Assembly (NCBI GenBank): GCA_964017235.1
Contig: OZ024929.1
Span: 17,171,464 to 17,235,463 of the forward strand
Source of the DNA: Sabellastarte sp. h YS-2021
Taxonomy: Eukaryota > Annelida > Polychaeta > Sabellida > Sabellidae
Direction of reading: 5' to 3'
DNA: 64,000 nucleotides
Shown: in pieces, positions 1 to 64,000 of the stretch
Layout of the letters: each line of letters opens with the position of its first letter
Position numbering within the stretch: the first letter of the stretch is position 1
Program-made: the position numbers and the translations under genes
Notes under the pieces: model-generated
The model's input: the letters and a program-made list of their open reading frames with translations, nothing else
Told to the model about the DNA's origin: nothing
Databases searched by the model: none

Positions 1-404
1 TTGATCACCTCTGTAAGGCAATACCATCCATTAGCCTGGAATTATATGGAACTGAGCTCATAACTAGCAAAGAATAATTGTATTCTGGTCTAATGGGAAC
101 ACATAAAGATAATAATTAACAAAGTTTGACTTAATATCATTTTAAGGTTGATTTATTTTGATCTTTTGTATCGCAACATGGTACAAATTGATTTCACACT
201 TGTAGACACTAGTGGAAGATAGTCCAGTGTGGACAATTGTTCAATTTGAGAAATAAACCCTTTTGGGGCTCCTTCATGTTCCGGTGTTTATTATCCACCA
301 CGTGCTATATTTGACCAAAATACACAGGAAGAAAGACCAGTGGGGGGTAACGTATCGGCGTCCTTTCCAATGGACAATTAGTGTTATGAATTCCAAAAGA
401 ATTA
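1..404. other. non-coding, no gene recognised
   Basis: AT-rich sequence. Short open frames here have no recognisable domain and overlap on both strands, so I do not call a gene. Confidence 0.5.
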
Positions 405-407
405 GAG

Positions 408-628
408 TAAGAAATGTAAAATTCGCCACATACCTGAAATTCGACACATGTGGAAACACTAATAAAATAAATGAACTCTGGTGAGATTTGTTAAATGTAT
501 AATAAATTAAGGTCTTTTGGACTGAAAAATGCCAAGTCTGAGACAAAACATCTTTATTTCATAGAATTAAGTAAGGTTTTTAGAGGTGGCGAAATTTAGA
601 TTTCTGGCGAATTTTAGATTCCTTACTC
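408..628 (-). repeat. MITE-like element, family A (copy 1)
   Basis: A block of about 220 bp whose ends carry inverted versions of the motif CTAAAATTCGCCA. A diverged copy in the opposite orientation lies at 48059-48277 inside the LRRC23-like gene. Both share the terminal motif, an internal TTTTTAGAGGTGGCGAA stretch and a middle segment around 'AACAAATCTCACC'. No coding capacity. Best read as a short non-autonomous DNA transposon. Confidence 0.6.
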
Positions 629-636
629 TAGAGCTG

Positions 637-996
637 GGCCTGTATTCACAGAGGTTCCTGTTCTTTAAATTAGTTTTATTCTTGGAATTTTTCTTAGAAT
701 TGTCGTTTTTCTTAGAAAAGTTCTTAGAACAAGAATATTCCTATTCACAAAGATTCTTATTCTTAGAATCACACTTATTCTTAGAATTTTTCTAAGAATG
801 GCTTTTATTCTTAGAATTTTTCTAAGAATAAAACTTAGTCTAAGGAAAATTCTAACCTCTCCACACATTTCCGTTTACTTCTATTCTTAGAAGTATTCTT
901 AAGTAAGAATTGTTTTGTGAATAGGTTTTTATTCTAAGAATAAAAAAATTCTTAGCTTAGAAAAAAATTTCTAAGATTCTTTGTGAATACAGGCCA
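637..996. repeat. MITE with GGCCTGTATTCACA termini made of TTCTTAGAA palindromes
   Basis: The block starts GGCCTGTATTCACAGAG and ends with the near-perfect reverse complement CTTTGTGAATACAGGCC. The interior is built largely from short inverted repeats of ATTCTTAGAA / TTCTAAGAAT, giving low-complexity open frames on both strands that are not genes. The motif 'ATTCACAAAGATTC' recurs inside, suggesting nested or duplicated ends. Confidence 0.7.
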
Positions 997-3900
997 TGTT
1001 TCACAAGTACTATAATAACAGTGTAGCTTCATATATGCTATGTGTATGGGCCTAGTGTTTGGTAGACTTTTCTCAAGTCCTTTTGCCTTAGGTATTATAT
1101 GAGGACTGAATGAATTTTTACTAGAATGTGGGGCTGTATTTCAGACAAGTCTGTGTATTGCATGGATTCATAATGATTCCATGTATGTTAAATTTGGTGG
1201 AATAAGAAATACAAAGACTTGGAGCAAGTCTAAGTGCTTGGTTTTAGGAAGAGAATTAAAGTGACTTTTTATGCCACATGACACTTCTTTGTAGGGTATT
1301 TATCCAATGAGTGTTGTTGTTCATATGTAGGTTTTCTAAGTGTTTATTAGCTACTTTATTTACAAGTTTTTCTTTCCGACCAAATATTCCAAAAGGGGGT
1401 GTGGGTGGGTCATAAAGATCACCTCAATATATGTATCAAGAAAGTAACATCACCATCTGAAAAAATGGGATAATAATTTATCTTCAACAAAAACTATACC
1501 TTGAGCAGGGAAGGCTTTATGGCCAAATTACCTTGTGAAAAGATTTAGAGCACAAAAAGACCCTTGTGTCATGGGTGTCATTAAGAATGCACAGATTTAT
1601 GTCAGTCACTGACTTCTGTATAGTCAGTAACAAATGTGAAATGTCTCCCTCAATATAAAGCATGTGAAATCTGGCAGGCACTGAGGACATCCTTTGTCTC
1701 ATCTCTTATAATGTCTTGCAAACAGATGATGTTTTACTGTTTATTTGTTTATCTGATTATTTGCAAAACTAACTTAAAATTTTTGAAGATTTTGATGTTA
1801 TTTTCACGGAATGCTTGAGAAACAGATACTTAGATTTAGGTGGGGATCCAGATACACAGTCTGCATCCAGGGCTGTAATATGAGAAATTCTTAATACATT
1901 CATAATTTTGTGACTACTGTAGTCTTTTATATAATAGCTTGCAGAATATTCAATAACTTTTATATCTCTTGCTTAATTTTGAAGTTGATTGCAGTGGTGA
2001 ATTGCGGATAGAGTGGTTAATTCTATAGCTTTTACTGCACATATAGTTATGGTCACTAGTTGAAGCAAAAGGTCAGTGAATTTCCAAAAGTCCATATTTT
2101 TTGTGACACTTGTCAAGTAAACGTTACTAAACAAAATTGAACAAAACAATGACCTCAAAATACCCTCCCAACACAGGAATGCAGAATATACTATGGCAAT
2201 GCCTGGTTTTAATGTAAATGTTGATGCTTGAAGAAAGTCTTAAGACATAGGTCACACTTGTTTACCTATTGAACAGCCAAAAAAAAACTATCCTTTTCAA
2301 ATACAATACACTTGTGTTCCTTGTTACTTGTTTGCTTATGATAAATATTAGATGATGAATAAAATAACTTTCTTATTGGATGCAAACAAAACAACCATGG
2401 CAGGAAAATTTTGTTTGAGTACACGGGGGAACTTGTTGCTGATTATTTTTACCAGTCTCAAGTTCAGTGAGAGTTGAAAGGTCATAGTGGGATGTGGCTT
2501 TAAAAATATGTCACCACAATATTTAAACTCCTTTTTCTATATTTTTTTTTGGGGGGGAGGGGGGATATAATGTATATATGACTAAGATGTAAACAAAATG
2601 CCTCAATCTGTGTTTTAGTGATTTTAAATGCACATATACCCTATCAAGGATTTGAATCTACATCATCTTGCCATAGGATAGGCACCTTGCATCTGAGTAT
2701 ATGACCTTAGCAACACATGGCAAGGTAATATGACCTTGTTCTGACTAATGTTGTCTTGGGCAAACTGCCAAGTTCAGTGAGAGTTGAAAGGTCAAAGTGG
2801 GATGAACAACCAGGATCTGGGACATTTGACAGGTGGATGTTTAGCCACTGAATTGTTATTTGGCAGTAGGACATATGGTCAGTTATTTTTTATGTGTTAT
2901 TTCAAGATTGTCTCAAATGAAATAATTTGTTCAAATATTACAGCTTAATTTTAATACGTCATTCATATATTTTTTACCAATAAAATAACTCTTTTTATCC
3001 ATATATATAGTACAAACAAGTATATAAGTGATTTAAATAATTTTAGGTTTGTATGGTAATTGCTGGGTAAGAGAAACTAAGGGCCTTTGATTCCAAATCA
3101 GAATTATTTGTTTCTTGAAAATTTAAACCCTGATAACTCCTTAGGAGCAAAAATAGTACGACATAAGAAATTAAAGTGCCTTTGATTCATACTCAGTAAT
3201 TTTGAGCCTTTTCTCCTCATATCCATTTCTTTTTTATAGTTCTGGGTAAATATTCAAAAACATCAGTCACATTTTTACAATCTTGTCCTTTAAAACTAAC
3301 CATGTACTAATCTGTGAATAAAAATTGCCGCAATCTGTTTTTTCTGTCTTGTTATAATATGAATCTCTGTTACCCTTTCTAGTTATACCCAAGTGTTTAG
3401 CTACCGGAGGTTTGAATCCTTGCCTGGCTTCCACCTTTTCGATCCTGGCTTCACACCCTCAAATCTTATGTACATCTTCTGCATTACATTTTGAACCCAC
3501 AATGCTCTTATATTTGTAAATATGGGTAAACTTGTTTACTGCACAAAATTAACTATAAAGGGCCTTTGATTCATACTCAGAGATCTTGGTTTATTTTAAT
3601 GTTAGTCTTTGATAACTGCTAAGTTTAACACAAGTTGCTTTGTCCTTTGTATTACCTCCCCACTTTAAAGAGAAAAGCTGTACGAGAACTTGTCTATGTG
3701 AAGGTCAACATGGGCGATACCAATCCTTTTTTGTCAAACTAGACTGGTAAACAGTCCAGTCTAATTTTACACAAAATATATATCAGAGGTGCCCTCTAAG
3801 GCGCAAAGCACTCAAAACATTGTGAATTGTACATCCCTTATTTGATGCACCTTTCAAAGCTATAAGCAAGCAGTAGGATGGTTTTTTTTCACAGTTTTAA

Positions 3901-4099
3901 GGTGACACACTATAAGTGGGCGTTTGGGTGGAAAGATTTTCTAAACTGTTTTATTTTTGGCCTGATTTAAAAAAAATTAAACAATCTTTTTAGATTACAC
4001 AGTGATATAACAAACCCTCATACTTTCAAAAATCTGATATTATGTTTCCAGTAAAAAGTTCACCTTTACGATGCTGAAAGCTGGATGCAAGACTTTGTT
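997..4099. other. intergenic, no gene; diffuse old repeats
   Basis: No supported coding region. Two near-identical stretches of about 34 bp beginning AGTTCAGTGAGAGTTGAAAG occur near 2461 and 2769. The phrase 'CCTTTGATTCATACTCAG' recurs near 3179 and 3562. These look like decayed repeats. A poly-T/poly-G run lies near 2541-2566. Confidence 0.5.
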
Positions 4100-4266
4100 G
4101 ATTCATTTATTTTCAATTTATTTATTTCGTGTTTTTACAACCAGTACATCCAGTTACTCAAGGTTCTGGTAAACCACGGACCATCAGCAAGCGACTACTG
4201 GGGTTCAAACTATGATCTCATGGGTGGGAGGCGAGTGGGTAACCACTGACCAGCTGTGGCCCCATT
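4100..4266 (-). repeat. tRNA-derived SINE, same family as 41052-41292
   Basis: Read on the - strand, it opens with a tRNA-like head (GGCCACAGCTGGTCAGTGG, then CTCGCCTCCCACC), followed by a B-box-like GTTTGAACCCC. It continues with 'CGCTTGCTGATGGTC' and 'AACTGGATGTACTGGTT', and ends in an AAATAAATAAA tail. The order of blocks matches the + strand element at 41052-41292, which supports a shared SINE family. Confidence 0.65.
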
Positions 4267-6180
4267 TGGGTTGAAGTGTTCCTTTCACATTGTAGATTAG
4301 CTTATCTTGACAGGTAGTTGAGGGAGTGGAGGAAACCAGTGCGTAATAGCTGGCCAAGGTGCCTAAGTGAAAACTGCCAACTTTTCATCTTCAAGTAAGG
4401 CCACAAATCTGAAAGGAGTCGCAAAACTGTTATACGGCAGACATTCTAAATGTAAAAATTTGATTTTCATATTTTCAGAAATTCGCCAAAATCAGTTCCC
4501 AATTAATGCAGACTTTAGCCTTCACCCAAGGAATTGACTTTTACTCTCTTATTCCAATAGCTAAACTAGCTGCAATGACTACTACGTGAAAATTTAAAAT
4601 TTCAACTGACACAGTATACTTAAGTCAGAAATATGAAAAATTAGAAGTATCCATGAGTGTCAACGGTCAAAATTGGGGTTTTACCTTCTGCTCAAGGGCC
4701 AGTCAAGTAGTGTCAACAGATCATATAGATGATTACTTGAGACTGAGAGGGCAAAATATCTGTTTTGCTATAAGTGCAAGTATACATAAGGTAAATAGTT
4801 GAATTTCAAACTGTATCCTCAAAAGTGGGGAGTCACCTTTTACGTTTTTCTCTTAGCAAATGAATTCAACCATTGGGCTTTTGTAAGAAATGGCTTATAT
4901 TATAGCCAGTATGGCAGAAATTCTGAAATATGGTCAAACAACCAGCACTATGAAGACTAGATGGGTTTTAGGGGAGAAGGCGAGAAGATAATTCTACCTG
5001 TGCTGGAATGCCATGTATCTACTTAGTAATTTGCATATATTATGACAAATTATACCTGGGTCATATTTGTATGACAAGGTTTTCTGAACCAATAACCAGT
5101 GTCTTCAGACTTAGTTGTTGGACTTCCAAACTTTTTTTGATGAAATGTTTTGGTAACTTTCCTCTACACCATATGTGGTATAAAAATGATATGCTTAGGT
5201 GTGAACATGGTTCTAACATGAAAGACTTTATAACTAGAGAAGTATTCAGAGAGCGCAGGCCTTTGCCAAGTAGCTTGTTTCCACTCTTATTTTTTACCTG
5301 TTTTAGATCATGGTATCTGAAATGGTGCTAGAAATCAAGTCAAACTAAGAATTATTATACACAGCTAGTGTCCTGTATTTCTTGCCAAGCATTCTGGGAA
5401 TAAACTATGTAGGCATATACACGGAAACTGAAAATGTCCTAAAAGATCTCTAATCATGTTCTGCGCCCAGACGGTGATCTGGATCACCGACAAAATTGAA
5501 TGATTTGTTCCTTGTCCCATTTCCAACATTTCCTGAAGGTTTCATCAAAAATCCGTCCATAACATTTCAAATTATTTTTAGAGAGGTAGGTAAACAAACC
5601 AACACTACCAAAAACATATAACCTTCTTGGCAGAAGTAACTATATGGTTAAAATGCAGCCATCATAGCTCCGATTTAGCCCCAATGTCTTGACTGCAATA
5701 TAAGCTGTTTTGTCTATCTTGATGGACATTTTCTGGCTGTTGAACGGGACGTAAAACCCCAACTTTGACCTTTGATGGACATTTTGTATTATGCCTCATC
5801 CCTACATGTACCGCCACACTTCTGTCAGTAAAGTTTGCATACTGTGGCATTCCTTGCTTTCCATGGCCACCAACAGCCGGATATCAACCATTCATCTAAA
5901 TCAGACCCAACCAATAGAATCTTTTAATTGCCAGTTATGATTTATCCATGTAAATGAAATCCAACAATTGAAATATATTATTAAACACACATATAAACTA
6001 CGTATCTCCACCAGATGTGGAACTTGGGGCACAAAATTAACAGAAGAATTGACAAAAAAATGATGGTCAAGGGAGGTTCTAGATCAATAATCAAGGTTTG
6101 TGAATGTGAATGAGAGAAAGGGACTAGGTGGGGAAAGCTTGAGTTGTTTGTGGAATATTTTAAACTTTACAGTAGAATCA
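4267..6180. other. intergenic, no gene recognised
   Basis: No supported gene. The longest open frame (5008-5331) has no recognisable motif. The stretch 5650-5880 resembles 17140-17290 in places (for example 'GTACYGYCACAMTTCTGTC'), so part of this region is probably an old dispersed repeat. Confidence 0.45.
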
Positions 6181-6186
6181 GTGGTC

Positions 6187-6560
6187 TTTAATGTAGTAAT
6201 AAATACCGATTGTGAGGGCTTTTGTTACAGGATATACAGAGGGCATTATTGGGGATTTTTTGCCGGGCATATATCCTCTAACAAACACCCTCACAGTCGG
6301 TATTTATTACTATTATAAAGACCGGCCTACCTGGTTGACAGAAATATCCCTTTATTTTTACAAGGTGACACAAACAAGGGAGCCGCCATATTGTTTTGAA
6401 TGCATGATCACCCTCGTAAAAACGGACGAATTTCCAAACAAGAAATTCGAAACGACACTTCCGTTTTTCAGCGGGCGGTTATCAGAGGTTTTACTCGCAG
6501 CTGATTCTATGCGCACAGACGGGTTTTCGTTCACTGAACACTTCCAGTCTTTATAATACC
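6187..6560 (+). repeat. hairpin-plus-TIR repeat, diverged third copy
   Basis: This matches the two near-identical copies at 58880-59281 and 62122-62523 with moderate divergence. It has an imperfect hairpin whose arms carry AATAAATACCGATTGTGAGG and its complement, then a block of about 245 bp bounded by 'TTATAAAGACCGG' and 'CAGTCTTTATAATA'. The open frame through it is a by-product of the repeat: amino-acid differences between copies are frequent and mostly non-conservative. Confidence 0.65.
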
Positions 6561-7067
6561 CCATTCACACTACAGGCAGTTATAGAGATTTGGCCCTCAA
6601 CTTCAACTACCATCCAAGATTCGCATGCAACCTTGTGACACAGTTGCAAAAGGTCCATTACCTTGCGTGCCCTATGAAAGTTTTAAAAAATGTAAACTTC
6701 CCCCCTCTGAATTTCATACTGTGGGCATGCACAAATGAAGAAGTAGATGAATCTCTTGCTACAGTAACTGAAGGTGTAGTCCACGTTGTATATAACCTTA
6801 GGACTCAGTCATCTTTCGGTGTAACTAGGCAACATAAGGTGAGTGGAGGTAAATGGACATTTCGCCACTTCGTTACAAAGTCGCATGCAAACCTCGGATG
6901 GTAGTCCAAGGGTAGGGATGTTTTACCAAACTCCTATAACCACGAATTAAACCGCCTGTATGATATGAATGATACACCACATCTTGGAAGGTATGTGGCA
7001 TCCTTGGAGGTGATTCCACTGTCGAGAAAAAGCTCTGACCGCGGGATATACCGTCTGTAGTGTGAAT
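6561..7067. repeat. palindromic MITE with CATTCACACTACAG ends
   Basis: It starts CATTCACACTACAGGC and ends in the complement GTCTGTAGTGTGAATGG. Sub-terminal segments are also inverted copies: the 6600-6650 region (ACTACCATCC, then GCATGCAACC) pairs with 6860-6905 (GCATGCAAACC, then GGATGGTAGT). About 507 bp with no transposase, so a non-autonomous foldback-type DNA transposon. Confidence 0.65.
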
Positions 7068-7565
7068 GGTCAGGAACTTAAATGTTGGAGAGCTGCATCA
7101 GGTAGTTTGAGATGGAGTATACATGGAGTTTTTTCACTGAGGTAAACTGGTTGATCAATTGTAATATTTTAGTATATGATCAGTCCTATTTTGAGTTGTA
7201 TCCTGTATTTTAGCAGGACTAGTAATTTTATATACTATTAATGAGCAGACAAGAACTACAAGTCTAAATGAAACTAAACAATTAGACATTATCAAGGACT
7301 ATGTAGGACCAATAGTCGTCTAAATGAGACCAAGCCATTAAATATTTTAACGATCAGATACGACCCATATTTGTCTAGACCTTGCAATTAGAAAAGACCA
7401 GGAGAAAATTATAGGGCCCTACATAAAGGGTTTTTGCCTTAGAAAACTTGCCATTTATCTGTTGAGTGGAGTTTGTAGAAGTAACAAGAAGCGACAGATC
7501 TTAAACTTGTGGAAAAAGAAACACACAATATTCAGTAGAACAAAGATTACCACTCATCAAACATC
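7068..7565 (+). promoter_or_regulatory. upstream region and probable 5' UTR of the WxxW-like gene
   Basis: About 500 bp of unique-looking sequence before the first coding exon. It should contain the promoter and 5' untranslated leader, but I see no clear TATA box or initiator and do not place a transcription start. The last 60 bases before the ATG are purine-rich and stop-containing, as expected of a leader. Confidence 0.3.
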
Positions 7566-7644
7566 ATGGTCAAAGTTCTATTTTTAGGAATTGCACTTGG
7601 CATTTATGTCGTCAGTGTGAATGCAGGCTGGACAAGAATACACG
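7566..7644 (+). CDS. exon 1: signal peptide
   Basis: Starts at ATG 7566 in the context CATCATGG. It encodes MVKVLFLGIALGIYVV and on to about residue 27: one basic residue, a hydrophobic core, and a probable signal-peptidase site after VNA (residue 20). The donor is CACG|GTAAAA. It ends in phase 1. The following intron of 7.3 kb carries the DIRS element. Confidence 0.85.
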
Positions 7645-10600
7645 GTAAAATGTATTAAATTATTTATAGTTATCTCATAGTACACATTAATTATTTTAAT
7701 ATATATTCAGCTATTGGTATTTTCTCTGTAGAGCCGTAAAAATAGTGAGATGTCTAAAATAAACCTATATGATTAATTGATTGACTGATTTAGGTTTATC
7801 ATGGCTTTAAACAGAAGTACATTGGTTTAATGTTACTTAGAACATTTGTAGCAAGTTCATTAAGAATGCTTCTATTTACTCCCCGAATTCTTTAGTTAAG
7901 ATGTCATTATATTATTGTTAAGTATTGGCGTGCTATTTTGCGAATGCCTCCATTTACAGGATCCTGGTCAATTTATTTTAAACCTTAAATTTACATGTAT
8001 GCATAGAGTTGACTGGCTCCAAGAAAAGACAATATTATTGTATAAAAACATAGGCTTAAATTTACTAATTTTCAATGACAATGTCGTGGACCTGGGGCCT
8101 GTAAATGGAAGCATTCGTAAAATAGCAAATTAATACTTAATGACAGTGCAATGACACTTTTAACAAGGTATCCAGGGAGTAAATAGAATCATTCTTTGAG
8201 TAGTCGTTACACTGTTGGTAGTCGTTACATTGTTGTTAGATATTTCCTCCAGACCATTAATGTTACTTGAAATGTCTCCGTTATTGTAAAATTTAGGTAA
8301 ACTAGACATCACCTGACTATACAACACTTCAGTAACTTTGTTTTATACAATCATGATTACTTTCTAGTCAGTTTGATGTACAGAAATTTGGAAAATTTTA
8401 TAGTAATTTGAATTTTTATTAGAAATACTTACCATTTCCTAACAGTAGCTATTTGTTGGAGCCATCCAACCCAATGGCCAACGCAGAGATGCGATTTTAA
8501 GGTTTTCTAACAACCTTAACCAAGCCATTGGGTTACAGTAATCCGTCCTCCCACCAAATAGGTCACATGACCACATTGTTTACTTCATTATTTTTGTTGC
8601 AACTAAAAAGTATGACTTGCGGGGAGGCGGGAGGGAAATTTGAGTGTTAGGAAATGGTAAGTATTTCTAATAAAAATTCAAATTACTATGAAATTTTCCA
8701 ATTTTATAGCGAAATACCCTTACCATTTCCTAACAGTAGCTGAATTCAGCCTTGTAGGACGGAGGGAATTACTTTTTGCAACTTCCACCACCTGTCCTAC
8801 TTCCACAACCAGAAGAAAACACTGTGAGAAACTGTAACAAAGCAACCATGTGAGTTTTTCATCCAACATGAACACATAAACTCCAACATTAAACATTTAA
8901 CAGTGCGTTTAACACGATTAAATCACATAAACATTAACCTGTCAACACCTAACATTCAACATACCTTAAAATTAAAGGCAGAATGTGGTCGATCTCACAA
9001 TGTATAATTCCATCCAATGTACAAGAAGTATCAACACAAACAAAACTTCAACTTCAACTTGAACGCAACAACAGGTCAAACCCCACTTGGCACCAATATC
9101 AGCTGACGCATCATAAACTCCAAGTGAGGCTCAAGTTAAACAATACTGTACACTTTACAGGTGCTACAGCCATCTATCCTGTAAATACATGAAAATACAA
9201 TGTATTCTCAATCAAAACATACAAATACAAAAAACAATACCCTATGAAACATAGAAATATAACATACAATTCAGTACCTAGTTATAAATCTATCACATGC
9301 TGAGCAGATACTATAGGGCCCAATTTCAAAATCTGACCATTATGCCAACAGAGGTCCTTCAGATAGAAATTGGTGAGTGTATTGTGAGACTTCCAAAAAC
9401 AAGCCTCAAGGATCTCATTCAAGGAAATCCCTCCTCTAAATGCCAAAGATGCAGCCATTGAACGGACATCATGAGCTTTCACCTGATGTAGCTGTTGAGA
9501 CTCAGAGTCTGAACTCTCATAAGCCAAAAGGATAGTCTGTTTCAACCAAGATGAGATAGTTGCCCTGGAAATATCTCTAGTAAAGCCCTCCTTAATAGCT
9601 ACAAACAAAAGATTCTTATTCTTCCTCAAATCTTTTGTCCTGTCCAGGTAGTATTTCAAAGCTCTCACAGGACAAAGAGATCTATCTTGAGTCAAACTTC
9701 TGTCTAACTGAGGTTTCAATGCTGGAATGACCACTGGCTTAATTGCAGCAGGCCCATCTGAAGCCAACTGGTTCTTTGCCAAAAAGGCAGTTGACGGGGC
9801 CAAAGTAACTTGTGACCAATTCTCCTTATAACTGAGAGATGAATGAGTCCAAGCATGAACTTCACTTCTCCTTTTGCCCGATGCCAAAGTCAAAAGAAAA
9901 ACTGTCTTAAAGGTTAGTAACTTCAAAGAAACTTTTCCCAAGGGTTCAAAAGGTTGTTTTGTCAGTGCATGGAGTACCAAAGCCAGATCCCAAGAAGGTA
10001 TAGACCTATTCACCACTGGCTTGTCTCTATAAAAGCTTGCTAACAGTCTATTCAGCTCAAGACGTTTAGAGATCTGCTCCCCCTTCACACCCAAACCATC
10101 TGCAATAGCTGTTCTATAGCCAGCAATGGTAGATGACTTGAGATTTCTTTCCTTAAACAAACAGTTAAGAAAATTCGCTACATCTGGAATAGTGAGATTG
10201 GAGACATCCACCTGATTCTCTTCACACCACTTCCTAAAAATGTACCACCTTGATTCATAGATTCTCCTTGAGGAGTGTCTCTGAGGCTCCTTAATTCGCT
10301 TCGCCACCTCCTCTGAGAATCTTTCTGAATATTCATGACTGACTCCAGATGCCAAGCATGAAGATTCAGGTAAGTCAGCTGAAAGGCTGAGTCAACAGAT
10401 CCACCCACATGGGAAGTCTCAGAGGGAGCCTTGTGGACAGATCCACCAGATCCCAAAACCAAGACATCCCTGGCCACCCTGGTGCAATCATGATGATTCT
10501 GCACCTGTAGGTGGTCATCTTTTGAATTACCTGAGGAATGAGAGCCACTGGACAAAACACATAGGCGTCCAGACCCTCCCAAGAGATGTTCAATGCATCT

Positions 10601-13600
10601 GTTTCCCAAGCCCGACTGTCGGGGACAGGAGACACATACATTGGCAGCTTGTGATTCAACTTTGTTGTAAACAAATCTACCATTGGTTGATGCCAACAAT
10701 GGCAGATCTGATTGAATACTTGATGATTCAACGCTCATTTGGTCTGAATCACCTTGTCCTTTCTTGATAAGGAATCTGCTAACACATTGAGATTCCCTGG
10801 AATATGTTTTGCCTGAATCTGGATTCCCCTGGCATTCGTCCAAGCCATGATTCTCCAGATTAGTGCACACATCTCCTGAGAGTGGGTACCTCCCTGCTTG
10901 TTGAGATAGGCAACCACTGACGAATTGTCTGTGGAAATCAGCAGATTTTGATTTAGAAGATGATTTCCGAATGATTTTAAAGCTAGAAACACTGCTTTTA
11001 GCTCTAGAATGTTTATGTGAAGTCTTGACTCCACCTGATTCCACAGACCACTGGCTGTGTGATGCTTTAAATGAGCCCCCCCCAGCCTTTTAGGGAAGCA
11101 TCTGTAAATAGAAGGAGATTGTGCTCCTTCTGATGAAGTGGGGAACCCCTCCTCAAGTTCGAAAGATTGGTCCACCACTGGAGATGCTGTTTGAGAACCT
11201 GAGACACAGGTACTGGGATATCCAGAGACTGGGGATACCTCCAGTGTGTCTTCAGATACCATTGAAGTGGCCTCATATGCAGACGACCCAATGGTATTGT
11301 CTTCTCCATTGAAGCCATGCTCCCAATTAGTGACATGAGCTTCCTTGGAGATGTTTGAGAAGATTCCAACATGGAAACTGTTTTTTTTCCAGAAGACGAT
11401 CAATTTTCTTTTGAGTTGGAAAGACTAGCCCTACCCTGAGGTCGAATTTGTAACCCAAAAATTCGATTTCTTGAGTTGGAATTAAATCTGATTTTTCGAA
11501 ATTTATGATCCAACCCAAGCTCTGCACAAGATGAATCAACCTGTGGGTATTCTCTTGACATTGCTGTTTTGTTTTTGCTCTCATTAGCCAATCGTCTATA
11601 TACTGGTGAATCCTGATGCCCTCTGCAAGAGCCATCAGTTTCACCTCTTTTTCTACCATGGTGAACTCGAGTAGAGCCGTAGCGATTCCGAAGGGTAAGG
11701 CAGTGAACTGGTAGGATCTGTCGCCTACATTGAAGCGAAGATACTTTTGAAACCGTGGGTGAATTGGTATGTGAAAATATGCATCTGTGAGGTCGAGTGA
11801 GGTTACCCACTCGCCTTGCTGAAGCGAATCTCGAATATTTTTGGCAGTTTCCATCTTGAAAGTTGGAATATGCAAATATTTGTTTACCACACTCAAATCT
11901 ATTACTGGTCGCCATTTCTTTCCTGGCTTGGGAACAAGAAACAACGACTGTAAAATCCCAGGGATGTGACCTTTTGAACTGGAGTTATCGCTCTTTTGTC
12001 GATCATTTGATAAACCGCCTTTATCAAAAACTGTTGCTTCTCCCGGTTCAAATACTTGCTCCTTATTACAGGAACCTTTGTCAATGGAGGTTGATTTATG
12101 AAATTCAGACAATAACCCTCCTTCAAAATGGTCACAACCCTTGGATGAGCTTTTTTGGTCTCCCATACCTGCCAAAAACTGGAGAGACGGCCTCCTGAGC
12201 ACAGACAGTCACTTCCTCCTGCCACCCCTGCCTCTGAAAGGCCTAGAGGAGAAGGAACCTCTTCCTCTATTCCCAACTGAAGAGGAGACACTGCTTTTTG
12301 TTGAGGTTGATGAAGAGTTGTCATGGTAGGGTCGAAAAGATCTAATCTGAGACCTGTTATCTCTCTTGTCCTCATGTCTTGAAGGGTGTTCCTTCCTAGA
12401 ATCCCTATTCACATGAGACCACTGAATAAAGTTTTTCAGAACCTCAGAGAGCATATCCACTGGAAACACTTCATTAGAAGTAAAAGGAGCATTTCTTAAC
12501 CTGCTAATGTCATCCTCAGTGACATCCTTTGAACAGTTTTTCAAGTAATTGTCTCTCCTGCTCAGTAACATGTTTGCTGACATGGTCATGGAACTACCAA
12601 GCAAAGAATCCAAGGCCTTCCCCGAAGACTGGTTGACTGAAGCCTGTAACTGCAGACACTCCTGTACATATTCCAGAGCATTGTTAAAATCTGTTTCATT
12701 CTCAGCAGATTTTATAATAGCAAACTGCCTCTCCATCTCTTCTGTGGCCTTGCAATTGGCTGAATTGAACCAAAAAATATGATTCAGGACATTGATATTC
12801 TCCCTGTTTACAGTCTCCCAGAGAGTAAACTGCTTCCATGGTGTTGAAATGGCAGAAGGCATTTGAAACTGAGCTGAGGTAATGTTCCTGAATGCATCCT
12901 GCAACTTGGGAGCTGCCACTGCATGAGGTTGAGGTGAAATGTTATACCATTTCATGGGTGGTCTATCAAAGCTCAAAAATTGACCCTTTGGCAAAGGATT
13001 CCTTCTGGAAGACTTGGTTTTCAAGGAATCATGTTCCTTTGAAACACCCGAAGCCTCATATTCGTTGAAATTCCACAAACTAACCATATTCTCAGCTGGT
13101 GGTAAGGCCAAGGAAACTTCTGCAGACTTCTTCAGCTTTGAAGCTTGTGAAAACACTGAAGGGGCTATAATTGTATCAGTCTCAGTGATAGCAATATCCA
13201 ACCATTTTTTAATAGCAAAAAGGGTATCTGAATAAGAAGGAACTGGTTGTTTGTCTTCTTGTGAGGAATCATATTCCCTGTCATCTGACAAATCTACCCT
13301 CACTCTTTTAGCAGGTATCGAAACTCGACTGTCTACAGTCCCAGACGTAGAGGGATTTTCCTCCGCAGGTCGTTTTGAATGTGCCTCTTCGGAAGAAAGT
13401 GCAGTGGACATAGATCTCCTGTTGCATTGGGAACTCGTCCTTCCCGTAGCTTCCCTAGAAACCAAGATGTCTGCCTCCGCAGGGGAATCCTTGTTTTCTA
13501 TCGCAGTAATTCTGTTCGTTAGGGTTCTAAGCTGTGAGAGGATCGCTGCCAACGCCTGGCTATTTGAACCTGACGACTGGCCAGCGACCACAGAATGAGA

Positions 13601-16600
13601 AGACATTCCAACCGAACTGTCTTCCTCATCCAATATGGAGTCATCTATCTTTTCTTTTTCCTTTTGTAAGGTAGATTCTTTTAAAGATTTCTTACCCTTT
13701 GAAAACTTCTCAGCGAGTTTACGCTTCTGCTCTTCGGAAAAAGCAATACACAGAAGACAGTCTTTCTTAAGTGTGCAAAGATCATCACCCTTGCCAGATT
13801 CCTGGCATTTGAAGCAATATCTGTGGGTATCAAAACCCAACATAATATGTCCACAAAAACTGGATTTTTTTGTCTTAGAATCTGATGAATCCTTATTGTT
13901 CGCCATGATTCAAAAACTCAATAAAAAATGAAATAATCCCTGCAAATATGGAAACAACTTCCCAAGATTTCAAAACACGTCTCTACTGTTGATGGCCAAC
14001 AAAAATAATGAAGTAAACAATGTGGTCATGTGACCTATTTGGCGGGAGGACGGACTACTGTAACCCAATGGCTTGGTTAAGGTTGTTAGAAAACCTTAAA
14101 ATCACATCTCTGCGTTGACCATTGGGTTGGATGGCTCCAAGAAATAGCTACTGTTAGGAAATGGTAAGGGTATTTCGCTATAAAAAAAGTTTATATAACT
14201 AAAGCTTTACAACAGGGTCTGCGTTATCTTAAAATGCAAAAGTTTTTTAACGAAAATAGTAAACTAACTAAGCTTTTGATTTACACATGAGGTTTGCTTA
14301 TAGTTAATTAAGAGCTAACAAATTTGTTGTAACAGTGAAGGTTTGATTTACAGGCCCAGTGTGACCCCAGCTGCTGAATGGGACACACACTTTTACTTTG
14401 TAGAAGCTTTGCCCGTTTTCACACAACACATAATACATATTACCCAACCTTATATTTTGGTATAAAAGGGTTTAACTCTATAAGATATTTGAGAGGCAGT
14501 ACCAGATTTGTCCTGTAACTGTAATCTCAAATGTCCTATATTTTGTGTCATTGAATATGAGTGCAATTGTAATTGTAGCCAAGTTGTATAATGCTTAATC
14601 TCCGCCAAGAAAAGCGAGCCCAAGCCAAAACTAACAAGAACAATTTCAAAATGTCAATATCAAAGGACAGGCTAGGTTATGGATGAAAAGTTAAGACAAA
14701 AATTCTTTCCACAGGAGGCAATAAAAAGGCATGAATCCCAACAAGCAGCACATTCCGCATTAGGTGCCCCATAAAGAAAACTGTGACCAAATTGTTCAAC
14801 TTACATGCAAAAAGTTTACCAAAGCTTAGATATAGCTCAGTACTGTACATACAGCTTTAAGGAGAGATATATGTTTCAAAATAAGGAAGTAACAATTTAA
14901 CCACTTTGACATTCTGATTTGTAAATTATCAGGGCTCAGGAATGCCATAATATATTGCAGGTGATGCAGATAAAAGTCTTGCTGAATTGGAGCAGACGGG
15001 TACCTGGACAGGTTTTATCAACTATGACAGCAGTACTGGTATGGGAGATTATGAGACTGTGGCCAAATGGGGTGAGTTATAACAACAATAACAATAATAA
15101 TAACACTATCCATATTAAACCAGGACAAAAAGTGTTTCAGTCTACATGGGTAAGCTGCAAAGCCATGAGTAATGCATTCACCCATCCACCCAAGTACTAA
15201 CATAGCCCATTGCTGCTTAACTTAATTGATGAGACAGGCACTCGCCATGCTATGTCAATTGTCCTGAATGTCTGGAGAATAAACAAGGAGAAAAAGGTGA
15301 ACTCTACGAGCTTTCTGGCAAGGCAGGGAGATAAACTTCCATGAAGAGATACAGGTCTTTATTTTCTTTTAATTTCTGAAACCACATACTTGGCTGTGGA
15401 AGTTGACAATGTGGAGAAGCTAATTCTATTGGGGCGATGCAAAAGCAAGATATAGATGTCATGTGCCAGACATCTGGCACTGTCGCCTAGTTGATAACAA
15501 GCTCAAACTTGGTGTACAGAGGACACTGGTCCAAGGTGCAGGTAGATACACAGTAGCTCAGAGGAACACTTAAAATAGTGATCATTTGCCATTGGTTCCT
15601 ATCTCCAGTTGTAGGCTAAAGAACCTCAGGGACATTAATAAATGGTCATCCTTAAGACCCTGTCTTTCAGTTTCGGGAATGACAGTCACAAAAGATGTCT
15701 GGTTGCACTGAGCAAGTTGGGTTGGGTCAAAAAGCACTTTAATTCCTGTGGTAGTGTAGGTTTTGCTTTGAGCACAGTAATACAAAATACAACGATAAAA
15801 TATAAATATGGCCTTGACACTATTTTACAAGGACATAGACTTAGGGGCCCGGCCATACCTATGCATTTGATATGAAGTGTAAAGACGAGTATTTACTGTT
15901 CAATGTAGCACTCAATGATGTAATAATTTATTAATGTCCCATGCTTCCAATACGTTTGACCAACTTTGAAAAAAGTGCCGAAAACCAAAAATTTTTTTGA
16001 AAACTTACAGAGCACTGACTACCACAAAATTGTTAAACTATTTTTTGAAATTATTTTTCTAAGGACTGTCCCTTTTTTATTCCAGCACATTACAGGATCT
16101 TCATCAATTTAGCACTATGCAAATGTTTCTATTATTATAATTATTATTTTGAAATTGTCCAGTATTTTCCACTTATGGACAGTAGCTCTACTCAGTGATT
16201 ATGACCATATATGGAAATCCTTTTTGCACACATTTCAAATGAAACCATTTTACTTTTCCGTCAATTAAAATGACCATAAAATTGAAAACTCCCAAAATAC
16301 ATAACAAAAATTACAGAAATGAAATAAAAGGATGTTGAACAGCATCTTACGAATTAAGGGAGGAATGTAATTTAAATGGGTTAATAACCTGATGGATTCT
16401 TACTTTTCCATTAACCTATAGTGAATTGGTTATTTCTTCTAGAGCTCATCTATAATCAAACGGCTGTCACCAAACAGACATTTACATGTCAGAATTGCAA
16501 ACTCAGCAATTTAAAAAAATGAAGGGATGTGATTTTACCGCAATTTTTGCTCTCACCAGGATAGTTGTTCATTGACATTTCAGATTCGTTGAGCTGCTTT

Positions 16601-19600
16601 CAACTCCATGTTTTTTCACTCCATGTCTACCATCTCTGCTGCTGCAAGTGACATCATTTATGTCAATTTGTCATTTGCTAATGACTTTGTAATGTCCATT
16701 GGTGTGTTAGTTATTAAGATTTTATTATGCTTTTGTGGTCAAATTTCTGAAGTTTCTGTGAAAAACTAAATTAAAAGTCATGCTCTCCTCAACGTATGTC
16801 CATCTTTGTTTTTTGTCTGTGGCCTTTTCTTCATACATCCTTTCTTTGTTCTCCCCCCCCCCCCCCCCCCATAAATTGTGTACCCTGTAAATAGAAAATC
16901 AAACGGATTTATACTATTTTTGTTTGCGATTACTCACTAAAAAATTCAAAATGTCACCCTTAAAGAAATGCTATAGTTTTTGTGTGTGTTTCTTTGTTTG
17001 ACCTTTTCTACCATATGAGAACCATATAAAAGTATGGATGTTTTCGAGAAACAATATGGACAATATGTATATTTGCATGCCCAACATATGGCATTTAAAG
17101 TATCCCAAGAAACTGAATTTACTTTGAAAATACTTTGGGAATGTTTACCCAGCCTACAAGTGGTATTTGTTACGTTTATAGGCGTTTTATATACCTCCCA
17201 ATTCCTCCTTGTACTGTCACAATTCTGTCGGCAAAAGTTTTGCATCCTGTGATATTCTCTGCATTCTGCGACCAAACACATGGAAGCTTGTAACAGTTCA
17301 AATTCTCCGCCTACCACTGGGAGTATAAAATTCTGTTGGTCAGTTGCAAGGCGTCCTTTTAGTTCTGTGGCTCTTCTGCTGCCTTTCCAATATCTTCTGT
17401 GCCATTCTTTGTGTGACCCAGTGTAGTTCTATGTTTGTCGTAACATTACCGTGCCTTTGGGTAATCTTTACAGTACATTTTCTTTGTGAAACCTTGGCCA
17501 TTGTCCTTACTAATTCTGATTCTCTTTTTTGTTGCAAAATTGTAGCTACAGGTGTGAAATACCGCCTTTAGCTTGTCTGGGGACATATCATTGTTTTAAC
17601 ACTCTGTTTAGATCATATCAGGGAATGGTTAGCGAGAGGATGTGGGTTGAAGATGTGGTTAAAATATTTTTAAAAGTTACATTCAGGTCTAACATCCATA
17701 TTTTTAAACTTCTAAAAATGGTAATACCCCTGTTTATCATAGGACATAATCAATTTTAAAGTTGGTGGGGGGTGACATTGATCCAGTCAAAATTAAGACG
17801 GGGAAAGTGACAAACTATGTTTTTCTTCCCAAGTGAGAAGATTGACCATACAACTGAAAATACTCCCAACTGCCATGATCCATAAAGACCACTTGTAACA
17901 TCAAGCATTGATCATTTTTGTGTGGTAACTGGCGAACTTGTATCGATTTTTGCTGAAGAGTGGTCGAGTTCAATCACATCAACCTCAAGATCAAATCATA
18001 ATACACTTGCCATGAAAAAAGGCCGGTCGGTAGTATTAATGGCATGAACTGATCACTTGCACAGGTTTTTTAATATATAAATATTTTAAACGTTTTATCT
18101 ACATTCAGAACTATAATGTTCCCAACCGTCTAGTCTGAAAAGAAAATCTTGTATGACAAAAAGAGTTACCAGTGTCAGACCTGCATTATGAGGAGTGGTC
18201 AGGTAGACCTGGGGCCTCTAAATGGAAGCATTGGTAAAATAACACACTAATACTTAATGACTATACAATAACACCTCAACTGAAGAATTCAGGGAGTAAA
18301 CCGAAGCAATCTTTGAGTAGTCATTACACTGTCGGTAGTAGTTATAATGACGTTAAAGATTTCCTCCGGATCATAAATGTTAGTTGAAATATCTAGATTA
18401 TTGTAACATTTAGGTACTTTGAACATCACCTTACTTTTCAGTGCTTCAACAACTTTGTTTTATACTATAACGGTAATCTTACAGTTAATTGGATGTAAAG
18501 AACTGAGAGTTTATATAACTAATACTTAACAGCAAGATCTGAGTTATCTTTAAATCTGAGGGGTTTTTACAAAAAATTTAGCCAACAATAAACTAACTAA
18601 TGTTTAGATTTAAAAAAGAGTTTGCTAACTTAGAGTTAACTAAGAGCTAACAAATTTGTCAGCAGATCTGTGGATTTGATTTACAGGCCCCAGGGCTATT
18701 TATGGCTAATGAAATTACACCTGAAATTTTTCCTTTCTTAAAAGTGTCCAATATCTTTCACTAATGGGCAGTTGTTCCGCTGTGTGATTTTGACAATATA
18801 TAGAAACCTTTTTGCACATTTCCAAAGAAACACTTTTACTCATTTTATCTCCCGCCAATGGCCAAATCATCATTCATTATGTTTTTACATAAACCTTAAT
18901 ATCTCATTCATTTATAAAGATATCTTCACCAAATTTGCAGGGAATGTTTATGGCTATGAAAACCTGCAACATTTTGGCCTCATTTTGAAAAAAAAAACAA
19001 AATGGCCGCCATAGCCAATTGTTTGAAAATCATAAAGGTGCTCTAAATCTTGAATTATTCCAGATAGCTTAATAAAATTTTCACAAAAGCTATATGGCTA
19101 GAAAAGCTAGCCTGATAGTAATTTTGGCCTAGTTCTAAAAACAAAATGGTCGCCATATCGCATATTTAATGTCAAATGGGGTTGTTCTATTAAAATGGCC
19201 TTATATCTCCGCTAATATTGCTCCAAGTGGAATATGAAAACAACTTGTAGGAAATCATGGCCTGGGAATTTTTTCCAAGTGTTGAATTTGACCTTTGACA
19301 CCTGCTTCAAGGTTAAATGGGGTTATCACACCTAAACGTCCTTATTTTCCCCTTATTATTGGTGTTATAGCTTAAGAATGTAAAGACAGACAATGAAAAG
19401 TCCTGGCCTGCAAATGTTTTGCCTGAGAACAATTTTCGCCTTATTGTGAAAAACAAAATGGCCACCATACCCAATTATTTCCAAATCATTTAGAAGCTCT
19501 AAAACTTGAAATATTGCAGCTAGGTTAATCAAATTCGCACAAAACATACATGGCTAGGAAAGTTAGCTTGATAGTAATTTGGCCTAGTTTCAAAAACAAA

Positions 19601-22600
19601 ATGGCTGTCTTATCACATGTTTAATGGGATTATCCTATTAAAACGGCCTTATATCTCCCTTATCATTGCTACTAGGGGTTCCAAATTCGAAAACAACTTA
19701 TAGGAAGTCATGGCCTGAGACTGTTTGCCAATTGCTGACTTTTACATTTGACCCCTTCTTCAATGTCAAGTGGGGTTATCTTACTACAAAGGTCTTATAC
19801 CTCTTTTAGTTTTCCATTATTACTGATCCTAAGGCGGAAGATAACCGCTGTGGCAGTGGCCTTGTTTCAACTAAAATTATCATAAAATTACTAAAATACA
19901 CACCAGAAATGAAAAGTAAGGATGTTAAACAAGATCTTTAAAATTACAAATAAAGGAGGGGTGTAATTTAAATAGGTCTATAGCCTCGTAAGTGTCCAAT
20001 ATTTGAAAATAATGGAATGTTGACTCGGCCCCTCCGGAACCTCATAAACAGTCCATTATTTTCAAATATTCGACACTTACTTACCATTAACCTATATGGG
20101 TGGGAAGGGGGTAGGAACATTGTGTATTCAAATCAGACTATTTTGTGGTTTCTTTTAGTGGAGAGATATAATCAGAAATTCTCAGGTACCTGCAAGCTCT
20201 GGTGTCGCGATCCGCTGGCTGTCAAGTGGGAAGTTATTCCACAGAGTTTCTACGTGAACACCTTGGCTGAAATAGGTGAGTAAAATAAGCTTATGTCATA
20301 TTCAGAAGGTATTGCTCCCTATCATAACTTGGCAACTACAAGGCAGAATATAGAGTACCAATCCATGATTGGTTTGTTATCATGTGCATTTCCAGGAGTT
20401 TTATAATACCATATAAAACAACTGTCGCAATGTCAGTGATGCATGGTTTAGATTTGCTGACGTTTAATCCATGTCTGAAGGGATGCTGGAACGGATGCTT
20501 GAATGATGTCCAAATGAAGGATTATCTGGGTGCCATAGTGCATTATTGTAGTTTGACTTTGTCTCTGTCATAATGAAAGTTTGAAAATATTACTTGATAA
20601 AAATTGAGTGAACATTATAAAAGTAAACCACACATCACATGCATTTTATAGTTGTACTCATGTTATAAGCAAATTTATTTAATGTTGGTAACATTGCCAT
20701 CATTGCTGTTTTTGTTTCTCTTTCATTTACAATTGAGAGAATGCACTGTAAATTTTTACCAACGCAGTTCTTCCTTTAATGATGACATATGTTTTAATGC
20801 TGTTGTTATACTCACCTTTGACACACTTTGTACTTACATTACATGTTCTTCCACTGCAAAAGTTTGGTTAATGTCTCCCCTCAGTGTAAAAGCCCTGTAC
20901 ATTACTTTTGTGCCCCTGCAACTCTTTCAGAATGTAAATGTCCTCATAAAGCTGTATAAAACCTCCCCCCTTATTTATGTAATTTACTTTTTTTGTGGGG
21001 GGTGAGGGTAAATTGCTTTCAATACATTGGTAGAATCTAGGCCATATAAGGGCAGAAAAAGCCAGTGCATACTAACAGGTCAAATGTTCTGTATTTTGAA
21101 CTGCTGGTCATCAGTAATCGAATAGCTGCTTTCCTAATAATGTCAGTTCGGAGAGTCAAACACATGATCTCGGGAGTTGGGGGCCAGTGTAGTAACCACT
21201 ACACTACTGAGCCTCCGGTGCATTTTCCTATCTATAAGTACAATGACAAAATTATATATATCTTTGGATAAAAGGCTTATGTGTAATAAGCAAATGTATA
21301 TGTCAATGTCCTGGTGGTTAAAATGCCTGGAAACTACTAAGTGCAATGAAAACTCCGTGTGGTAACCAACCCAACATGTGGTAATTGATGAGCTCCTGTC
21401 TACCATGGTCAATGAGGAGGGGGGGACACCAAACCAGGGTTGTGAATGTGAAAACAATGACATCATCAGCTTCAAATACTTGGTGTTATATCTCAATTGT
21501 TATTAACAGTAGGGGCTGGAATCAACTAAAAGTAAATCATGGAACTCTTATTTGATCTCCTAGACCATATCCAGTTACCCCTGACCACACTTTTGGGAGT
21601 TCTCTATGTATTGTGCCATATTCGGGAACATGTTGCACCAAGATAAAATTCTTGTCTAAAATTCAAATTTGTATTGATGGTTATGAAAGAAAAAATGTTT
21701 TTGACTAACTCTTATGGCTTCTCTACCTTGTCTTCATCCAGAGGACTGTGCCTATCTGACGGAAAGTAACTTCCATGCCCTCAGGTCAGATGGTCAGACC
21801 AACCCAATGAAGGGGTTCTACTGCATCAATGGTTTCCAGAAACGCACTCACTGTTCCAACAGCTTCTGCCTCGACAATGAACTCAGTACCTACGACTCCA
21901 AAAGGGAAAGTATCAAGTGCGACAAATGTCCCGATTTCCAAGTGAACTATCTCTGCCCAAATACTGGTAAGTAATGAGAAATGGTGACCGGAAGAAATCC
22001 TAGTTGCTAATCTAATAAGAAATCTCTATAGCACCTAATCTCTGTACTAGCATATTCTAAGGACTATACAATACAGGAATACAGGTTAAAGGCTTCAGAA
22101 ATATATAAAATAATGGTTATCAATCTCATCTGATCAGACTGTTGTGGCCCTTAATGTATTTACTAGGAGTTATATAAAGGAGACAAAAATACCTGTTTAA
22201 AAAGCATGGAATTTTAACCATGGAGACAATAGGCAGTCGAAAGGAGTATGGTAAATGTCCTGTTTTTTCAAGGTCATCCATCTGTGTTACCCACCTGACC
22301 TGAATCGTCAAACTAGGAGATTTAAAGGCTCATAAAGTCTGAAAATATTGTTTAATATTTAAGATATTTTAGACTGAACTTGGAGTTTATAGTCTTATGT
22401 TTTCCTCTTGTAATATCACCATAATCATTGGTAAACTTAAACTGCTGTATTTGGAAAAGGTCAGCTGAATCTTTTAGGAAAATCCCTCCTGTTAACATGC
22501 ATTTTTATGGTTTGCCGCAAAACACTTTCAGAAAAAATATGTTAAAGAAATCACATTAGCTAGCAGTACAATGTATTTCTATTTGACTTAACAATGTCAG

Positions 22601-22933
22601 TTTTATACTGACATAACAAGGTCCAGTTTTTGTATTTTAACTTAAAGTCCAATATTTTTCAATCCAGTTCCAAAGCCCCCTGGAGACTGCCCTGCTGACC
22701 TTGAGAGGGAGATGTCTGATCTTGACCTCAGGATGTTGATGAATGAAAAAGACATGCAAGAAGTGCGGGTATTGGCTGAACGTGAGATGATGAAGCAGAT
22801 GAAGAGAGACCATGCAGAGGTTGTTGAACATCAGGAACAAAAGGTGGAGAATTTTGGAGACAACCTGGAGAAGCTGGATGTTAAGGAATTGGAAAAAAAG
22901 CTGATGGAATATCTGGCACACAGCAAAAAGTAA
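7566..22933 (+). CDS. secreted WxxW-domain-like protein, five exons, 265 aa
   Basis: Five exons (7566-7644, 14961-15071, 20159-20275, 21742-21966, 22668-22933) join in frame through GT-AG introns to give 798 nt including the stop. Every exon after the first begins in phase 1. Residues 1-20 form a hydrophobic signal peptide ending VNA. Residues 42-58 (WTGFINYDSSTGMGDYE) match the start of the WxxW domain of mucins, otogelin and CILP (W-x-x-[WF]..D..SG.GD.E). Residues 127-175 supply the expected later pattern: GFYCINGFQ, CLDNE and NYLCP. Cysteines lie at 75, 79, 105, 130, 140, 145, 162, 165, 174 and 185. Residues 185-265 are charged and probably helical. A role in extracellular matrix or mucus is inferred from the domain only. 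Signal peptide and splicing are seen directly; the WxxW assignment is from remembered family pattern. Confidence 0.8.
8092..8386 (+). repeat. MITE family B, left part, split by the DIRS element
   Basis: It begins with the terminal motif GGGGCCTGTAAAT and matches 18206-18505 along its length. The rest of this copy resumes at 14187. Together the two parts make about 465 bp, close to the unbroken copy of about 485 bp. Confidence 0.75.
8427..8600 (+). repeat. DIRS left inverted terminal repeat
   Basis: It pairs with 13999-14172 in inverse orientation over about 170 bp with a few mismatches. The match runs from CTTACCATTTCC through the 'AACCCAATGG' and 'GGTCACATGACCACATTG' blocks to CATTATTTTTGTTG. 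The outermost 40 bp differ between the two ends, which is usual in DIRS elements. Confidence 0.85.
8650..8745. repeat. DIRS internal complementary region (ICR)
   Basis: The first half (from GAAATGGTAAGTATTTC) is the reverse complement of the left terminus at 8395-8452. The second half (TTTTATAGCGAAATACCC onward) is the reverse complement of the right terminus at 14150-14186. In the DIRS replication model this bridges the two ends to form a circle. It sits at the left because the element is on the - strand. Confidence 0.85.
9282..10355 (-). CDS. DIRS tyrosine recombinase (357 aa, intact)
   Basis: A full-length open frame with the phage-integrase-like catalytic set: Arg in LASGKRRSEVH, the HxxR box as HDVRSMAAS, and a C-terminal tyrosine in NTLTNFYL. 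The N-terminal half resembles the SAM-like core-binding domain (SRRIYESRWYIFRKWC, then STIAGYRTAI). It would catalyse insertion of the circular DNA copy without target duplication. It is the last gene of the element and lies beside the ICR. The frame is undamaged, unlike the RT region. Confidence 0.9.
   Translation of the reverse strand: MASGVSHEYSERFSEEVAKRIKEPQRHSSRRIYESRWYIFRKWCEENQVDVSNLTIPDVANFLNCLFKERNLKSSTIAGYRTAIADGLGVKGEQISKRLELNRLLASFYRDKPVVNRSIPSWDLALVLHALTKQPFEPLGKVSLKLLTFKTVFLLTLASGKRRSEVHAWTHSSLSYKENWSQVTLAPSTAFLAKNQLASDGPAAIKPVVIPALKPQLDRSLTQDRSLCPVRALKYYLDRTKDLRKNKNLLFVAIKEGFTRDISRATISSWLKQTILLAYESSDSESQQLHQVKAHDVRSMAASLAFRGGISLNEILEACFWKSHNTLTNFYLKDLCWHNGQILKLGPIVSAQHVIDL
10375..10731 (-). 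pseudogene. DIRS polyprotein C-terminal (methyltransferase-like) region
   Basis: This encodes the segment that follows RNase H in DIRS polyproteins, with the motifs VDLFTTKLNHKLPMYVSP, PDSRAWETDALNISWEG and IAPGWPGMSWF. It is in the same frame as the upstream RNase H region but separated from it by an in-frame TGA near 10735. The downstream end abuts the recombinase frame. Confidence 0.8.
10735..11403 (-). pseudogene. DIRS RNase H region (frameshifted)
   Basis: The C-terminal part reads as RNase H, with LHINILELKAVFLAL, STDNSSVVAYLNKQGG and a closing NVLADSLSRKDK. The N-terminal part of the same frame is out of register. The real preceding segment (PLGRLHMRPLQWYL and LLLFTDASLKGWGG) lies in another frame at 11067-11372. 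The break falls at a run of seven Cs near 11080, a plausible slippage site. The frame ends at an in-frame TGA before the methyltransferase-like part. Confidence 0.8.
11327..12375 (-). pseudogene. DIRS reverse transcriptase (frameshifted)
   Basis: Two overlapping frames carry successive RT pieces. The upstream frame (11902-12375) holds the N-terminal lead-in (ILKEGYCLNFINQPP, then KRAITPVQ). The downstream frame (11327-12202) holds FLVPKPGKKWRPVIDLS, TSLDLTDAYFHIPIHP, LPFGIATALLEF and the catalytic box HQYIDDWLM. The frame changes near 11950. A further shift near 11390 (LLEKK) leads into the RNase H connection. Both catalytic aspartate motifs are present, so decay is by indels rather than active-site loss. 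Confidence 0.85.
12209..13906 (-). CDS. DIRS Gag-like protein (565 aa, intact)
   Basis: First ORF of the element in - strand sense, starting MANNKDSSDSK. The N-terminus has a cysteine cluster (HRYCFKCQESGKGDDLC, then KKDCLLC) of the kind found in DIRS Gag proteins, probably metal-binding. The middle is Ser/Glu-rich and probably disordered. The C-terminus is basic and Arg/Gly-rich (GNRGRGSFSS, GRGGRRK), suited to nucleic-acid binding. It ends just before the RT frame and overlaps its lead-in. Confidence 0.8.
   Translation of the reverse strand: MANNKDSSDSKTKKSSFCGHIMLGFDTHRYCFKCQESGKGDDLCTLKKDCLLCIAFSEEQKRKLAEKFSKGKKSLKESTLQKEKEKIDDSILDEEDSSVGMSSHSVVAGQSSGSNSQALAAILSQLRTLTNRITAIENKDSPAEADILVSREATGRTSSQCNRRSMSTALSSEEAHSKRPAEENPSTSGTVDSRVSIPAKRVRVDLSDDREYDSSQEDKQPVPSYSDTLFAIKKWLDIAITETDTIIAPSVFSQASKLKKSAEVSLALPPAENMVSLWNFNEYEASGVSKEHDSLKTKSSRRNPLPKGQFLSFDRPPMKWYNISPQPHAVAAPKLQDAFRNITSAQFQMPSAISTPWKQFTLWETVNRENINVLNHIFWFNSANCKATEEMERQFAIIKSAENETDFNNALEYVQECLQLQASVNQSSGKALDSLLGSSMTMSANMLLSRRDNYLKNCSKDVTEDDISRLRNAPFTSNEVFPVDMLSEVLKNFIQWSHVNRDSRKEHPSRHEDKRDNRSQIRSFRPYHDNSSSTSTKSSVSSSVGNRGRGSFSSRPFRGRGGRRK
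13999..14172 (-). repeat. DIRS right inverted terminal repeat
   Basis: Inverse partner of 8427-8600. The outermost bases of the element (GGGTATTTCGCTATAAAA) are the ones copied in the second half of the ICR. Confidence 0.85.
14187..14356 (+). repeat. MITE family B, right part
   Basis: It continues the copy interrupted at 8386. It starts AGTTTATATAACTAA, as in the unbroken copy near 18508, and ends with the inverted terminal motif GATTTACAGGCCC. Confidence 0.75.
14357..14960. other. intron 1 remainder, nothing recognised
   Basis: AT-rich intronic sequence with no repeat or coding signal that I can name. It ends in a weak polypyrimidine stretch and the acceptor TATATTGCAG. Confidence 0.5.
14961..15071 (+). 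CDS. exon 2: start of the WxxW-like domain
   Basis: 111 nt between the acceptor TATTGCAG and the donor TGGG|GTGAGT, phase 1 at both ends. It encodes residues 27-63, including WTGFINYDSSTGMGDYE, the diagnostic first block of the domain. Confidence 0.85.
15081..15112. repeat. AAC/AAT microsatellite
   Basis: A short imperfect trinucleotide run (AACAACAATAACAATAATAA) just inside intron 2. Confidence 0.7.
15165..15300 (-). repeat. 5S-rRNA-like SINE, copy 1
   Basis: On the - strand this contains TTAAGCAGCAATGGGCTATG, then TTAGTACTTGG and GGATGGGTGA. These align with the internal promoter region of eukaryotic 5S rRNA (A box AAGCTAAGCAGGGTC, intermediate element TGGATGGGAGACC). It lies about 100 bp after the exon 2 donor. 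Sister copies are at 23297, 36064 and 45788. Confidence 0.7.
15440..15800 (+). repeat. tRNA-derived SINE, family C, diverged
   Basis: It aligns along most of its length with the better preserved copy at 37196-37530. The head is 'CTGTCGCCTAGTTGATAAC', the body contains 'AATGGTCATCCTTAAGACC' and 'CTGTCTTTCAGTTTCGGG', and the end is a TACAAAATACAA tail. The tRNA-like boxes are badly eroded. Confidence 0.6.
16120..16420. repeat. dispersed repeat shared with 18717-20081
   Basis: Segments near 16160-16275 and 16300-16390 match 18740-18865 and 19880-19985. Shared phrases include 'CCTTTTTGCACA' and 'GGAGGRRTGTAATTTAAATR'. In the other copy the two segments are separated by extra repeated material. 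Confidence 0.5.
16853..16870. repeat. poly-C run
   Basis: A homopolymer of about 18 Cs in intron 2. Its length is likely unstable or uncertain in the assembly. Confidence 0.9.
18206..18690 (+). repeat. MITE family B, uninterrupted copy
   Basis: It starts GGGGCCTCTAAATGG and ends GATTTACAGGCCCC, an inverted terminal pair. It aligns end to end with 8092-8386 plus 14187-14356 and so shows the empty site for the DIRS insertion, near 18505. It has no coding capacity. Confidence 0.75.
18717..19985. repeat. dispersed element with internal duplication of about 440 bp
   Basis: Two successive diverged copies of a block: the phrase 'CAAAATGGCC(G/A)CCATA' at 19005 and 19455, and 'TTAAAAYGGCCTTATATCTCC' (here degenerate) near 19190 and 19640. 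The style (ends of TTTGACCTTTGAC type, 'AAAATGGCCGCCAT') recalls the minisatellite at 25280-26870. It lies in intron 2 of the WxxW-like gene. Confidence 0.55.
19989..20081. repeat. inverted repeat just upstream of exon 3
   Basis: Arms of about 30 bases (AAGTGTCCAATATTTGAAAA, and its complement ending GACACTT) are separated by about 33 bases. A transcript could fold this into a hairpin ending about 78 bases before the exon 3 acceptor. Confidence 0.75.
20159..20275 (+). CDS. exon 3: middle of the WxxW-like domain
   Basis: 117 nt between the acceptor TTTCTTTTAG and the donor ATAG|GTGAGT. It encodes residues 64-102 with the cysteine pair in GTCKLWCRD. Phase 1 at both ends, so skipping it would keep the frame. 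Confidence 0.85.
21062..21225 (-). repeat. tRNA-like SINE fragment
   Basis: Read on the - strand it starts with GGCTCAGTAGTGTAGTGG, an A-box-like stretch, and has a B-box-like GTGTTTGACTCTCC. The downstream body is not shared with the other SINEs in this window. Confidence 0.5.
21742..21966 (+). CDS. exon 4: cysteine-rich second half of the WxxW-like domain
   Basis: 225 nt, acceptor TTCATCCAG, donor ACTG|GTAAGT, phase 1 at both ends. It encodes residues 103-177 with eight cysteines. It carries GFYCINGFQ, CLDNE and NYLCP, the motifs that match the later part of WxxW domains. Confidence 0.85.
22668..22933 (+). CDS. exon 5: charged helical C-terminus and stop
   Basis: Acceptor TCAATCCAG; stop TAA at 22931-22933. 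It encodes residues 178-265. After a short proline-rich linker (VPKPPGDC) there is a highly charged, Met/Glu/Lys-rich stretch with heptad-like spacing (for example LEREMSDLDLRMLM, then LEKLDVKELEKKLMEYL), probably amphipathic helix or coiled coil. This tail is not part of the known WxxW domain. Confidence 0.85.
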
Positions 22934-22994
22934 ATGAACTGCAAGAAACATGAAATAGTTGCCTTAACTATATGGTGTATTAACTGTGTGAATT

Positions 22995-23000
22995 ATTAAA
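22995..23000 (+). promoter_or_regulatory. candidate poly(A) signal ATTAAA
   Basis: A variant polyadenylation hexamer 62 bases after the stop codon, followed by a T-rich stretch. Plausible but unproven. Confidence 0.4.
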
Positions 23001-23296
23001 ATAATTTTTTTTCCTTGTAAGCAGGTCAAATTACATGACTCTGAAATTCTCTTATTCTTAACTCTGATTCTACTGATGCTTTCAAAAATTCAAGGATCGT
23101 AAATGGTGTATAAATATGTATATGTAGTCTTAAAATAATTTTTGAAGCAACAGTAGATATATATGTTTGAATTCTTCTGAATCTGAAGTACAGCCAGAAT
23201 TAGTAGATATAGAAGGGCAGAGACTTTGAGACATGAGTAGTTTAAGTATACAGTGTTTCAACTGGACCCTATGGTGAAAAGATGCTTTGTAAAATA

Positions 23297-23440
23297 ACAA
23301 TGCGGTCACCCATCCCAGTACTAATGTAGCCCATTGCCGCTTAATTTCACAGAACAGACAGATACTCATCACACTGTGCTACAATTCATGAAAGTCTGGA
23401 GACACTGATTCCTAGAAGCGCCAGCCTTGCTAGAGCTCAG
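23297..23440 (-). repeat. 5S-rRNA-like SINE, copy 2
   Basis: The - strand reads AATTAAGCGGCAATGGGCTA, then TTAGTACTGGG and ATGGGTGACCGC. Upstream of the 5S-like part it shares GTCTCCAGACTTTCATGAA with the copies at 36064 and 45788. It lies just past the 3' end of the WxxW-like gene. Confidence 0.7.
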
Positions 23441-23635
23441 GCTTAAAAATGATAACTACACCCTTATGTCATGAAATTTAATTTAACTTCTCAAGAGATG
23501 GGTGTAACACTCAGAAAAGTGGTAGAAGAACAAATCATAGAGAAACCACAACGGAGGCACCTCAAGCACAGTCCTCAAACGCTACTGAAAGAGAACACTG
23601 TAGAAATCCCTTTAGTAAAAGTAAATAATAGATTA

Positions 23636-23900
23636 TTGTATTGAATTGTATTGTGTATTTATACTCGGCACAATATTTCCATGTACCACAGGACTCATAA
23701 CACTATTTCACCCATCCGACTGCACATGTACGGCCCAACTCTCAAATTACTGACATTCCCATAACTGAAAGACAGCGTCTCAAGGATGACCACTTATCAA
23801 TATCCTTGAGGTTCTTTAACCTGCCATTGGGGATAGAACCCAATGACAGAGGACCACCATTTTAAGTGGTCATCTGAGCCAGATCCTTAAGGTGGATTTT
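23636..23900 (-). repeat. SINE family C, reverse copy
   Basis: The complement matches 37280-37530: 'GATGACCACTTAAAATGGTG', the 'TTGGGTTCTATCCCC' phrase, 'GACGCTGTCTTTCAGTT', and a tail with TATAAATACACAATACAA. The tRNA-like head is missing. Confidence 0.65.
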
Positions 23901-24680
23901 ACACAAAGAGACTGGTTGTGAAAAAAAGGTTTTTAGATCCCATTTCAGACTGTGAAAAATGGCCTTCAGGGGAATATGAGTCATTGAGAATCACCCTGGT
24001 TATGTATTTTATGTGTCTCTGTGACCACTAATCTAATTGATATTCTCATTTTGGATAAAGTATCATTTACTTGAATAAAAAGTATATATTTTTGTCTACC
24101 ATGGCACTGTTGTCAAAATCTGTTTGTGAGATAGAAAGTGCATAAAATGTTTGCATAATGGACGGTGAATTAAGTGGAAAACAAGTTTATGATGGATTTC
24201 TTAGAGAACACATATCTAGTTTGTTTATTAAACTAAATATTAGATAATATAGATGTTTTGACAGTAAAGATTTTAACTTTCTTTTTTATTTCTTTTTTTC
24301 TTAATTAACACGTTTGTGTGTATTCTGTGTTAATTTCTTTTCCATTTTGGTTTTTACAACTTGCACAGGCCAGCCGATAAAATGCCCATTTGATACTTAG
24401 TTTTTGTTAAAAAATATTCACGGATTAATAGCTGTTATATGATTACTATTATTGGGACTCATTTAAGTCTATGATCTTTGTTGCTCTTCAACAACAAAAC
24501 TTGCTTACAATATTTATTTTCATTTTTGTAAGCTTGCATATTGTTCATCTACACATCCCGTACTAATCTTAGGCAGATTTTGATAGGGTTTAAATCTCTT
24601 TATTTACAGGCTGAGTTTTGTTTAGGCTAGTTTATTTGGTTTATTTTGGTTTTACATAATGCCCAGGACCTTTGTATCAG
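23901..24680. other. intergenic, nothing recognised
   Basis: AT-rich, no coding signal and no repeat that I can name. Confidence 0.5.
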
Positions 24681-24685
24681 ATATA

Positions 24686-24830
24686 TGTCACAGTGGAGAC
24701 TCTGATTGCCGATCAGAGTTTCCACTACTGGAGATGCCGATCTGTTATTTAAGGGTTGTAATTGCTATTTCCATTAGGGGAAACTCTGATCGGAGTCTCC
24801 ACCAGTGGAATTGCCGATTCCCCTGGCCGA
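24686..24830. repeat. compound inverted repeat (GGAGACTCTGAT family)
   Basis: The left half is itself palindromic (GTGGAGACTCTGAT pairs with ATCAGAGTTTCCAC). The right half (GGGGAAACTCTGATCGGAG, then TCTCCACCAGTGG) repeats the same words in inverse order. Probably a small foldback element. Confidence 0.55.
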
Positions 24831-25270
24831 AAGGAAATCCATCAAAATCATTAAGTCACATTATTTATTCTTGGTCTGAGACAAATAAATACAAGATAGT
24901 ATACTTTTAGTTGTTCTCTTGTTGGATTGCAAGAAGACGTATCAGATTAAGCATGAAAGTGTACAAGATAAATGAAAACTTCACAACTGCAATATACATT
25001 AAAGGAATTAACTGCTCAGGACACAGATATTCATAAAAGTACGTAAAGCATGCAAGGGAACAGTCATTTAAATCAGCAACAGATCATCAGTTGATTGCAT
25101 TTCACTGACCATCACCTCATTCCATTTTATCCTAACTTCAAGGGGAACAATCATTTCTAAGTCAAGCCTAGTAGATCAAAAGTTAGCATCTGGTGGATAC
25201 TATGGATTTCGCTTTGTTACGCCGCCGCTGCTGCAGTGTGTAGAGAGATTTCACCTTTACCGCTCTAACA
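24831..25270. other. intergenic, nothing recognised
   Basis: No coding or repeat signal seen. Confidence 0.45.
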
Positions 25271-25274
25271 AAAA

Positions 25275-25560
25275 AATATTATAGCTAGCCTTACCAAATT
25301 TGCAGGATATGTTTATAACTATAAAATATTGCCTGGGAATATTTTTGGCCTCATTTTGAAAAACAAGATGGTCGCCACGGGTGTTTTATCGACTTTCAGC
25401 AACGACTTTTGTTGGCCCTCTAGAGCAAAGGGTATTATAGGTAGAGATCTCAAATTCGCAGGGTATGTTCCTTATTACAAAATCATGACTGGGAATATTT
25501 GTGGCCTCATTTTGAAGAACAAGATGGCCGCCATGGGCGTTTCTTTGTCAGTCATGAAAA
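25275..25560. repeat. leading degenerate units of the 147-bp array
   Basis: Two related blocks with 'CCTCATTTTGAARAACAAGA' followed by TGGYCGCCA, about 175 bp apart. They resemble the 18717-19985 element and lead directly into the regular array. Confidence 0.5.
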
Positions 25561-26870
25561 GTGTTTATATCTCCCTTATTATTGGTCCTAGAGTTTGGGG
25601 ATGGTAGACCAACCTATAGGAAATCATGGGCTGGGAATCTTTTGGTGTGGTCAGATTTGACCTTGGACCCCAGGATAGCCAAACTTAAAAGTGCTTATAA
25701 CTCACTTAGTATTGGTCGTACAGGTGTGGGATGGTAAACCAACCTATAGGAAATCATGGGCTGGGAATCGTTTGATGTGGTCAGATTTGACCTTGGACCC
25801 CTCCTTCAAGGTCAAATGAGGCTAGCCAAACTTAAAAGTGCTTATAACTCGCTTATTATTGGTCCTAGAGGTTTGGGATGGTAAACCAGCCTATAGGAAA
25901 TCATGGGCTAGGAATCTTTTGGTGTGGTCAGATTTCACCTTGGACCCCTCCTTCAAGGTCAAACGAGGATAGCCAAACTTAAAAGTGCTTATAACTCCCT
26001 TATTATTGGCTGTACAGGTTTGGGATGGTAAACCAACTTATAAAAAATCATTGGCTGGGAATCTTCTGGTGTGGTCAGATTTGACCTTGGACCCCTCCTT
26101 CAAGGTCAAATGAGGAGAGCCAAACTTAAAAGTGCTTATAAATCGCTTATTGTTGGTTGTACAGGTTTGGGATGATAAACCAACTTATAGGAAATCATGG
26201 GCTAGGAATCTTCTGGTACGGTCTGATTTCACCTTGGACCCCTCCTTCAAGGTCAAACGAGGATAGCCAAACTTAAAAGTGCTTATAACTCACTTATTAT
26301 TTGTCCTAGAGGTTTGCAATGTAAAACCAATTTATAGGAAATCATGGGGTGGGAATATTTTGATGTGGTCAGATTTCACCTTGGACCCCTCCTTCAATGT
26401 CAAACTAGGATACCAAAACTCAAAAGTGCTTATAACTTGCATATTATTGGTCGTAGAGGTTTGGGATGGTAAACCAACTTATAGCAAATCATGGGCTGGG
26501 AATCTTTTAGTGTGGTCGGATTTGACCTTGGGCACCTCCTTCAAGGTCAAACGAGGATATCCATAGCTAAAAGTGCTTATAACTTTCTTATTATTGGTCG
26601 TACAGGTTTGCAATGTGAAACCAACCTATAGGAAATCGTGGGCTAGGAATCTTTTGATGTGCTCAGATTTGACCTTGGGCCCCTCCTTCAAGGTCAAACG
26701 ACGATAGCCAAACTTAAAAGTGTTTATAACTTGCTTATTATTGGTCCTAGGGGTTTGTAATGTGAAACCAACTCATAGGAAGTCATGGGCTGGGAATCTT
26801 CTGATATTTTCAGATTTGACCTTGGGCCCCTCCTTCAAGGTCAAACGATGGTTCACTGGCTATTTTGAGT
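25561..26870 (+). repeat. 147-bp tandem array with TCAAGGTCA sites
   Basis: About nine units. The landmark GTGCTTATAA (or one-base variants) begins at 25691, 25838, 25985, 26132, 26279, 26426, 26573 and 26720, a spacing of 147 bp each time. The first unit is shorter because it lacks a 17-bp piece. Most units carry an inverted pair of extended nuclear-receptor half-sites, TTTGACCTTGG and TTCAAGGTCAAA, separated by about 8 bases. One long open frame through the array is a side effect of 147 being divisible by three. Confidence 0.9.
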
Positions 26871-28505
26871 TGTCTTTTCGGTGAATACAAATTTGCATCG
26901 GTTCTCCAATGCATAGGTCTAGTTGTATTTCTTTTACCCTTCCCTTTATATGTTACTCATGTTACAATTACAGACCTATATAGTGAAGTGCACAGTTACT
27001 TTGTCCCAGTATAAGCTAAGCTTTCTAGAATAGTAAAGTTATATGAAACAATATCATAATCTAGGATATTCTATTTTTATATCATAAAAGTTGAAATTTT
27101 AAAAACTGTAAACAATGACATAAACTTACGCTTTCTCCCAGTGTAAGCTTAGCTTTCTAGAATAGTGAAGTTATTTTACAAACTTTGATAACAAAAGATA
27201 TTATATAGTTCATATTATACTATTCATATGTTATTAATGGCATGTAGCTCATTATCAGCAAAACTTTCTGCAAACCTTCAGAATTAGCGTTTTATATTTT
27301 GTTGCAATAACCCCATATACAGTTTTAAGGATTTGTCAATAAAAGATTAATTTTTGAGAAATATTTCTATTTTGTTAACCATATAAGGTATGTAAATGAA
27401 CAATAACAATTTTCAAATGTATTAATCTGGGAATAATACTCAATTATAACTACAAATATCAATATGTAGATGGAAAAATCTTGGATTTGGCATTAACCTT
27501 TGAAATTATTGATACATGCACTCATTGCATAATTTACATGTTCTTGAGCTTTACAGAGGTGACAAAGGATTCTTTTACATTAACCTTACATTACATGTTT
27601 TATATACCTACTGTTACATGAAAATAACTGTGTTAAGAATATTCGTTTACTTTAACAGACAGAACTCCAGAGAAGGAGGGGGGAGCGTAGTCATACAGTC
27701 CACATGTATTACATTAATTAAAAAGGGCAACCAAGTGTACAGACATTTAGAACATTAAGAAAGCTGAATACTATGCAACCGTTATGAGGGCATTGTGAAA
27801 AGGTTTCCTGTGTGTGTCACAATGCACTCATTTATTCCCCTAATTAAAATAGTCAAAATTCAATTTACTTATTAAACCTTAGTTGTAAACCAGTGGCATT
27901 ACTCAACACATTGAAGCCTAAACCCAAGGCCAAAATGTGCAAATGCAAGGTCATAGAAGCAGGGTCAAACCCAGGGACAGAGGTCAAACTCGATACCAGA
28001 TACATGAGACCCCACTTATGGCAGTCCAGACCTAAGAACCTTCAATAAGTGTAACCAACAATAGGGATTAAGCACCATAAAACAAAATGGCCTGCACAGG
28101 TCAATCGAAATTTTAGGGGTTGAAATATTTTAACCCCTATAGCAAGATTTGGAATCCCTACTCAGATTGGTGATTACTATTGTGTTGGAGATTAACTGCA
28201 ACTTAACACTTGCATTGTACTTAATACTGATGTGGAGGGATTAACTCAAAGCAAAGCACGTGTATTCTGTTTAATTATTTATTTATGCTAAGTTTACATT
28301 TTTTGGCATGATTAACGGAAGGATTATTGTATCAAGTGTCATACAAAAATGAGTCTTTGTTTAGTTTCCTTTTGCCATTAATAGTAATATTCACATATGC
28401 ACATAAAATTGTACTATTTGTTAGGTTATATGGGTAAATGTTTATTTAAAAACTGTGCTAGTAAACACTTAAACATTGCTAATCACTTTGCCTACAAACA
28501 TGCAC
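26871..28505. other. intergenic, no gene recognised
   Basis: AT-rich. The phrase 'TAGCTTTCTAGAATAGT' (with variants) occurs near 27018 and 27148, an old local duplication. No coding signal. Confidence 0.5.
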
Positions 28506-28511
28506 ACGTGT

Positions 28512-28931
28512 AGAGTGGTGGACGGACATTTCAGACATGGACGTTTCGGCCTAGGACGTTCCGGCCTTGGACGTTTCGGACAGGCCTTTTTTCAGGGGTG
28601 GACGTTTCAGACAGATTTTTTTTTATAAAAAGTATTTTTTTATGTTCTGGCTTTTATTTTCACAAAAGAATGAGTGGTAAGAACATTTATTGTACATCAT
28701 TTTTGTCAACATTTATCACTTCAACTGAACATTTATCACAATAGTATACTTTAACTGAACAAATCCTGTCAATAGCATGACTGGTAAAAACACAAGATTC
28801 ATGAACATTGAAATGAGTATCAATTTAAATGTCTGGCTGACCTCCTCTCATATTGTGACTCACACCCCGAAGAAAATCTACTATGGACTTGCAGATTTTG
28901 CAAATTTTATAGCCCCCCCAAAAATTGTCTG
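28512..28931 (+). repeat. foldback element with GGACGTTTCGG repeats, left part
   Basis: The first 110 bp contain several tandem variants of GGACGTTTCGGCCTA. The same words occur in inverse orientation at 35663-35757, on the far side of the Ngaro-type element. The remaining 310 bp up to the insertion are unique here. With the Ngaro element removed, the host element would be about 515 bp with TIRs of about 100 bp. Confidence 0.65.
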
Positions 28932-29520
28932 CATTCCCAGGTCCCCCCAAGACAATGACAACCCAAATTGGGATTATATATTCTATTTATTCATCTAAAA
29001 TTGTTTGTATATGATAGTATATAGTATTGTTATACATGCAAATCATAAATACAATGTCACAGTTCGTATAATGAGTCACTGATACAAGGGGAACCCCCCC
29101 CCCCCAAGTATTCGCAATATAAAGTATAATCAGTGACTACCAGTTCCAAATCATAGCACTAAAATATTCATGAATGTTACATAGAATGTTCCATGCAAGT
29201 TCCTGTAGGTAAAATCCACAAAGTTCCAGTGATACAGCTCGAGGTGATGCTACTAGTACATGAAGCAAGAGCATAAACAAAGTCACAATGATGAAATTCA
29301 TTATGGCATTATAACATCCCAGTTCCTAAGGCCATCTGTAAACTTATGGCCCTATAAATCTATTATATCACTACAGACAGGACATCAGGCAGGCCAGCAC
29401 CCCAAGGTGAGCAAAGTCAGTGTGTGAATTCAATACAGTTAAACTTCCTCATGACCTTTATAAGGTCAATTACACAGTTCCAAGGTCAAATCACGCAGGT
29501 AAACAGAGTAAAAGACACCC
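28932..29520 (-). repeat. Ngaro split direct repeat B2
   Basis: Near-identical to 30194-30788. It includes a poly-C run at about 29093-29105 that is longer in the other copy. Two base differences were noticed (near 29366 and 29420). Confidence 0.9.
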
Positions 29521-29986
29521 CATCCTACAAAGGTGTAATTTAACCACCCAGCTGCACAACTAGGTAAAATGTCACAACACTCCATAACAGCAACTGCAGG
29601 CATGTCAACGAGGCAAGCTGTCTACAGAGGTAATCCAGAACCACGAACGACCTTCCAAGTCGGCACCCGGCAGGCAAATTCCATGACATACTAGTAGACT
29701 CAATATCCACACATAACGACGAAAGCAGACACAGAGAAAGGCAACCATGTGCCAGGCAACCAAGTGCCAGTCAACCAAGTGACAATGAAGAGCAACCAAG
29801 TGCTAGGTATCATAAACAGTTCACACAAAGGCAGATGCACATCACCATCCCATCAACAGGACCTTGACATCTTCCAGGAACCAGATCCACCTGCAACTAC
29901 AAGACAGTCTTAGTACCAGTGTCCTACTTACTTAGCCAAATGTACATAAAACATGGGAGGGACCAGGCCCAAAAAGCCAGGGTGGG
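29521..29986 (-). other. spacer inside the Ngaro 3' repeat block
   Basis: 466 bp between A2 and B2, found once in this window. It contains short repeated words such as CAACCAAGTG (three times, 29758-29792). No protein recognised. Confidence 0.5.
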
Positions 29987-30193
29987 TAAATAATTTAATG
30001 TGTCCTCGTGGTCGACCAAAGTCAAAGTGACAGAGAAACCCCAATCTGCAAGGCCACTGATGCGTTGACAAATCAAATTCCTGCTTACATCAAATGCCTG
30101 TTAACATCAAATGTGATACAAATGATAGTATACATACTAGTGCTAAGGTGGACCACAGGAATGAATACCTGTACACCTAGATGTACAGCCACA
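29987..30193 (-). repeat. Ngaro split direct repeat A2
   Basis: 207 bp, matching 35456-35662. It joins B1 directly, and this junction should equal the junction of the circular intermediate. Confidence 0.9.
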
Positions 30194-30788
30194 CATTCCC
30201 AGGTCCCCCCAAGACAATGACAACCCAAATTGGGATTATATATTCTATTTATTCATCTAAAATTGTTTGTATATGATAGTATATAGTATTGTTATACATG
30301 CAAATCATAAATACAATGTCACAGTTCGTATAATGAGTCACTGATACAAGGGGAACCCCCCCCCCCCCCCCCCAAGTATTCGCAATATAAAGTATAATCA
30401 GTGACTACCAGTTCCAAATCATAGCACTAAAATATTCATGAATGTTACATAGAATGTTCCATGCAAGTTCCTGTAGGTAAAATCCACAAAGTTCCAGTGA
30501 TACAGCTCGAGGTGATGCTACTAGTACATGAAGCAAGAGCATAAACAAAGTCACAATGATGAAATTCATTATGGCATTATAACATCCCAGTTCCTAAGGC
30601 CATCTGTAAACTTATGGCCCTATAAATCTATTATACCACTACAGACAGGACATCAGGCAGGCCAGCACCCCAAGGTGAGCAAAGTCACTGTGTGAATTCA
30701 ATACAGTTAAACTTCCTCATGACCTTTATAAGGTCAATTACACAGTTCCAAGGTCAAATCACGCAGGTAAACAGAGTAAAAGACACCC
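30194..30788 (-). repeat. Ngaro split direct repeat B1
   Basis: Partner of 28932-29520. It begins CATTCCCAGG and contains the longer poly-C run (about 30357-30373). It ends 22 bp from the recombinase stop. Confidence 0.9.
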
Positions 30789-30810
30789 AAACACCCAGTA
30801 GGAAGTAGGG

Positions 30811-31767
30811 TTAGAAAGCTAGGTGGGCACGAAAAGACTCAGCCACCCTAGCAGGTGCAGATGGAGAATTATGAACATATCTCCATACACATTGGGAGGT
30901 CCAGGTCCCCTGTGCCTGTATGTCTTGAATAGGAACCCCATGCTGAAAAGCCCAGGAGGCCCCCGCCCTTCTGAAATCATGAAAAGTAAGGGGTTTCACC
31001 AGCGCCAGAGCAGTGGAAACCTGCTTAAGATGCTTTCTGGCCATAGAATCAGTCAAAGGGGTAAGAGAACCAGCCACAGGGATCTGAAACAAAGGAGAAT
31101 CCTTATCAGCAGGGAATAAATCAAACATAGCCAGGATAGCCACCACTGGACACAAGGGGGACTGCCCCAGAGCAGGGATGGTGACAGAAGTCGTCTTACA
31201 TCTATCCTGCAATGTTTTGGTCCATTTTATAACAATAACAGCCTTAGAGTGACCAAAAATAACATCAGCCCTGCATAAATGTCTGGAGGGATCAAATGTA
31301 GCCACAGAGTGTGGCAGAATGTTTGACAACCTTAAAAATGAGAAAAAACAAAATGAATACAATGCTTGAAAGACTGGGATGTGACTAAATTGATAGCAGA
31401 CCTGTAAGATTTTTAACAGTAATGCGTCATCCAAGGTCAAAGTAATATGAGGTTGGAGAGGCCTGTTTATTCTGACAGCTTTTAAGAACAGAGGAATTCT
31501 ACTATCTGTCAAAATAGTCGTATTCAGACCATATACAACAAACATAGCCCTAATACCAGCAATATGATTGGTTATATTGGAAACCAACATACCATCTTGC
31601 AAGAGATGTTCCATGTATGCTAGTACATCCAGTGTAGTAGCCTGGGGCAGCGACAGCTGAGCCACGACCAAGAACCCCAAAAACCCTTTGAAATATCTGG
31701 TATATGCAGCAAGTGTAGCTGGTCTGTAACCTGAGAAAATGCGGGTACTGGCAGCACTGGCAAGCAT
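30811..31767 (-). CDS. Ngaro-type tyrosine recombinase (318 aa, intact)
   Basis: An open frame with the tyrosine-recombinase signature: Arg in FFSFLRLSN, the HxxR box in FHDFRRAGAS, and GTWTSQCVWRYV carrying the presumed nucleophilic tyrosine. The N-terminal core-binding region includes GYRPATLAAYTRYFKGFLGF. It would insert the circular cDNA. The frame is intact from its first Met to the stop and shares the same motif layout as the recombinase at 48782-49756. Confidence 0.88.
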   Translation of the reverse strand: MLASAASTRIFSGYRPATLAAYTRYFKGFLGFLVVAQLSLPQATTLDVLAYMEHLLQDGMLVSNITNHIAGIRAMFVVYGLNTTILTDSRIPLFLKAVRINRPLQPHITLTLDDALLLKILQVCYQFSHIPVFQALYSFCFFSFLRLSNILPHSVATFDPSRHLCRADVIFGHSKAVIVIKWTKTLQDRCKTTSVTIPALGQSPLCPVVAILAMFDLFPADKDSPLFQIPVAGSLTPLTDSMARKHLKQVSTALALVKPLTFHDFRRAGASWAFQHGVPIQDIQAQGTWTSQCVWRYVHNSPSAPARVAESFRAHLAF

Positions 31768-31804
31768 AGCTGTGGCGGCCCCAGGCTCTGGAATATAAAA
31801 TACA

Positions 31805-34168
31805 TCAAATACTGTAGTTTAACAATGTAAGATCCAAATGTGTATCCACCCATATGGGTTTTTGTATATATTGTGCTAATTTATGAACATTATCAGCAGT
31901 CTTGTCCCATCTAGAGAGCAAATCGGCTATTACATTCTTTGTACCATATACATGAGTGGTAATTAGTGTGATATTAAACATGGCTGTCAGGAGCCATACA
32001 TTACGGGCACAGGTGGCCAGAATGTCATCTCTAGCCCTACCAAAGTTAAGTGTGTCGACCACAGCCCTGTTATCACAAAATATGTGCACTCTGTTATTAG
32101 CCCAATTCCGGCCCCAAACCTTGAGGGCCACGACTATGTTTAACATCTCTAGATGTACGATATTATAACCCATAAAATCTTTAGGCAGAGCAAGTGCATA
32201 TACTTGATGGCCAAACACCCCCCCTAGTCCTGTAAGCGAAGCATCTAAAAATATTTCAGCTGCTACAGGCCTAATGTCATACATTGTGACGCCATTATAC
32301 TGAGTGAGGAAAGTGTTGAACCATTGTAAATCTTTAAAAAATGCAGGAGGAAGTGTGATAATTGTCTTATCAGCTTGTTCCCTGAGAACCTGCAGCATAC
32401 GATTGAGAAAGACCCTAGCAGGTTTAACACATTTGCTAACGTATAACAATGAACCCAGTAGTGACTGAAGCTTATTTTTGGTGCAAGTGGAATTTTTTGA
32501 CCAACTGTTACACATGTGCACAATTTCTTGCAATTTTTCTGGGGGAATACTGATGGTTCTATCAATAGTATTAAATAGTATCCCCAAGCAAATAGCCTGT
32601 GTAGAGGGTGGGTGAAGCTTCTTACTGCTAATATCCAAACCTAGCTGCTGGAGCAGATTCAAAAGGAAATGATAAGAGTTGTGTATTGTAGAGGGGAGGG
32701 CCGTATTTATTAGATCATCTATATAATTTAGCATTGAAGTATGACCATTATTACTCATTATATAACGAACTGCATCGCTGATTTTCATAAAGAAAAATGA
32801 ACCCAATTTGTACCCGAATGGCAGGGACAAATCAATGAAATATTTACCCTGGTGTTGGAGGCCTAAAAGATCTATATCCCCAGGATCTATGCGTATGTGT
32901 CGAAATGCTCTGCTTATGTTAACTTTGAAAATATTAGCAGCAGGTCCAATAGCATTCAACTGCTTCACAATTCTATCCACAGTGGGGTAATGCATGTCAA
33001 ATTCTGAACCCAAGTATATATTATTACTAACCCCGTCATTCACAGCTTGACCTTTAGGCCAACTAAGGTCAATGATGGTACGCCTAAGTTCAGACTGAGC
33101 CTTATCCCGAGTCATAAAAGGCGAGACGTGCAAAGTACAAGGTTTTTCATGAAAAGGACCAATCATAGCCCCAAATTTTAACTCCTCCTGTATATATTTG
33201 TCCACATGAGATGCATGTTCTTTAGCCGATGCATGGTTGTTCACAGTCTCACCTAATACACAATTTCTATCAAAATCCAGGGGAAACCCATATTGTATTA
33301 GGTCGATTAACTGCTGGTCCCAGTAATCTTTCAAATGATATCTCCAAGCCTCGACTTTGAGTTGTGTATTAACTGGAATCCTCAATCCCAAAAAATTGGG
33401 GAGGCCCGAGTGTCGTATCATTTTGTGAGCAGTAATAATGTCGGGGATGGATTCCCAATAAGTAGGATCACCAGTAAATAGCTTTATGGGAGACAAGGGA
33501 ACGCAACCAAAATCCACCCCATTTTGTTGTTTACACAGCCGATATTCTGCACAAGTAGGCGCCTCTGTGTTAATGGAGTCCCCAGCAAGCTGGGTACTGT
33601 CATTGCGTTCACCATTGCGTTCGCCATTGCGTTGGCCATTGCGTTCCCGACTGCGTTTGTTAGTACTCGCCAGGTTGCTGTGTAGAGCAAAAGGGGACTG
33701 ATCGAACGTGTTCTCAGCTTCTGTCTCCATTACCACGTCCTGTAAGGCCTGAAATCTGTTACTGAGTGGTAACTCCACAAGTGGACATAAATCTGTATTG
33801 GTGTATGCTTTAGGTACAGAAGTGTTAACATTTGTACATCTACTTAACACGGCCTCTGGCTGTTTGTTGACCTTAGCTGAGACAAACTGTTTAGCTAAAG
33901 GATTCAAACCCATGACCTTATTGCAGCGTTTGGTGTTGTTCTTAGCTGTGGGAACCTGTTGGACTTTCTGATTTCTAGAGTTTTTGATCTGGACTACTTG
34001 TGCATATGATTTTCCACTTTTGAAATTAGAAAAAGCCAATGCTCGTTGAAATTCTTGTCGAAGTGCATTCTTATCAAGATTGCATAACCTTTCTATGCTA
34101 TGTACCTGACATTTACTATTATATACAACCCTATCTGAGTGGGCACGCCCCCAATGTGACCTGCCCAC
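31805..34168 (-). CDS. Ngaro-type RT/RNase H protein (787 aa) with altered RT active site
   Basis: One uninterrupted frame. Residues 1 to about 200 are a basic, Asn/Lys-rich N-terminal region. The RT domain follows, with PLDFDRNCVLGE, VSPFMTRDK, RRTIIDLSWPKGQAVND, FKVNISRAFRHIRIDP, LSLPFGYKLGS and the YIDD box in MLNYIDDLI. RNase H has AEIFLDASLTGLGG, HLEMLNIVVALK, IFCDNRAVVDTL and VIADLLSRWD. The first RT catalytic aspartate is Asn here (KVN where the sister element has KID), which should abolish polymerase activity. Product length and the lack of stops are otherwise as expected of an intact element. Confidence 0.88.
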   Translation of the reverse strand: MGRSHWGRAHSDRVVYNSKCQVHSIERLCNLDKNALRQEFQRALAFSNFKSGKSYAQVVQIKNSRNQKVQQVPTAKNNTKRCNKVMGLNPLAKQFVSAKVNKQPEAVLSRCTNVNTSVPKAYTNTDLCPLVELPLSNRFQALQDVVMETEAENTFDQSPFALHSNLASTNKRSRERNGQRNGERNGERNDSTQLAGDSINTEAPTCAEYRLCKQQNGVDFGCVPLSPIKLFTGDPTYWESIPDIITAHKMIRHSGLPNFLGLRIPVNTQLKVEAWRYHLKDYWDQQLIDLIQYGFPLDFDRNCVLGETVNNHASAKEHASHVDKYIQEELKFGAMIGPFHEKPCTLHVSPFMTRDKAQSELRRTIIDLSWPKGQAVNDGVSNNIYLGSEFDMHYPTVDRIVKQLNAIGPAANIFKVNISRAFRHIRIDPGDIDLLGLQHQGKYFIDLSLPFGYKLGSFFFMKISDAVRYIMSNNGHTSMLNYIDDLINTALPSTIHNSYHFLLNLLQQLGLDISSKKLHPPSTQAICLGILFNTIDRTISIPPEKLQEIVHMCNSWSKNSTCTKNKLQSLLGSLLYVSKCVKPARVFLNRMLQVLREQADKTIITLPPAFFKDLQWFNTFLTQYNGVTMYDIRPVAAEIFLDASLTGLGGVFGHQVYALALPKDFMGYNIVHLEMLNIVVALKVWGRNWANNRVHIFCDNRAVVDTLNFGRARDDILATCARNVWLLTAMFNITLITTHVYGTKNVIADLLSRWDKTADNVHKLAQYIQKPIWVDTHLDLTLLNYSI

Positions 34169-34170
34169 TG

Positions 34171-35369
34171 TTACTGGTTTTTTGATTTGGATTTACGACA
34201 ATCTACTTGAGAATGTGGATATGCCTTGCCCTCAGCTGTGAAACATGCCAAACATATGTGCCTATATAATACTCCTCTTGTTTCGTGAGAATTTTTCTGA
34301 AGGCAAGTATTCTTGTTAAAATACAGACATGTAAGGACCTTACCTGCATGCTGTGCCTTATCTTGACCTTTTTGACCTTTTTCAGAGGGAGCAGTGACAT
34401 GTCTCTGCGCATGTGCACGTCGGATGCGTTCGATTTTGTCAGATTCTGTCCAACCACTAATTTCCCCCTGCTCCATACGACAGAGCAGCACAGCATGGCT
34501 GGCCTTTGCTGCAGACCATGAGAAGTCCTGTGCATCTTCCAATAAATGAATGACATAATCTAACATATGTTCACGAATTTCAGCATCAGACTGATCTCTC
34601 ATGGTCCTACAAAAGCCAGCCATCCACTGCACTGGGGATAACTGGTCATAACTGATCCTTTCTTTATTGGTTCCCGACAGTATATACTCATGGGGCCATT
34701 TGACTCTGTTATTAACAAATACATCCACTGATCCACCCCTCTGAGATTTGATTTTTTCCTTACCTTGACTGATATTGTCTGAAAGCTGTTTTAACCTTTG
34801 CTGCACTTGTTGCTGTATGAATTCATCATTTTTGATTTGCCCGGGAGTGGGGAATGTAGGATGTGTGGAATTAGAAATGCCACCCAAACCCTGGGGAACT
34901 GACCTGACCTGACCTGAGTTGCCTTCTGAGTCGGTTTGGTTTTATTCGAATTTTTTATTTTTGATTTATCCGAAGATTTTTTACAGACCCGACCCTTTTG
35001 TTCAATATTTGTAAGACGTTCTCCCAAGAGTGACAGCTGCTTTAGGATCTGCATGTTAATTTCATTTTGATCTACAGATTTTTTGCTACCCGCAACGCCG
35101 TCACCAGAATGACCCTTCTGATCAAGTTTTCTCTGCAAAGTACTTTTTGACGGGGAGTCATTTTCATTATCAGAATTTTTGAATATACCACTCAAATCTA
35201 ATTCCGAATCCGAATCACTGGCACTATTAGACTGAAATGTAACTTGCCCGGGATCTGGATGGCTGCTTCCTAAGTCCTGGGTGAAAAATTCCCCGTCCCC
35301 TGCCATCTGGAGCTGCACTGGCAAACAGATCTCTTGGTTTCTGGTAGAACGCAAGTTGTATCTTTCCAT
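34171..35369 (-). pseudogene. Ngaro-type Gag, split by a frameshift
   Basis: Two overlapping frames. 35369-34791 holds the Ser/Asp-rich N-terminus (MERYNLRSTRNQ) and a helical segment (MQILKQLSLLGERLTNIEQK). 34887-34171 holds the Gag core (KSQRGGSVDVFV, KWPHEYILSG) and a Cys/His cluster (CLYFNKNTCL, then YRHICLACF) like that of the sister element at 52256. The frame changes close to a pentanucleotide repeat, TGACC three times near 34900. A change of one unit there would switch frames, so slippage is the simplest explanation. A programmed frameshift is less likely but not excluded. Confidence 0.8.
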
Positions 35370-35455
35370 AGCAAGTTCACATAAGAGTAAAAAGTAATAC
35401 TAAAAAACTAAAAACTCTAAAATAAATGCATAAGTGCACGTGCATTGGTGGTCGA

Positions 35456-35662
35456 TAAATGATTTAATGTGTCCTCGTGGTCGACCAAAGTCAAAGTGAC
35501 AGAGAAACCCCAATCTGCAAGGCCACTGATGCGTTGACAAATCAAATTCCTGCTTACATCAAATGCCTGTTAACATCAAATGTGATACAAATGATAGTAT
35601 ACATACTAGTGCTAAGGTGGACCACAGGAATGAATACCTGTACACCTAGATGTACAGCCACA
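35456..35662 (-). repeat. Ngaro split direct repeat A1 (5' end of the element)
   Basis: 207 bp matching 29987-30193. The outer end is GTACAGCCACA, directly followed by the right part of the interrupted foldback element. Confidence 0.9.
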
Positions 35663-35757
35663 AAATGTTCACCCTTGAAAAAAGGCCTGTCCGAAATGTC
35701 CTAGGCCGGAACGTCCTAGTCCAAAACATCCATGTCTGAAACGTCCTACATTCGTGT
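35663..35757 (-). repeat. foldback element with GGACGTTTCGG repeats, right part
   Basis: Inverse partner of 28512-28620. It includes AAAAAAGGCCTGTCCGAAAT and variants of TAGGCCGGAACGTCC. It shows that the Ngaro-type element landed close to the inner edge of this TIR. Confidence 0.65.
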
Positions 35758-36063
35758 AGAGTATTGCCTCTAAACACCTTGAAAAGTTTTAGACATTTTT
35801 CTTTAATCGGAATTGTTAGTGATGTAAATGTATTGACAAATGTTCAGTTGACTAAATAAACACACTAGTGCATTGCCCCATTGTCTCTTTTAACAGAGAG
35901 GGGAGTAAATATCTAGCAGGGGTGATTATCTTGCAGGCTTTTCTACAATATTCTGAACCCTCTAATCCCTCTATTGTTTGGGGGTGCAAAGTCTTACTTG
36001 CAAGATAATTACTTCCCTTAAGATCAAAGGAAGGGGTGCAAAAAATTGCGGGAGTCATTATCT
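35758..36063. other. intergenic with weak inverted repeat
   Basis: 'GATTATCTTGCAGG' near 35927 and 'TTGCAAGATAATTAC' near 35998 form a weak inverted pair. No gene. Confidence 0.4.
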
Positions 36064-36200
36064 TGCGTTACGACAGACTTTCATGAATTCTGCCGTAGCG
36101 TGATAAGTACCTGTCTCATCACATAAGTTAAGCAGCAATGGGCTACGTTAGTACTTGGATGGGTGACCGCCTCAGTGCAGTACTTCCAAAATACTTGTCA
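36064..36200 (+). repeat. 5S-rRNA-like SINE, copy 3 (best preserved)
   Basis: It contains AAGTTAAGCAGCAATGGGCT, then TTAGTACTTGGATGGGTGAC and CGCCTCAGTGCAGTAC, in register with nucleotides of about 48 to 105 of eukaryotic 5S rRNA. That stretch includes the A box, intermediate element and part of the C box of the internal RNA polymerase III promoter. The first part (ACAGACTTTCATGAATT) departs from 5S rRNA but is shared with the other copies, so this is a SINE family and not a 5S gene. Confidence 0.75.
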
Positions 36201-37195
36201 TATAATGAACTCCTGTAAGTCTTCAATTCCAATTTAACTGTTCGGGCTAATGAAGAGATTCAAACACAAAGACTTTGACCAAGTATATAATCATAAAATT
36301 TTTACTTGGAATCAGAACCATAAATTGGCACATGACTCCTCAAGAAACAGCATCAAATATTTATTATACATAAACAAACGTGTTTAAATGCTTGCTTAAC
36401 TCTTTAATGGATTATGTTTTTCTATTCGATGGTATGGCATAAAAATATTTGTCGTGAATGTGGCTTCAGACCTGTTCAGATGTCGATCAAATACCTTTAA
36501 AAATCTAATTATATTTGATTAGGATGAAATCCATCCACTACCACCGATGTGGCACAATATTTGGAGAATGCTTCACGTTCAAGTGTTTAATCGATCACAC
36601 GATGGTCTGGTTAAGGTTATTGGTAGCAACCAAGAAATTCTAATATGTATTACTAATAAATCTTATGAGAAAAATCCTGTGAATTAAAATACAAAGAACA
36701 AGATAATTTAGCACTACTAGAAGACAAAAATACGTATTTACACTTTTTATATGCGCAGGTGAGTTTCTTTTCATGCATGTTTGCATTGATATAAGATCAA
36801 ATTATATATGTAATTTACAAATATTTCCTGTACCAAGGAGATATTGTTTTCACGACTGTTTGTCTGTCGGTTTGTTTACAGATTTACACAAATACTACTG
36901 TTGGGCACTTTATGAAAAAAAATCGAAAGATGGACTCTCTGAGTGCTCTTGATGTTTATGTTATTGGATATTATTTTACTAAAATTTGTCCAAAAAAAAA
37001 TAGAAAATGTGCACCAGTTTTAAGGTTTGAAATCATCCATTACCACTCACAAAATAACAATTCTTTAAATAAATGGCATAATCAAGAATATTTTACTTTA
37101 TTATCAATATAATTCCCAATATCCACACCTACACTAACTTTAACCTATAAACTAAATATAAATCCTTTTAGTATTTAAAATAAATAACAGTAGTT
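36201..37195. other. intergenic, nothing recognised
   Basis: AT-rich. The short open frame 36912-37112 has no recognisable feature. Confidence 0.5.
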
Positions 37196-37535
37196 ATCTG
37201 CCACTGTGGCCTAGTGGGTAATACACTCGCCTAGGAGCGCAGAGGACATGGGTTCAAACCCAGGTACAGGCAGATACATAGTGGTTCAGATGACCACTTA
37301 AAATGATGATCCTCTGTCATTGGGTCCTATCCCCAGTGGAAGGTTAAACAGCTTTAAGGATGTTGATAAATGGTCATCCTTGAGCCTCTGTCTTTCAGTT
37401 TGGGGAATGTTGGTAATTTGAGAGTTGGACTGTACTTACACAGTTGAATGGGTTATACAGCGCTTTCAGTCCTGTAGTACATGGAGATAATATTGCGCTG
37501 AGTATAAATACAAATACAATACAATAGTTCCTGAT
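37196..37535 (+). repeat. tRNA-derived SINE, family C (reference copy)
   Basis: The head CACTGTGGCCTAGTGGGTAA carries an A box (TGGCCTAGTGG), and ATGGGTTCAAACCCAGG carries a B box (GTTCAAACC): the RNA polymerase III promoter of a tRNA. The body has ATGACCACTTAAAATGATGA, 'GGTCATCCTTGAGCC' and 'CTTTCAGTTTGGGGAATG'. The 3' end is 'GCGCTGAGTATAAATACAAA' followed by TACAATACAATA. Other copies: 15440, 23636, 37984. Confidence 0.8.
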
Positions 37536-37983
37536 TCACGACAGTCACACCCACAATGCATTGCACTTCAGATGGATCAGTAGACTGGTCACCCGTCCAC
37601 TTTAAAAAAGAAAGTGGTACGAGAACCAGACTGTGAAGATCACCATAGGCAATACTAGTCTCTTTTTTGTTAAACAGAAAAATAACTCTCTCAGAAACTG
37701 TAGTGAAACTGCAGTAAAATTACAAACATTACATATATATAACGATAGATATTCAGTGTATATAATATATCTACCTGCATGAAGATATGACCCATAGATA
37801 CATAGTAATAGTGCAATTGCTAAAAGTCTTGGTACGTTCCCAGTCTGTTTTACCTTTTTAAATTAGGTTATGACACAATGGTTACTTAAGTAGATAGAAT
37901 ACATCAATGCATGCTATATACATTGTCAAAATTCTGCAATTATCACGCTGTAGCAATCAGCTATCTACAGTCCCTTATAGCAT

Positions 37984-38140
37984 TTGGGCAGATACTCAGT
38001 GCAATACCTCTTTTTGTACAGGACCCAAAGAACTATTTCGCCCATTCTGACTGCACAAGTACAACCCAAGCTGTCTAATGACTGACATTCCCTAAACTGA
38101 AGACAGAGTCTCAGGGATGACCATTTATCATCACAACCAG
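37984..38140 (-). repeat. SINE family C fragment
   Basis: The complement matches the 3' half of 37196-37535: 'AATGGTCATCCCTGAGACTC', 'TCTTCAGTTTAGGGAATGTC', and 'AAAGAGGTATTGCACTGAGT'. The head is absent. Confidence 0.6.
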
Positions 38141-41045
38141 TGCAAATTCTGGAAATAGAACGTTTTGGATCATCACAATTAGATTGATTGAAAGGTTTAT
38201 TTATGAACAGATGAAGTATTGTAGTAGTGTGAAAACAGAAACTTCATTATGAACATTCAGCGCCATATTTGATGCATGAAATAACTATTCCTTGAAATGA
38301 ACAAAGCAAGGAATTTGGACAGATATTTTACAAGTAAAGTTTCGCTCCAACAGGCTTTTTCATTTATGCAAAGTTCTTGTATCAAGAAGAATCTGTCAAG
38401 ACCTTTTAACTTTTGTCAACAAAGAAATGACTGAATAATTCTGTCCCTCTGTTGATTTTGCTAACAAGGGACTCAATTTTCACTAAGGCTTGAAATTCTA
38501 TGCAACAAATTACTTATTTATTTCCCTCCCAGCATGTTATATGTAATGTCGAATGTTCTTCTCTTTGGCAAAAATATTCCCATTAAGTTAAGTCCAGATT
38601 TTCATGACAATAGCAAAATATATTCATAGATCCAACGACGCAAATAGTCAACTGAGTTCATTGTTTGATATAAATCTCCTATAAAGTGCTTGATATACTA
38701 CAGAAGGTTTTTACTGCAGTAATTATCATAAATATTCATTGATTTGACAAAAGCGTTTGATTCATAAACCATGTCTCGTGCATTAACTAGAGGATGATTT
38801 ATTTGTAGTAAAAGTGAACAGCGGGACCAGGTCCTTCGGGGGAATGCTAATTTATTCAGGAAATATTCAGTGGCAATATATTCATCTTATAATGTTAACT
38901 TTACCACTTTCACTTTAAGTTGTAACCATAAACTCTCTAAAACAAGAATTGTTCAATGCATTTAATGTTTTCAATTTAGAGTTTTTATTTCAGATTTTCA
39001 ATAATACACTTTTAGTGAGTTATATTAACTATTTTACTTTGAAAAAGAAGTTAAAGATAAAAATAAGAAAAGGTAAGTTTGATTTAAGATGTAAATAATC
39101 TAAAACATTTCATGAAATAATGTTTGACAATTTTACCTGCCAAACTGGGTTTGTTCTAAGTGCCTGACTGTGTTGATTCTATGGTTAAAAAGGTTTGAAT
39201 GTTATGAGCGCTTTCGTTATTCTAGCACTTTGTGAGTATTTATGCACTGAAGGTGAATAATTTTTCTCCCTTAGTTTAAGAATAGGATTATTTGTTCAAC
39301 CTAAAAAGTAATTTTATTAAAACAATAAGCATGGAGAAGGATTAGTTAAATTACCACTAACATGGAATCTAAAACATAAATTTATGTAAGATATTTAATG
39401 ACATAAAGTAACTTAGTTTACACCATAAAAGTTTGCATAGAGATAGTGTTTAATGAACAAAATAAATGGGATTAAGTTACCAGAAAAATTAGTCAGATCT
39501 AGGTCGGGTAATACTTTTCTCTAAATAGCTGGTCGGAAAGATTTTTTTCAAACATTAATCTGTGATTTATTACCATTTAGTAAGATTGGTCTCAGCGTGA
39601 AATTATTAATAAGACATTTCAATTGTACCAAACCAAACGGTACAAATAAATTGCCTCCCATGTTTGTGCTTATAAAACTAATTATTAAACCACCCTTTGT
39701 TTCATAAATGTATGCATGAATGTATAAAAATGCTCAAGCTAAGAAGCTATAACTTAGGTTTTATACAATATATTACTTTAATGTTAACCTTAATTAAGGT
39801 GTTGTAATATTAAACCAAGGTTTATATAATTTATATAACTTCTACATATCAAAGGTTGAGAGTTGTTGAAAGGATGTTTTTAGTATATCAATAAATACTT
39901 TCATATGGTTTATCATTGTATACATAAAGTCTCTAGTGTTATTACCTGAGGTGGTGAAAGTATATGCTGTTATTTCAATACCTTGCAGATACCACTATTT
40001 TGCAGTAAGCCTGTCGGGTTTGGCCCAATTTTATTTGATATTCATGCATGATATTCATTATTCATGATAACTATGCAGCTTACTGAATCCAATGTGGAAT
40101 GGACAATTATACAAATTTCATTATAAAATATATCCAAAGAAACTGAGTCAAATTTAGATTAATTTACCTGTGAGAAACCCGAGTTACAATTTAAACACAA
40201 AAGGAGCACAATTTCAAATATCTACAGTAAAATATAAGGCGTTGCATTTGTCGGGACAACAATGTTTGTTGTCATTGGAAACTAGAAAGAATTAGACCTT
40301 TTACACGTGACAGGCAGGATTAATAATTGAATGCTAGGATGGATCTTATTGATTATTTCTTGTGATAACTACTCCAATGAAGAAGGGTACTTTTCAATAT
40401 AAACTGCTCTGGATAAATCTAACTTGATGAACAGTCAATTGTTCTTGCACTTCATGAAAGCTTTTTAATCTTTGTAAAGTATTATTGTTTTAATCAGCTG
40501 GATATTGTATTTTATTATTGGATAGCTGGATAATTAAACAAGGTGAGCTGACATCTATTTTATCTAAAGGTAAAACTTACTTTAGAAGTAAATTGCTTCG
40601 TGTTTTAATAATGTTATATGCTTGTAGCTTGTAATGTACAAAGTTCAAAGTTGGGGTTCATCAGCTAGGGTCATATTGAGACAGGTCGTCCGCATTTTCA
40701 CTTATGGGACTCGAACCCACACACAGTTGACAGTCTGTGATTAAACAGTCCTCTAAGTTGAGTAGGGTTCAGTTTCACAGGTCTAGTTAAGGCCTTAAAT
40801 TTTAGGTTTTCTTTGAAATTCTAACCCATTTAATGAAACCCAGTTTCACGAAGCCTCACTCCTCAAATTTCAAGAAATCTCCTGTGATGCACATATACCT
40901 TCAGTTAAAGGAAGTGTCTTCCAGGGAATGTTTAATAATTTCTTCTCCCTCCATAAGTTTGAAGGGAAAAGTTTTGGATGGTAAGGAGGCTTTGTGCAAC
41001 TAATATTTAAGGTAGCCTTCCTAAAGGGAAATAAATGGACCTTCG
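38141..41045. other. intergenic, nothing recognised
   Basis: 2.9 kb of AT-rich, apparently unique sequence with no long open frame on either strand. It may hold 5' non-coding exons or regulatory DNA of the LRRC23-like gene, but nothing in it proves this. Confidence 0.45.
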
Positions 41046-41051
41046 TTTACG

Positions 41052-41292
41052 TAAGGGCCAAGGTGGCAGAGTGGGAACACTCTCGCCTCCCACCTCTGAG
41101 GCTGGCGTTTGGTTCCCGGCATGACCTCAAGTGGGAAAGCTGGTAGTTGCTTGCCATTGGTCGGCAGTTTACAGTACAGAACCCTGACGAACTGTATGTA
41201 CTGGTTTCCTCTGCCCTTCCAACTACTCGTGGTGATATGACCTGTACAGTGTTGAAAGCGACGGAAACCCCCAAATAAATAAATAAATAAGC
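41052..41292 (+). repeat. tRNA-derived SINE, family D
   Basis: The head GGCCAAGGTGGCAGAGTGGG contains an A-box match (TGGCAGAGTGG). It is followed by CTCGCCTCCCACC and a weaker B box (GGTTCCCGGC). The body has 'GTTGCTTGCCATTGGTC' and 'AACTGTATGTACTGGTTTCC', and the end is an AAATAAATAAATAAATAA tail. It is much better preserved than the sister copy at 4100-4266. Confidence 0.75.
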
Positions 41293-42356
41293 GTAAGGAG
41301 GTCCTTTCAAAGGAGTCAATTTGTTAAAAACCAGGCTCTATATCCGGATGTGGATGGAATCTCCAGATTTTTTAAGCACTATCAACAGGTGAGGGTTTGT
41401 GTGTCATGAGGTTCTGCTTAGTCTCTATCTTTCTCTCAGTACCCCTCGTCTGGAAATGTACCTTTCAATTGAAGTACTGCGTCATATTATTTCAAAGTTT
41501 TAAAAAGTGTGTGATTACTTCACGTTTTGAATCTGTAACAAAAATACACAAGGCTAAATTTTAAACTGCTCAGAGCTATTGAAGCTGAAACAAAGCTTTT
41601 AAGCCGTTTTGGTCATGCAAGGGTCACTTTTTAAAACTTCTATGACACTGCTGTGGTGTTGATCTTATTATCCCAACGAGGACACTATGTTTTTGGGTGC
41701 ATTCATTTGTCTGTTTATGTTTATGCTAACTCCTAAAGTAATAAACGTGTCTTTCTGAAAACCTTTATGTGGATAGGATACATCTGACCAGAGAAGTGAT
41801 TAAAGGTTTAGGAAAGATCTGCATTATACTATGGAGACAGAAACGTCCAAAAATGTTCCCATTTTCAATGCATATTTCCAGTTACTTTTTTGAGATTAGG
41901 GCTAGCACAACAAGCATTTTCACCGTAATAGAAAATAACATTAAACCATCTATTCTTTAGTACTTCCCACTTGGTCAATTTTGAAACTCATATATTGATA
42001 AAACTACATTGCAATATGGACTAGCAACGCTTGATGTGTACCTGTACCTTTTTTTTAAAGTTGCAGGTCTGGCGCACGTGGAAGGGTTTCCGGTGCACTT
42101 CGCACACTAAATACAGATGTGAAGGTCTCATACGGTAGAAGTCATAATCCTACTTATCTGAACTTTTATATTGCAGATGTCAGACTTATTTCTGATATTT
42201 TCTTGCAGGTATCAGATATATTTAAATCCTGCAATGCAGATGTCGGATATATTTGAGCTTTTGCACAGCACATGGCAGATGTTTTTGAGATATGGACTAG
42301 CAGATGTCAAACATGATGAGATTTTGTACTGACATATCAAAGCTCTTGTCTTGTAG
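41293..42356. other. upstream of the first LRRC23-like coding exon
   Basis: No other gene seen. The last 190 bp contain repeated variants of GCAGATGTCAGATATA (near 42173, 42236 and 42300) before the true start. The sequence ends CTTGTCTTGTAG directly before the ATG, which fits a splice acceptor from an unseen non-coding exon. Confidence 0.45.
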
Positions 42357-42503
42357 ATGTCAGATATAGAAGAACTTGAAGATGAGGGGGAGCAGTTAGA
42401 GGATGAGATGGACGATGAGGAGGCAGAACAGATGCTGGATGAAGAGGATATGCTGGAAATGGCTGAAGAACAGCAAGAAGAGGAGGAAGAAGAGCCTGAA
42501 ACG
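42357..42503 (+). CDS. LRRC23: LRRC23-like exon 1: acidic N-terminus
   Basis: 49 codons starting MSDIEELEDE, more than half Glu/Asp, ending EEEEEPET at the donor ACG|GTAAGC (phase 0). The ATG is immediately preceded by a good acceptor, so an upstream untranslated exon is likely. Confidence 0.8.
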
Positions 42504-45500
42504 GTAAGCATAAGTAGCATTGTCAGGTAGGAGAACAGGTATCATTATCAGGAGGTGGCACCAGTGACACTGAATGGGTAGTGGAACCAGGGATACTGAC
42601 AAGTAGTGGGATAGATGACATTGACAGGTAGTGATCCAAAAATCTGATGAAAAAGTGATTATTTTTGTTCAAATTTGATCTGATCTTTACAGATCCATGT
42701 TAGTGAATACCACCCCAGTATATGTTAGAATCATATTGAAGATGGATCCAGTTCATTATTTTTTTTTTGTTTTTACAGGAAGTTGATCCGAATCCTTTGA
42801 GTCATGACCATATGTTTGGAGGAAATCTGTACATGCTGGAGTCCATTGGGAATGGCCTATCTTGTGCATATGTCAGACTGGATGTCTCAAAAAGGTGGGT
42901 CAATATCCTTATGTAACACCCTGTTCACGCTACAATGCGGGTTGACAAGGATTGAGGGTTGAAGCAGATTGAAGCAGATTCATCTCAATCTGGGTTGACT
43001 GTCCCCACACTACAGAGTATAATCTGGATTGACAGTCTTAAAAATTGGTCACAGTAAAGCCTCCAAATGCAGCTGAATGTAACTTGTTTAAATTACAATT
43101 ATTTTTCCCACATTGCTAAAACTATGAAAGATCCCAATTTAGATTAGCTTTCACATAGATAACTAGCTTACATAAGGTTTCATCATAAATCAAAGAAACT
43201 TTAGATTTTTTAGATTTTGCCATTTTTTCAGCAACAGACTAATTGCAATGTTATTAGATCATCCTACTACAATTACAAATATTCATACATTTTATACAAA
43301 TTGCAGTCATACAGAAATCATACAACAATCTTGCCTGGTGGCCGTTGCATTAATTGAGTTTCTGCTTACAAAGGATTAAGCTATATAGATATATAAGTAT
43401 AAAGTTATACAATTGTTTCAAGGCAGTAAATCAATTAATTACAGTACCATCACACTCAACCCTTATCAATCCGGATTGAGATTGATAGGTGTAGGAAGTT
43501 GATACTGGGTAGGGAAATTGGTTAGGCAGTGTACGTGTGCAACATCATGGTGTGACCTTGATTTGATGTTTGACTTTGCTGTAGTGACCTTGACCTATAA
43601 AATTTTGTCCGGGCTATATCTTGGAAACTGTAAGGTGTAGGAAGTGCATACTGGGTAGGGACATTGGCTAGGGTGTGTAGATGTACAATGTCATGGTGTG
43701 ACTTTGATTTGACCTTTGATCTTGCCGTAGTGACCTTGAACTATAATTCCTTGTCTGGGCTATATTTTGGAAACCATAAGGTGTGGGAAGTTGATGGTAG
43801 GGACATTGGCTAAGGTTTGTAGATGTACAATGTCATGGTGTCACTTTGATTTTACCTTTGACCTTGCCGTAGTGACCTTGACCTATAATTCCTTGTTTGG
43901 GCTATATTTCTGAAACCATGAGGTGTGGGAAGTTGTTATTTGGTAGGGACGTTGGTCGGGGTTTATATGTGTGCAATGTGATGATGTGACCTGGATTTGA
44001 CAATTGATCTTGCATATCTGATGCTATTTTATCTCTCTACAGGGATATCTGATTCTATTATCTCTCTTATATCTTTCTTATATCTTTTTACTTGAATCTA
44101 TGTTGTTGCACCTTTGGGTGTCTTTGATGTAGATCAAGCACTGTTAAAGTCATATTAGAAGTCATTAACTGTTTTACTTTTGCAACTTCCCATTGTAACA
44201 GATGGTATTGCATCAAGTGAGCCACAGGTTTTTCCCCATCTCCACATAAAAGCATGTATGGGTAATATTCAAAACATTCAAATCATAATTCGACCATACA
44301 AATGAATATGAAAATGGGAGAAGTCCTTAAAGCTTCATAATTTTTAGTTTACTGAATTGTCTTGTTTTAATACTTAATCTTCACAAGTAGTTTTATTCTC
44401 TTAGATGTTATTTTCTCTACTTAAACATTATTTGGACACTGACACGGCTCTGAAAGTATCCCAATCTGTGTACTGTTTCACTACTTTATATCTCATGGTG
44501 TTGAAAACTATTTCCCCAGGCTGTGGGGTACGGGCATCTCTGATTTTCTGTGTCATGTGACTGTATTTGTACAGTTATGCTTTTACATGGTAAATATTAT
44601 GTTGATGGAATGTCAGGTGTCATCACATTTATTTGACACATGGATCAGAATGGGAAAAGTTTTACAGTTAAAAACCTGATGAACACTAAAATTACATGAA
44701 ATAAATTACTTTAAATGGTTTGATCAGTTTCATTGTTGTTGCCATTTGAAGTTCTGAAGTGGAGAAAAGTATGTGGTAGCCACATTAAAGACTTGTCTAA
44801 CATATTCGAGAGAGTTATGACCAGAGATAGACTAAAATGTGACTATGATCTTGTGAATAGTACCAAGACTAAGAGAAATGTCAATTTATGACACAAGTCT
44901 TAGATTTAAGACTAAGTTAAGACCTCTTGTAAATATTGTACCAGGCTTGTGTTTATATCTATGTAAGGAAATCAGAATTGCCTGAAATAGAATCTTGGCT
45001 CAGGTAAAACAGATAATCTATACAGTAGAAAGCATTAAGATTCCCCCTCACCTGCAACTTGTGGAGCCAAGGGAATTTAAAAGTATAACGTATAGTCATA
45101 TAGGATCCGAGGACAGGTCCCAGGTTGGCAATGCATGTAATATCCATGTGTATATCAGCTCTGTTGGGTTTTCTTGGAAATTCTGCCTCAGCTCAATTTG
45201 TCAGAGTTGGCGATTCAACAAAATTAAATATATTCTCTAGAAATCTACCGGTTTAAAATGCTGACCATAAAAGATTAATGTCTGAATCTCTGCCTTTTAA
45301 ATTTTAAATATTATATCCAATAATCCTGCTTCCAATGTAAGCAGTAACAATTGTTTTTCCTTCCGAAGTCACATTATGGAGTATTTTAGAAAGATGAAAG
45401 CCTTAATTGATGTGACTGCTTTTAAGAGAGAGGGAGCTGTGTTTATTTTTCTATGTGCAGTAATCACAAGACACTGCTGACTAGGATCAAATATCAACAA

Positions 45501-48500
45501 AGGCACAGTAGTTTATTTACATGGTAGGGAGTCTCACAGCCAAGCAAGTATAGGTGTTCAAAATTATTCATATAAAACTTGATAGATTGGAGGCCAGTAA
45601 GCACTGTACGTAATGCTGGGGATTCTACTAGCAGTGAAATTGAAGAGAATCCCCTTCTATGTCCCGATGTTACTATAGCTGGCATTTTCAGTAGTTATAG
45701 GCATCAGACAAAACAAAAGAAACAAGGCCAAAAGGGGTTTCTGTTTACTCACGTGAGCCACAAAGCCATCAGAGACACGAGTAGTGCACTGAAGCGGTCA
45801 CCTGTCCAAGTACTAATGTAGCCCATTGCCCCTTAACTTGTGAAGAGAGAGGTACTCATCACGCTATGCCACAATTCATGAAAGTCTGGAGACAAAAAAA
45901 AAGTGATCGCTATAAGTGCAAGCCTTGCCAGTGCTCATGCTTAAAATGTTTTACTGTCTGAAAGCCAGCAATATAGCTCTAGCCAATATTTTGCTGCAGA
46001 AGAGATACAGAAGAGAAAAGGTATCAGTTGCTCTGGTATAGACAAGCTTGTCTACAGTTTAACATGGCAAAGAAAACAGTAAACATATGACTTGACTGGA
46101 GACACAGAAAGACACAGAATGACACAGAATGGGGAGGAAAGGCAGCATAAGGGCAACAGAAATGATATGATAATCTGTACTTATGGATAGTAATTGGTGA
46201 TGTCCCTCATTCCTCCTTTGCTAGGCGGAAATTTTGAAATGTTTGTCTTGTGCTGGAGGAGAGAGAACAGTTAAGAAGGTGTAAGATGATTTAAGAAGGA
46301 AGTATGCTGACTGTCTGTAGTGTGATCAGGGTATTAGTTAAGCTTTATCAGTACCAATCAGTAGAGCCCACCTAATTCATATATTTTATCTACATATTTT
46401 ATCTACATGGTAGTTTCCTTGTAATTAGGAAGAGCTTTGTTTGCAAAACAAAGTTTTAATCTGCATAATAAACTTTTGTTTTCCATAATATACTCCTACA
46501 TATACAATAGGAAAACTTCCCGAATGACACATAAAGAAAAAATATATTTTGAGAGAAGATGGCAATATTATACGAGTGTGTAGCACAAGTATTATATTGA
46601 TAATCTTTATGAGTGATGTATTTTTTTCTGTATATGTCTAATGAGGGATGTTTTACTTTTATTATCCACCATTTTGTATCATTTATGACTAAAATAACTT
46701 TATATTTCTAGAGAGAATCTGAGAAAGATGTCATATGTACAGGGGCATCGTAGAATATAAAAAAACCTCCGTGTTTATCTTGTTATTTTTCAGCAATTTT
46801 AGTAAGCATTTTTAAGAAAAAAATTTGAACAGAAGCGTTGTAATATAAAGACCTTTCCAATATATATAACACAATTTATTTGTAGGTTACAGAATATCCG
46901 AGATATTGGTGAAAACTGGAAGTTATTGACACTAGTTATCCATGGTGGAAGCCCTGTTGTATACAAACAATGTTACCCACTCTGTATATCCCCCTATATG
47001 GGTCACATATGGTGGATATGGCATATGGTGGATAATAAATGTATAATATGTCTGGTTATTGAATATCTCTTTCATGTATAAATGCTAAATATGAATACCA
47101 ATCAACTGTGTACATCATTGAAAAGGATTCTGGTAAAAGTTTGAGCCTTAATAGATGATAGAAGGCCTGCAGATTGTCAGCTCGTACAACCAAGAGAGTT
47201 ATGGAGTAATAATGTAATCATATATGTGATCCAAGTTTGATCCAAAATGAAAACCAAAAATGAAAATAAATAAATAATTACTTGAATACTTGATAAAGGT
47301 ATCTGGCAGATATTTAGTAATTAGTATTTTAGATACATGTATTTTCAAAAAGCCTCCTCTGGAAAGCATCTCCTTAAGTAAAGGAACGTCAGTTCTTACC
47401 TTAGATTTAACATTTACAAAGCTTCCTTTAACTGTCCTTACCAAAGGAGTTTCTTGAAACTTAAGGAAGTGAGTTTTGATAAATGTGGTGCCGTGCTGGG
47501 CTCAAAGTGTCAAACGATGGCCGTCATGTGACACCAAAATTATTAAAAATTCCCTTGCTTCCTTAAAGTTTAATGGTTTTTCATTGAAATTTCAAGGTCT
47601 CCATTGAGGAAGGAGGCTTTATGAAACTAATTTTCATTAAAACGGGGGGGGGGGGGGGGTTGCTGTGCAGAACTGGGTCCCACCGAAAAGTTGATGTTAA
47701 TCAGCCACAATCATTTTGTCTACTTTCTGTTTTATTTTTCAGAGAACTAACAGACGTGGATTTACTTGAGAGATACATCCACCTGCGTTACATCGACCTC
47801 TCAGAGAACTACATCAAGAGCCTGCAGCCTCTGGCTACCATCACTCACCTGTGTTCATTGAGTGCCAGCAAGAACAGACTACAGTTCATACAACTGGATG
47901 AGCTGCCATACCTTCAAACTCTGGACCTCAGCCATAACAAGATCATCAGCATGGACAACATGAGTCATCCTTTACTGGAGGAGCTCAACCTGAACGGTAA
48001 TGGAACCTAAAGTTAATCAGACCTTTTTGTGCTAAGGGACTGTTCACAAATATGTACGAAATCTAAAATTCGCCAGGAATCTAAAATTCGCCACCTCTAA
48101 AACCTTAGTTAGTTTTATGAAGAAAATGACGTTTTGTCTTAAAATTGGTATTTTTCAGTTCAAGAAGCCTTAATTTACTATACATTCAACAAATCTCACC
48201 TCAATTAATTTATTTTCTTAGTATTTCAACATGTGGCGAATTTCAGGTAAGTGGCGAATTTTAGATTTCTTATGTACGAGGTTGGATAGTGTAGACATTT
48301 TATGACGTCTTGTGCAGGCTCTACAATGGTTTTAATAGTCTTAAAATGATCATAGCAGCTTCTAAAATCAGTGCCCCTACCTGTGTGACTATGACAGCGG
48401 ATACTTTTTGAATGAATACAACACAATGGGATATATATATTTTAATTTTCTACTTTCTATTGTTTATTTACAATGCTACAGGCGTCTTTCTACTTTAGGG

Positions 48501-51500
48501 TCACCTTAAAGTTTTAGAAGAAAGTGAGTTTACTGCCACCTCAAAGTACTTTATAAGTTGCTGTCAGAATCTTATCAAGATAAAAACATTACATAATGAG
48601 CATAAACTGAGTTTAAGCTGACAGCTTAAGATAAGGTGGCCTTAATAGTTACATTTAAAACTTAGCACTTACTTATGATGAAAATAAGGTGACCCTAATC
48701 TAAAGTTTACTAAAGAATACTATTTACAGTACATGTATATATATATAATCGAGGTAGATGCCAACCTCCACCAATGCCCAACTAGGAGGTAGTAGAAGGG
48801 CGAGAAAGCAAGGATTGGAAAACGTCGGCCACCTGTTGGGAGGCATCATGATCTTGTATTATATATCTCCAGACACAGTCAGACGTCCAGGTGCCATGGC
48901 TCTGAATATTTTGAATGGAAATGTTTGAGTTAAAAGCTAGGGTGGCACCTGAATGCCTGAAAGTGTGGAGGGACATAAAGGATTCTTGTAAACCTAGTCT
49001 TGATAAGATTTGTGAGAAATTTTTTCTTGCTTTAGTATCTGTTAAGGGAAGCCATTGGGCTTTATCATTTTTAATCTGAAAGAGAGGGGAATCCTGATGG
49101 CCTGGGGTAAGTAGTAACAAATTTTTCAAAGCTCTCACTGGACACAGTGGGGAGGCATTTAACGATGGGAGCTTCAAAATCTTGATAGAATCTCTAGTTT
49201 GCATTGTTTTGCTCCACTTTACTAGTATGTGCAATCCTGGTGGGGCAAAGAAGACGTCACCCCTAGTAAGCTGTTCAAGGGGGGAAAAAGCTGAAATTTT
49301 GTGTGGGACTAGGTTAGAAATACGTAGAAAAGAAAAGAAGGCCATTAAGTATAATGCTTTGAAGATCTGCCCCATCCACATTGTATCACATATATCCACG
49401 ATTCTATTGAGTAGATTTACATCTATGATTTTCTTAATTTTTACCGTAAATTTCTTGTTCAAGGCCAGAGATCTTTGAAACAATTTGATCCTGTTATCAT
49501 GGAATGCTAATGTGGAGATCCCATACATATTTAAGCTAGTTTTCACAGCTGAGATGTAATTTGCAATGGCAGCATTTGAAACCCCATTTTCAGTCAAAAA
49601 TTCCAAGAATGAGAGAAGGATAACTGGAGAAAGTTGGTGTAGCTGTATGTGTATGAAACAACAATATGCAACAAACAGTCTGAATTTTCTGTCGTATGAA
49701 GCCAAGGTGGCTGGTCTGAATGCCTGTTGTACTCTTTGTGCTGCTCTGGAAGCCAACTGTGCCGCCGTTGTGTGTAAACCTGTTATACAGACCAGTCAAT
49801 GTTAGCTATATCTTGAGGGAGGTGTAACCACCTGGGGTTGGGCAATAATTTTTTCAAAATTTTATGAGGGTCATTGGTAATATACCACCTGGATAATAAG
49901 TCTGCAATCTTATTATCAGCTCCTAAGATTTGTACGACCTGCAAGTCAATGTCATGTTGAGCTATATCCATCATGACATTCCTAGCAATTGCTGCTAAGG
50001 TCAAATTCTGTGTTTTTCCCGAATTCAGGACTGTAACCACAGCCTGATTGTCACATTTGAGTAATACCCGTTTATTTTTCCAATTTTGTTTCCACACCCG
50101 TACTGCCACTAAAATGTTTAACATTTCCAAATGTACTATTGAAAAGTTTTGGCAATGTTGTGGTATTGGTATGGCATATACTTGTCCAATATAAACCGCA
50201 CCCAGTCCCTTCAAACATGCATCAAGCTCTATGGTAGCCTGTATAGGGCGGTGAACAAAAAAGGCCTTGCCATTAAACGTAGTGAGGAATTTTTTGAACC
50301 AGTTCAGGTCTCTATAGAAGTTTATATCTAGTGTAATTTTTTCCTTGCTGAAGTGACTTCTAAGTGTATCTAACATTTGATTCAGAAAAAATCGAGCACT
50401 TTTTACACATTTAGATACGTATAGTAGTGCACCTAATAGTGATTGTAACTCCTTCTTGGTGCATTGTGATTTTTTAGTCCAATTGTTGCAAATTTGAATT
50501 ATTTCAGTCAATTTTTTATCTGGAACTGATACAGTAAATTCAACCGTGTCCACATCTACTCCTAAGCAGGTGACCTTGCTAGTGGGAGTGACCAGTTTCT
50601 TAACACTTATGTCTAGGCCTAGTTTGTGAAGTAAGGATTTTAGTGCTTCAAAAGATGGTTTAGCAGTGCTTATAGTTCCAAATCCGATGACGTCATCAAT
50701 ATAGTTGATGACGTCATAACCTTGTGACCTCATTATGAAGCGTATGGCATCGCTTAAGCGTTGAAAAATCCGTGCCTGAATCCGAAAGGCAGGCAGGTGT
50801 CCAGATAGTAATCCTGGTGCCTTAAACCCAACAGGAAGTAATCTCTAGGGTCAATTTTGACATGCCTAAAAGCTCTACTAATGTCTATTTTGTATAAGAG
50901 GGAACCTTTGCCGAATTTTCTAACCTTGTTGGTGATTGTATCAATAGAGGGTAAGGTTAGTATGAAATCAGTGCCTAGATACGATTCTTTACTAATATTT
51001 GAATTTACTGCCTCCCCTAGGGGAAAGTTCAAGTCAATTATAACCCTTCTGTGGGGGTGCCCCCGGTTTCTCCCTGGTCATGAATGGGGAAATGTGAAGG
51101 TTGTCCAAGGGAGGTTCCCTAAATGGGCCATGTATAGCCCCAAACTGAATTTCTTCTTGTAGGTATGCTTCTACATCCTGAGGAAAGGCTAGTGCTGACA
51201 AGTGATTTTTTGCATTTGTTCCCAATTTAGAATTTCTATTAAAGTCAAGGGGAAACCCATAACGTATCAGAAAAGGTAGTTGTTCATCCCAATAGCCCTT
51301 GAGTAAATTTTGCCACACGTCTGGGTTCAATTGTGATGGAACTTGTATTTGGGACGTTAGAAAATTGAAATCAGTCTGACTTCTGGTTGCATCTTAGAGT
51401 TTGATCGGATCCAAACCCAGACTACGTTTTTTATCTGATTTTGGAACCACTAGGGGACCTAAAGGTATAAAACCAAATTTGTCTTCATTCTGGTTATTCC

Positions 51501-54500
51501 AATTTTTGAATGTGGGGTCAGTATTGGCCTGCCTCATTCTTTCTTTGTTTTTATTTCTCATTTGTAAAGCCAGTCGATACTTGTCATCTGTCCCCTGATC
51601 ATTGGAGCACATTTTTAGGGTTTTTTGATTCCCTATTTCAATATTGTTAACTTTATTTTTTCACCTTCGTGTTTGTTTGAATTAGAGCGACGCATGGTGA
51701 TTTTTTCAATACCTTTTGACGCCCCGACAAATTGTGTGTCATTTTCTTGACACCCAGTCACTACAATATGATCATTCTCGACACTGGGACAATCTGTGTT
51801 GTTGTCACCTTGTATTTCAGTCGAGGGGGCAAGAAGTGCGAACCTATTTTTGGTTTTACACTCAGAGCCCAAGTGCACTTGACCAATTTTTTCTCGACAT
51901 ACATTGTTGTCCTTACACATGACTTTATTGACATTATGCAAATGCTTCAGATTTGCAGAGCAGACTGGGGAAGTACTGACTTGACATTTTTTGACACTTG
52001 TTTGACACCTTTGAACCTTTTGACGGGCTGTATAATCAATGGAGTTCTGATTTTGAACTGTCTGATTTTGTTTCATTCCAAACTTGACCACTTGTGCATA
52101 AGTTTTACCTAAGATTCTAGCCCAGTCTGCTTTCCAATTATGACTGAAGCCATTGTTGCTATTGTTAGTATACACAGTTCTTGTTTTGTGATTATTTACA
52201 CTATTTTTTACTAAAACTGGGTTATCAACTTTAGGCACTGCCCTGTGGCAGTGCCTTACTCGTTTTTTGTTGACCTTGTTGACACTCTGCAATCTTTGGC
52301 CATGTGTCTGTGCTCCTTACCCATTGTGTAACAAGTGGCACAAATATGTCTATAGAAGGTACCCCCTGTTTCATGGTCCCTATCTTTGTGACACATACCC
52401 CTTTGGAAAAAACGACAAACAGCTGATTTGGTGTCAGAAGAGGGCTTTGTTTCAAATTTGGTTCTGTTACCTGTGGCTAAACTTTGAGAAGGGAGTCTCT
52501 GCACATGCGCACGCCTAACTCTATCAATCTTACTGGTCTCAGACCATTCAATTTTGCCTTCCTCCATTCTACATAGGAGCACCGCGTGAGCTGCCTTTGC
52601 AGACTAAAATCATTAGCGTCATCCATCAGTTCAGTAAGATAATCTAACATGGCATTCTTAGTTTCAATATTGTTCTCTTCCTTAGCAATCATTGCAAATT
52701 CCGATACCCACTGGCACCAACTAAAACTGTCATAAGACACCCTACTTTTGTTGCTTCCCCCTAGAACAAAGTTCTGTGGCCATGGGACTTGCTTTTTTAC
52801 AAATACAGTATCATGACCCCCTCGCTGAGACTTTAACTTGCCTGATTCGTTTAGTTCCGTGAGGTGCCTGATTCGCCTGTTGACCTCTGCCTGTATATGT
52901 GAAGCTCCCTGTAATGCTGATACAGAAGGCACCACCGTCTGTTCCAACTGGGCTGTACTGGACACTGTTGCCGCTGTACTGGCTTCCTTGGTTGACTTTG
53001 ACCTTTGGGTGACCTCCAGCTGATCTGTTTCTGCCATGCGTTGCTCCATGGCGGTCATTCTACCGCCTAGATTCTTCAACTCTGCCAAGATTTGCATATT
53101 GAGTTCATTGTCGGTTGACTGACTAGTCACCCCACTAGACGTAGCTAACTGATCATTACGACTGTCCAATTCTTCAGTCTGAGAGTCAGTAAATTGACAC
53201 TTGCTATTAATCGGTCTTTTATGCATATTACCGCATTTCTTGCATAACAGTTCCTTTGAAGGCATTTTGCCTGATTTTTATGTTACAATGTTAATTCTCT
53301 GAAATTCAATACACACACAAACCGTGCTGTGATTAATGAGAGAATATTAAATGAATGAGTTTTGTAGCACGATGGTAGCAAGAATTTGTTCAATTAGCCG
53401 AGAGCATAGCCCCTGCAACAGCAGTTAACATGTAACTATGATTTGTTCAATAAGTCAAGAGCATAGCCCCTGCAACAGCAGTTTACGTGTAAATATGACT
53501 AAAAAATGACTAAATAAAAGACTAAAATATGTAAAATACGTAAATAAATTGTAAATAGAGAAATTAAATAAAACTCATTCCTTCAACGTGGCTCCAGCAA
53601 CCCAGAGCAAGTCTCGCATTAATCATAGCACTAATCCTGATTCTGTGCTCGCCAAGTCTTCCACAGCATGAGTCCCAAGGTCTGATGATATAATAAACGT
53701 AGAGCCAGAAACCACACTTCAACACTGAGGACATAAAGAAAAAAAAACTAAAGTCCTGGCTAAAAATCTTTGTTACATAAAAACACGTCTTGCCCCAACT
53801 AACTTACAGTGTTGAATGACAAAATGTAGCATTTGGCGGGAAAATGAATTAGCAATACATTGCTACCCTATCGAGGTCATTACATAACAAGAAAATCTTA
53901 CACTGGGGTGCACTGAATAAGGGGGCGCCTGTTGCTCCACCTCCCCAGTTTTTTAATTGTAGTAGCTATCCTCATTGTGGATACTTTTACTTACTCAGAC
54001 AAAATCTATGCAAAATCACTCTGATTCCGAAAAAAGACGCCTTTTAGTACATCCCCAATCAACAGGCCTACTGAAATAAAGTGAAACTCATGAAACCAAA
54101 ACATGGCTGGTCTTCAACAAAATCATTATGAAATCATAAAATGGACAAAAATATGGGATAAATGTTTATAATTTCTTCAGATTTAAGTCTCTTAATAGTA
54201 GCCCCCAACACCCGTTTTAAAAATGCATTGCGCTAGGGCATTTACATAGTGAATTATGCTGTCTTTTTCATTGCTCATGTGGCATTATGTAGTACACATA
54301 TTCCTCTACTTCTTCCTGTCTGTGGCAGCAGCCCTGCACTCCAGTGGGGTTCCAGCTGGACCAGCGTCTCTCTGTTGGCTGTGCTTCTCCATGCTTCCTT
54401 TGGTCTGCCTTTATGTCTTTTTCCCTATAGTGCCCAGGTCATTGCCACCTTTGTGTCTTCATCTCTTCTTAAGATCTGTCCAGTGTACAAGCATCTCCTC

Positions 54501-57500
54501 TTCTTTATATTGTTTTCTGTTTTTCTATTCCAGTTCTTTTGAACAGGTCTTTACTGGTTATTTTGTTGGGCCAATAAACTTTTAAAAAGTCTTCTAAAGC
54601 ATTTATTCTGGAATATTCCATAGGTTTATTGTATCTCCCACAGTTGTTTTCCACCATTCTACAACTTATAGTACTAGTACTGAATTAACACTGGTTTTAT
54701 CAATCTTCATTTCTTAATGTGTACTGTATCTGGTTAATTTTCCTGCATCTTTCAATGCTACAAAGCTATCTTGAAGGAGATCTAGAATGGAGAAGTATAT
54801 GCACAATATTAACTATTAAGCTCTGTAGTATGTGTATTAACTAAAAAAGGCATTGAGCAAAATTCGGTAAGAGCAGTCTGAATATCATAAATCTATATTA
54901 ACGTACATATCTCAAGTATCTGGACCTCAGTGCTAGCAATGTCATCACAATGGAAGGCAGGAATCTTCCTTGTGTAGGGCTATCGTTACAGATTTGAATG
55001 CATATATGGATCAATTGTCATATATTCAGATTTTGGTAATTTAAGCTTATCAGAGTTTTATAGGGCTTATTTATTTATTTATTCTCAAAATCGTACACTA
55101 GGTACACTACATTTAAATACAAAATAATTCTACAAATAACACCAATGTACATACATGTTCAATACCATTTTACAAGCAACACACACAGAGGGAAAAAACA
55201 TGAAGAACAAACACAAACAGCCTGTACTTATGTACAAATAAGTTACACAGAGATAACATAATAATAATTGCCATCAGCTACCAAGTGCTGAAAAATTCTA
55301 GCAAGTCATTAATTTCATTATATTTAAACAAAGTAAATCTGGTATCTCTAATGAAAAGAAGATCTTTAATATTTCCAATGTTTAGTAAATCATCCAACAT
55401 ATAAATTTTGTCAACATAATTATCTACAACACTTTTAAAGACACTTGGCATAGCCCATACTGTATTTCTGTTACATTGAAAAAATTCAGTTACAACATTT
55501 ATATTATTAGAAACAGACGAACCACTGCCATAAATGGCTAGGTTACAGCACATTTTCACTAGTACATTATTACTACTACATGCTTTGAATAAAAACGTAT
55601 TGAATCTCCTATACAATTGTGCGTTTATGGGTATGTCATTACAAATCAGCGGAAGATATTTACTATGAGTTAAAAGAGGTAACTTTAGTAATTTTCTGAT
55701 ACCTTTTCGCCAAGTAACATAGAATCTAGAAATGAAGTTTGATTCAAAGTCCAACAGCACACAGCCATACAAAGACATACAGTATGATTTGAATAACTTA
55801 TACTTAACATCTGTGAAAGCATCATGAAAGGATGCAATAATGCCATTTAAAGCAGTAGTGAACCTATCAATACCATCTTGAATTACATTAGTTTTGGCAC
55901 AAGGTCCTACCGTGTGCCCCAAATGTGTTGCAAGAGCTTTACACTCAATCACTTGATTGTTATGAACAATGTTTTCAATTACTTTTCTACTTGTGGAATA
56001 GTGTAACAGTTGGTATTTATTGGAATTAAACAAAACTTGATAGTCTCTTCCAAAGTCATCACATATGTTTAACATTGACTTCAAGGCATTAACTGTTGGT
56101 GCAAGTATAACTACATCATCTGCATATGCTACAGTACCCACGAATGTATTACCAATATGACAGCCAAGGCCTGCCTGTTTTAATCATAATAGTAATACAT
56201 CTACATAAACAGTAAACAGTAAAGGTGAAAGTATACCGCCTGGCTTGACGCCATTATGAACACAAAATTCTCTTGAAACTTGTGATCCCCATTTCACACA
56301 AAGACGCTGATTAGTATACATATACAATAGTAATCGACAAACAACAGGACATAGTTTTCTATTGACAAGAAGTGAAAACAACTTTGTATATTCAACATGG
56401 TCAAATGCCTTACTGGCATCCAGCATCATAACATAAACATTGGTGTTGGTATTTTTATAATATTGTAAAACTTCCTCTAAAACAAAGGTACATTGAGTGG
56501 TTGAGGAATCAGATTTAAAACCAAATTGAAATTCAGAGGTATTTAATAACATTCTATACCTGTTTAAAATAATGTTATCCAGTAATTTTCCAATAATACT
56601 ACTCAGAGTAATACCCCTGTAATTACCAGAATCGTTGATGGATTTAAATTTGTTTTTAGGAATAGGTATAGCCGTTCCTTTTAATATACCACTAGGGGCA
56701 AAACCATGAATAAGCATGGAACTAAACAAAAGAGTTAGTACAACATGTAGCTTGTGACAACTATATATCAAGTGATTTGTACAATGACCTGAGTCAATAT
56801 CAGTTTTGTCCCTTTTAAGGACAGATATTCCTTTTATTACATTAGATACAGTAATCTTATTGACCAATTTTAACTCCCCACTGCACATTAAATTAACATC
56901 ACTGTCAATCTTGGCCTTAAGTTTGTTCAAATTCTCCACATTGTAGGGTACAGACTTGTACAATTGTTCATACTTTGATGCAAAGAGGTCACTGATTTTT
57001 TCTTGCCCCGCAACAGAATCAACACTGCAGGGTAAATTAGACTTGACACCCTTCACCTTTTTTATATTAGCCCAGAAACCTTTTAACTCACTATCTAAGA
57101 TCTGTTGGGCCATTTTATTAGCAATAATAGTCCTTTTACTTTTTGTAACATATCTTATAGCATAATGATATTTATAACGGGTTCTACGCCTGACATCAGC
57201 CACAATCCCACTAGAGGGACAACCATTCTGCTGCCACAGCTTGTGCCAAAATAACCCCTGTAGTAAAAGGTTATAGGGTACAACTGGATAAACTACATAT
57301 CATCAGATTTTGGACTTTAATATCATCAGTATGGTGGTCATGAGACATCCTTTTCTAAAGGAGGAGTTACATCTGAATGGTAATTTGTTGTAATCAGATA
57401 TTTGTAGGAACTGATCTGTCTATCAACGGATTATAAGGCTCATTAAAGGAAAAAAATCAATACATGTATTTGCAAGTTAGTGAGACACGACTCCTGAAAA

Positions 57501-58030
57501 ACCTAATTGGTACAATACATGGACAGTGATGGCCAACACATATATAATAATAATACTGGGCTCTTATATAGTGCTTTTTCTATCATTAGCTCAAAGCGCT
57601 TTACACAGTATTACCCCAGCAAGGATAGCTAGCCTTGGTAACCTTACCTATTGCTGCCATGCAAGGCGCAGAAGCCAGTATCCCTTAAAGCTGGGTACCC
57701 ATATTTCTCCTGGGTGGAGAGAGGCACAGACCAGGTTAACATCTTGCCCAAGGATGTTATCCCACATGAAACAGCTGGCATCACTGGGAATAGAACCCAC
57801 AACCCTTGGATTATAAGTCCAACACCCTACCAACTGAGCCACATGAGACCCCTATATACTATTCATACCTATTCTAGAATGTCATTGTTTTTTTTTCAGA
57901 CAACAGAATTAGCAGGATAAGCTTTCAAGATTTGGACAAACTTCAGTGTCTGAGAATCCTTGACCTGCGAGGAAACCGCATTGCATCATTAGATGCAGAA
58001 TTCCCACCTAATCTAGAGGAACTTTATCTG
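42357..58030 (+). CDS. LRRC23: LRRC23-like leucine-rich-repeat protein, 5' part (four exons)
   Basis: Exons 42357-42503, 42779-42894, 47743-47996 and 57900-58030 join in frame (phases 0, 2, 1, 0) to give 216 codons; the gene runs on past the window. The N-terminus is strongly acidic (MSDIEELEDEGEQLEDEMDD). Then come GNGLSCAYVRLDVSKRELTD and LERYIHLRYIDLSENYI, followed by LRRs ending in the phrases LRILDLRGNRI and PPNLEELYL. The order and wording match vertebrate LRRC23 (acidic start, NGL.xAYVxL, LTD, YIHLRY.D.SEN). LRRC23 is a radial-spoke component of motile cilia and sperm flagella, so a ciliary role is expected. The third intron is about 9.9 kb and packed with retroelements. No continuation exon was found before 64000. 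Confidence 0.85.
42779..42894 (+). CDS. LRRC23: LRRC23-like exon 2
   Basis: 116 nt, acceptor GTTTTTACAG, donor AAAAG|GTGGGT, ends in phase 2. It encodes VDPNPLSHDHMFGG and then SIGNGLSCAYVRLDVSK, the segment just before the LRRs. Confidence 0.85.
42915..43480. repeat. possible decayed inverted-repeat element
   Basis: 'GGGTTGACAAGGATTGAGGG' near 42943 and the complement-like 'TCAACCCTTATCAATCCGG' near 43457 form an inverted pair that brackets AT-rich sequence. The outer word CACACTAC resembles the 6561-7067 MITE ends. Weak evidence. Confidence 0.35.
43480..44020 (+). repeat. 146-bp minisatellite, four units, plus conserved flank
   Basis: The landmark AGGTGTAGGAAGT or close variants recurs at 43486, 43632, 43778 and 43920 (spacing 146, 146, 142). 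It belongs to the same family as 59760-60770. The sequence downstream to about 44380 ('CATCAAGTGAGCCACAG', 'ATTCGRCCATRCA') also matches 60840-61070, so the array is one part of a longer dispersed element. Confidence 0.85.
44021..44380 (+). repeat. 3' flank of the minisatellite-bearing element
   Basis: It matches 60780-61072 with moderate divergence: 'AACTTCCCATTGTAA', 'CATCAAGTGAGCCACAG' and 'TATCTTGTTTTAATACTT' type phrases occur in the same order. No protein coded. Confidence 0.65.
44381..45785. other. intron 2, nothing recognised
   Basis: AT-rich intronic sequence. Small open frames on both strands near 45000-45240 and 45494-45821 have no recognisable motifs. Confidence 0.45.
45788..45950 (-). 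repeat. 5S-rRNA-like SINE, copy 4
   Basis: The - strand reads AAGTTAAGGGGCAATGGGCT, then TTAGTACTTGGACAGGTGAC and CGCTTCAGTGCACTAC. It shares the upstream GACTTTCATGAATTG block and a further upstream block ('AAGCATGAGCACTGGCAAGG') with copy 2. Confidence 0.7.
45951..47742. other. intron 2, remainder
   Basis: AT-rich. It contains a poly-G run at 47643-47659 and otherwise nothing I can name. It ends in the pyrimidine-rich acceptor TTTTATTTTTCAG. Confidence 0.5.
47743..47996 (+). CDS. LRRC23: LRRC23-like exon 3: first LRRs
   Basis: 254 nt between TTTTTCAG and ACG|GTAATG, phase 2 in, phase 1 out. It encodes the LRR units LHLRYIDLSENYI-type, HLCSLSASKNRL, YLQTLDLSHNKI and the start of LLEELNLN. 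This is the exon whose decayed copies appear near 54900 and 57278. Confidence 0.88.
48059..48277 (+). repeat. MITE-like element, family A (copy 2)
   Basis: Opposite-orientation partner of 408-628, with the ATCTAAAATTCGCCA terminal motif at the left and GGCGAATTTTAGATTTC at the right. It begins 62 bp after the exon 3 donor. Confidence 0.65.
48493..48707. repeat. MITE with CTTTAGGGTCACC ends
   Basis: Left end CTTTAGGGTCACCTTAAAG; right end AAGGTGACCCTAATCTAAAG, an inverted pair. Internal GCTGACAGCTTAAG-type words are also palindromic. About 215 bp, non-coding. Confidence 0.6.
48782..49756 (-). CDS. Ngaro-like tyrosine recombinase (324 aa, intact)
   Basis: It has the catalytic Arg in FFSFLRISN, an HxxR box in HTFRHSGATL, and GTWTSDCVWRYI with the presumed tyrosine. 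The N-terminal part contains RPATLASYDRKFRLFVAYC. It aligns end to end with the recombinase at 30811-31767. It is the only undamaged gene of its element, which may reflect chance or later mutation of the others. Confidence 0.88.
   Translation of the reverse strand: MASRAAQRVQQAFRPATLASYDRKFRLFVAYCCFIHIQLHQLSPVILLSFLEFLTENGVSNAAIANYISAVKTSLNMYGISTLAFHDNRIKLFQRSLALNKKFTVKIKKIIDVNLLNRIVDICDTMWMGQIFKALYLMAFFSFLRISNLVPHKISAFSPLEQLTRGDVFFAPPGLHILVKWSKTMQTRDSIKILKLPSLNASPLCPVRALKNLLLLTPGHQDSPLFQIKNDKAQWLPLTDTKARKNFSQILSRLGLQESFMSLHTFRHSGATLAFNSNISIQNIQSHGTWTSDCVWRYIIQDHDASQQVADVFQSLLSRPSTTS
49783..50733 (-). pseudogene. Ngaro-like RT C-terminal part and RNase H
   Basis: It starts just before the YIDD box (VINYIDDVIG), followed by the RT thumb/connection (LHKLGLDISVKKLV, then LQSLLGALLYVSKCVKSAR). 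RNase H shows ATIELDACLKGLGAV, HLEMLNILVAVRVW, LKCDNQAVVTVL and KIADLLSRWY. It is continuous in this span but cut from the upstream RT by a frameshift near 50745. Confidence 0.85.
50754..51330 (-). pseudogene. Ngaro-like RT N-terminal part, frameshifted
   Basis: Two frames. 51034-51330 has PLDFNRNSKLGT and HISPFMTREK. 50754-51032 has FPLGEAVNSNISKES, YKIDISRAFRHVKIDP (first catalytic Asp present) and CLPFGFRHGF. The break near 51040 sits at a G5/C5 homopolymer stretch. Confidence 0.8.
51394..52292 (-). pseudogene. Ngaro-like ORF2 N-terminal region
   Basis: Basic, Asn/Lys-rich frame (51633-52292, with ILGKTYAQVVKFGMKQ) like the start of the 787-aa protein of the sister element (KSGKSYAQVVQI). 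It continues after a break as 51394-51612 (KFGFIPLGPLVVPKSD). Confidence 0.65.
52256..53265 (-). pseudogene. Ngaro-like Gag, frameshifted
   Basis: The N-terminal frame 52477-53265 starts MPSKELLCKKCGNMHK, with a small CxxC pair, and holds SQRGGHDTVFVKKQVPWPQ. The C-terminal frame 52256-52582 has the Cys/His cluster CRFFQRGMCH, then YRHICATCY. The shift is near 52590. It aligns with the Gag at 34171-35369. Confidence 0.8.
53323..53640. repeat. inverted repeat enclosing a tandem 66-bp duplication
   Basis: ACTCATTC and ATTAATCACAGCAC words (complement of 53323-53375) pair with 53572-53632. Between them 'GAGCATAGCCCCTGCAACAG' occurs twice, about 66 bp apart (53399 and 53458). It lies at the 5' side of the degraded YR element and may belong to its leader. 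Confidence 0.5.
53641..54295. other. intron 3, nothing recognised
   Basis: No coding or repeat feature that I can name. Confidence 0.45.
54300..54490 (-). pseudogene. relic of a LINE reverse-transcriptase C-terminus
   Basis: Translated on the - strand it gives ILRRDEDTKVAMTWAL, a stop, then GKRHKGRPKEAWRSTANRE and HWSAGLLPQTGRS. This is the common metazoan LINE ending (ALTW.P.GKRKRGRPK.TWRR ... A.DR..W). One in-frame stop and loss of the tail mark it as dead. Open frames on the + strand here are shadows of it. Confidence 0.65.
54895..55060 (+). pseudogene. possible decayed LRR exon copy
   Basis: The + strand at 54907-54960 translates as YLKYLDLSASNVITMEGR, resembling exon 3's YLQTLDLSHNKIISM. 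A second stretch near 55010-55050 ('TGGATCAATTGTCATATATT', 'CAGATTTTGG') resembles the DNA around 57282-57314. There are stops between, so it is not a live exon. Confidence 0.35.
55066..57270 (-). mobile_element. 5'-truncated LINE (non-LTR retrotransposon)
   Basis: On the - strand, with a TTATTTATTTATTTATT stretch on the + strand (an AATAAATAAATAA-type 3' tail) at 55066-55083. The octamer TTATAGGG occurs at both borders (55058-55065 and 57271-57278), a likely target-site duplication. It encodes the RT and C-terminal region; the endonuclease is missing, so it is 5' truncated. Clade is uncertain, perhaps CR1/L2-like from the C-terminal phrases. Confidence 0.8.
55278..57203 (-). pseudogene. LINE reverse transcriptase with one in-frame stop
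   Basis: The frame 56184-57203 (and upstream to about 57260, with WHKLWQQNGCPSSGIVADV) holds the RT core: AIPIPKNKFKSINDSGNYRG, ITLSSIIGKLLDNII, MMLDASKAFDHVEY and NGVKPGGILSPLLFTVYVD. After an in-frame TGA it continues in the same frame as GCHIGNTFVGTVAYADDVVI (catalytic YADD) to the C-terminus at 55278, with WRKGIRKLLKLPLLTHSKYL. Only one stop in the whole span, so decay is slight. Confidence 0.85.
57278..57379 (+). pseudogene. decayed copy of LRRC23-like exon 3 (3' part)
   Basis: It aligns with 47890-47996: TACAACTGGATAAACTACAT parallels ATACAACTGGATGAGCTGCC; ATCATCAGTATGG parallels ATCATCAGCATGG; CATCCTTTTCTAAAGGAGGA parallels CATCCTTTACTGGAGGAG. It ends at the same donor position (AATG|GTAATT). 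A small internal deletion breaks the frame. The LINE abuts its left edge. Confidence 0.6.
57545..57853 (-). repeat. tRNA-headed SINE with conserved-domain body
   Basis: The - strand starts GGTCTCATGTGGCTCAGTTG (A box TGGCTCAGTTGG), has GGGTTGTGGGTTCTATTCCC (weak B box), then a long body with 'CTTGGGCAAGATGTTAACC'. It ends 'AAAGCGCTTTGAGC' and 'GCACTATATAAGAGCCC' followed by AGTATTATTATTAT. The ending is the widespread SINE/LINE tail of marine invertebrates and fishes. It lies only 47 bp upstream of exon 4 of the LRRC23-like gene. Confidence 0.8.
57900..58030 (+). CDS. LRRC23: LRRC23-like exon 4: further LRRs
   Basis: 131 nt, acceptor TTTTTTTTCAG, donor TATCTG|GTAGGT, phase 1 in, phase 0 out. 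The split codon restores LNDNRISRISF, followed by LDKLQCLRILDLRGNRI and PPNLEELYL. This confirms direct joining to exon 3. Confidence 0.88.
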
Positions 58031-58742
58031 GTAGGTTTTCAGTGTATGAAGTTTACCAGAAAAATGTCCAGGTCCACCAGACCTGCAACTGAAAAATGTT
58101 AAAGAACAAAAGGTTTAAACTTATTGTTTTCTGTAATGGCAGGAATTTTACCAGGAAATTCTATCCTGGTGACCCTAGACCTGAAATAATTTTGGTGATT
58201 AAAGAAACAGAATATGAAAACTTCTTTTAAGTTACAGGACTTTGGGAACTGTGTGTCAGTATCTCTAGAAAGATACCTGTCAGGGGGATAGGTACCAGTC
58301 TAGGACACTAGGTGTTAATTTCATATACTGTACATTTTACAAACTAACATACAGTCTAGCTGAAAGTAACCGAAGCTACCTAACCTTTCTGGATTTGGTG
58401 ATGCTATAGTAGTGGAAAAGTTTCACTGTACAAAATAGTACAACCTCTCAAATCAAATCTTATTGGGAGCCTGGGGTTTTGATCAGATAATATAATCTAA
58501 TATTGGCCAATTTTTATGGTGCTTAATCTCCACTGGGAAACCAGACTCTAACAAACAACTGTGGATTCCAATTTCAAAGTCCAGGCATGGGCAAAAAGGT
58601 CAGCACCACAAAGACACAGGCTTAATAAAGAGGATATTTTTGGATATACTGTAAGAAGAAGGCAAGACTTGAATTTCTTTGTGAAGGACATGACAAAGGA
58701 GACGGAACAAATCCCATCAGCAACACATTATACACTGTGGTT
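58031..58742. other. intron 4 (partial), nothing recognised
   Basis: No next LRR exon was found. The open frame 58561-58767 has no recognisable motif. Confidence 0.45.
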
Positions 58743-58879
58743 CCATCGAAAGCCACACTGTAATTAAATTGTTTTACTGATATATAAATGGACTGAACAA
58801 AACTATGAAACCATAAGAAGTTTTCTATCACCTCGACAATGCATAGTATTGTGCAGACAGTAACAATAATTCTAATGTA

Positions 58880-59034
58880 GCAATAAATACTGATTGTGAG
58901 GGCGTTTGTTACAGGATATACGCCCGGCAAAAATTTCAAATAATGCCCTCGCGCCTCACAGCGCTCTGACATTATTTGAAATTTTTGCCGGGCGTATATC
59001 CTGTAACAAACGCCCTCACAATCGGTATTTATTA
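58880..59034. repeat. 65-bp-arm hairpin
   Basis: Arms 58880-58944 and 58970-59034 are complementary over 65 bases with about two mismatches, enclosing a 25-base GC-rich loop. A copy lies at 62122-62276 and a diverged one at 6196-6312. Confidence 0.85.
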
Positions 59035-59038
59035 CTAT

Positions 59039-59281
59039 TGTAAAGACTGGCCTACCTGGTTGAAAGAAATATCTCTTTATTTTTACGATGTGACACAAAC
59101 AAGGGAGCTGCCATACTGTTTTGAATGCATGATCGCCCTCGTAAAAGTGGACAAATTTTCAACGAGAAATTCGAAACGACACTTCCGTTTTTCAGCGGGC
59201 GGTTATCGGAGGTTTTACTCCCAGCTGATTCTATGCGCACAGACGGGTTTCCGTTCACTGCGTACTTCCGGTCTTTATAAT
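59039..59281. repeat. block bounded by GTAAAGACTGG / CCGGTCTTTATAAT
   Basis: A block of about 243 bp next to the hairpin with short inverted ends. Copies at 62281-62523 and 6315-6556. The open frame through it is not conserved between diverged copies. Confidence 0.6.
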
Positions 59282-59759
59282 GATTGTTTGAATTACAGTA
59301 AAAAACATATAAGTTGATATACATTAGCAAACATTTAACCAGTCCAACAATAGTTGAGATGACTGATACTTTGGTAACCTTGTATATGGTTATTACTGTT
59401 AATTTTTCACCCTGTACCAGCGGTAAAAGCACTGAATGTAGCAGATTATCATTGAAGGGGAATCATATGTAATATCTTCATATGTGTCTGCATCAGTTAT
59501 AATAAGATCTTCTTTGAATGTTTCACTTAAGTCCATTGGATACTCTGTAAGTTGCAAATTTTAACAGAACGATAATGTCATTAACTTTCAAATATTTAGA
59601 AATATACCAGAATGAATATTCACTGATACTGGATTCATTTTTACCCCACAGCCCTTAAGGGCTGTCGGGGTATTGTTTTCACCCATGGTGTCCGGATGGG
59701 CGGGCAGGCGGGAGTCCGGGCGGGTGGGTGGGCAGCGGGAAATAGTTTGTCCGGGCTGT

Positions 59760-60770
59760 CTCTCAGAAACCGTAAGGTGTAGGAAGTTGATACTTGGTAG
59801 GGACATTGGTTAGGGGGTGTTGGTGTGCAGCATCATGGTCTGACCTTGATTTGACCTTTGACCTTGCCGTAGTGACCTTGAGTTTTAAAATCTTGTCTGG
59901 GCTATATCTCGGAAACTGTAAGGTGTAGGAAGTTGATACTTGGTAGGGACATTGGTTAGGGGGTGTAGGTGTGCAGCATCATGGTCTGACCTTGATTTGA
60001 CCTTTGACCTTGCCGTAGTGACCTTGAGTTTGAAAATCTTGTCCGGGCTATATCTCGGAAACTGTAAGGTGTAGGAAGTTGATACTTGGTAGGGACATTG
60101 GTTAGGGCTGTAGTTGTGCAATGTCATATTCTGACCTTGATTTGACCTTTGATCATGCCGTAGTGACCTTGACCTATAAAATCTTGTTCGGGCTATATCT
60201 CGGAAACCGTAAGGTGTAGGAAGTTGATACTTGGTGGGGATATTGGTTAGGGGGTGTAGGTGTGCAACATCATGGTCTGACCTTGATTTGACCTTTGACC
60301 TTGCTGTAGTGACCTTGACCTATAAAATGTTGTCCGGGCTATATCTCGGAAACTGTAAGGTGTGGGAAGTTGACACTTGGTAGGCACATTTGTTAGGGGG
60401 TGTAGGTGTGCAACGTCATGGTCTGACCAGGATTTGACCTTTGACCTTGCCGTAGTGACCTTGACCTATAAAATCTTGTCCGGGCTATATCTCGGAAACT
60501 GTAAGGTGTAGGAAGTTGATATTTGGTAGACATTGGTTAGGGGGTGTAGGTGTGCAGCATCATGGTGTGACCTTGATTTGACCTTTGACCATGCCGTAGT
60601 GACCTTGACCTATAAAATCTTGTTCGGGCTATATCTCGGAAACCGTAAGGTGTAGGAAGTTGATACTTGGTAGGGACATTGGTTAGGGGCTATAGGTGTG
60701 TATTATCATGGTGTGACCTTAATTTGACCTTTTACCTTGTCGTAGTGACCTTGACCTTTAAAATCTTCAT
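59760..60770 (+). repeat. 146-bp minisatellite with DR1-type sites, seven units
   Basis: The landmark AAGGTGTAGGAAGTTGA occurs at 59774, 59920, 60066, 60211, 60357, 60503 and 60647, spacing 144 to 146 bp. Most units contain TTTGACCTTTGACCTTG, a perfect direct repeat of AGGTCA with one-base spacing on the - strand. They also carry TGACCTTGA (complement TCAAGGTCA) once or twice. The third, sixth and seventh units have variants of the second half-site. Confidence 0.9.
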
Positions 60771-60779
60771 GGACCTTTG

Positions 60780-61072
60780 GGTCTGTCTTTTGATGCAGAT
60801 TAAGCAAAAATCATATTAGAATTTATTAAGAATTTTACTTTCATAACTTCCCATTGTAAGAGATAGAATTTCATCAAGTGAGCCACAGATTTTGCTCCAA
60901 CACCACAATAAGCATTCATTAAATGTATTACCACTTTTGTTTGCGTGGTAATATTCAAACCATCTAAACCATAATTCGGCCATGCAGATGTAGATAAAGA
61001 GTGTTGAATTTTAGTTTACTGATTAACGCTGTCATCTTGTTATTGAATTATCTTGTTTTAATACTTCATCTT
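60780..61072 (+). repeat. 3' flank of the minisatellite-bearing element
   Basis: Homologous to 44090-44380. It ends about where 'TCTTGTTTTAATACTTCATC' occurs. Confidence 0.65.
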
Positions 61073-61084
61073 TATACCGCCACA

Positions 61085-61262
61085 CTGTTTGTTATTGTTT
61101 TTACAATACCTTATCTCGGTATATGTTTTTGTTTCTCTTGTGTGTACATGAGCCATAACCTCGGCACTTGTGTATTATTAAAATAAACATATCTAGTTGT
61201 GGATATAGTTGTGTTGTTGACTCTATAAATTACCTGACGTGGTGGCAGCAGTCCTACCCATG
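61085..61262 (+). repeat. possible LTR end and primer-binding region
   Basis: It contains an AATAAA (AAAATAAACATATC) and then 'CTGACGTGGTGGCAGCAG', placed just before the Gag-like ORF as an LTR end and primer-binding site would be. I cannot define LTR borders or show a second LTR, so this is tentative. Confidence 0.35.
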
Positions 61263-61329
61263 CCAAGCTAATAAATAAACACTTAAAACTTAATTTCCTA
61301 AGACAACTACACTGTTTATTGTATACACT

Positions 61330-61984
61330 ATGGCTGTTGGTGGTGCCTCTACACGTGGTCCTAAACCTTGGAAACTGACAGAAGAGGAGTCATTTTCATC
61401 ATTTACCAGTTGGAAGCACAACATACTGTACTCTTTAGCACAAGAACCAACATTTAAACCATTCCTAGAGTCTGGGGCTACTTGGGAAAGACTCACTTCT
61501 GATAATCCCTCTAGGGGATTCACTGACTCTGATGGACTAACAAAAGAACAGAAGGCTGCCAATCTTGACCAGATGCTGGGACTGATCACCCAGTGGGTCC
61601 CACACTACCTTGCTAATGACATAACCAAGCAGAGCACGTCCATAGACAGCATTTGCCAGTTTATCCGAAAATACTATAGCTTCCAACAGTCAGAAACACA
61701 GTTTATGAAATTCTCATCCATAACTTGGGAGGAAGGAGAACGGCCAGAAAAATTATACCAACGCATCCTAGCTCATCTCCAGGATAACTTGCTGCGAAAA
61801 GACTCAAAACTCAAACACAATGATTGCAACCCCACCAAAGATGAAGATATCAGCCCCACCGTTGAGAGGCTAGCCGTCTTACGCTGGATGGAGCTAATTC
61901 ACCCTTCTCTCCCAGCTTTGGTACAGCGCACCTTTGCCTATGATTTACAGCATATGACTCTGAAAGATTTACAACCACAAATTG
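61330..61984 (+). pseudogene. Gag-like ORF of an LTR retrotransposon, truncated
   Basis: Open frame starting MAVGGASTRGPKPWKLT. The phrases FSSFTSWKHNILYSL, GLITQWVPHYL, WEEGERPEKLYQRILAHL and LRWMELIHPSLPALVQRTF fit a capsid-type Gag of Ty3/Gypsy-like retrotransposons. It is about 218 codons up to 61984, where the next duplication unit begins; the last dozen codons of the frame come from the junction. No zinc knuckle, protease or pol is present. Family assignment is by style and not certain. Confidence 0.6.
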
Positions 61985-62121
61985 CCATCGAAAGCCACAC
62001 TGTAATTAAATTGTTTTACTGATATATAAATGGACTGAACAAAACTATGAAACCATAAGAAGTTTTCTATCACCTCGACAATGCATAGTATTGTGCAGAC
62101 AGTAACAATAATTCTAATGTA

Positions 62122-62276
62122 GCAATAAATACTGATTGTGAGGGCGTTTGTTACAGGATATACGCCCGGCAAAAATTTCAAATAATGCCCTCGCGCCTCA
62201 CAGCGCTCTGACATTATTTGAAATTTTTGCCGGGCGTATATCCTGTAACAAACGCCCTCACAATCGGTATTTATTA
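62122..62276. repeat. 65-bp-arm hairpin, second copy
   Basis: Apparently identical to 58880-59034. Confidence 0.85.
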
Positions 62277-62999
62277 CTATTGTAAAGACTGGCCTACCTG
62301 GTTGAAAGAAATATCTCTTTATTTTTACGATGTGACACAAACAAGGGAGCTGCCATACTGTTTTGAATGCATGATCGCCCTCGTAAAAGTGGACAAATTT
62401 TCAACGAGAAATTCGAAACGACACTTCCGTTTTTCAGCGGGCGGTTATCGGAGGTTTTACTCCCAGCTGATTCTATGCGCACAGACGGGTTTCCGTTCAC
62501 TGCGTACTTCCGGTCTTTATAATGATTGTTTGAATTACAGTAAAAAACATATAAGTTGATATACATTAGCAAACATTTAACCAGTCCAACAATAGTTGAG
62601 ATGACTGATACTTTGGTAACCTTGTATATGGTTATTACTGTTAATTTTTCACCCTGTACCAGCGGTAAAAGCACTGAATGTAGCAGATTATCATTGAAGG
62701 GGAATCATATGTAATATCTTCATATGTGTCTGCATCAGTTATAATAAGATCTTCTTTGAATGTTTCACTTAAGTCCATTGGATACTCTGTAAGTTGCAAA
62801 TTTTAACAGAACGATAATGTCATTAACTTTCAAATATTTAGAAATATACCAGAATGAATATTCACTGATACTGGATTCATTTTTACCCCACAGCCCTTAA
62901 GGGCTGTCGGGGTATTGTTTTCACCCATGGTGTCCGGATGGGCGGGCGGGCGGGAGTCCGGGCGGGTGGGTGGGCAGCGGGAAATAGTTTGTCCGGGCT

Positions 63000-64000
63000 G
63001 TCTCTCAGAAACCGTAAGGTGTAGGAAGTTGATACTTGGTAGGGACATTGGTTAGGGGGTGTAGGTGTGCAGCATCATGGTCTGACCTTGATTTGACCTT
63101 TGACCTTGCCGTAGTGACCTTGAGTTTGAAAATCTTGTCCGGGCTATATCTCGGAAACTGTAAGGTGTAGGAAGTTGATACTTGGTAGGGACATTGGTTA
63201 GGGCTGTAGTTGTGCAATGTCATATTCTGACCTTGATTTGACCTTTGATCATGCCGTAGTGACCTTGACCTATAAAATCTTGTTCGGGCTATATCTCGGA
63301 AACCGTAAGGTGTAGGAAGTTGATACTTGGTGGGGATATTGGTTAGGGGGTGTAGGTGTGCAACATCATGGTCTGACCTTGATTTGACCTTTGACCTTGC
63401 TGTAGTGACCTTGACCTATAAAATGTTGTCCGGGCTATATCTCGGAAACTGTAAGGTGTGGGAAGTTGACACTTGGTAGGCACATTTGTTAGGGGGTGTA
63501 GGTGTGCAACGTCATGGTCTGACCTTGATTTGACCTTTGACCTTGCCGTAGTGGCCTTGACCTATAAAATGTTGTCCGGGCTATATCTCAGAAACCGTAA
63601 GGTGTAGGAAGTTGATATTTGGTAGGGACATTGGTTAGGCTGTGTAGGTGTGCAACGTCATGGTCTGACCAGGATTTGACCTTTGACCTTGCCGTAGTGA
63701 CCTTGACCTATAAAATCTTGTCCGGGCTATATCTCGGAAACTGTAAGGTGTAGGAAGTTGATATTTGGTAGACATTGGTTAGGGGGTGTAGGTGTGCAGC
63801 ATCATGGTGTGACCTTGATTTGACCTTTGACCATGCCGTAGTGACCTTGACCTATAAAATCTTGTTCGGGCTATATCTCGGAAATCGTAAGGTGTAGGAA
63901 GTTGATACTTGGTAGGGACATTGGTTAGGGGCTATAGGTGTGTATTATCATGGTGTGACCTTAATTTGACCTTTTACCTTGTCGTAGTGACCTTGACCTT
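63000..64000 (+). repeat. 146-bp minisatellite, second array
   Basis: Same family and sites as 59760-60770, with unit variants in nearly the same order (for example GGGCTGTAGTTGTGCAATG, then GGTGGGGATATTGG, then TTGACACTTGGTAGGCAC). It continues to the window end. Confidence 0.9.

Follow-up and report, generated by a model that had tools for sequence, protein, structure and literature searches.

Satellite-like arrays in Helentron-type elements are known already. The closest known systems to the locus described here appear to be the Cg_HINEs of the oyster Crassostrea gigas, a likeness drawn from description and not from sequence. Both have a subterminal inverted repeat (subTIR) with an inverted copy (IR), a GTCC-type microsatellite and short satellite-like central arrays. 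Both also have a 3' subTIR with a palindrome and insert into T-rich sites without target-site duplication (PMC7492417). The monomers of the Cg_HINE cluster CL6 measure 146-147 bp, like the 146-bp unit here, and the Pearl elements of bivalves, again likened by description, are HINE-like with short arrays of ~160-bp central repeats (PMC7492417). Cg_HINEs differ from the element here, which has a right flank of ~450 bp, and receptor motifs are not mentioned for them in the parts of that account cited here (PMC7492417). The Helentrons HINE-Mo and DINE-1 are likewise non-coding, with subTIRs of 12-15 bp near the ends, a 3' palindrome and T-rich insertion without target modification (PMC4067079). 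They inhabit other hosts and have a known autonomous partner (PMC4067079). A similarity of another kind concerns the motifs that such elements carry.

Alu repeats move by retrotransposition and provide single receptor sites with ChIP support. They are non-autonomous mobile elements that multiplied nuclear-receptor-type motifs to very high number: human DNA has 108,582 consensus DR2 elements, 90% of them in Alu (PMC1785376), and Alu repeats also carry HNF4 sites (PMC3252374). Unlike Alu, the carrier here is of rolling-circle type and its candidate sites form arrays of DR1. A family delivering clustered exact DR1 at such scale would be the counterpart of the Alu/nuclear-receptor case in another element class. 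Literature searches joining Helentron or HINE, tandem repeats and nuclear receptors returned no title on receptor sites in Helentrons, and searches joining tandem repeat, nuclear receptor, transposable element, DR1 and mollusc found none, which does not prove absence in print in either case.

Anatomy of the element and its insertion sites

The window, the whole stretch of 64,000 nucleotides that was analysed, holds three arrays of a unit that is very probably the central repeat, satellite-like in character, of a non-autonomous rolling-circle transposon of the Helentron type (HINE). The assignment draws on termini, hairpins, a microsatellite, insertion into a T-run without target duplication, thousands of copies, and the gain or loss of units and heptamers. 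In the literature, HINEs are recognised by their subTIRs, an inverted repeat at the 5' end, a microsatellite, repeats in the centre and a palindrome at the 3' end (PMC7492417, PMC4067079). The element here has subTIRs at both ends (TACCCCACAGCC and GGCTGTGGGGTA), a 5' IR, a microsatellite, central tandem repeats, a 3' palindrome and insertion at a T-run. The following features were located in the window.

43487..44013, + strand: array of 4 decayed units in an older copy that is truncated on the left; exact DR1 in 0/4.
44107..44552, + strand: right flank of the older copy, closing with the 3' subTIR GGCTGTGGGGTA at 44519.
57548..57658, + strand: empty site, paralogous to the place where the HINE in L018 is inserted; 107/111 identical, T-run intact, no duplication.
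58743..61984, + strand: copy 1 of a tandem duplication (3242 bp) that includes the left part of the HINE, by sequence comparison.
59638..59641, + strand: T-run bordering the HINE on the left, the insertion site, by sequence.
59642..59653, + strand: 5' subTIR TACCCCACAGCC, 12 bp, with the inverse 12-mer at the 3' end.
59659..59672, + strand: inverted copy (IR); DNA folding pairs it with the 5' subTIR in a hairpin.
59690..59739, + strand: degenerate GTCC/GGGC-type microsatellite, by sequence; its length varies among copies.
59747..60767, + strand: central array of the HINE; 7 units of 144-146 bp, exact DR1 in 4/7.
60768..61077, + strand: first part of the HINE right flank, up to an inserted LTR retrotransposon.
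61078..61240, + strand: LTR belonging to the inserted retrotransposon and not to the HINE; 163 bp, identical to 64320-64482 and to L009 8063-8225.
61985..64000, + strand: second copy of the tandem duplication, continuing to 65226 beyond the window (L009 3226).
62884..62895, + strand: 5' subTIR in the second duplication copy.
62989..64000, + strand: central array, second copy; 7 units, the last cut by the window end (true array end 64009), exact DR1 in 4/7.

The 5' subTIR and its inverted copy form a hairpin (59642-59672) with a z of -5.79, and 0/200 shuffles are as stable in DNA folding. At the opposite end, the stem of the palindrome GCATC-NNN-GATGC is present in all 19 uncut 3' ends, with a hairpin energy that is unremarkable (23/200 shuffles as stable; DNA fold). 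The 3' end of the second-copy HINE lies at L009 8368 and following, L009 being a genome stretch that extends beyond the window. Across other copies the array is bracketed on the left by TTTTTACCCCACAGCCCTTAAGGGCTGTCGGGGTA and then the GTCC/GGGC-type microsatellite, and on the right by GGCTGTGGGGTACGGGCATCTCTGATGCTATTTTT. No ORF of at least 120 aa was found in 59642-61077, the part of the HINE left of the retrotransposon. The right flank speaks against the assignment, since it measures ~450 bp in most copies and exceeds the 60-bp right consensus of oyster HINEs (PMC7492417).

The T-run is a recurrent feature, with TTTT directly before the 5' subTIR in 28 of the 38 elements chosen by their 5' end (described below). 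In addition to the empty site at 57548-57658, the HINE in L043 has inserted into the flank of a further HINE, and L036 (120/140) and L017 (115/137) provide uninterrupted counterparts of that stretch. The comparison of L014 with L028 is less clear, and empty sites are few overall. At these few sites, insertion took place in a T-run without target-site duplication. By analogy with the published class, an autonomous Helentron would supply the Rep/helicase that moves the HINE in trans. The array might travel as a passenger, with a unit number that drifts by slippage or unequal exchange.

RXR, HNF4 and COUP-TF are binders of DR1 elements. The initial annotation described a tandem array of 144-146 bp units with a perfect DR1 in most of them, present in three places. 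The array is real: Tandem Repeats Finder returned a period of 146, 7.0 copies and 91% matches for 59747-60767, with unit lengths of 146, 146, 145, 146, 146, 144 and 146. The units match the DR1 consensus AGGTCA-N-AGGTCA in sequence. An exact DR1 is not present in most units overall: each of the two large arrays has it in 4/7 and the decayed array in none, making 8/18 in total. All 8 occurrences of the exact 13-mer TGACCTTTGACCT in the window fall within the two large arrays, and 27 matches were found with up to 2 mismatches, against 2.26 expected. Each unit of the two large arrays contains one or two copies of the motif TGACCTTGA, and each unit of the array at 43487-44013 contains none to two. 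The three arrays amount to two independent elements, because the two large ones belong to one tandem duplication.

Genome-wide scale and unit turnover

That a mobile sequence spreads regularly spaced DR1-like sites, as proposed initially, is borne out at the scale of the genome. The 15-mer TGACCTTTGACCTTG has 34,594 + 34,290 = 68,884 exact matches, or ~39 per Mb of the 1.786-Gb genome, carried in HINE arrays, and its reversed control has 5 + 4 = 9. The exact 31-bp 5' end of the HINE is found 2,653 + 2,599 = 5,252 times (control 0). Another 15-mer of the unit, the non-receptor word AAGGTGTAGGAAGTT, is commoner than TGACCTTTGACCTTG, with 43,449 + 43,377 = 86,826 matches (control 3). In matched context, the form with two heptamers has 21,135 exact matches and the form with one heptamer 6,734. 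All genome-wide counts of repeats are lower bounds, and the lists of match places are incomplete, two of them being at odds over minus-strand positions. Pattern scans of viral contig and genome contig collections gave no matches.

The comparison of units started from 40 elements selected by their 5' end regardless of the array; two were same-flank duplicates and were dropped, leaving 38. The 40 are entries 19-58 of 100 places listed among the 5,252, and they all lie on C1, from 4.0 to 18.2 Mb. The sample leans to younger copies because the exact 31-bp end was required. It replaced an earlier sample of 150 units, since the regions of the latter had mostly been picked by the DR1 itself.

Spacings between units are 145-147 bp in 136/209 cases and 138-140 bp in 38/209, with a mode of 146 bp (97/209). 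The second unit length, 139 bp, stems from the exact loss of one TGACCTT heptamer. Of the 232 nearly complete units, 146 retain an exact DR1, 39 have collapsed by exactly 7 bp and 47 are changed in other ways. Most simply, the DR1 consensus probably exists because two TGACCTT heptamers adjoin in the unit. Adjoining heptamers would be prone to slip, and mutated heptamers may be removed in this way, lowering the substitution rate. The one- and two-heptamer forms, present by the thousand and differing in exactly the receptor-type site, constitute a natural experiment.

Whole units turn over as well. Outside the array, the two copies of the tandem duplication differ by 6 substitutions in 2221 aligned bases (1/1004 on the left and 5/1217 on the right). 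In the first-copy array, unit A2 has no counterpart in the second-copy array B, and unit A5 equals the 5' half of B4 joined to the 3' half of B5 with zero differences. The common ancestor therefore had ~8 units, and one was lost per copy while the 6 substitutions accrued. The duplication is very young, and it may be a false duplication from assembly.

Conservation of the receptor-type site

A pure passenger model would predict a higher substitution rate in the DR1, unless mutated heptamers are cleared by slippage. In the 232 units, DR1 columns are substituted at 0.0184 against 0.0492 for the non-CpG rest, with 7/136 circular shifts as low. This gives a ratio of 0.367, with an element bootstrap of 0.227-0.508 and a value of at least 1 in 0/2000. 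When all columns are used, 4/146 windows along the unit are as low in substitutions, every one of them overlapping the DR1. Rates are 0.013 and 0.026 for the two DR1 half-sites and higher, at 0.040, 0.033 and 0.077, for the other occurrences of that word in the unit. Variants common to at least 3 elements are also fewer in the DR1, at 0.46 per column against 0.89 (10/136 shifts).

These substitution figures favour an explanation by selection, in which two-heptamer source elements prosper because a host nuclear receptor binds the array, through open chromatin, expression or host use. We regard this explanation as unlikely overall. One heptamer is missing in the 39 collapsed units, and the non-receptor 15-mer is the commoner of the two genome-wide. 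Private variants are fewer in the DR1 too (0.38 vs 0.75 in the 38 elements, though not in the first 18 elements alone, at 0.77 vs 0.63), although selection at the level of source elements predicts a deficit of shared variants only. Excluding CpG columns, one window at the junction of units has as low a rate as the DR1 (18 elements), and 7/146 windows are as low in substitutions in the 179 units that are gap-free at the 15-mer. Exact retention of the 15-mer ranks 12 of 127, or 4 of 127 in those 179 units. In the few units of the analysed stretch itself the DR1 is not special, with 51/146 windows as conserved. The expectation in the initial annotation that the DR1 be better conserved than the rest of the unit holds for substitutions in the 38 elements but fails with gaps counted as changes, when the DR1 window ranks 136 of 146 (first 20 elements). 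Between older and younger arrays, 0/9 consensus differences fall in the 44-bp half-site block against 2.7 expected (13/146 shifts), a deficit too weak to weigh.

Receptor recognition in vitro appears plausible because a PPAR-gamma decoy oligonucleotide contains the 15-mer TGACCTTTGACCTTG (PMC9775059), at least as this decoy is described in the part of the source cited here. The decoy alone turned up in literature searches on the unit words. In open chromatin, the ~69,000 dispersed exact DR1-type sequences could be binding platforms or decoys for receptors of the RXR, HNF4 or COUP-TF type. A benefit to the HINE through a host receptor is possible. It is rather improbable, though, that a host receptor of these types binds the array, keeps the element accessible and has its sites kept in source lineages, with the host gaining a receptor sink or a dispersed hormone-responsive network.

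Unit length, array origin and neighbouring repeats

The initial annotation stressed that the unit is close to the 147 bp of a nucleosome core. An array of nucleosome length might phase nucleosomes and present receptor sites at regular spacing, and the unit near 147 bp with its mode of 146 bp would suit such a role. We consider this very unlikely, and the proposed phasing found no backing. The unit lacks a 10-bp periodicity of AA/TT/TA (289/1000 shuffles as strong), and the discrete 139-bp class is made by the loss of a heptamer. At 146 bp, the unit is shorter than a nucleosome with its linker, and one nucleosome per unit would leave zero linker. The unit length is also ordinary for the element class: oyster HINEs usually have monomers of 140-180 bp, as far as the cited part of that account goes (PMC7492417).

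Even less likely is that ordinary satellite DNA came to lie beside transposon ends by chance. Among 25 array rows, from regions mostly picked by the DR1, both HINE ends are present in 14 (13 distinct arrays, one region being listed twice). One or both are missing in the other 11, so truncated or standalone arrays are common, a point in favour of that reading. However, selection by the 5' end alone gave 38 elements, and in every one the array follows that end in the same orientation; the 3' end was found in 20/38 within the 1.67-2.06 kb fetched.

The retrotransposon in the right flank of the HINE (L009 2320-8225) starts 310 bp after the array. Its 163-bp LTRs are identical; one ORF is gag-like, with no match in Pfam, and another matches reverse transcriptase and RNase H. 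The first duplication copy ends inside a gag-like ORF, and the older copy at 43 kb has the same right flank without the retrotransposon insertion. That the array is part of a retrotransposon LTR, suggested inside the window by duplicated flanks resembling LTRs around a short gag, can be dismissed with near certainty, as DNA beyond the window identifies these long repeats as the tandem duplication, the true LTR is only 163 bp long and lies right of the array, and other copies carry the array without any retrotransposon.

A different array of 147 bp with 8 units occupies 25672-26848, with TTTGACCTTGGACC and an inverted CCTTCAAGGTCAAA, and is related to single units at 19190 and 19641. A common origin with the HINE array was considered and is not demonstrable beyond the TTTGACCTT core. 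In alignments of the two arrays, 6 and 5/500 shuffles score as high, rising to 203 and 179/500 once the TGACCTT block is masked. Left of the HINE, the duplicated stretch includes a 160-bp palindrome at 58878-59037 with 89% between its arms, and a related repeat lies at 6183-6557. Clusters of minus-strand ORFs at 9282-13906, 30811-35369 and 48782-53265 have tyrosine-recombinase-like matches along with reverse-transcriptase or RNase H matches, in a DIRS-like layout. Reverse-transcriptase ORFs on the minus strand at 55278-57203 perhaps belong to a LINE-like element, and a leucine-rich repeat ORF at 47621-48010 is perhaps an exon of a host gene.
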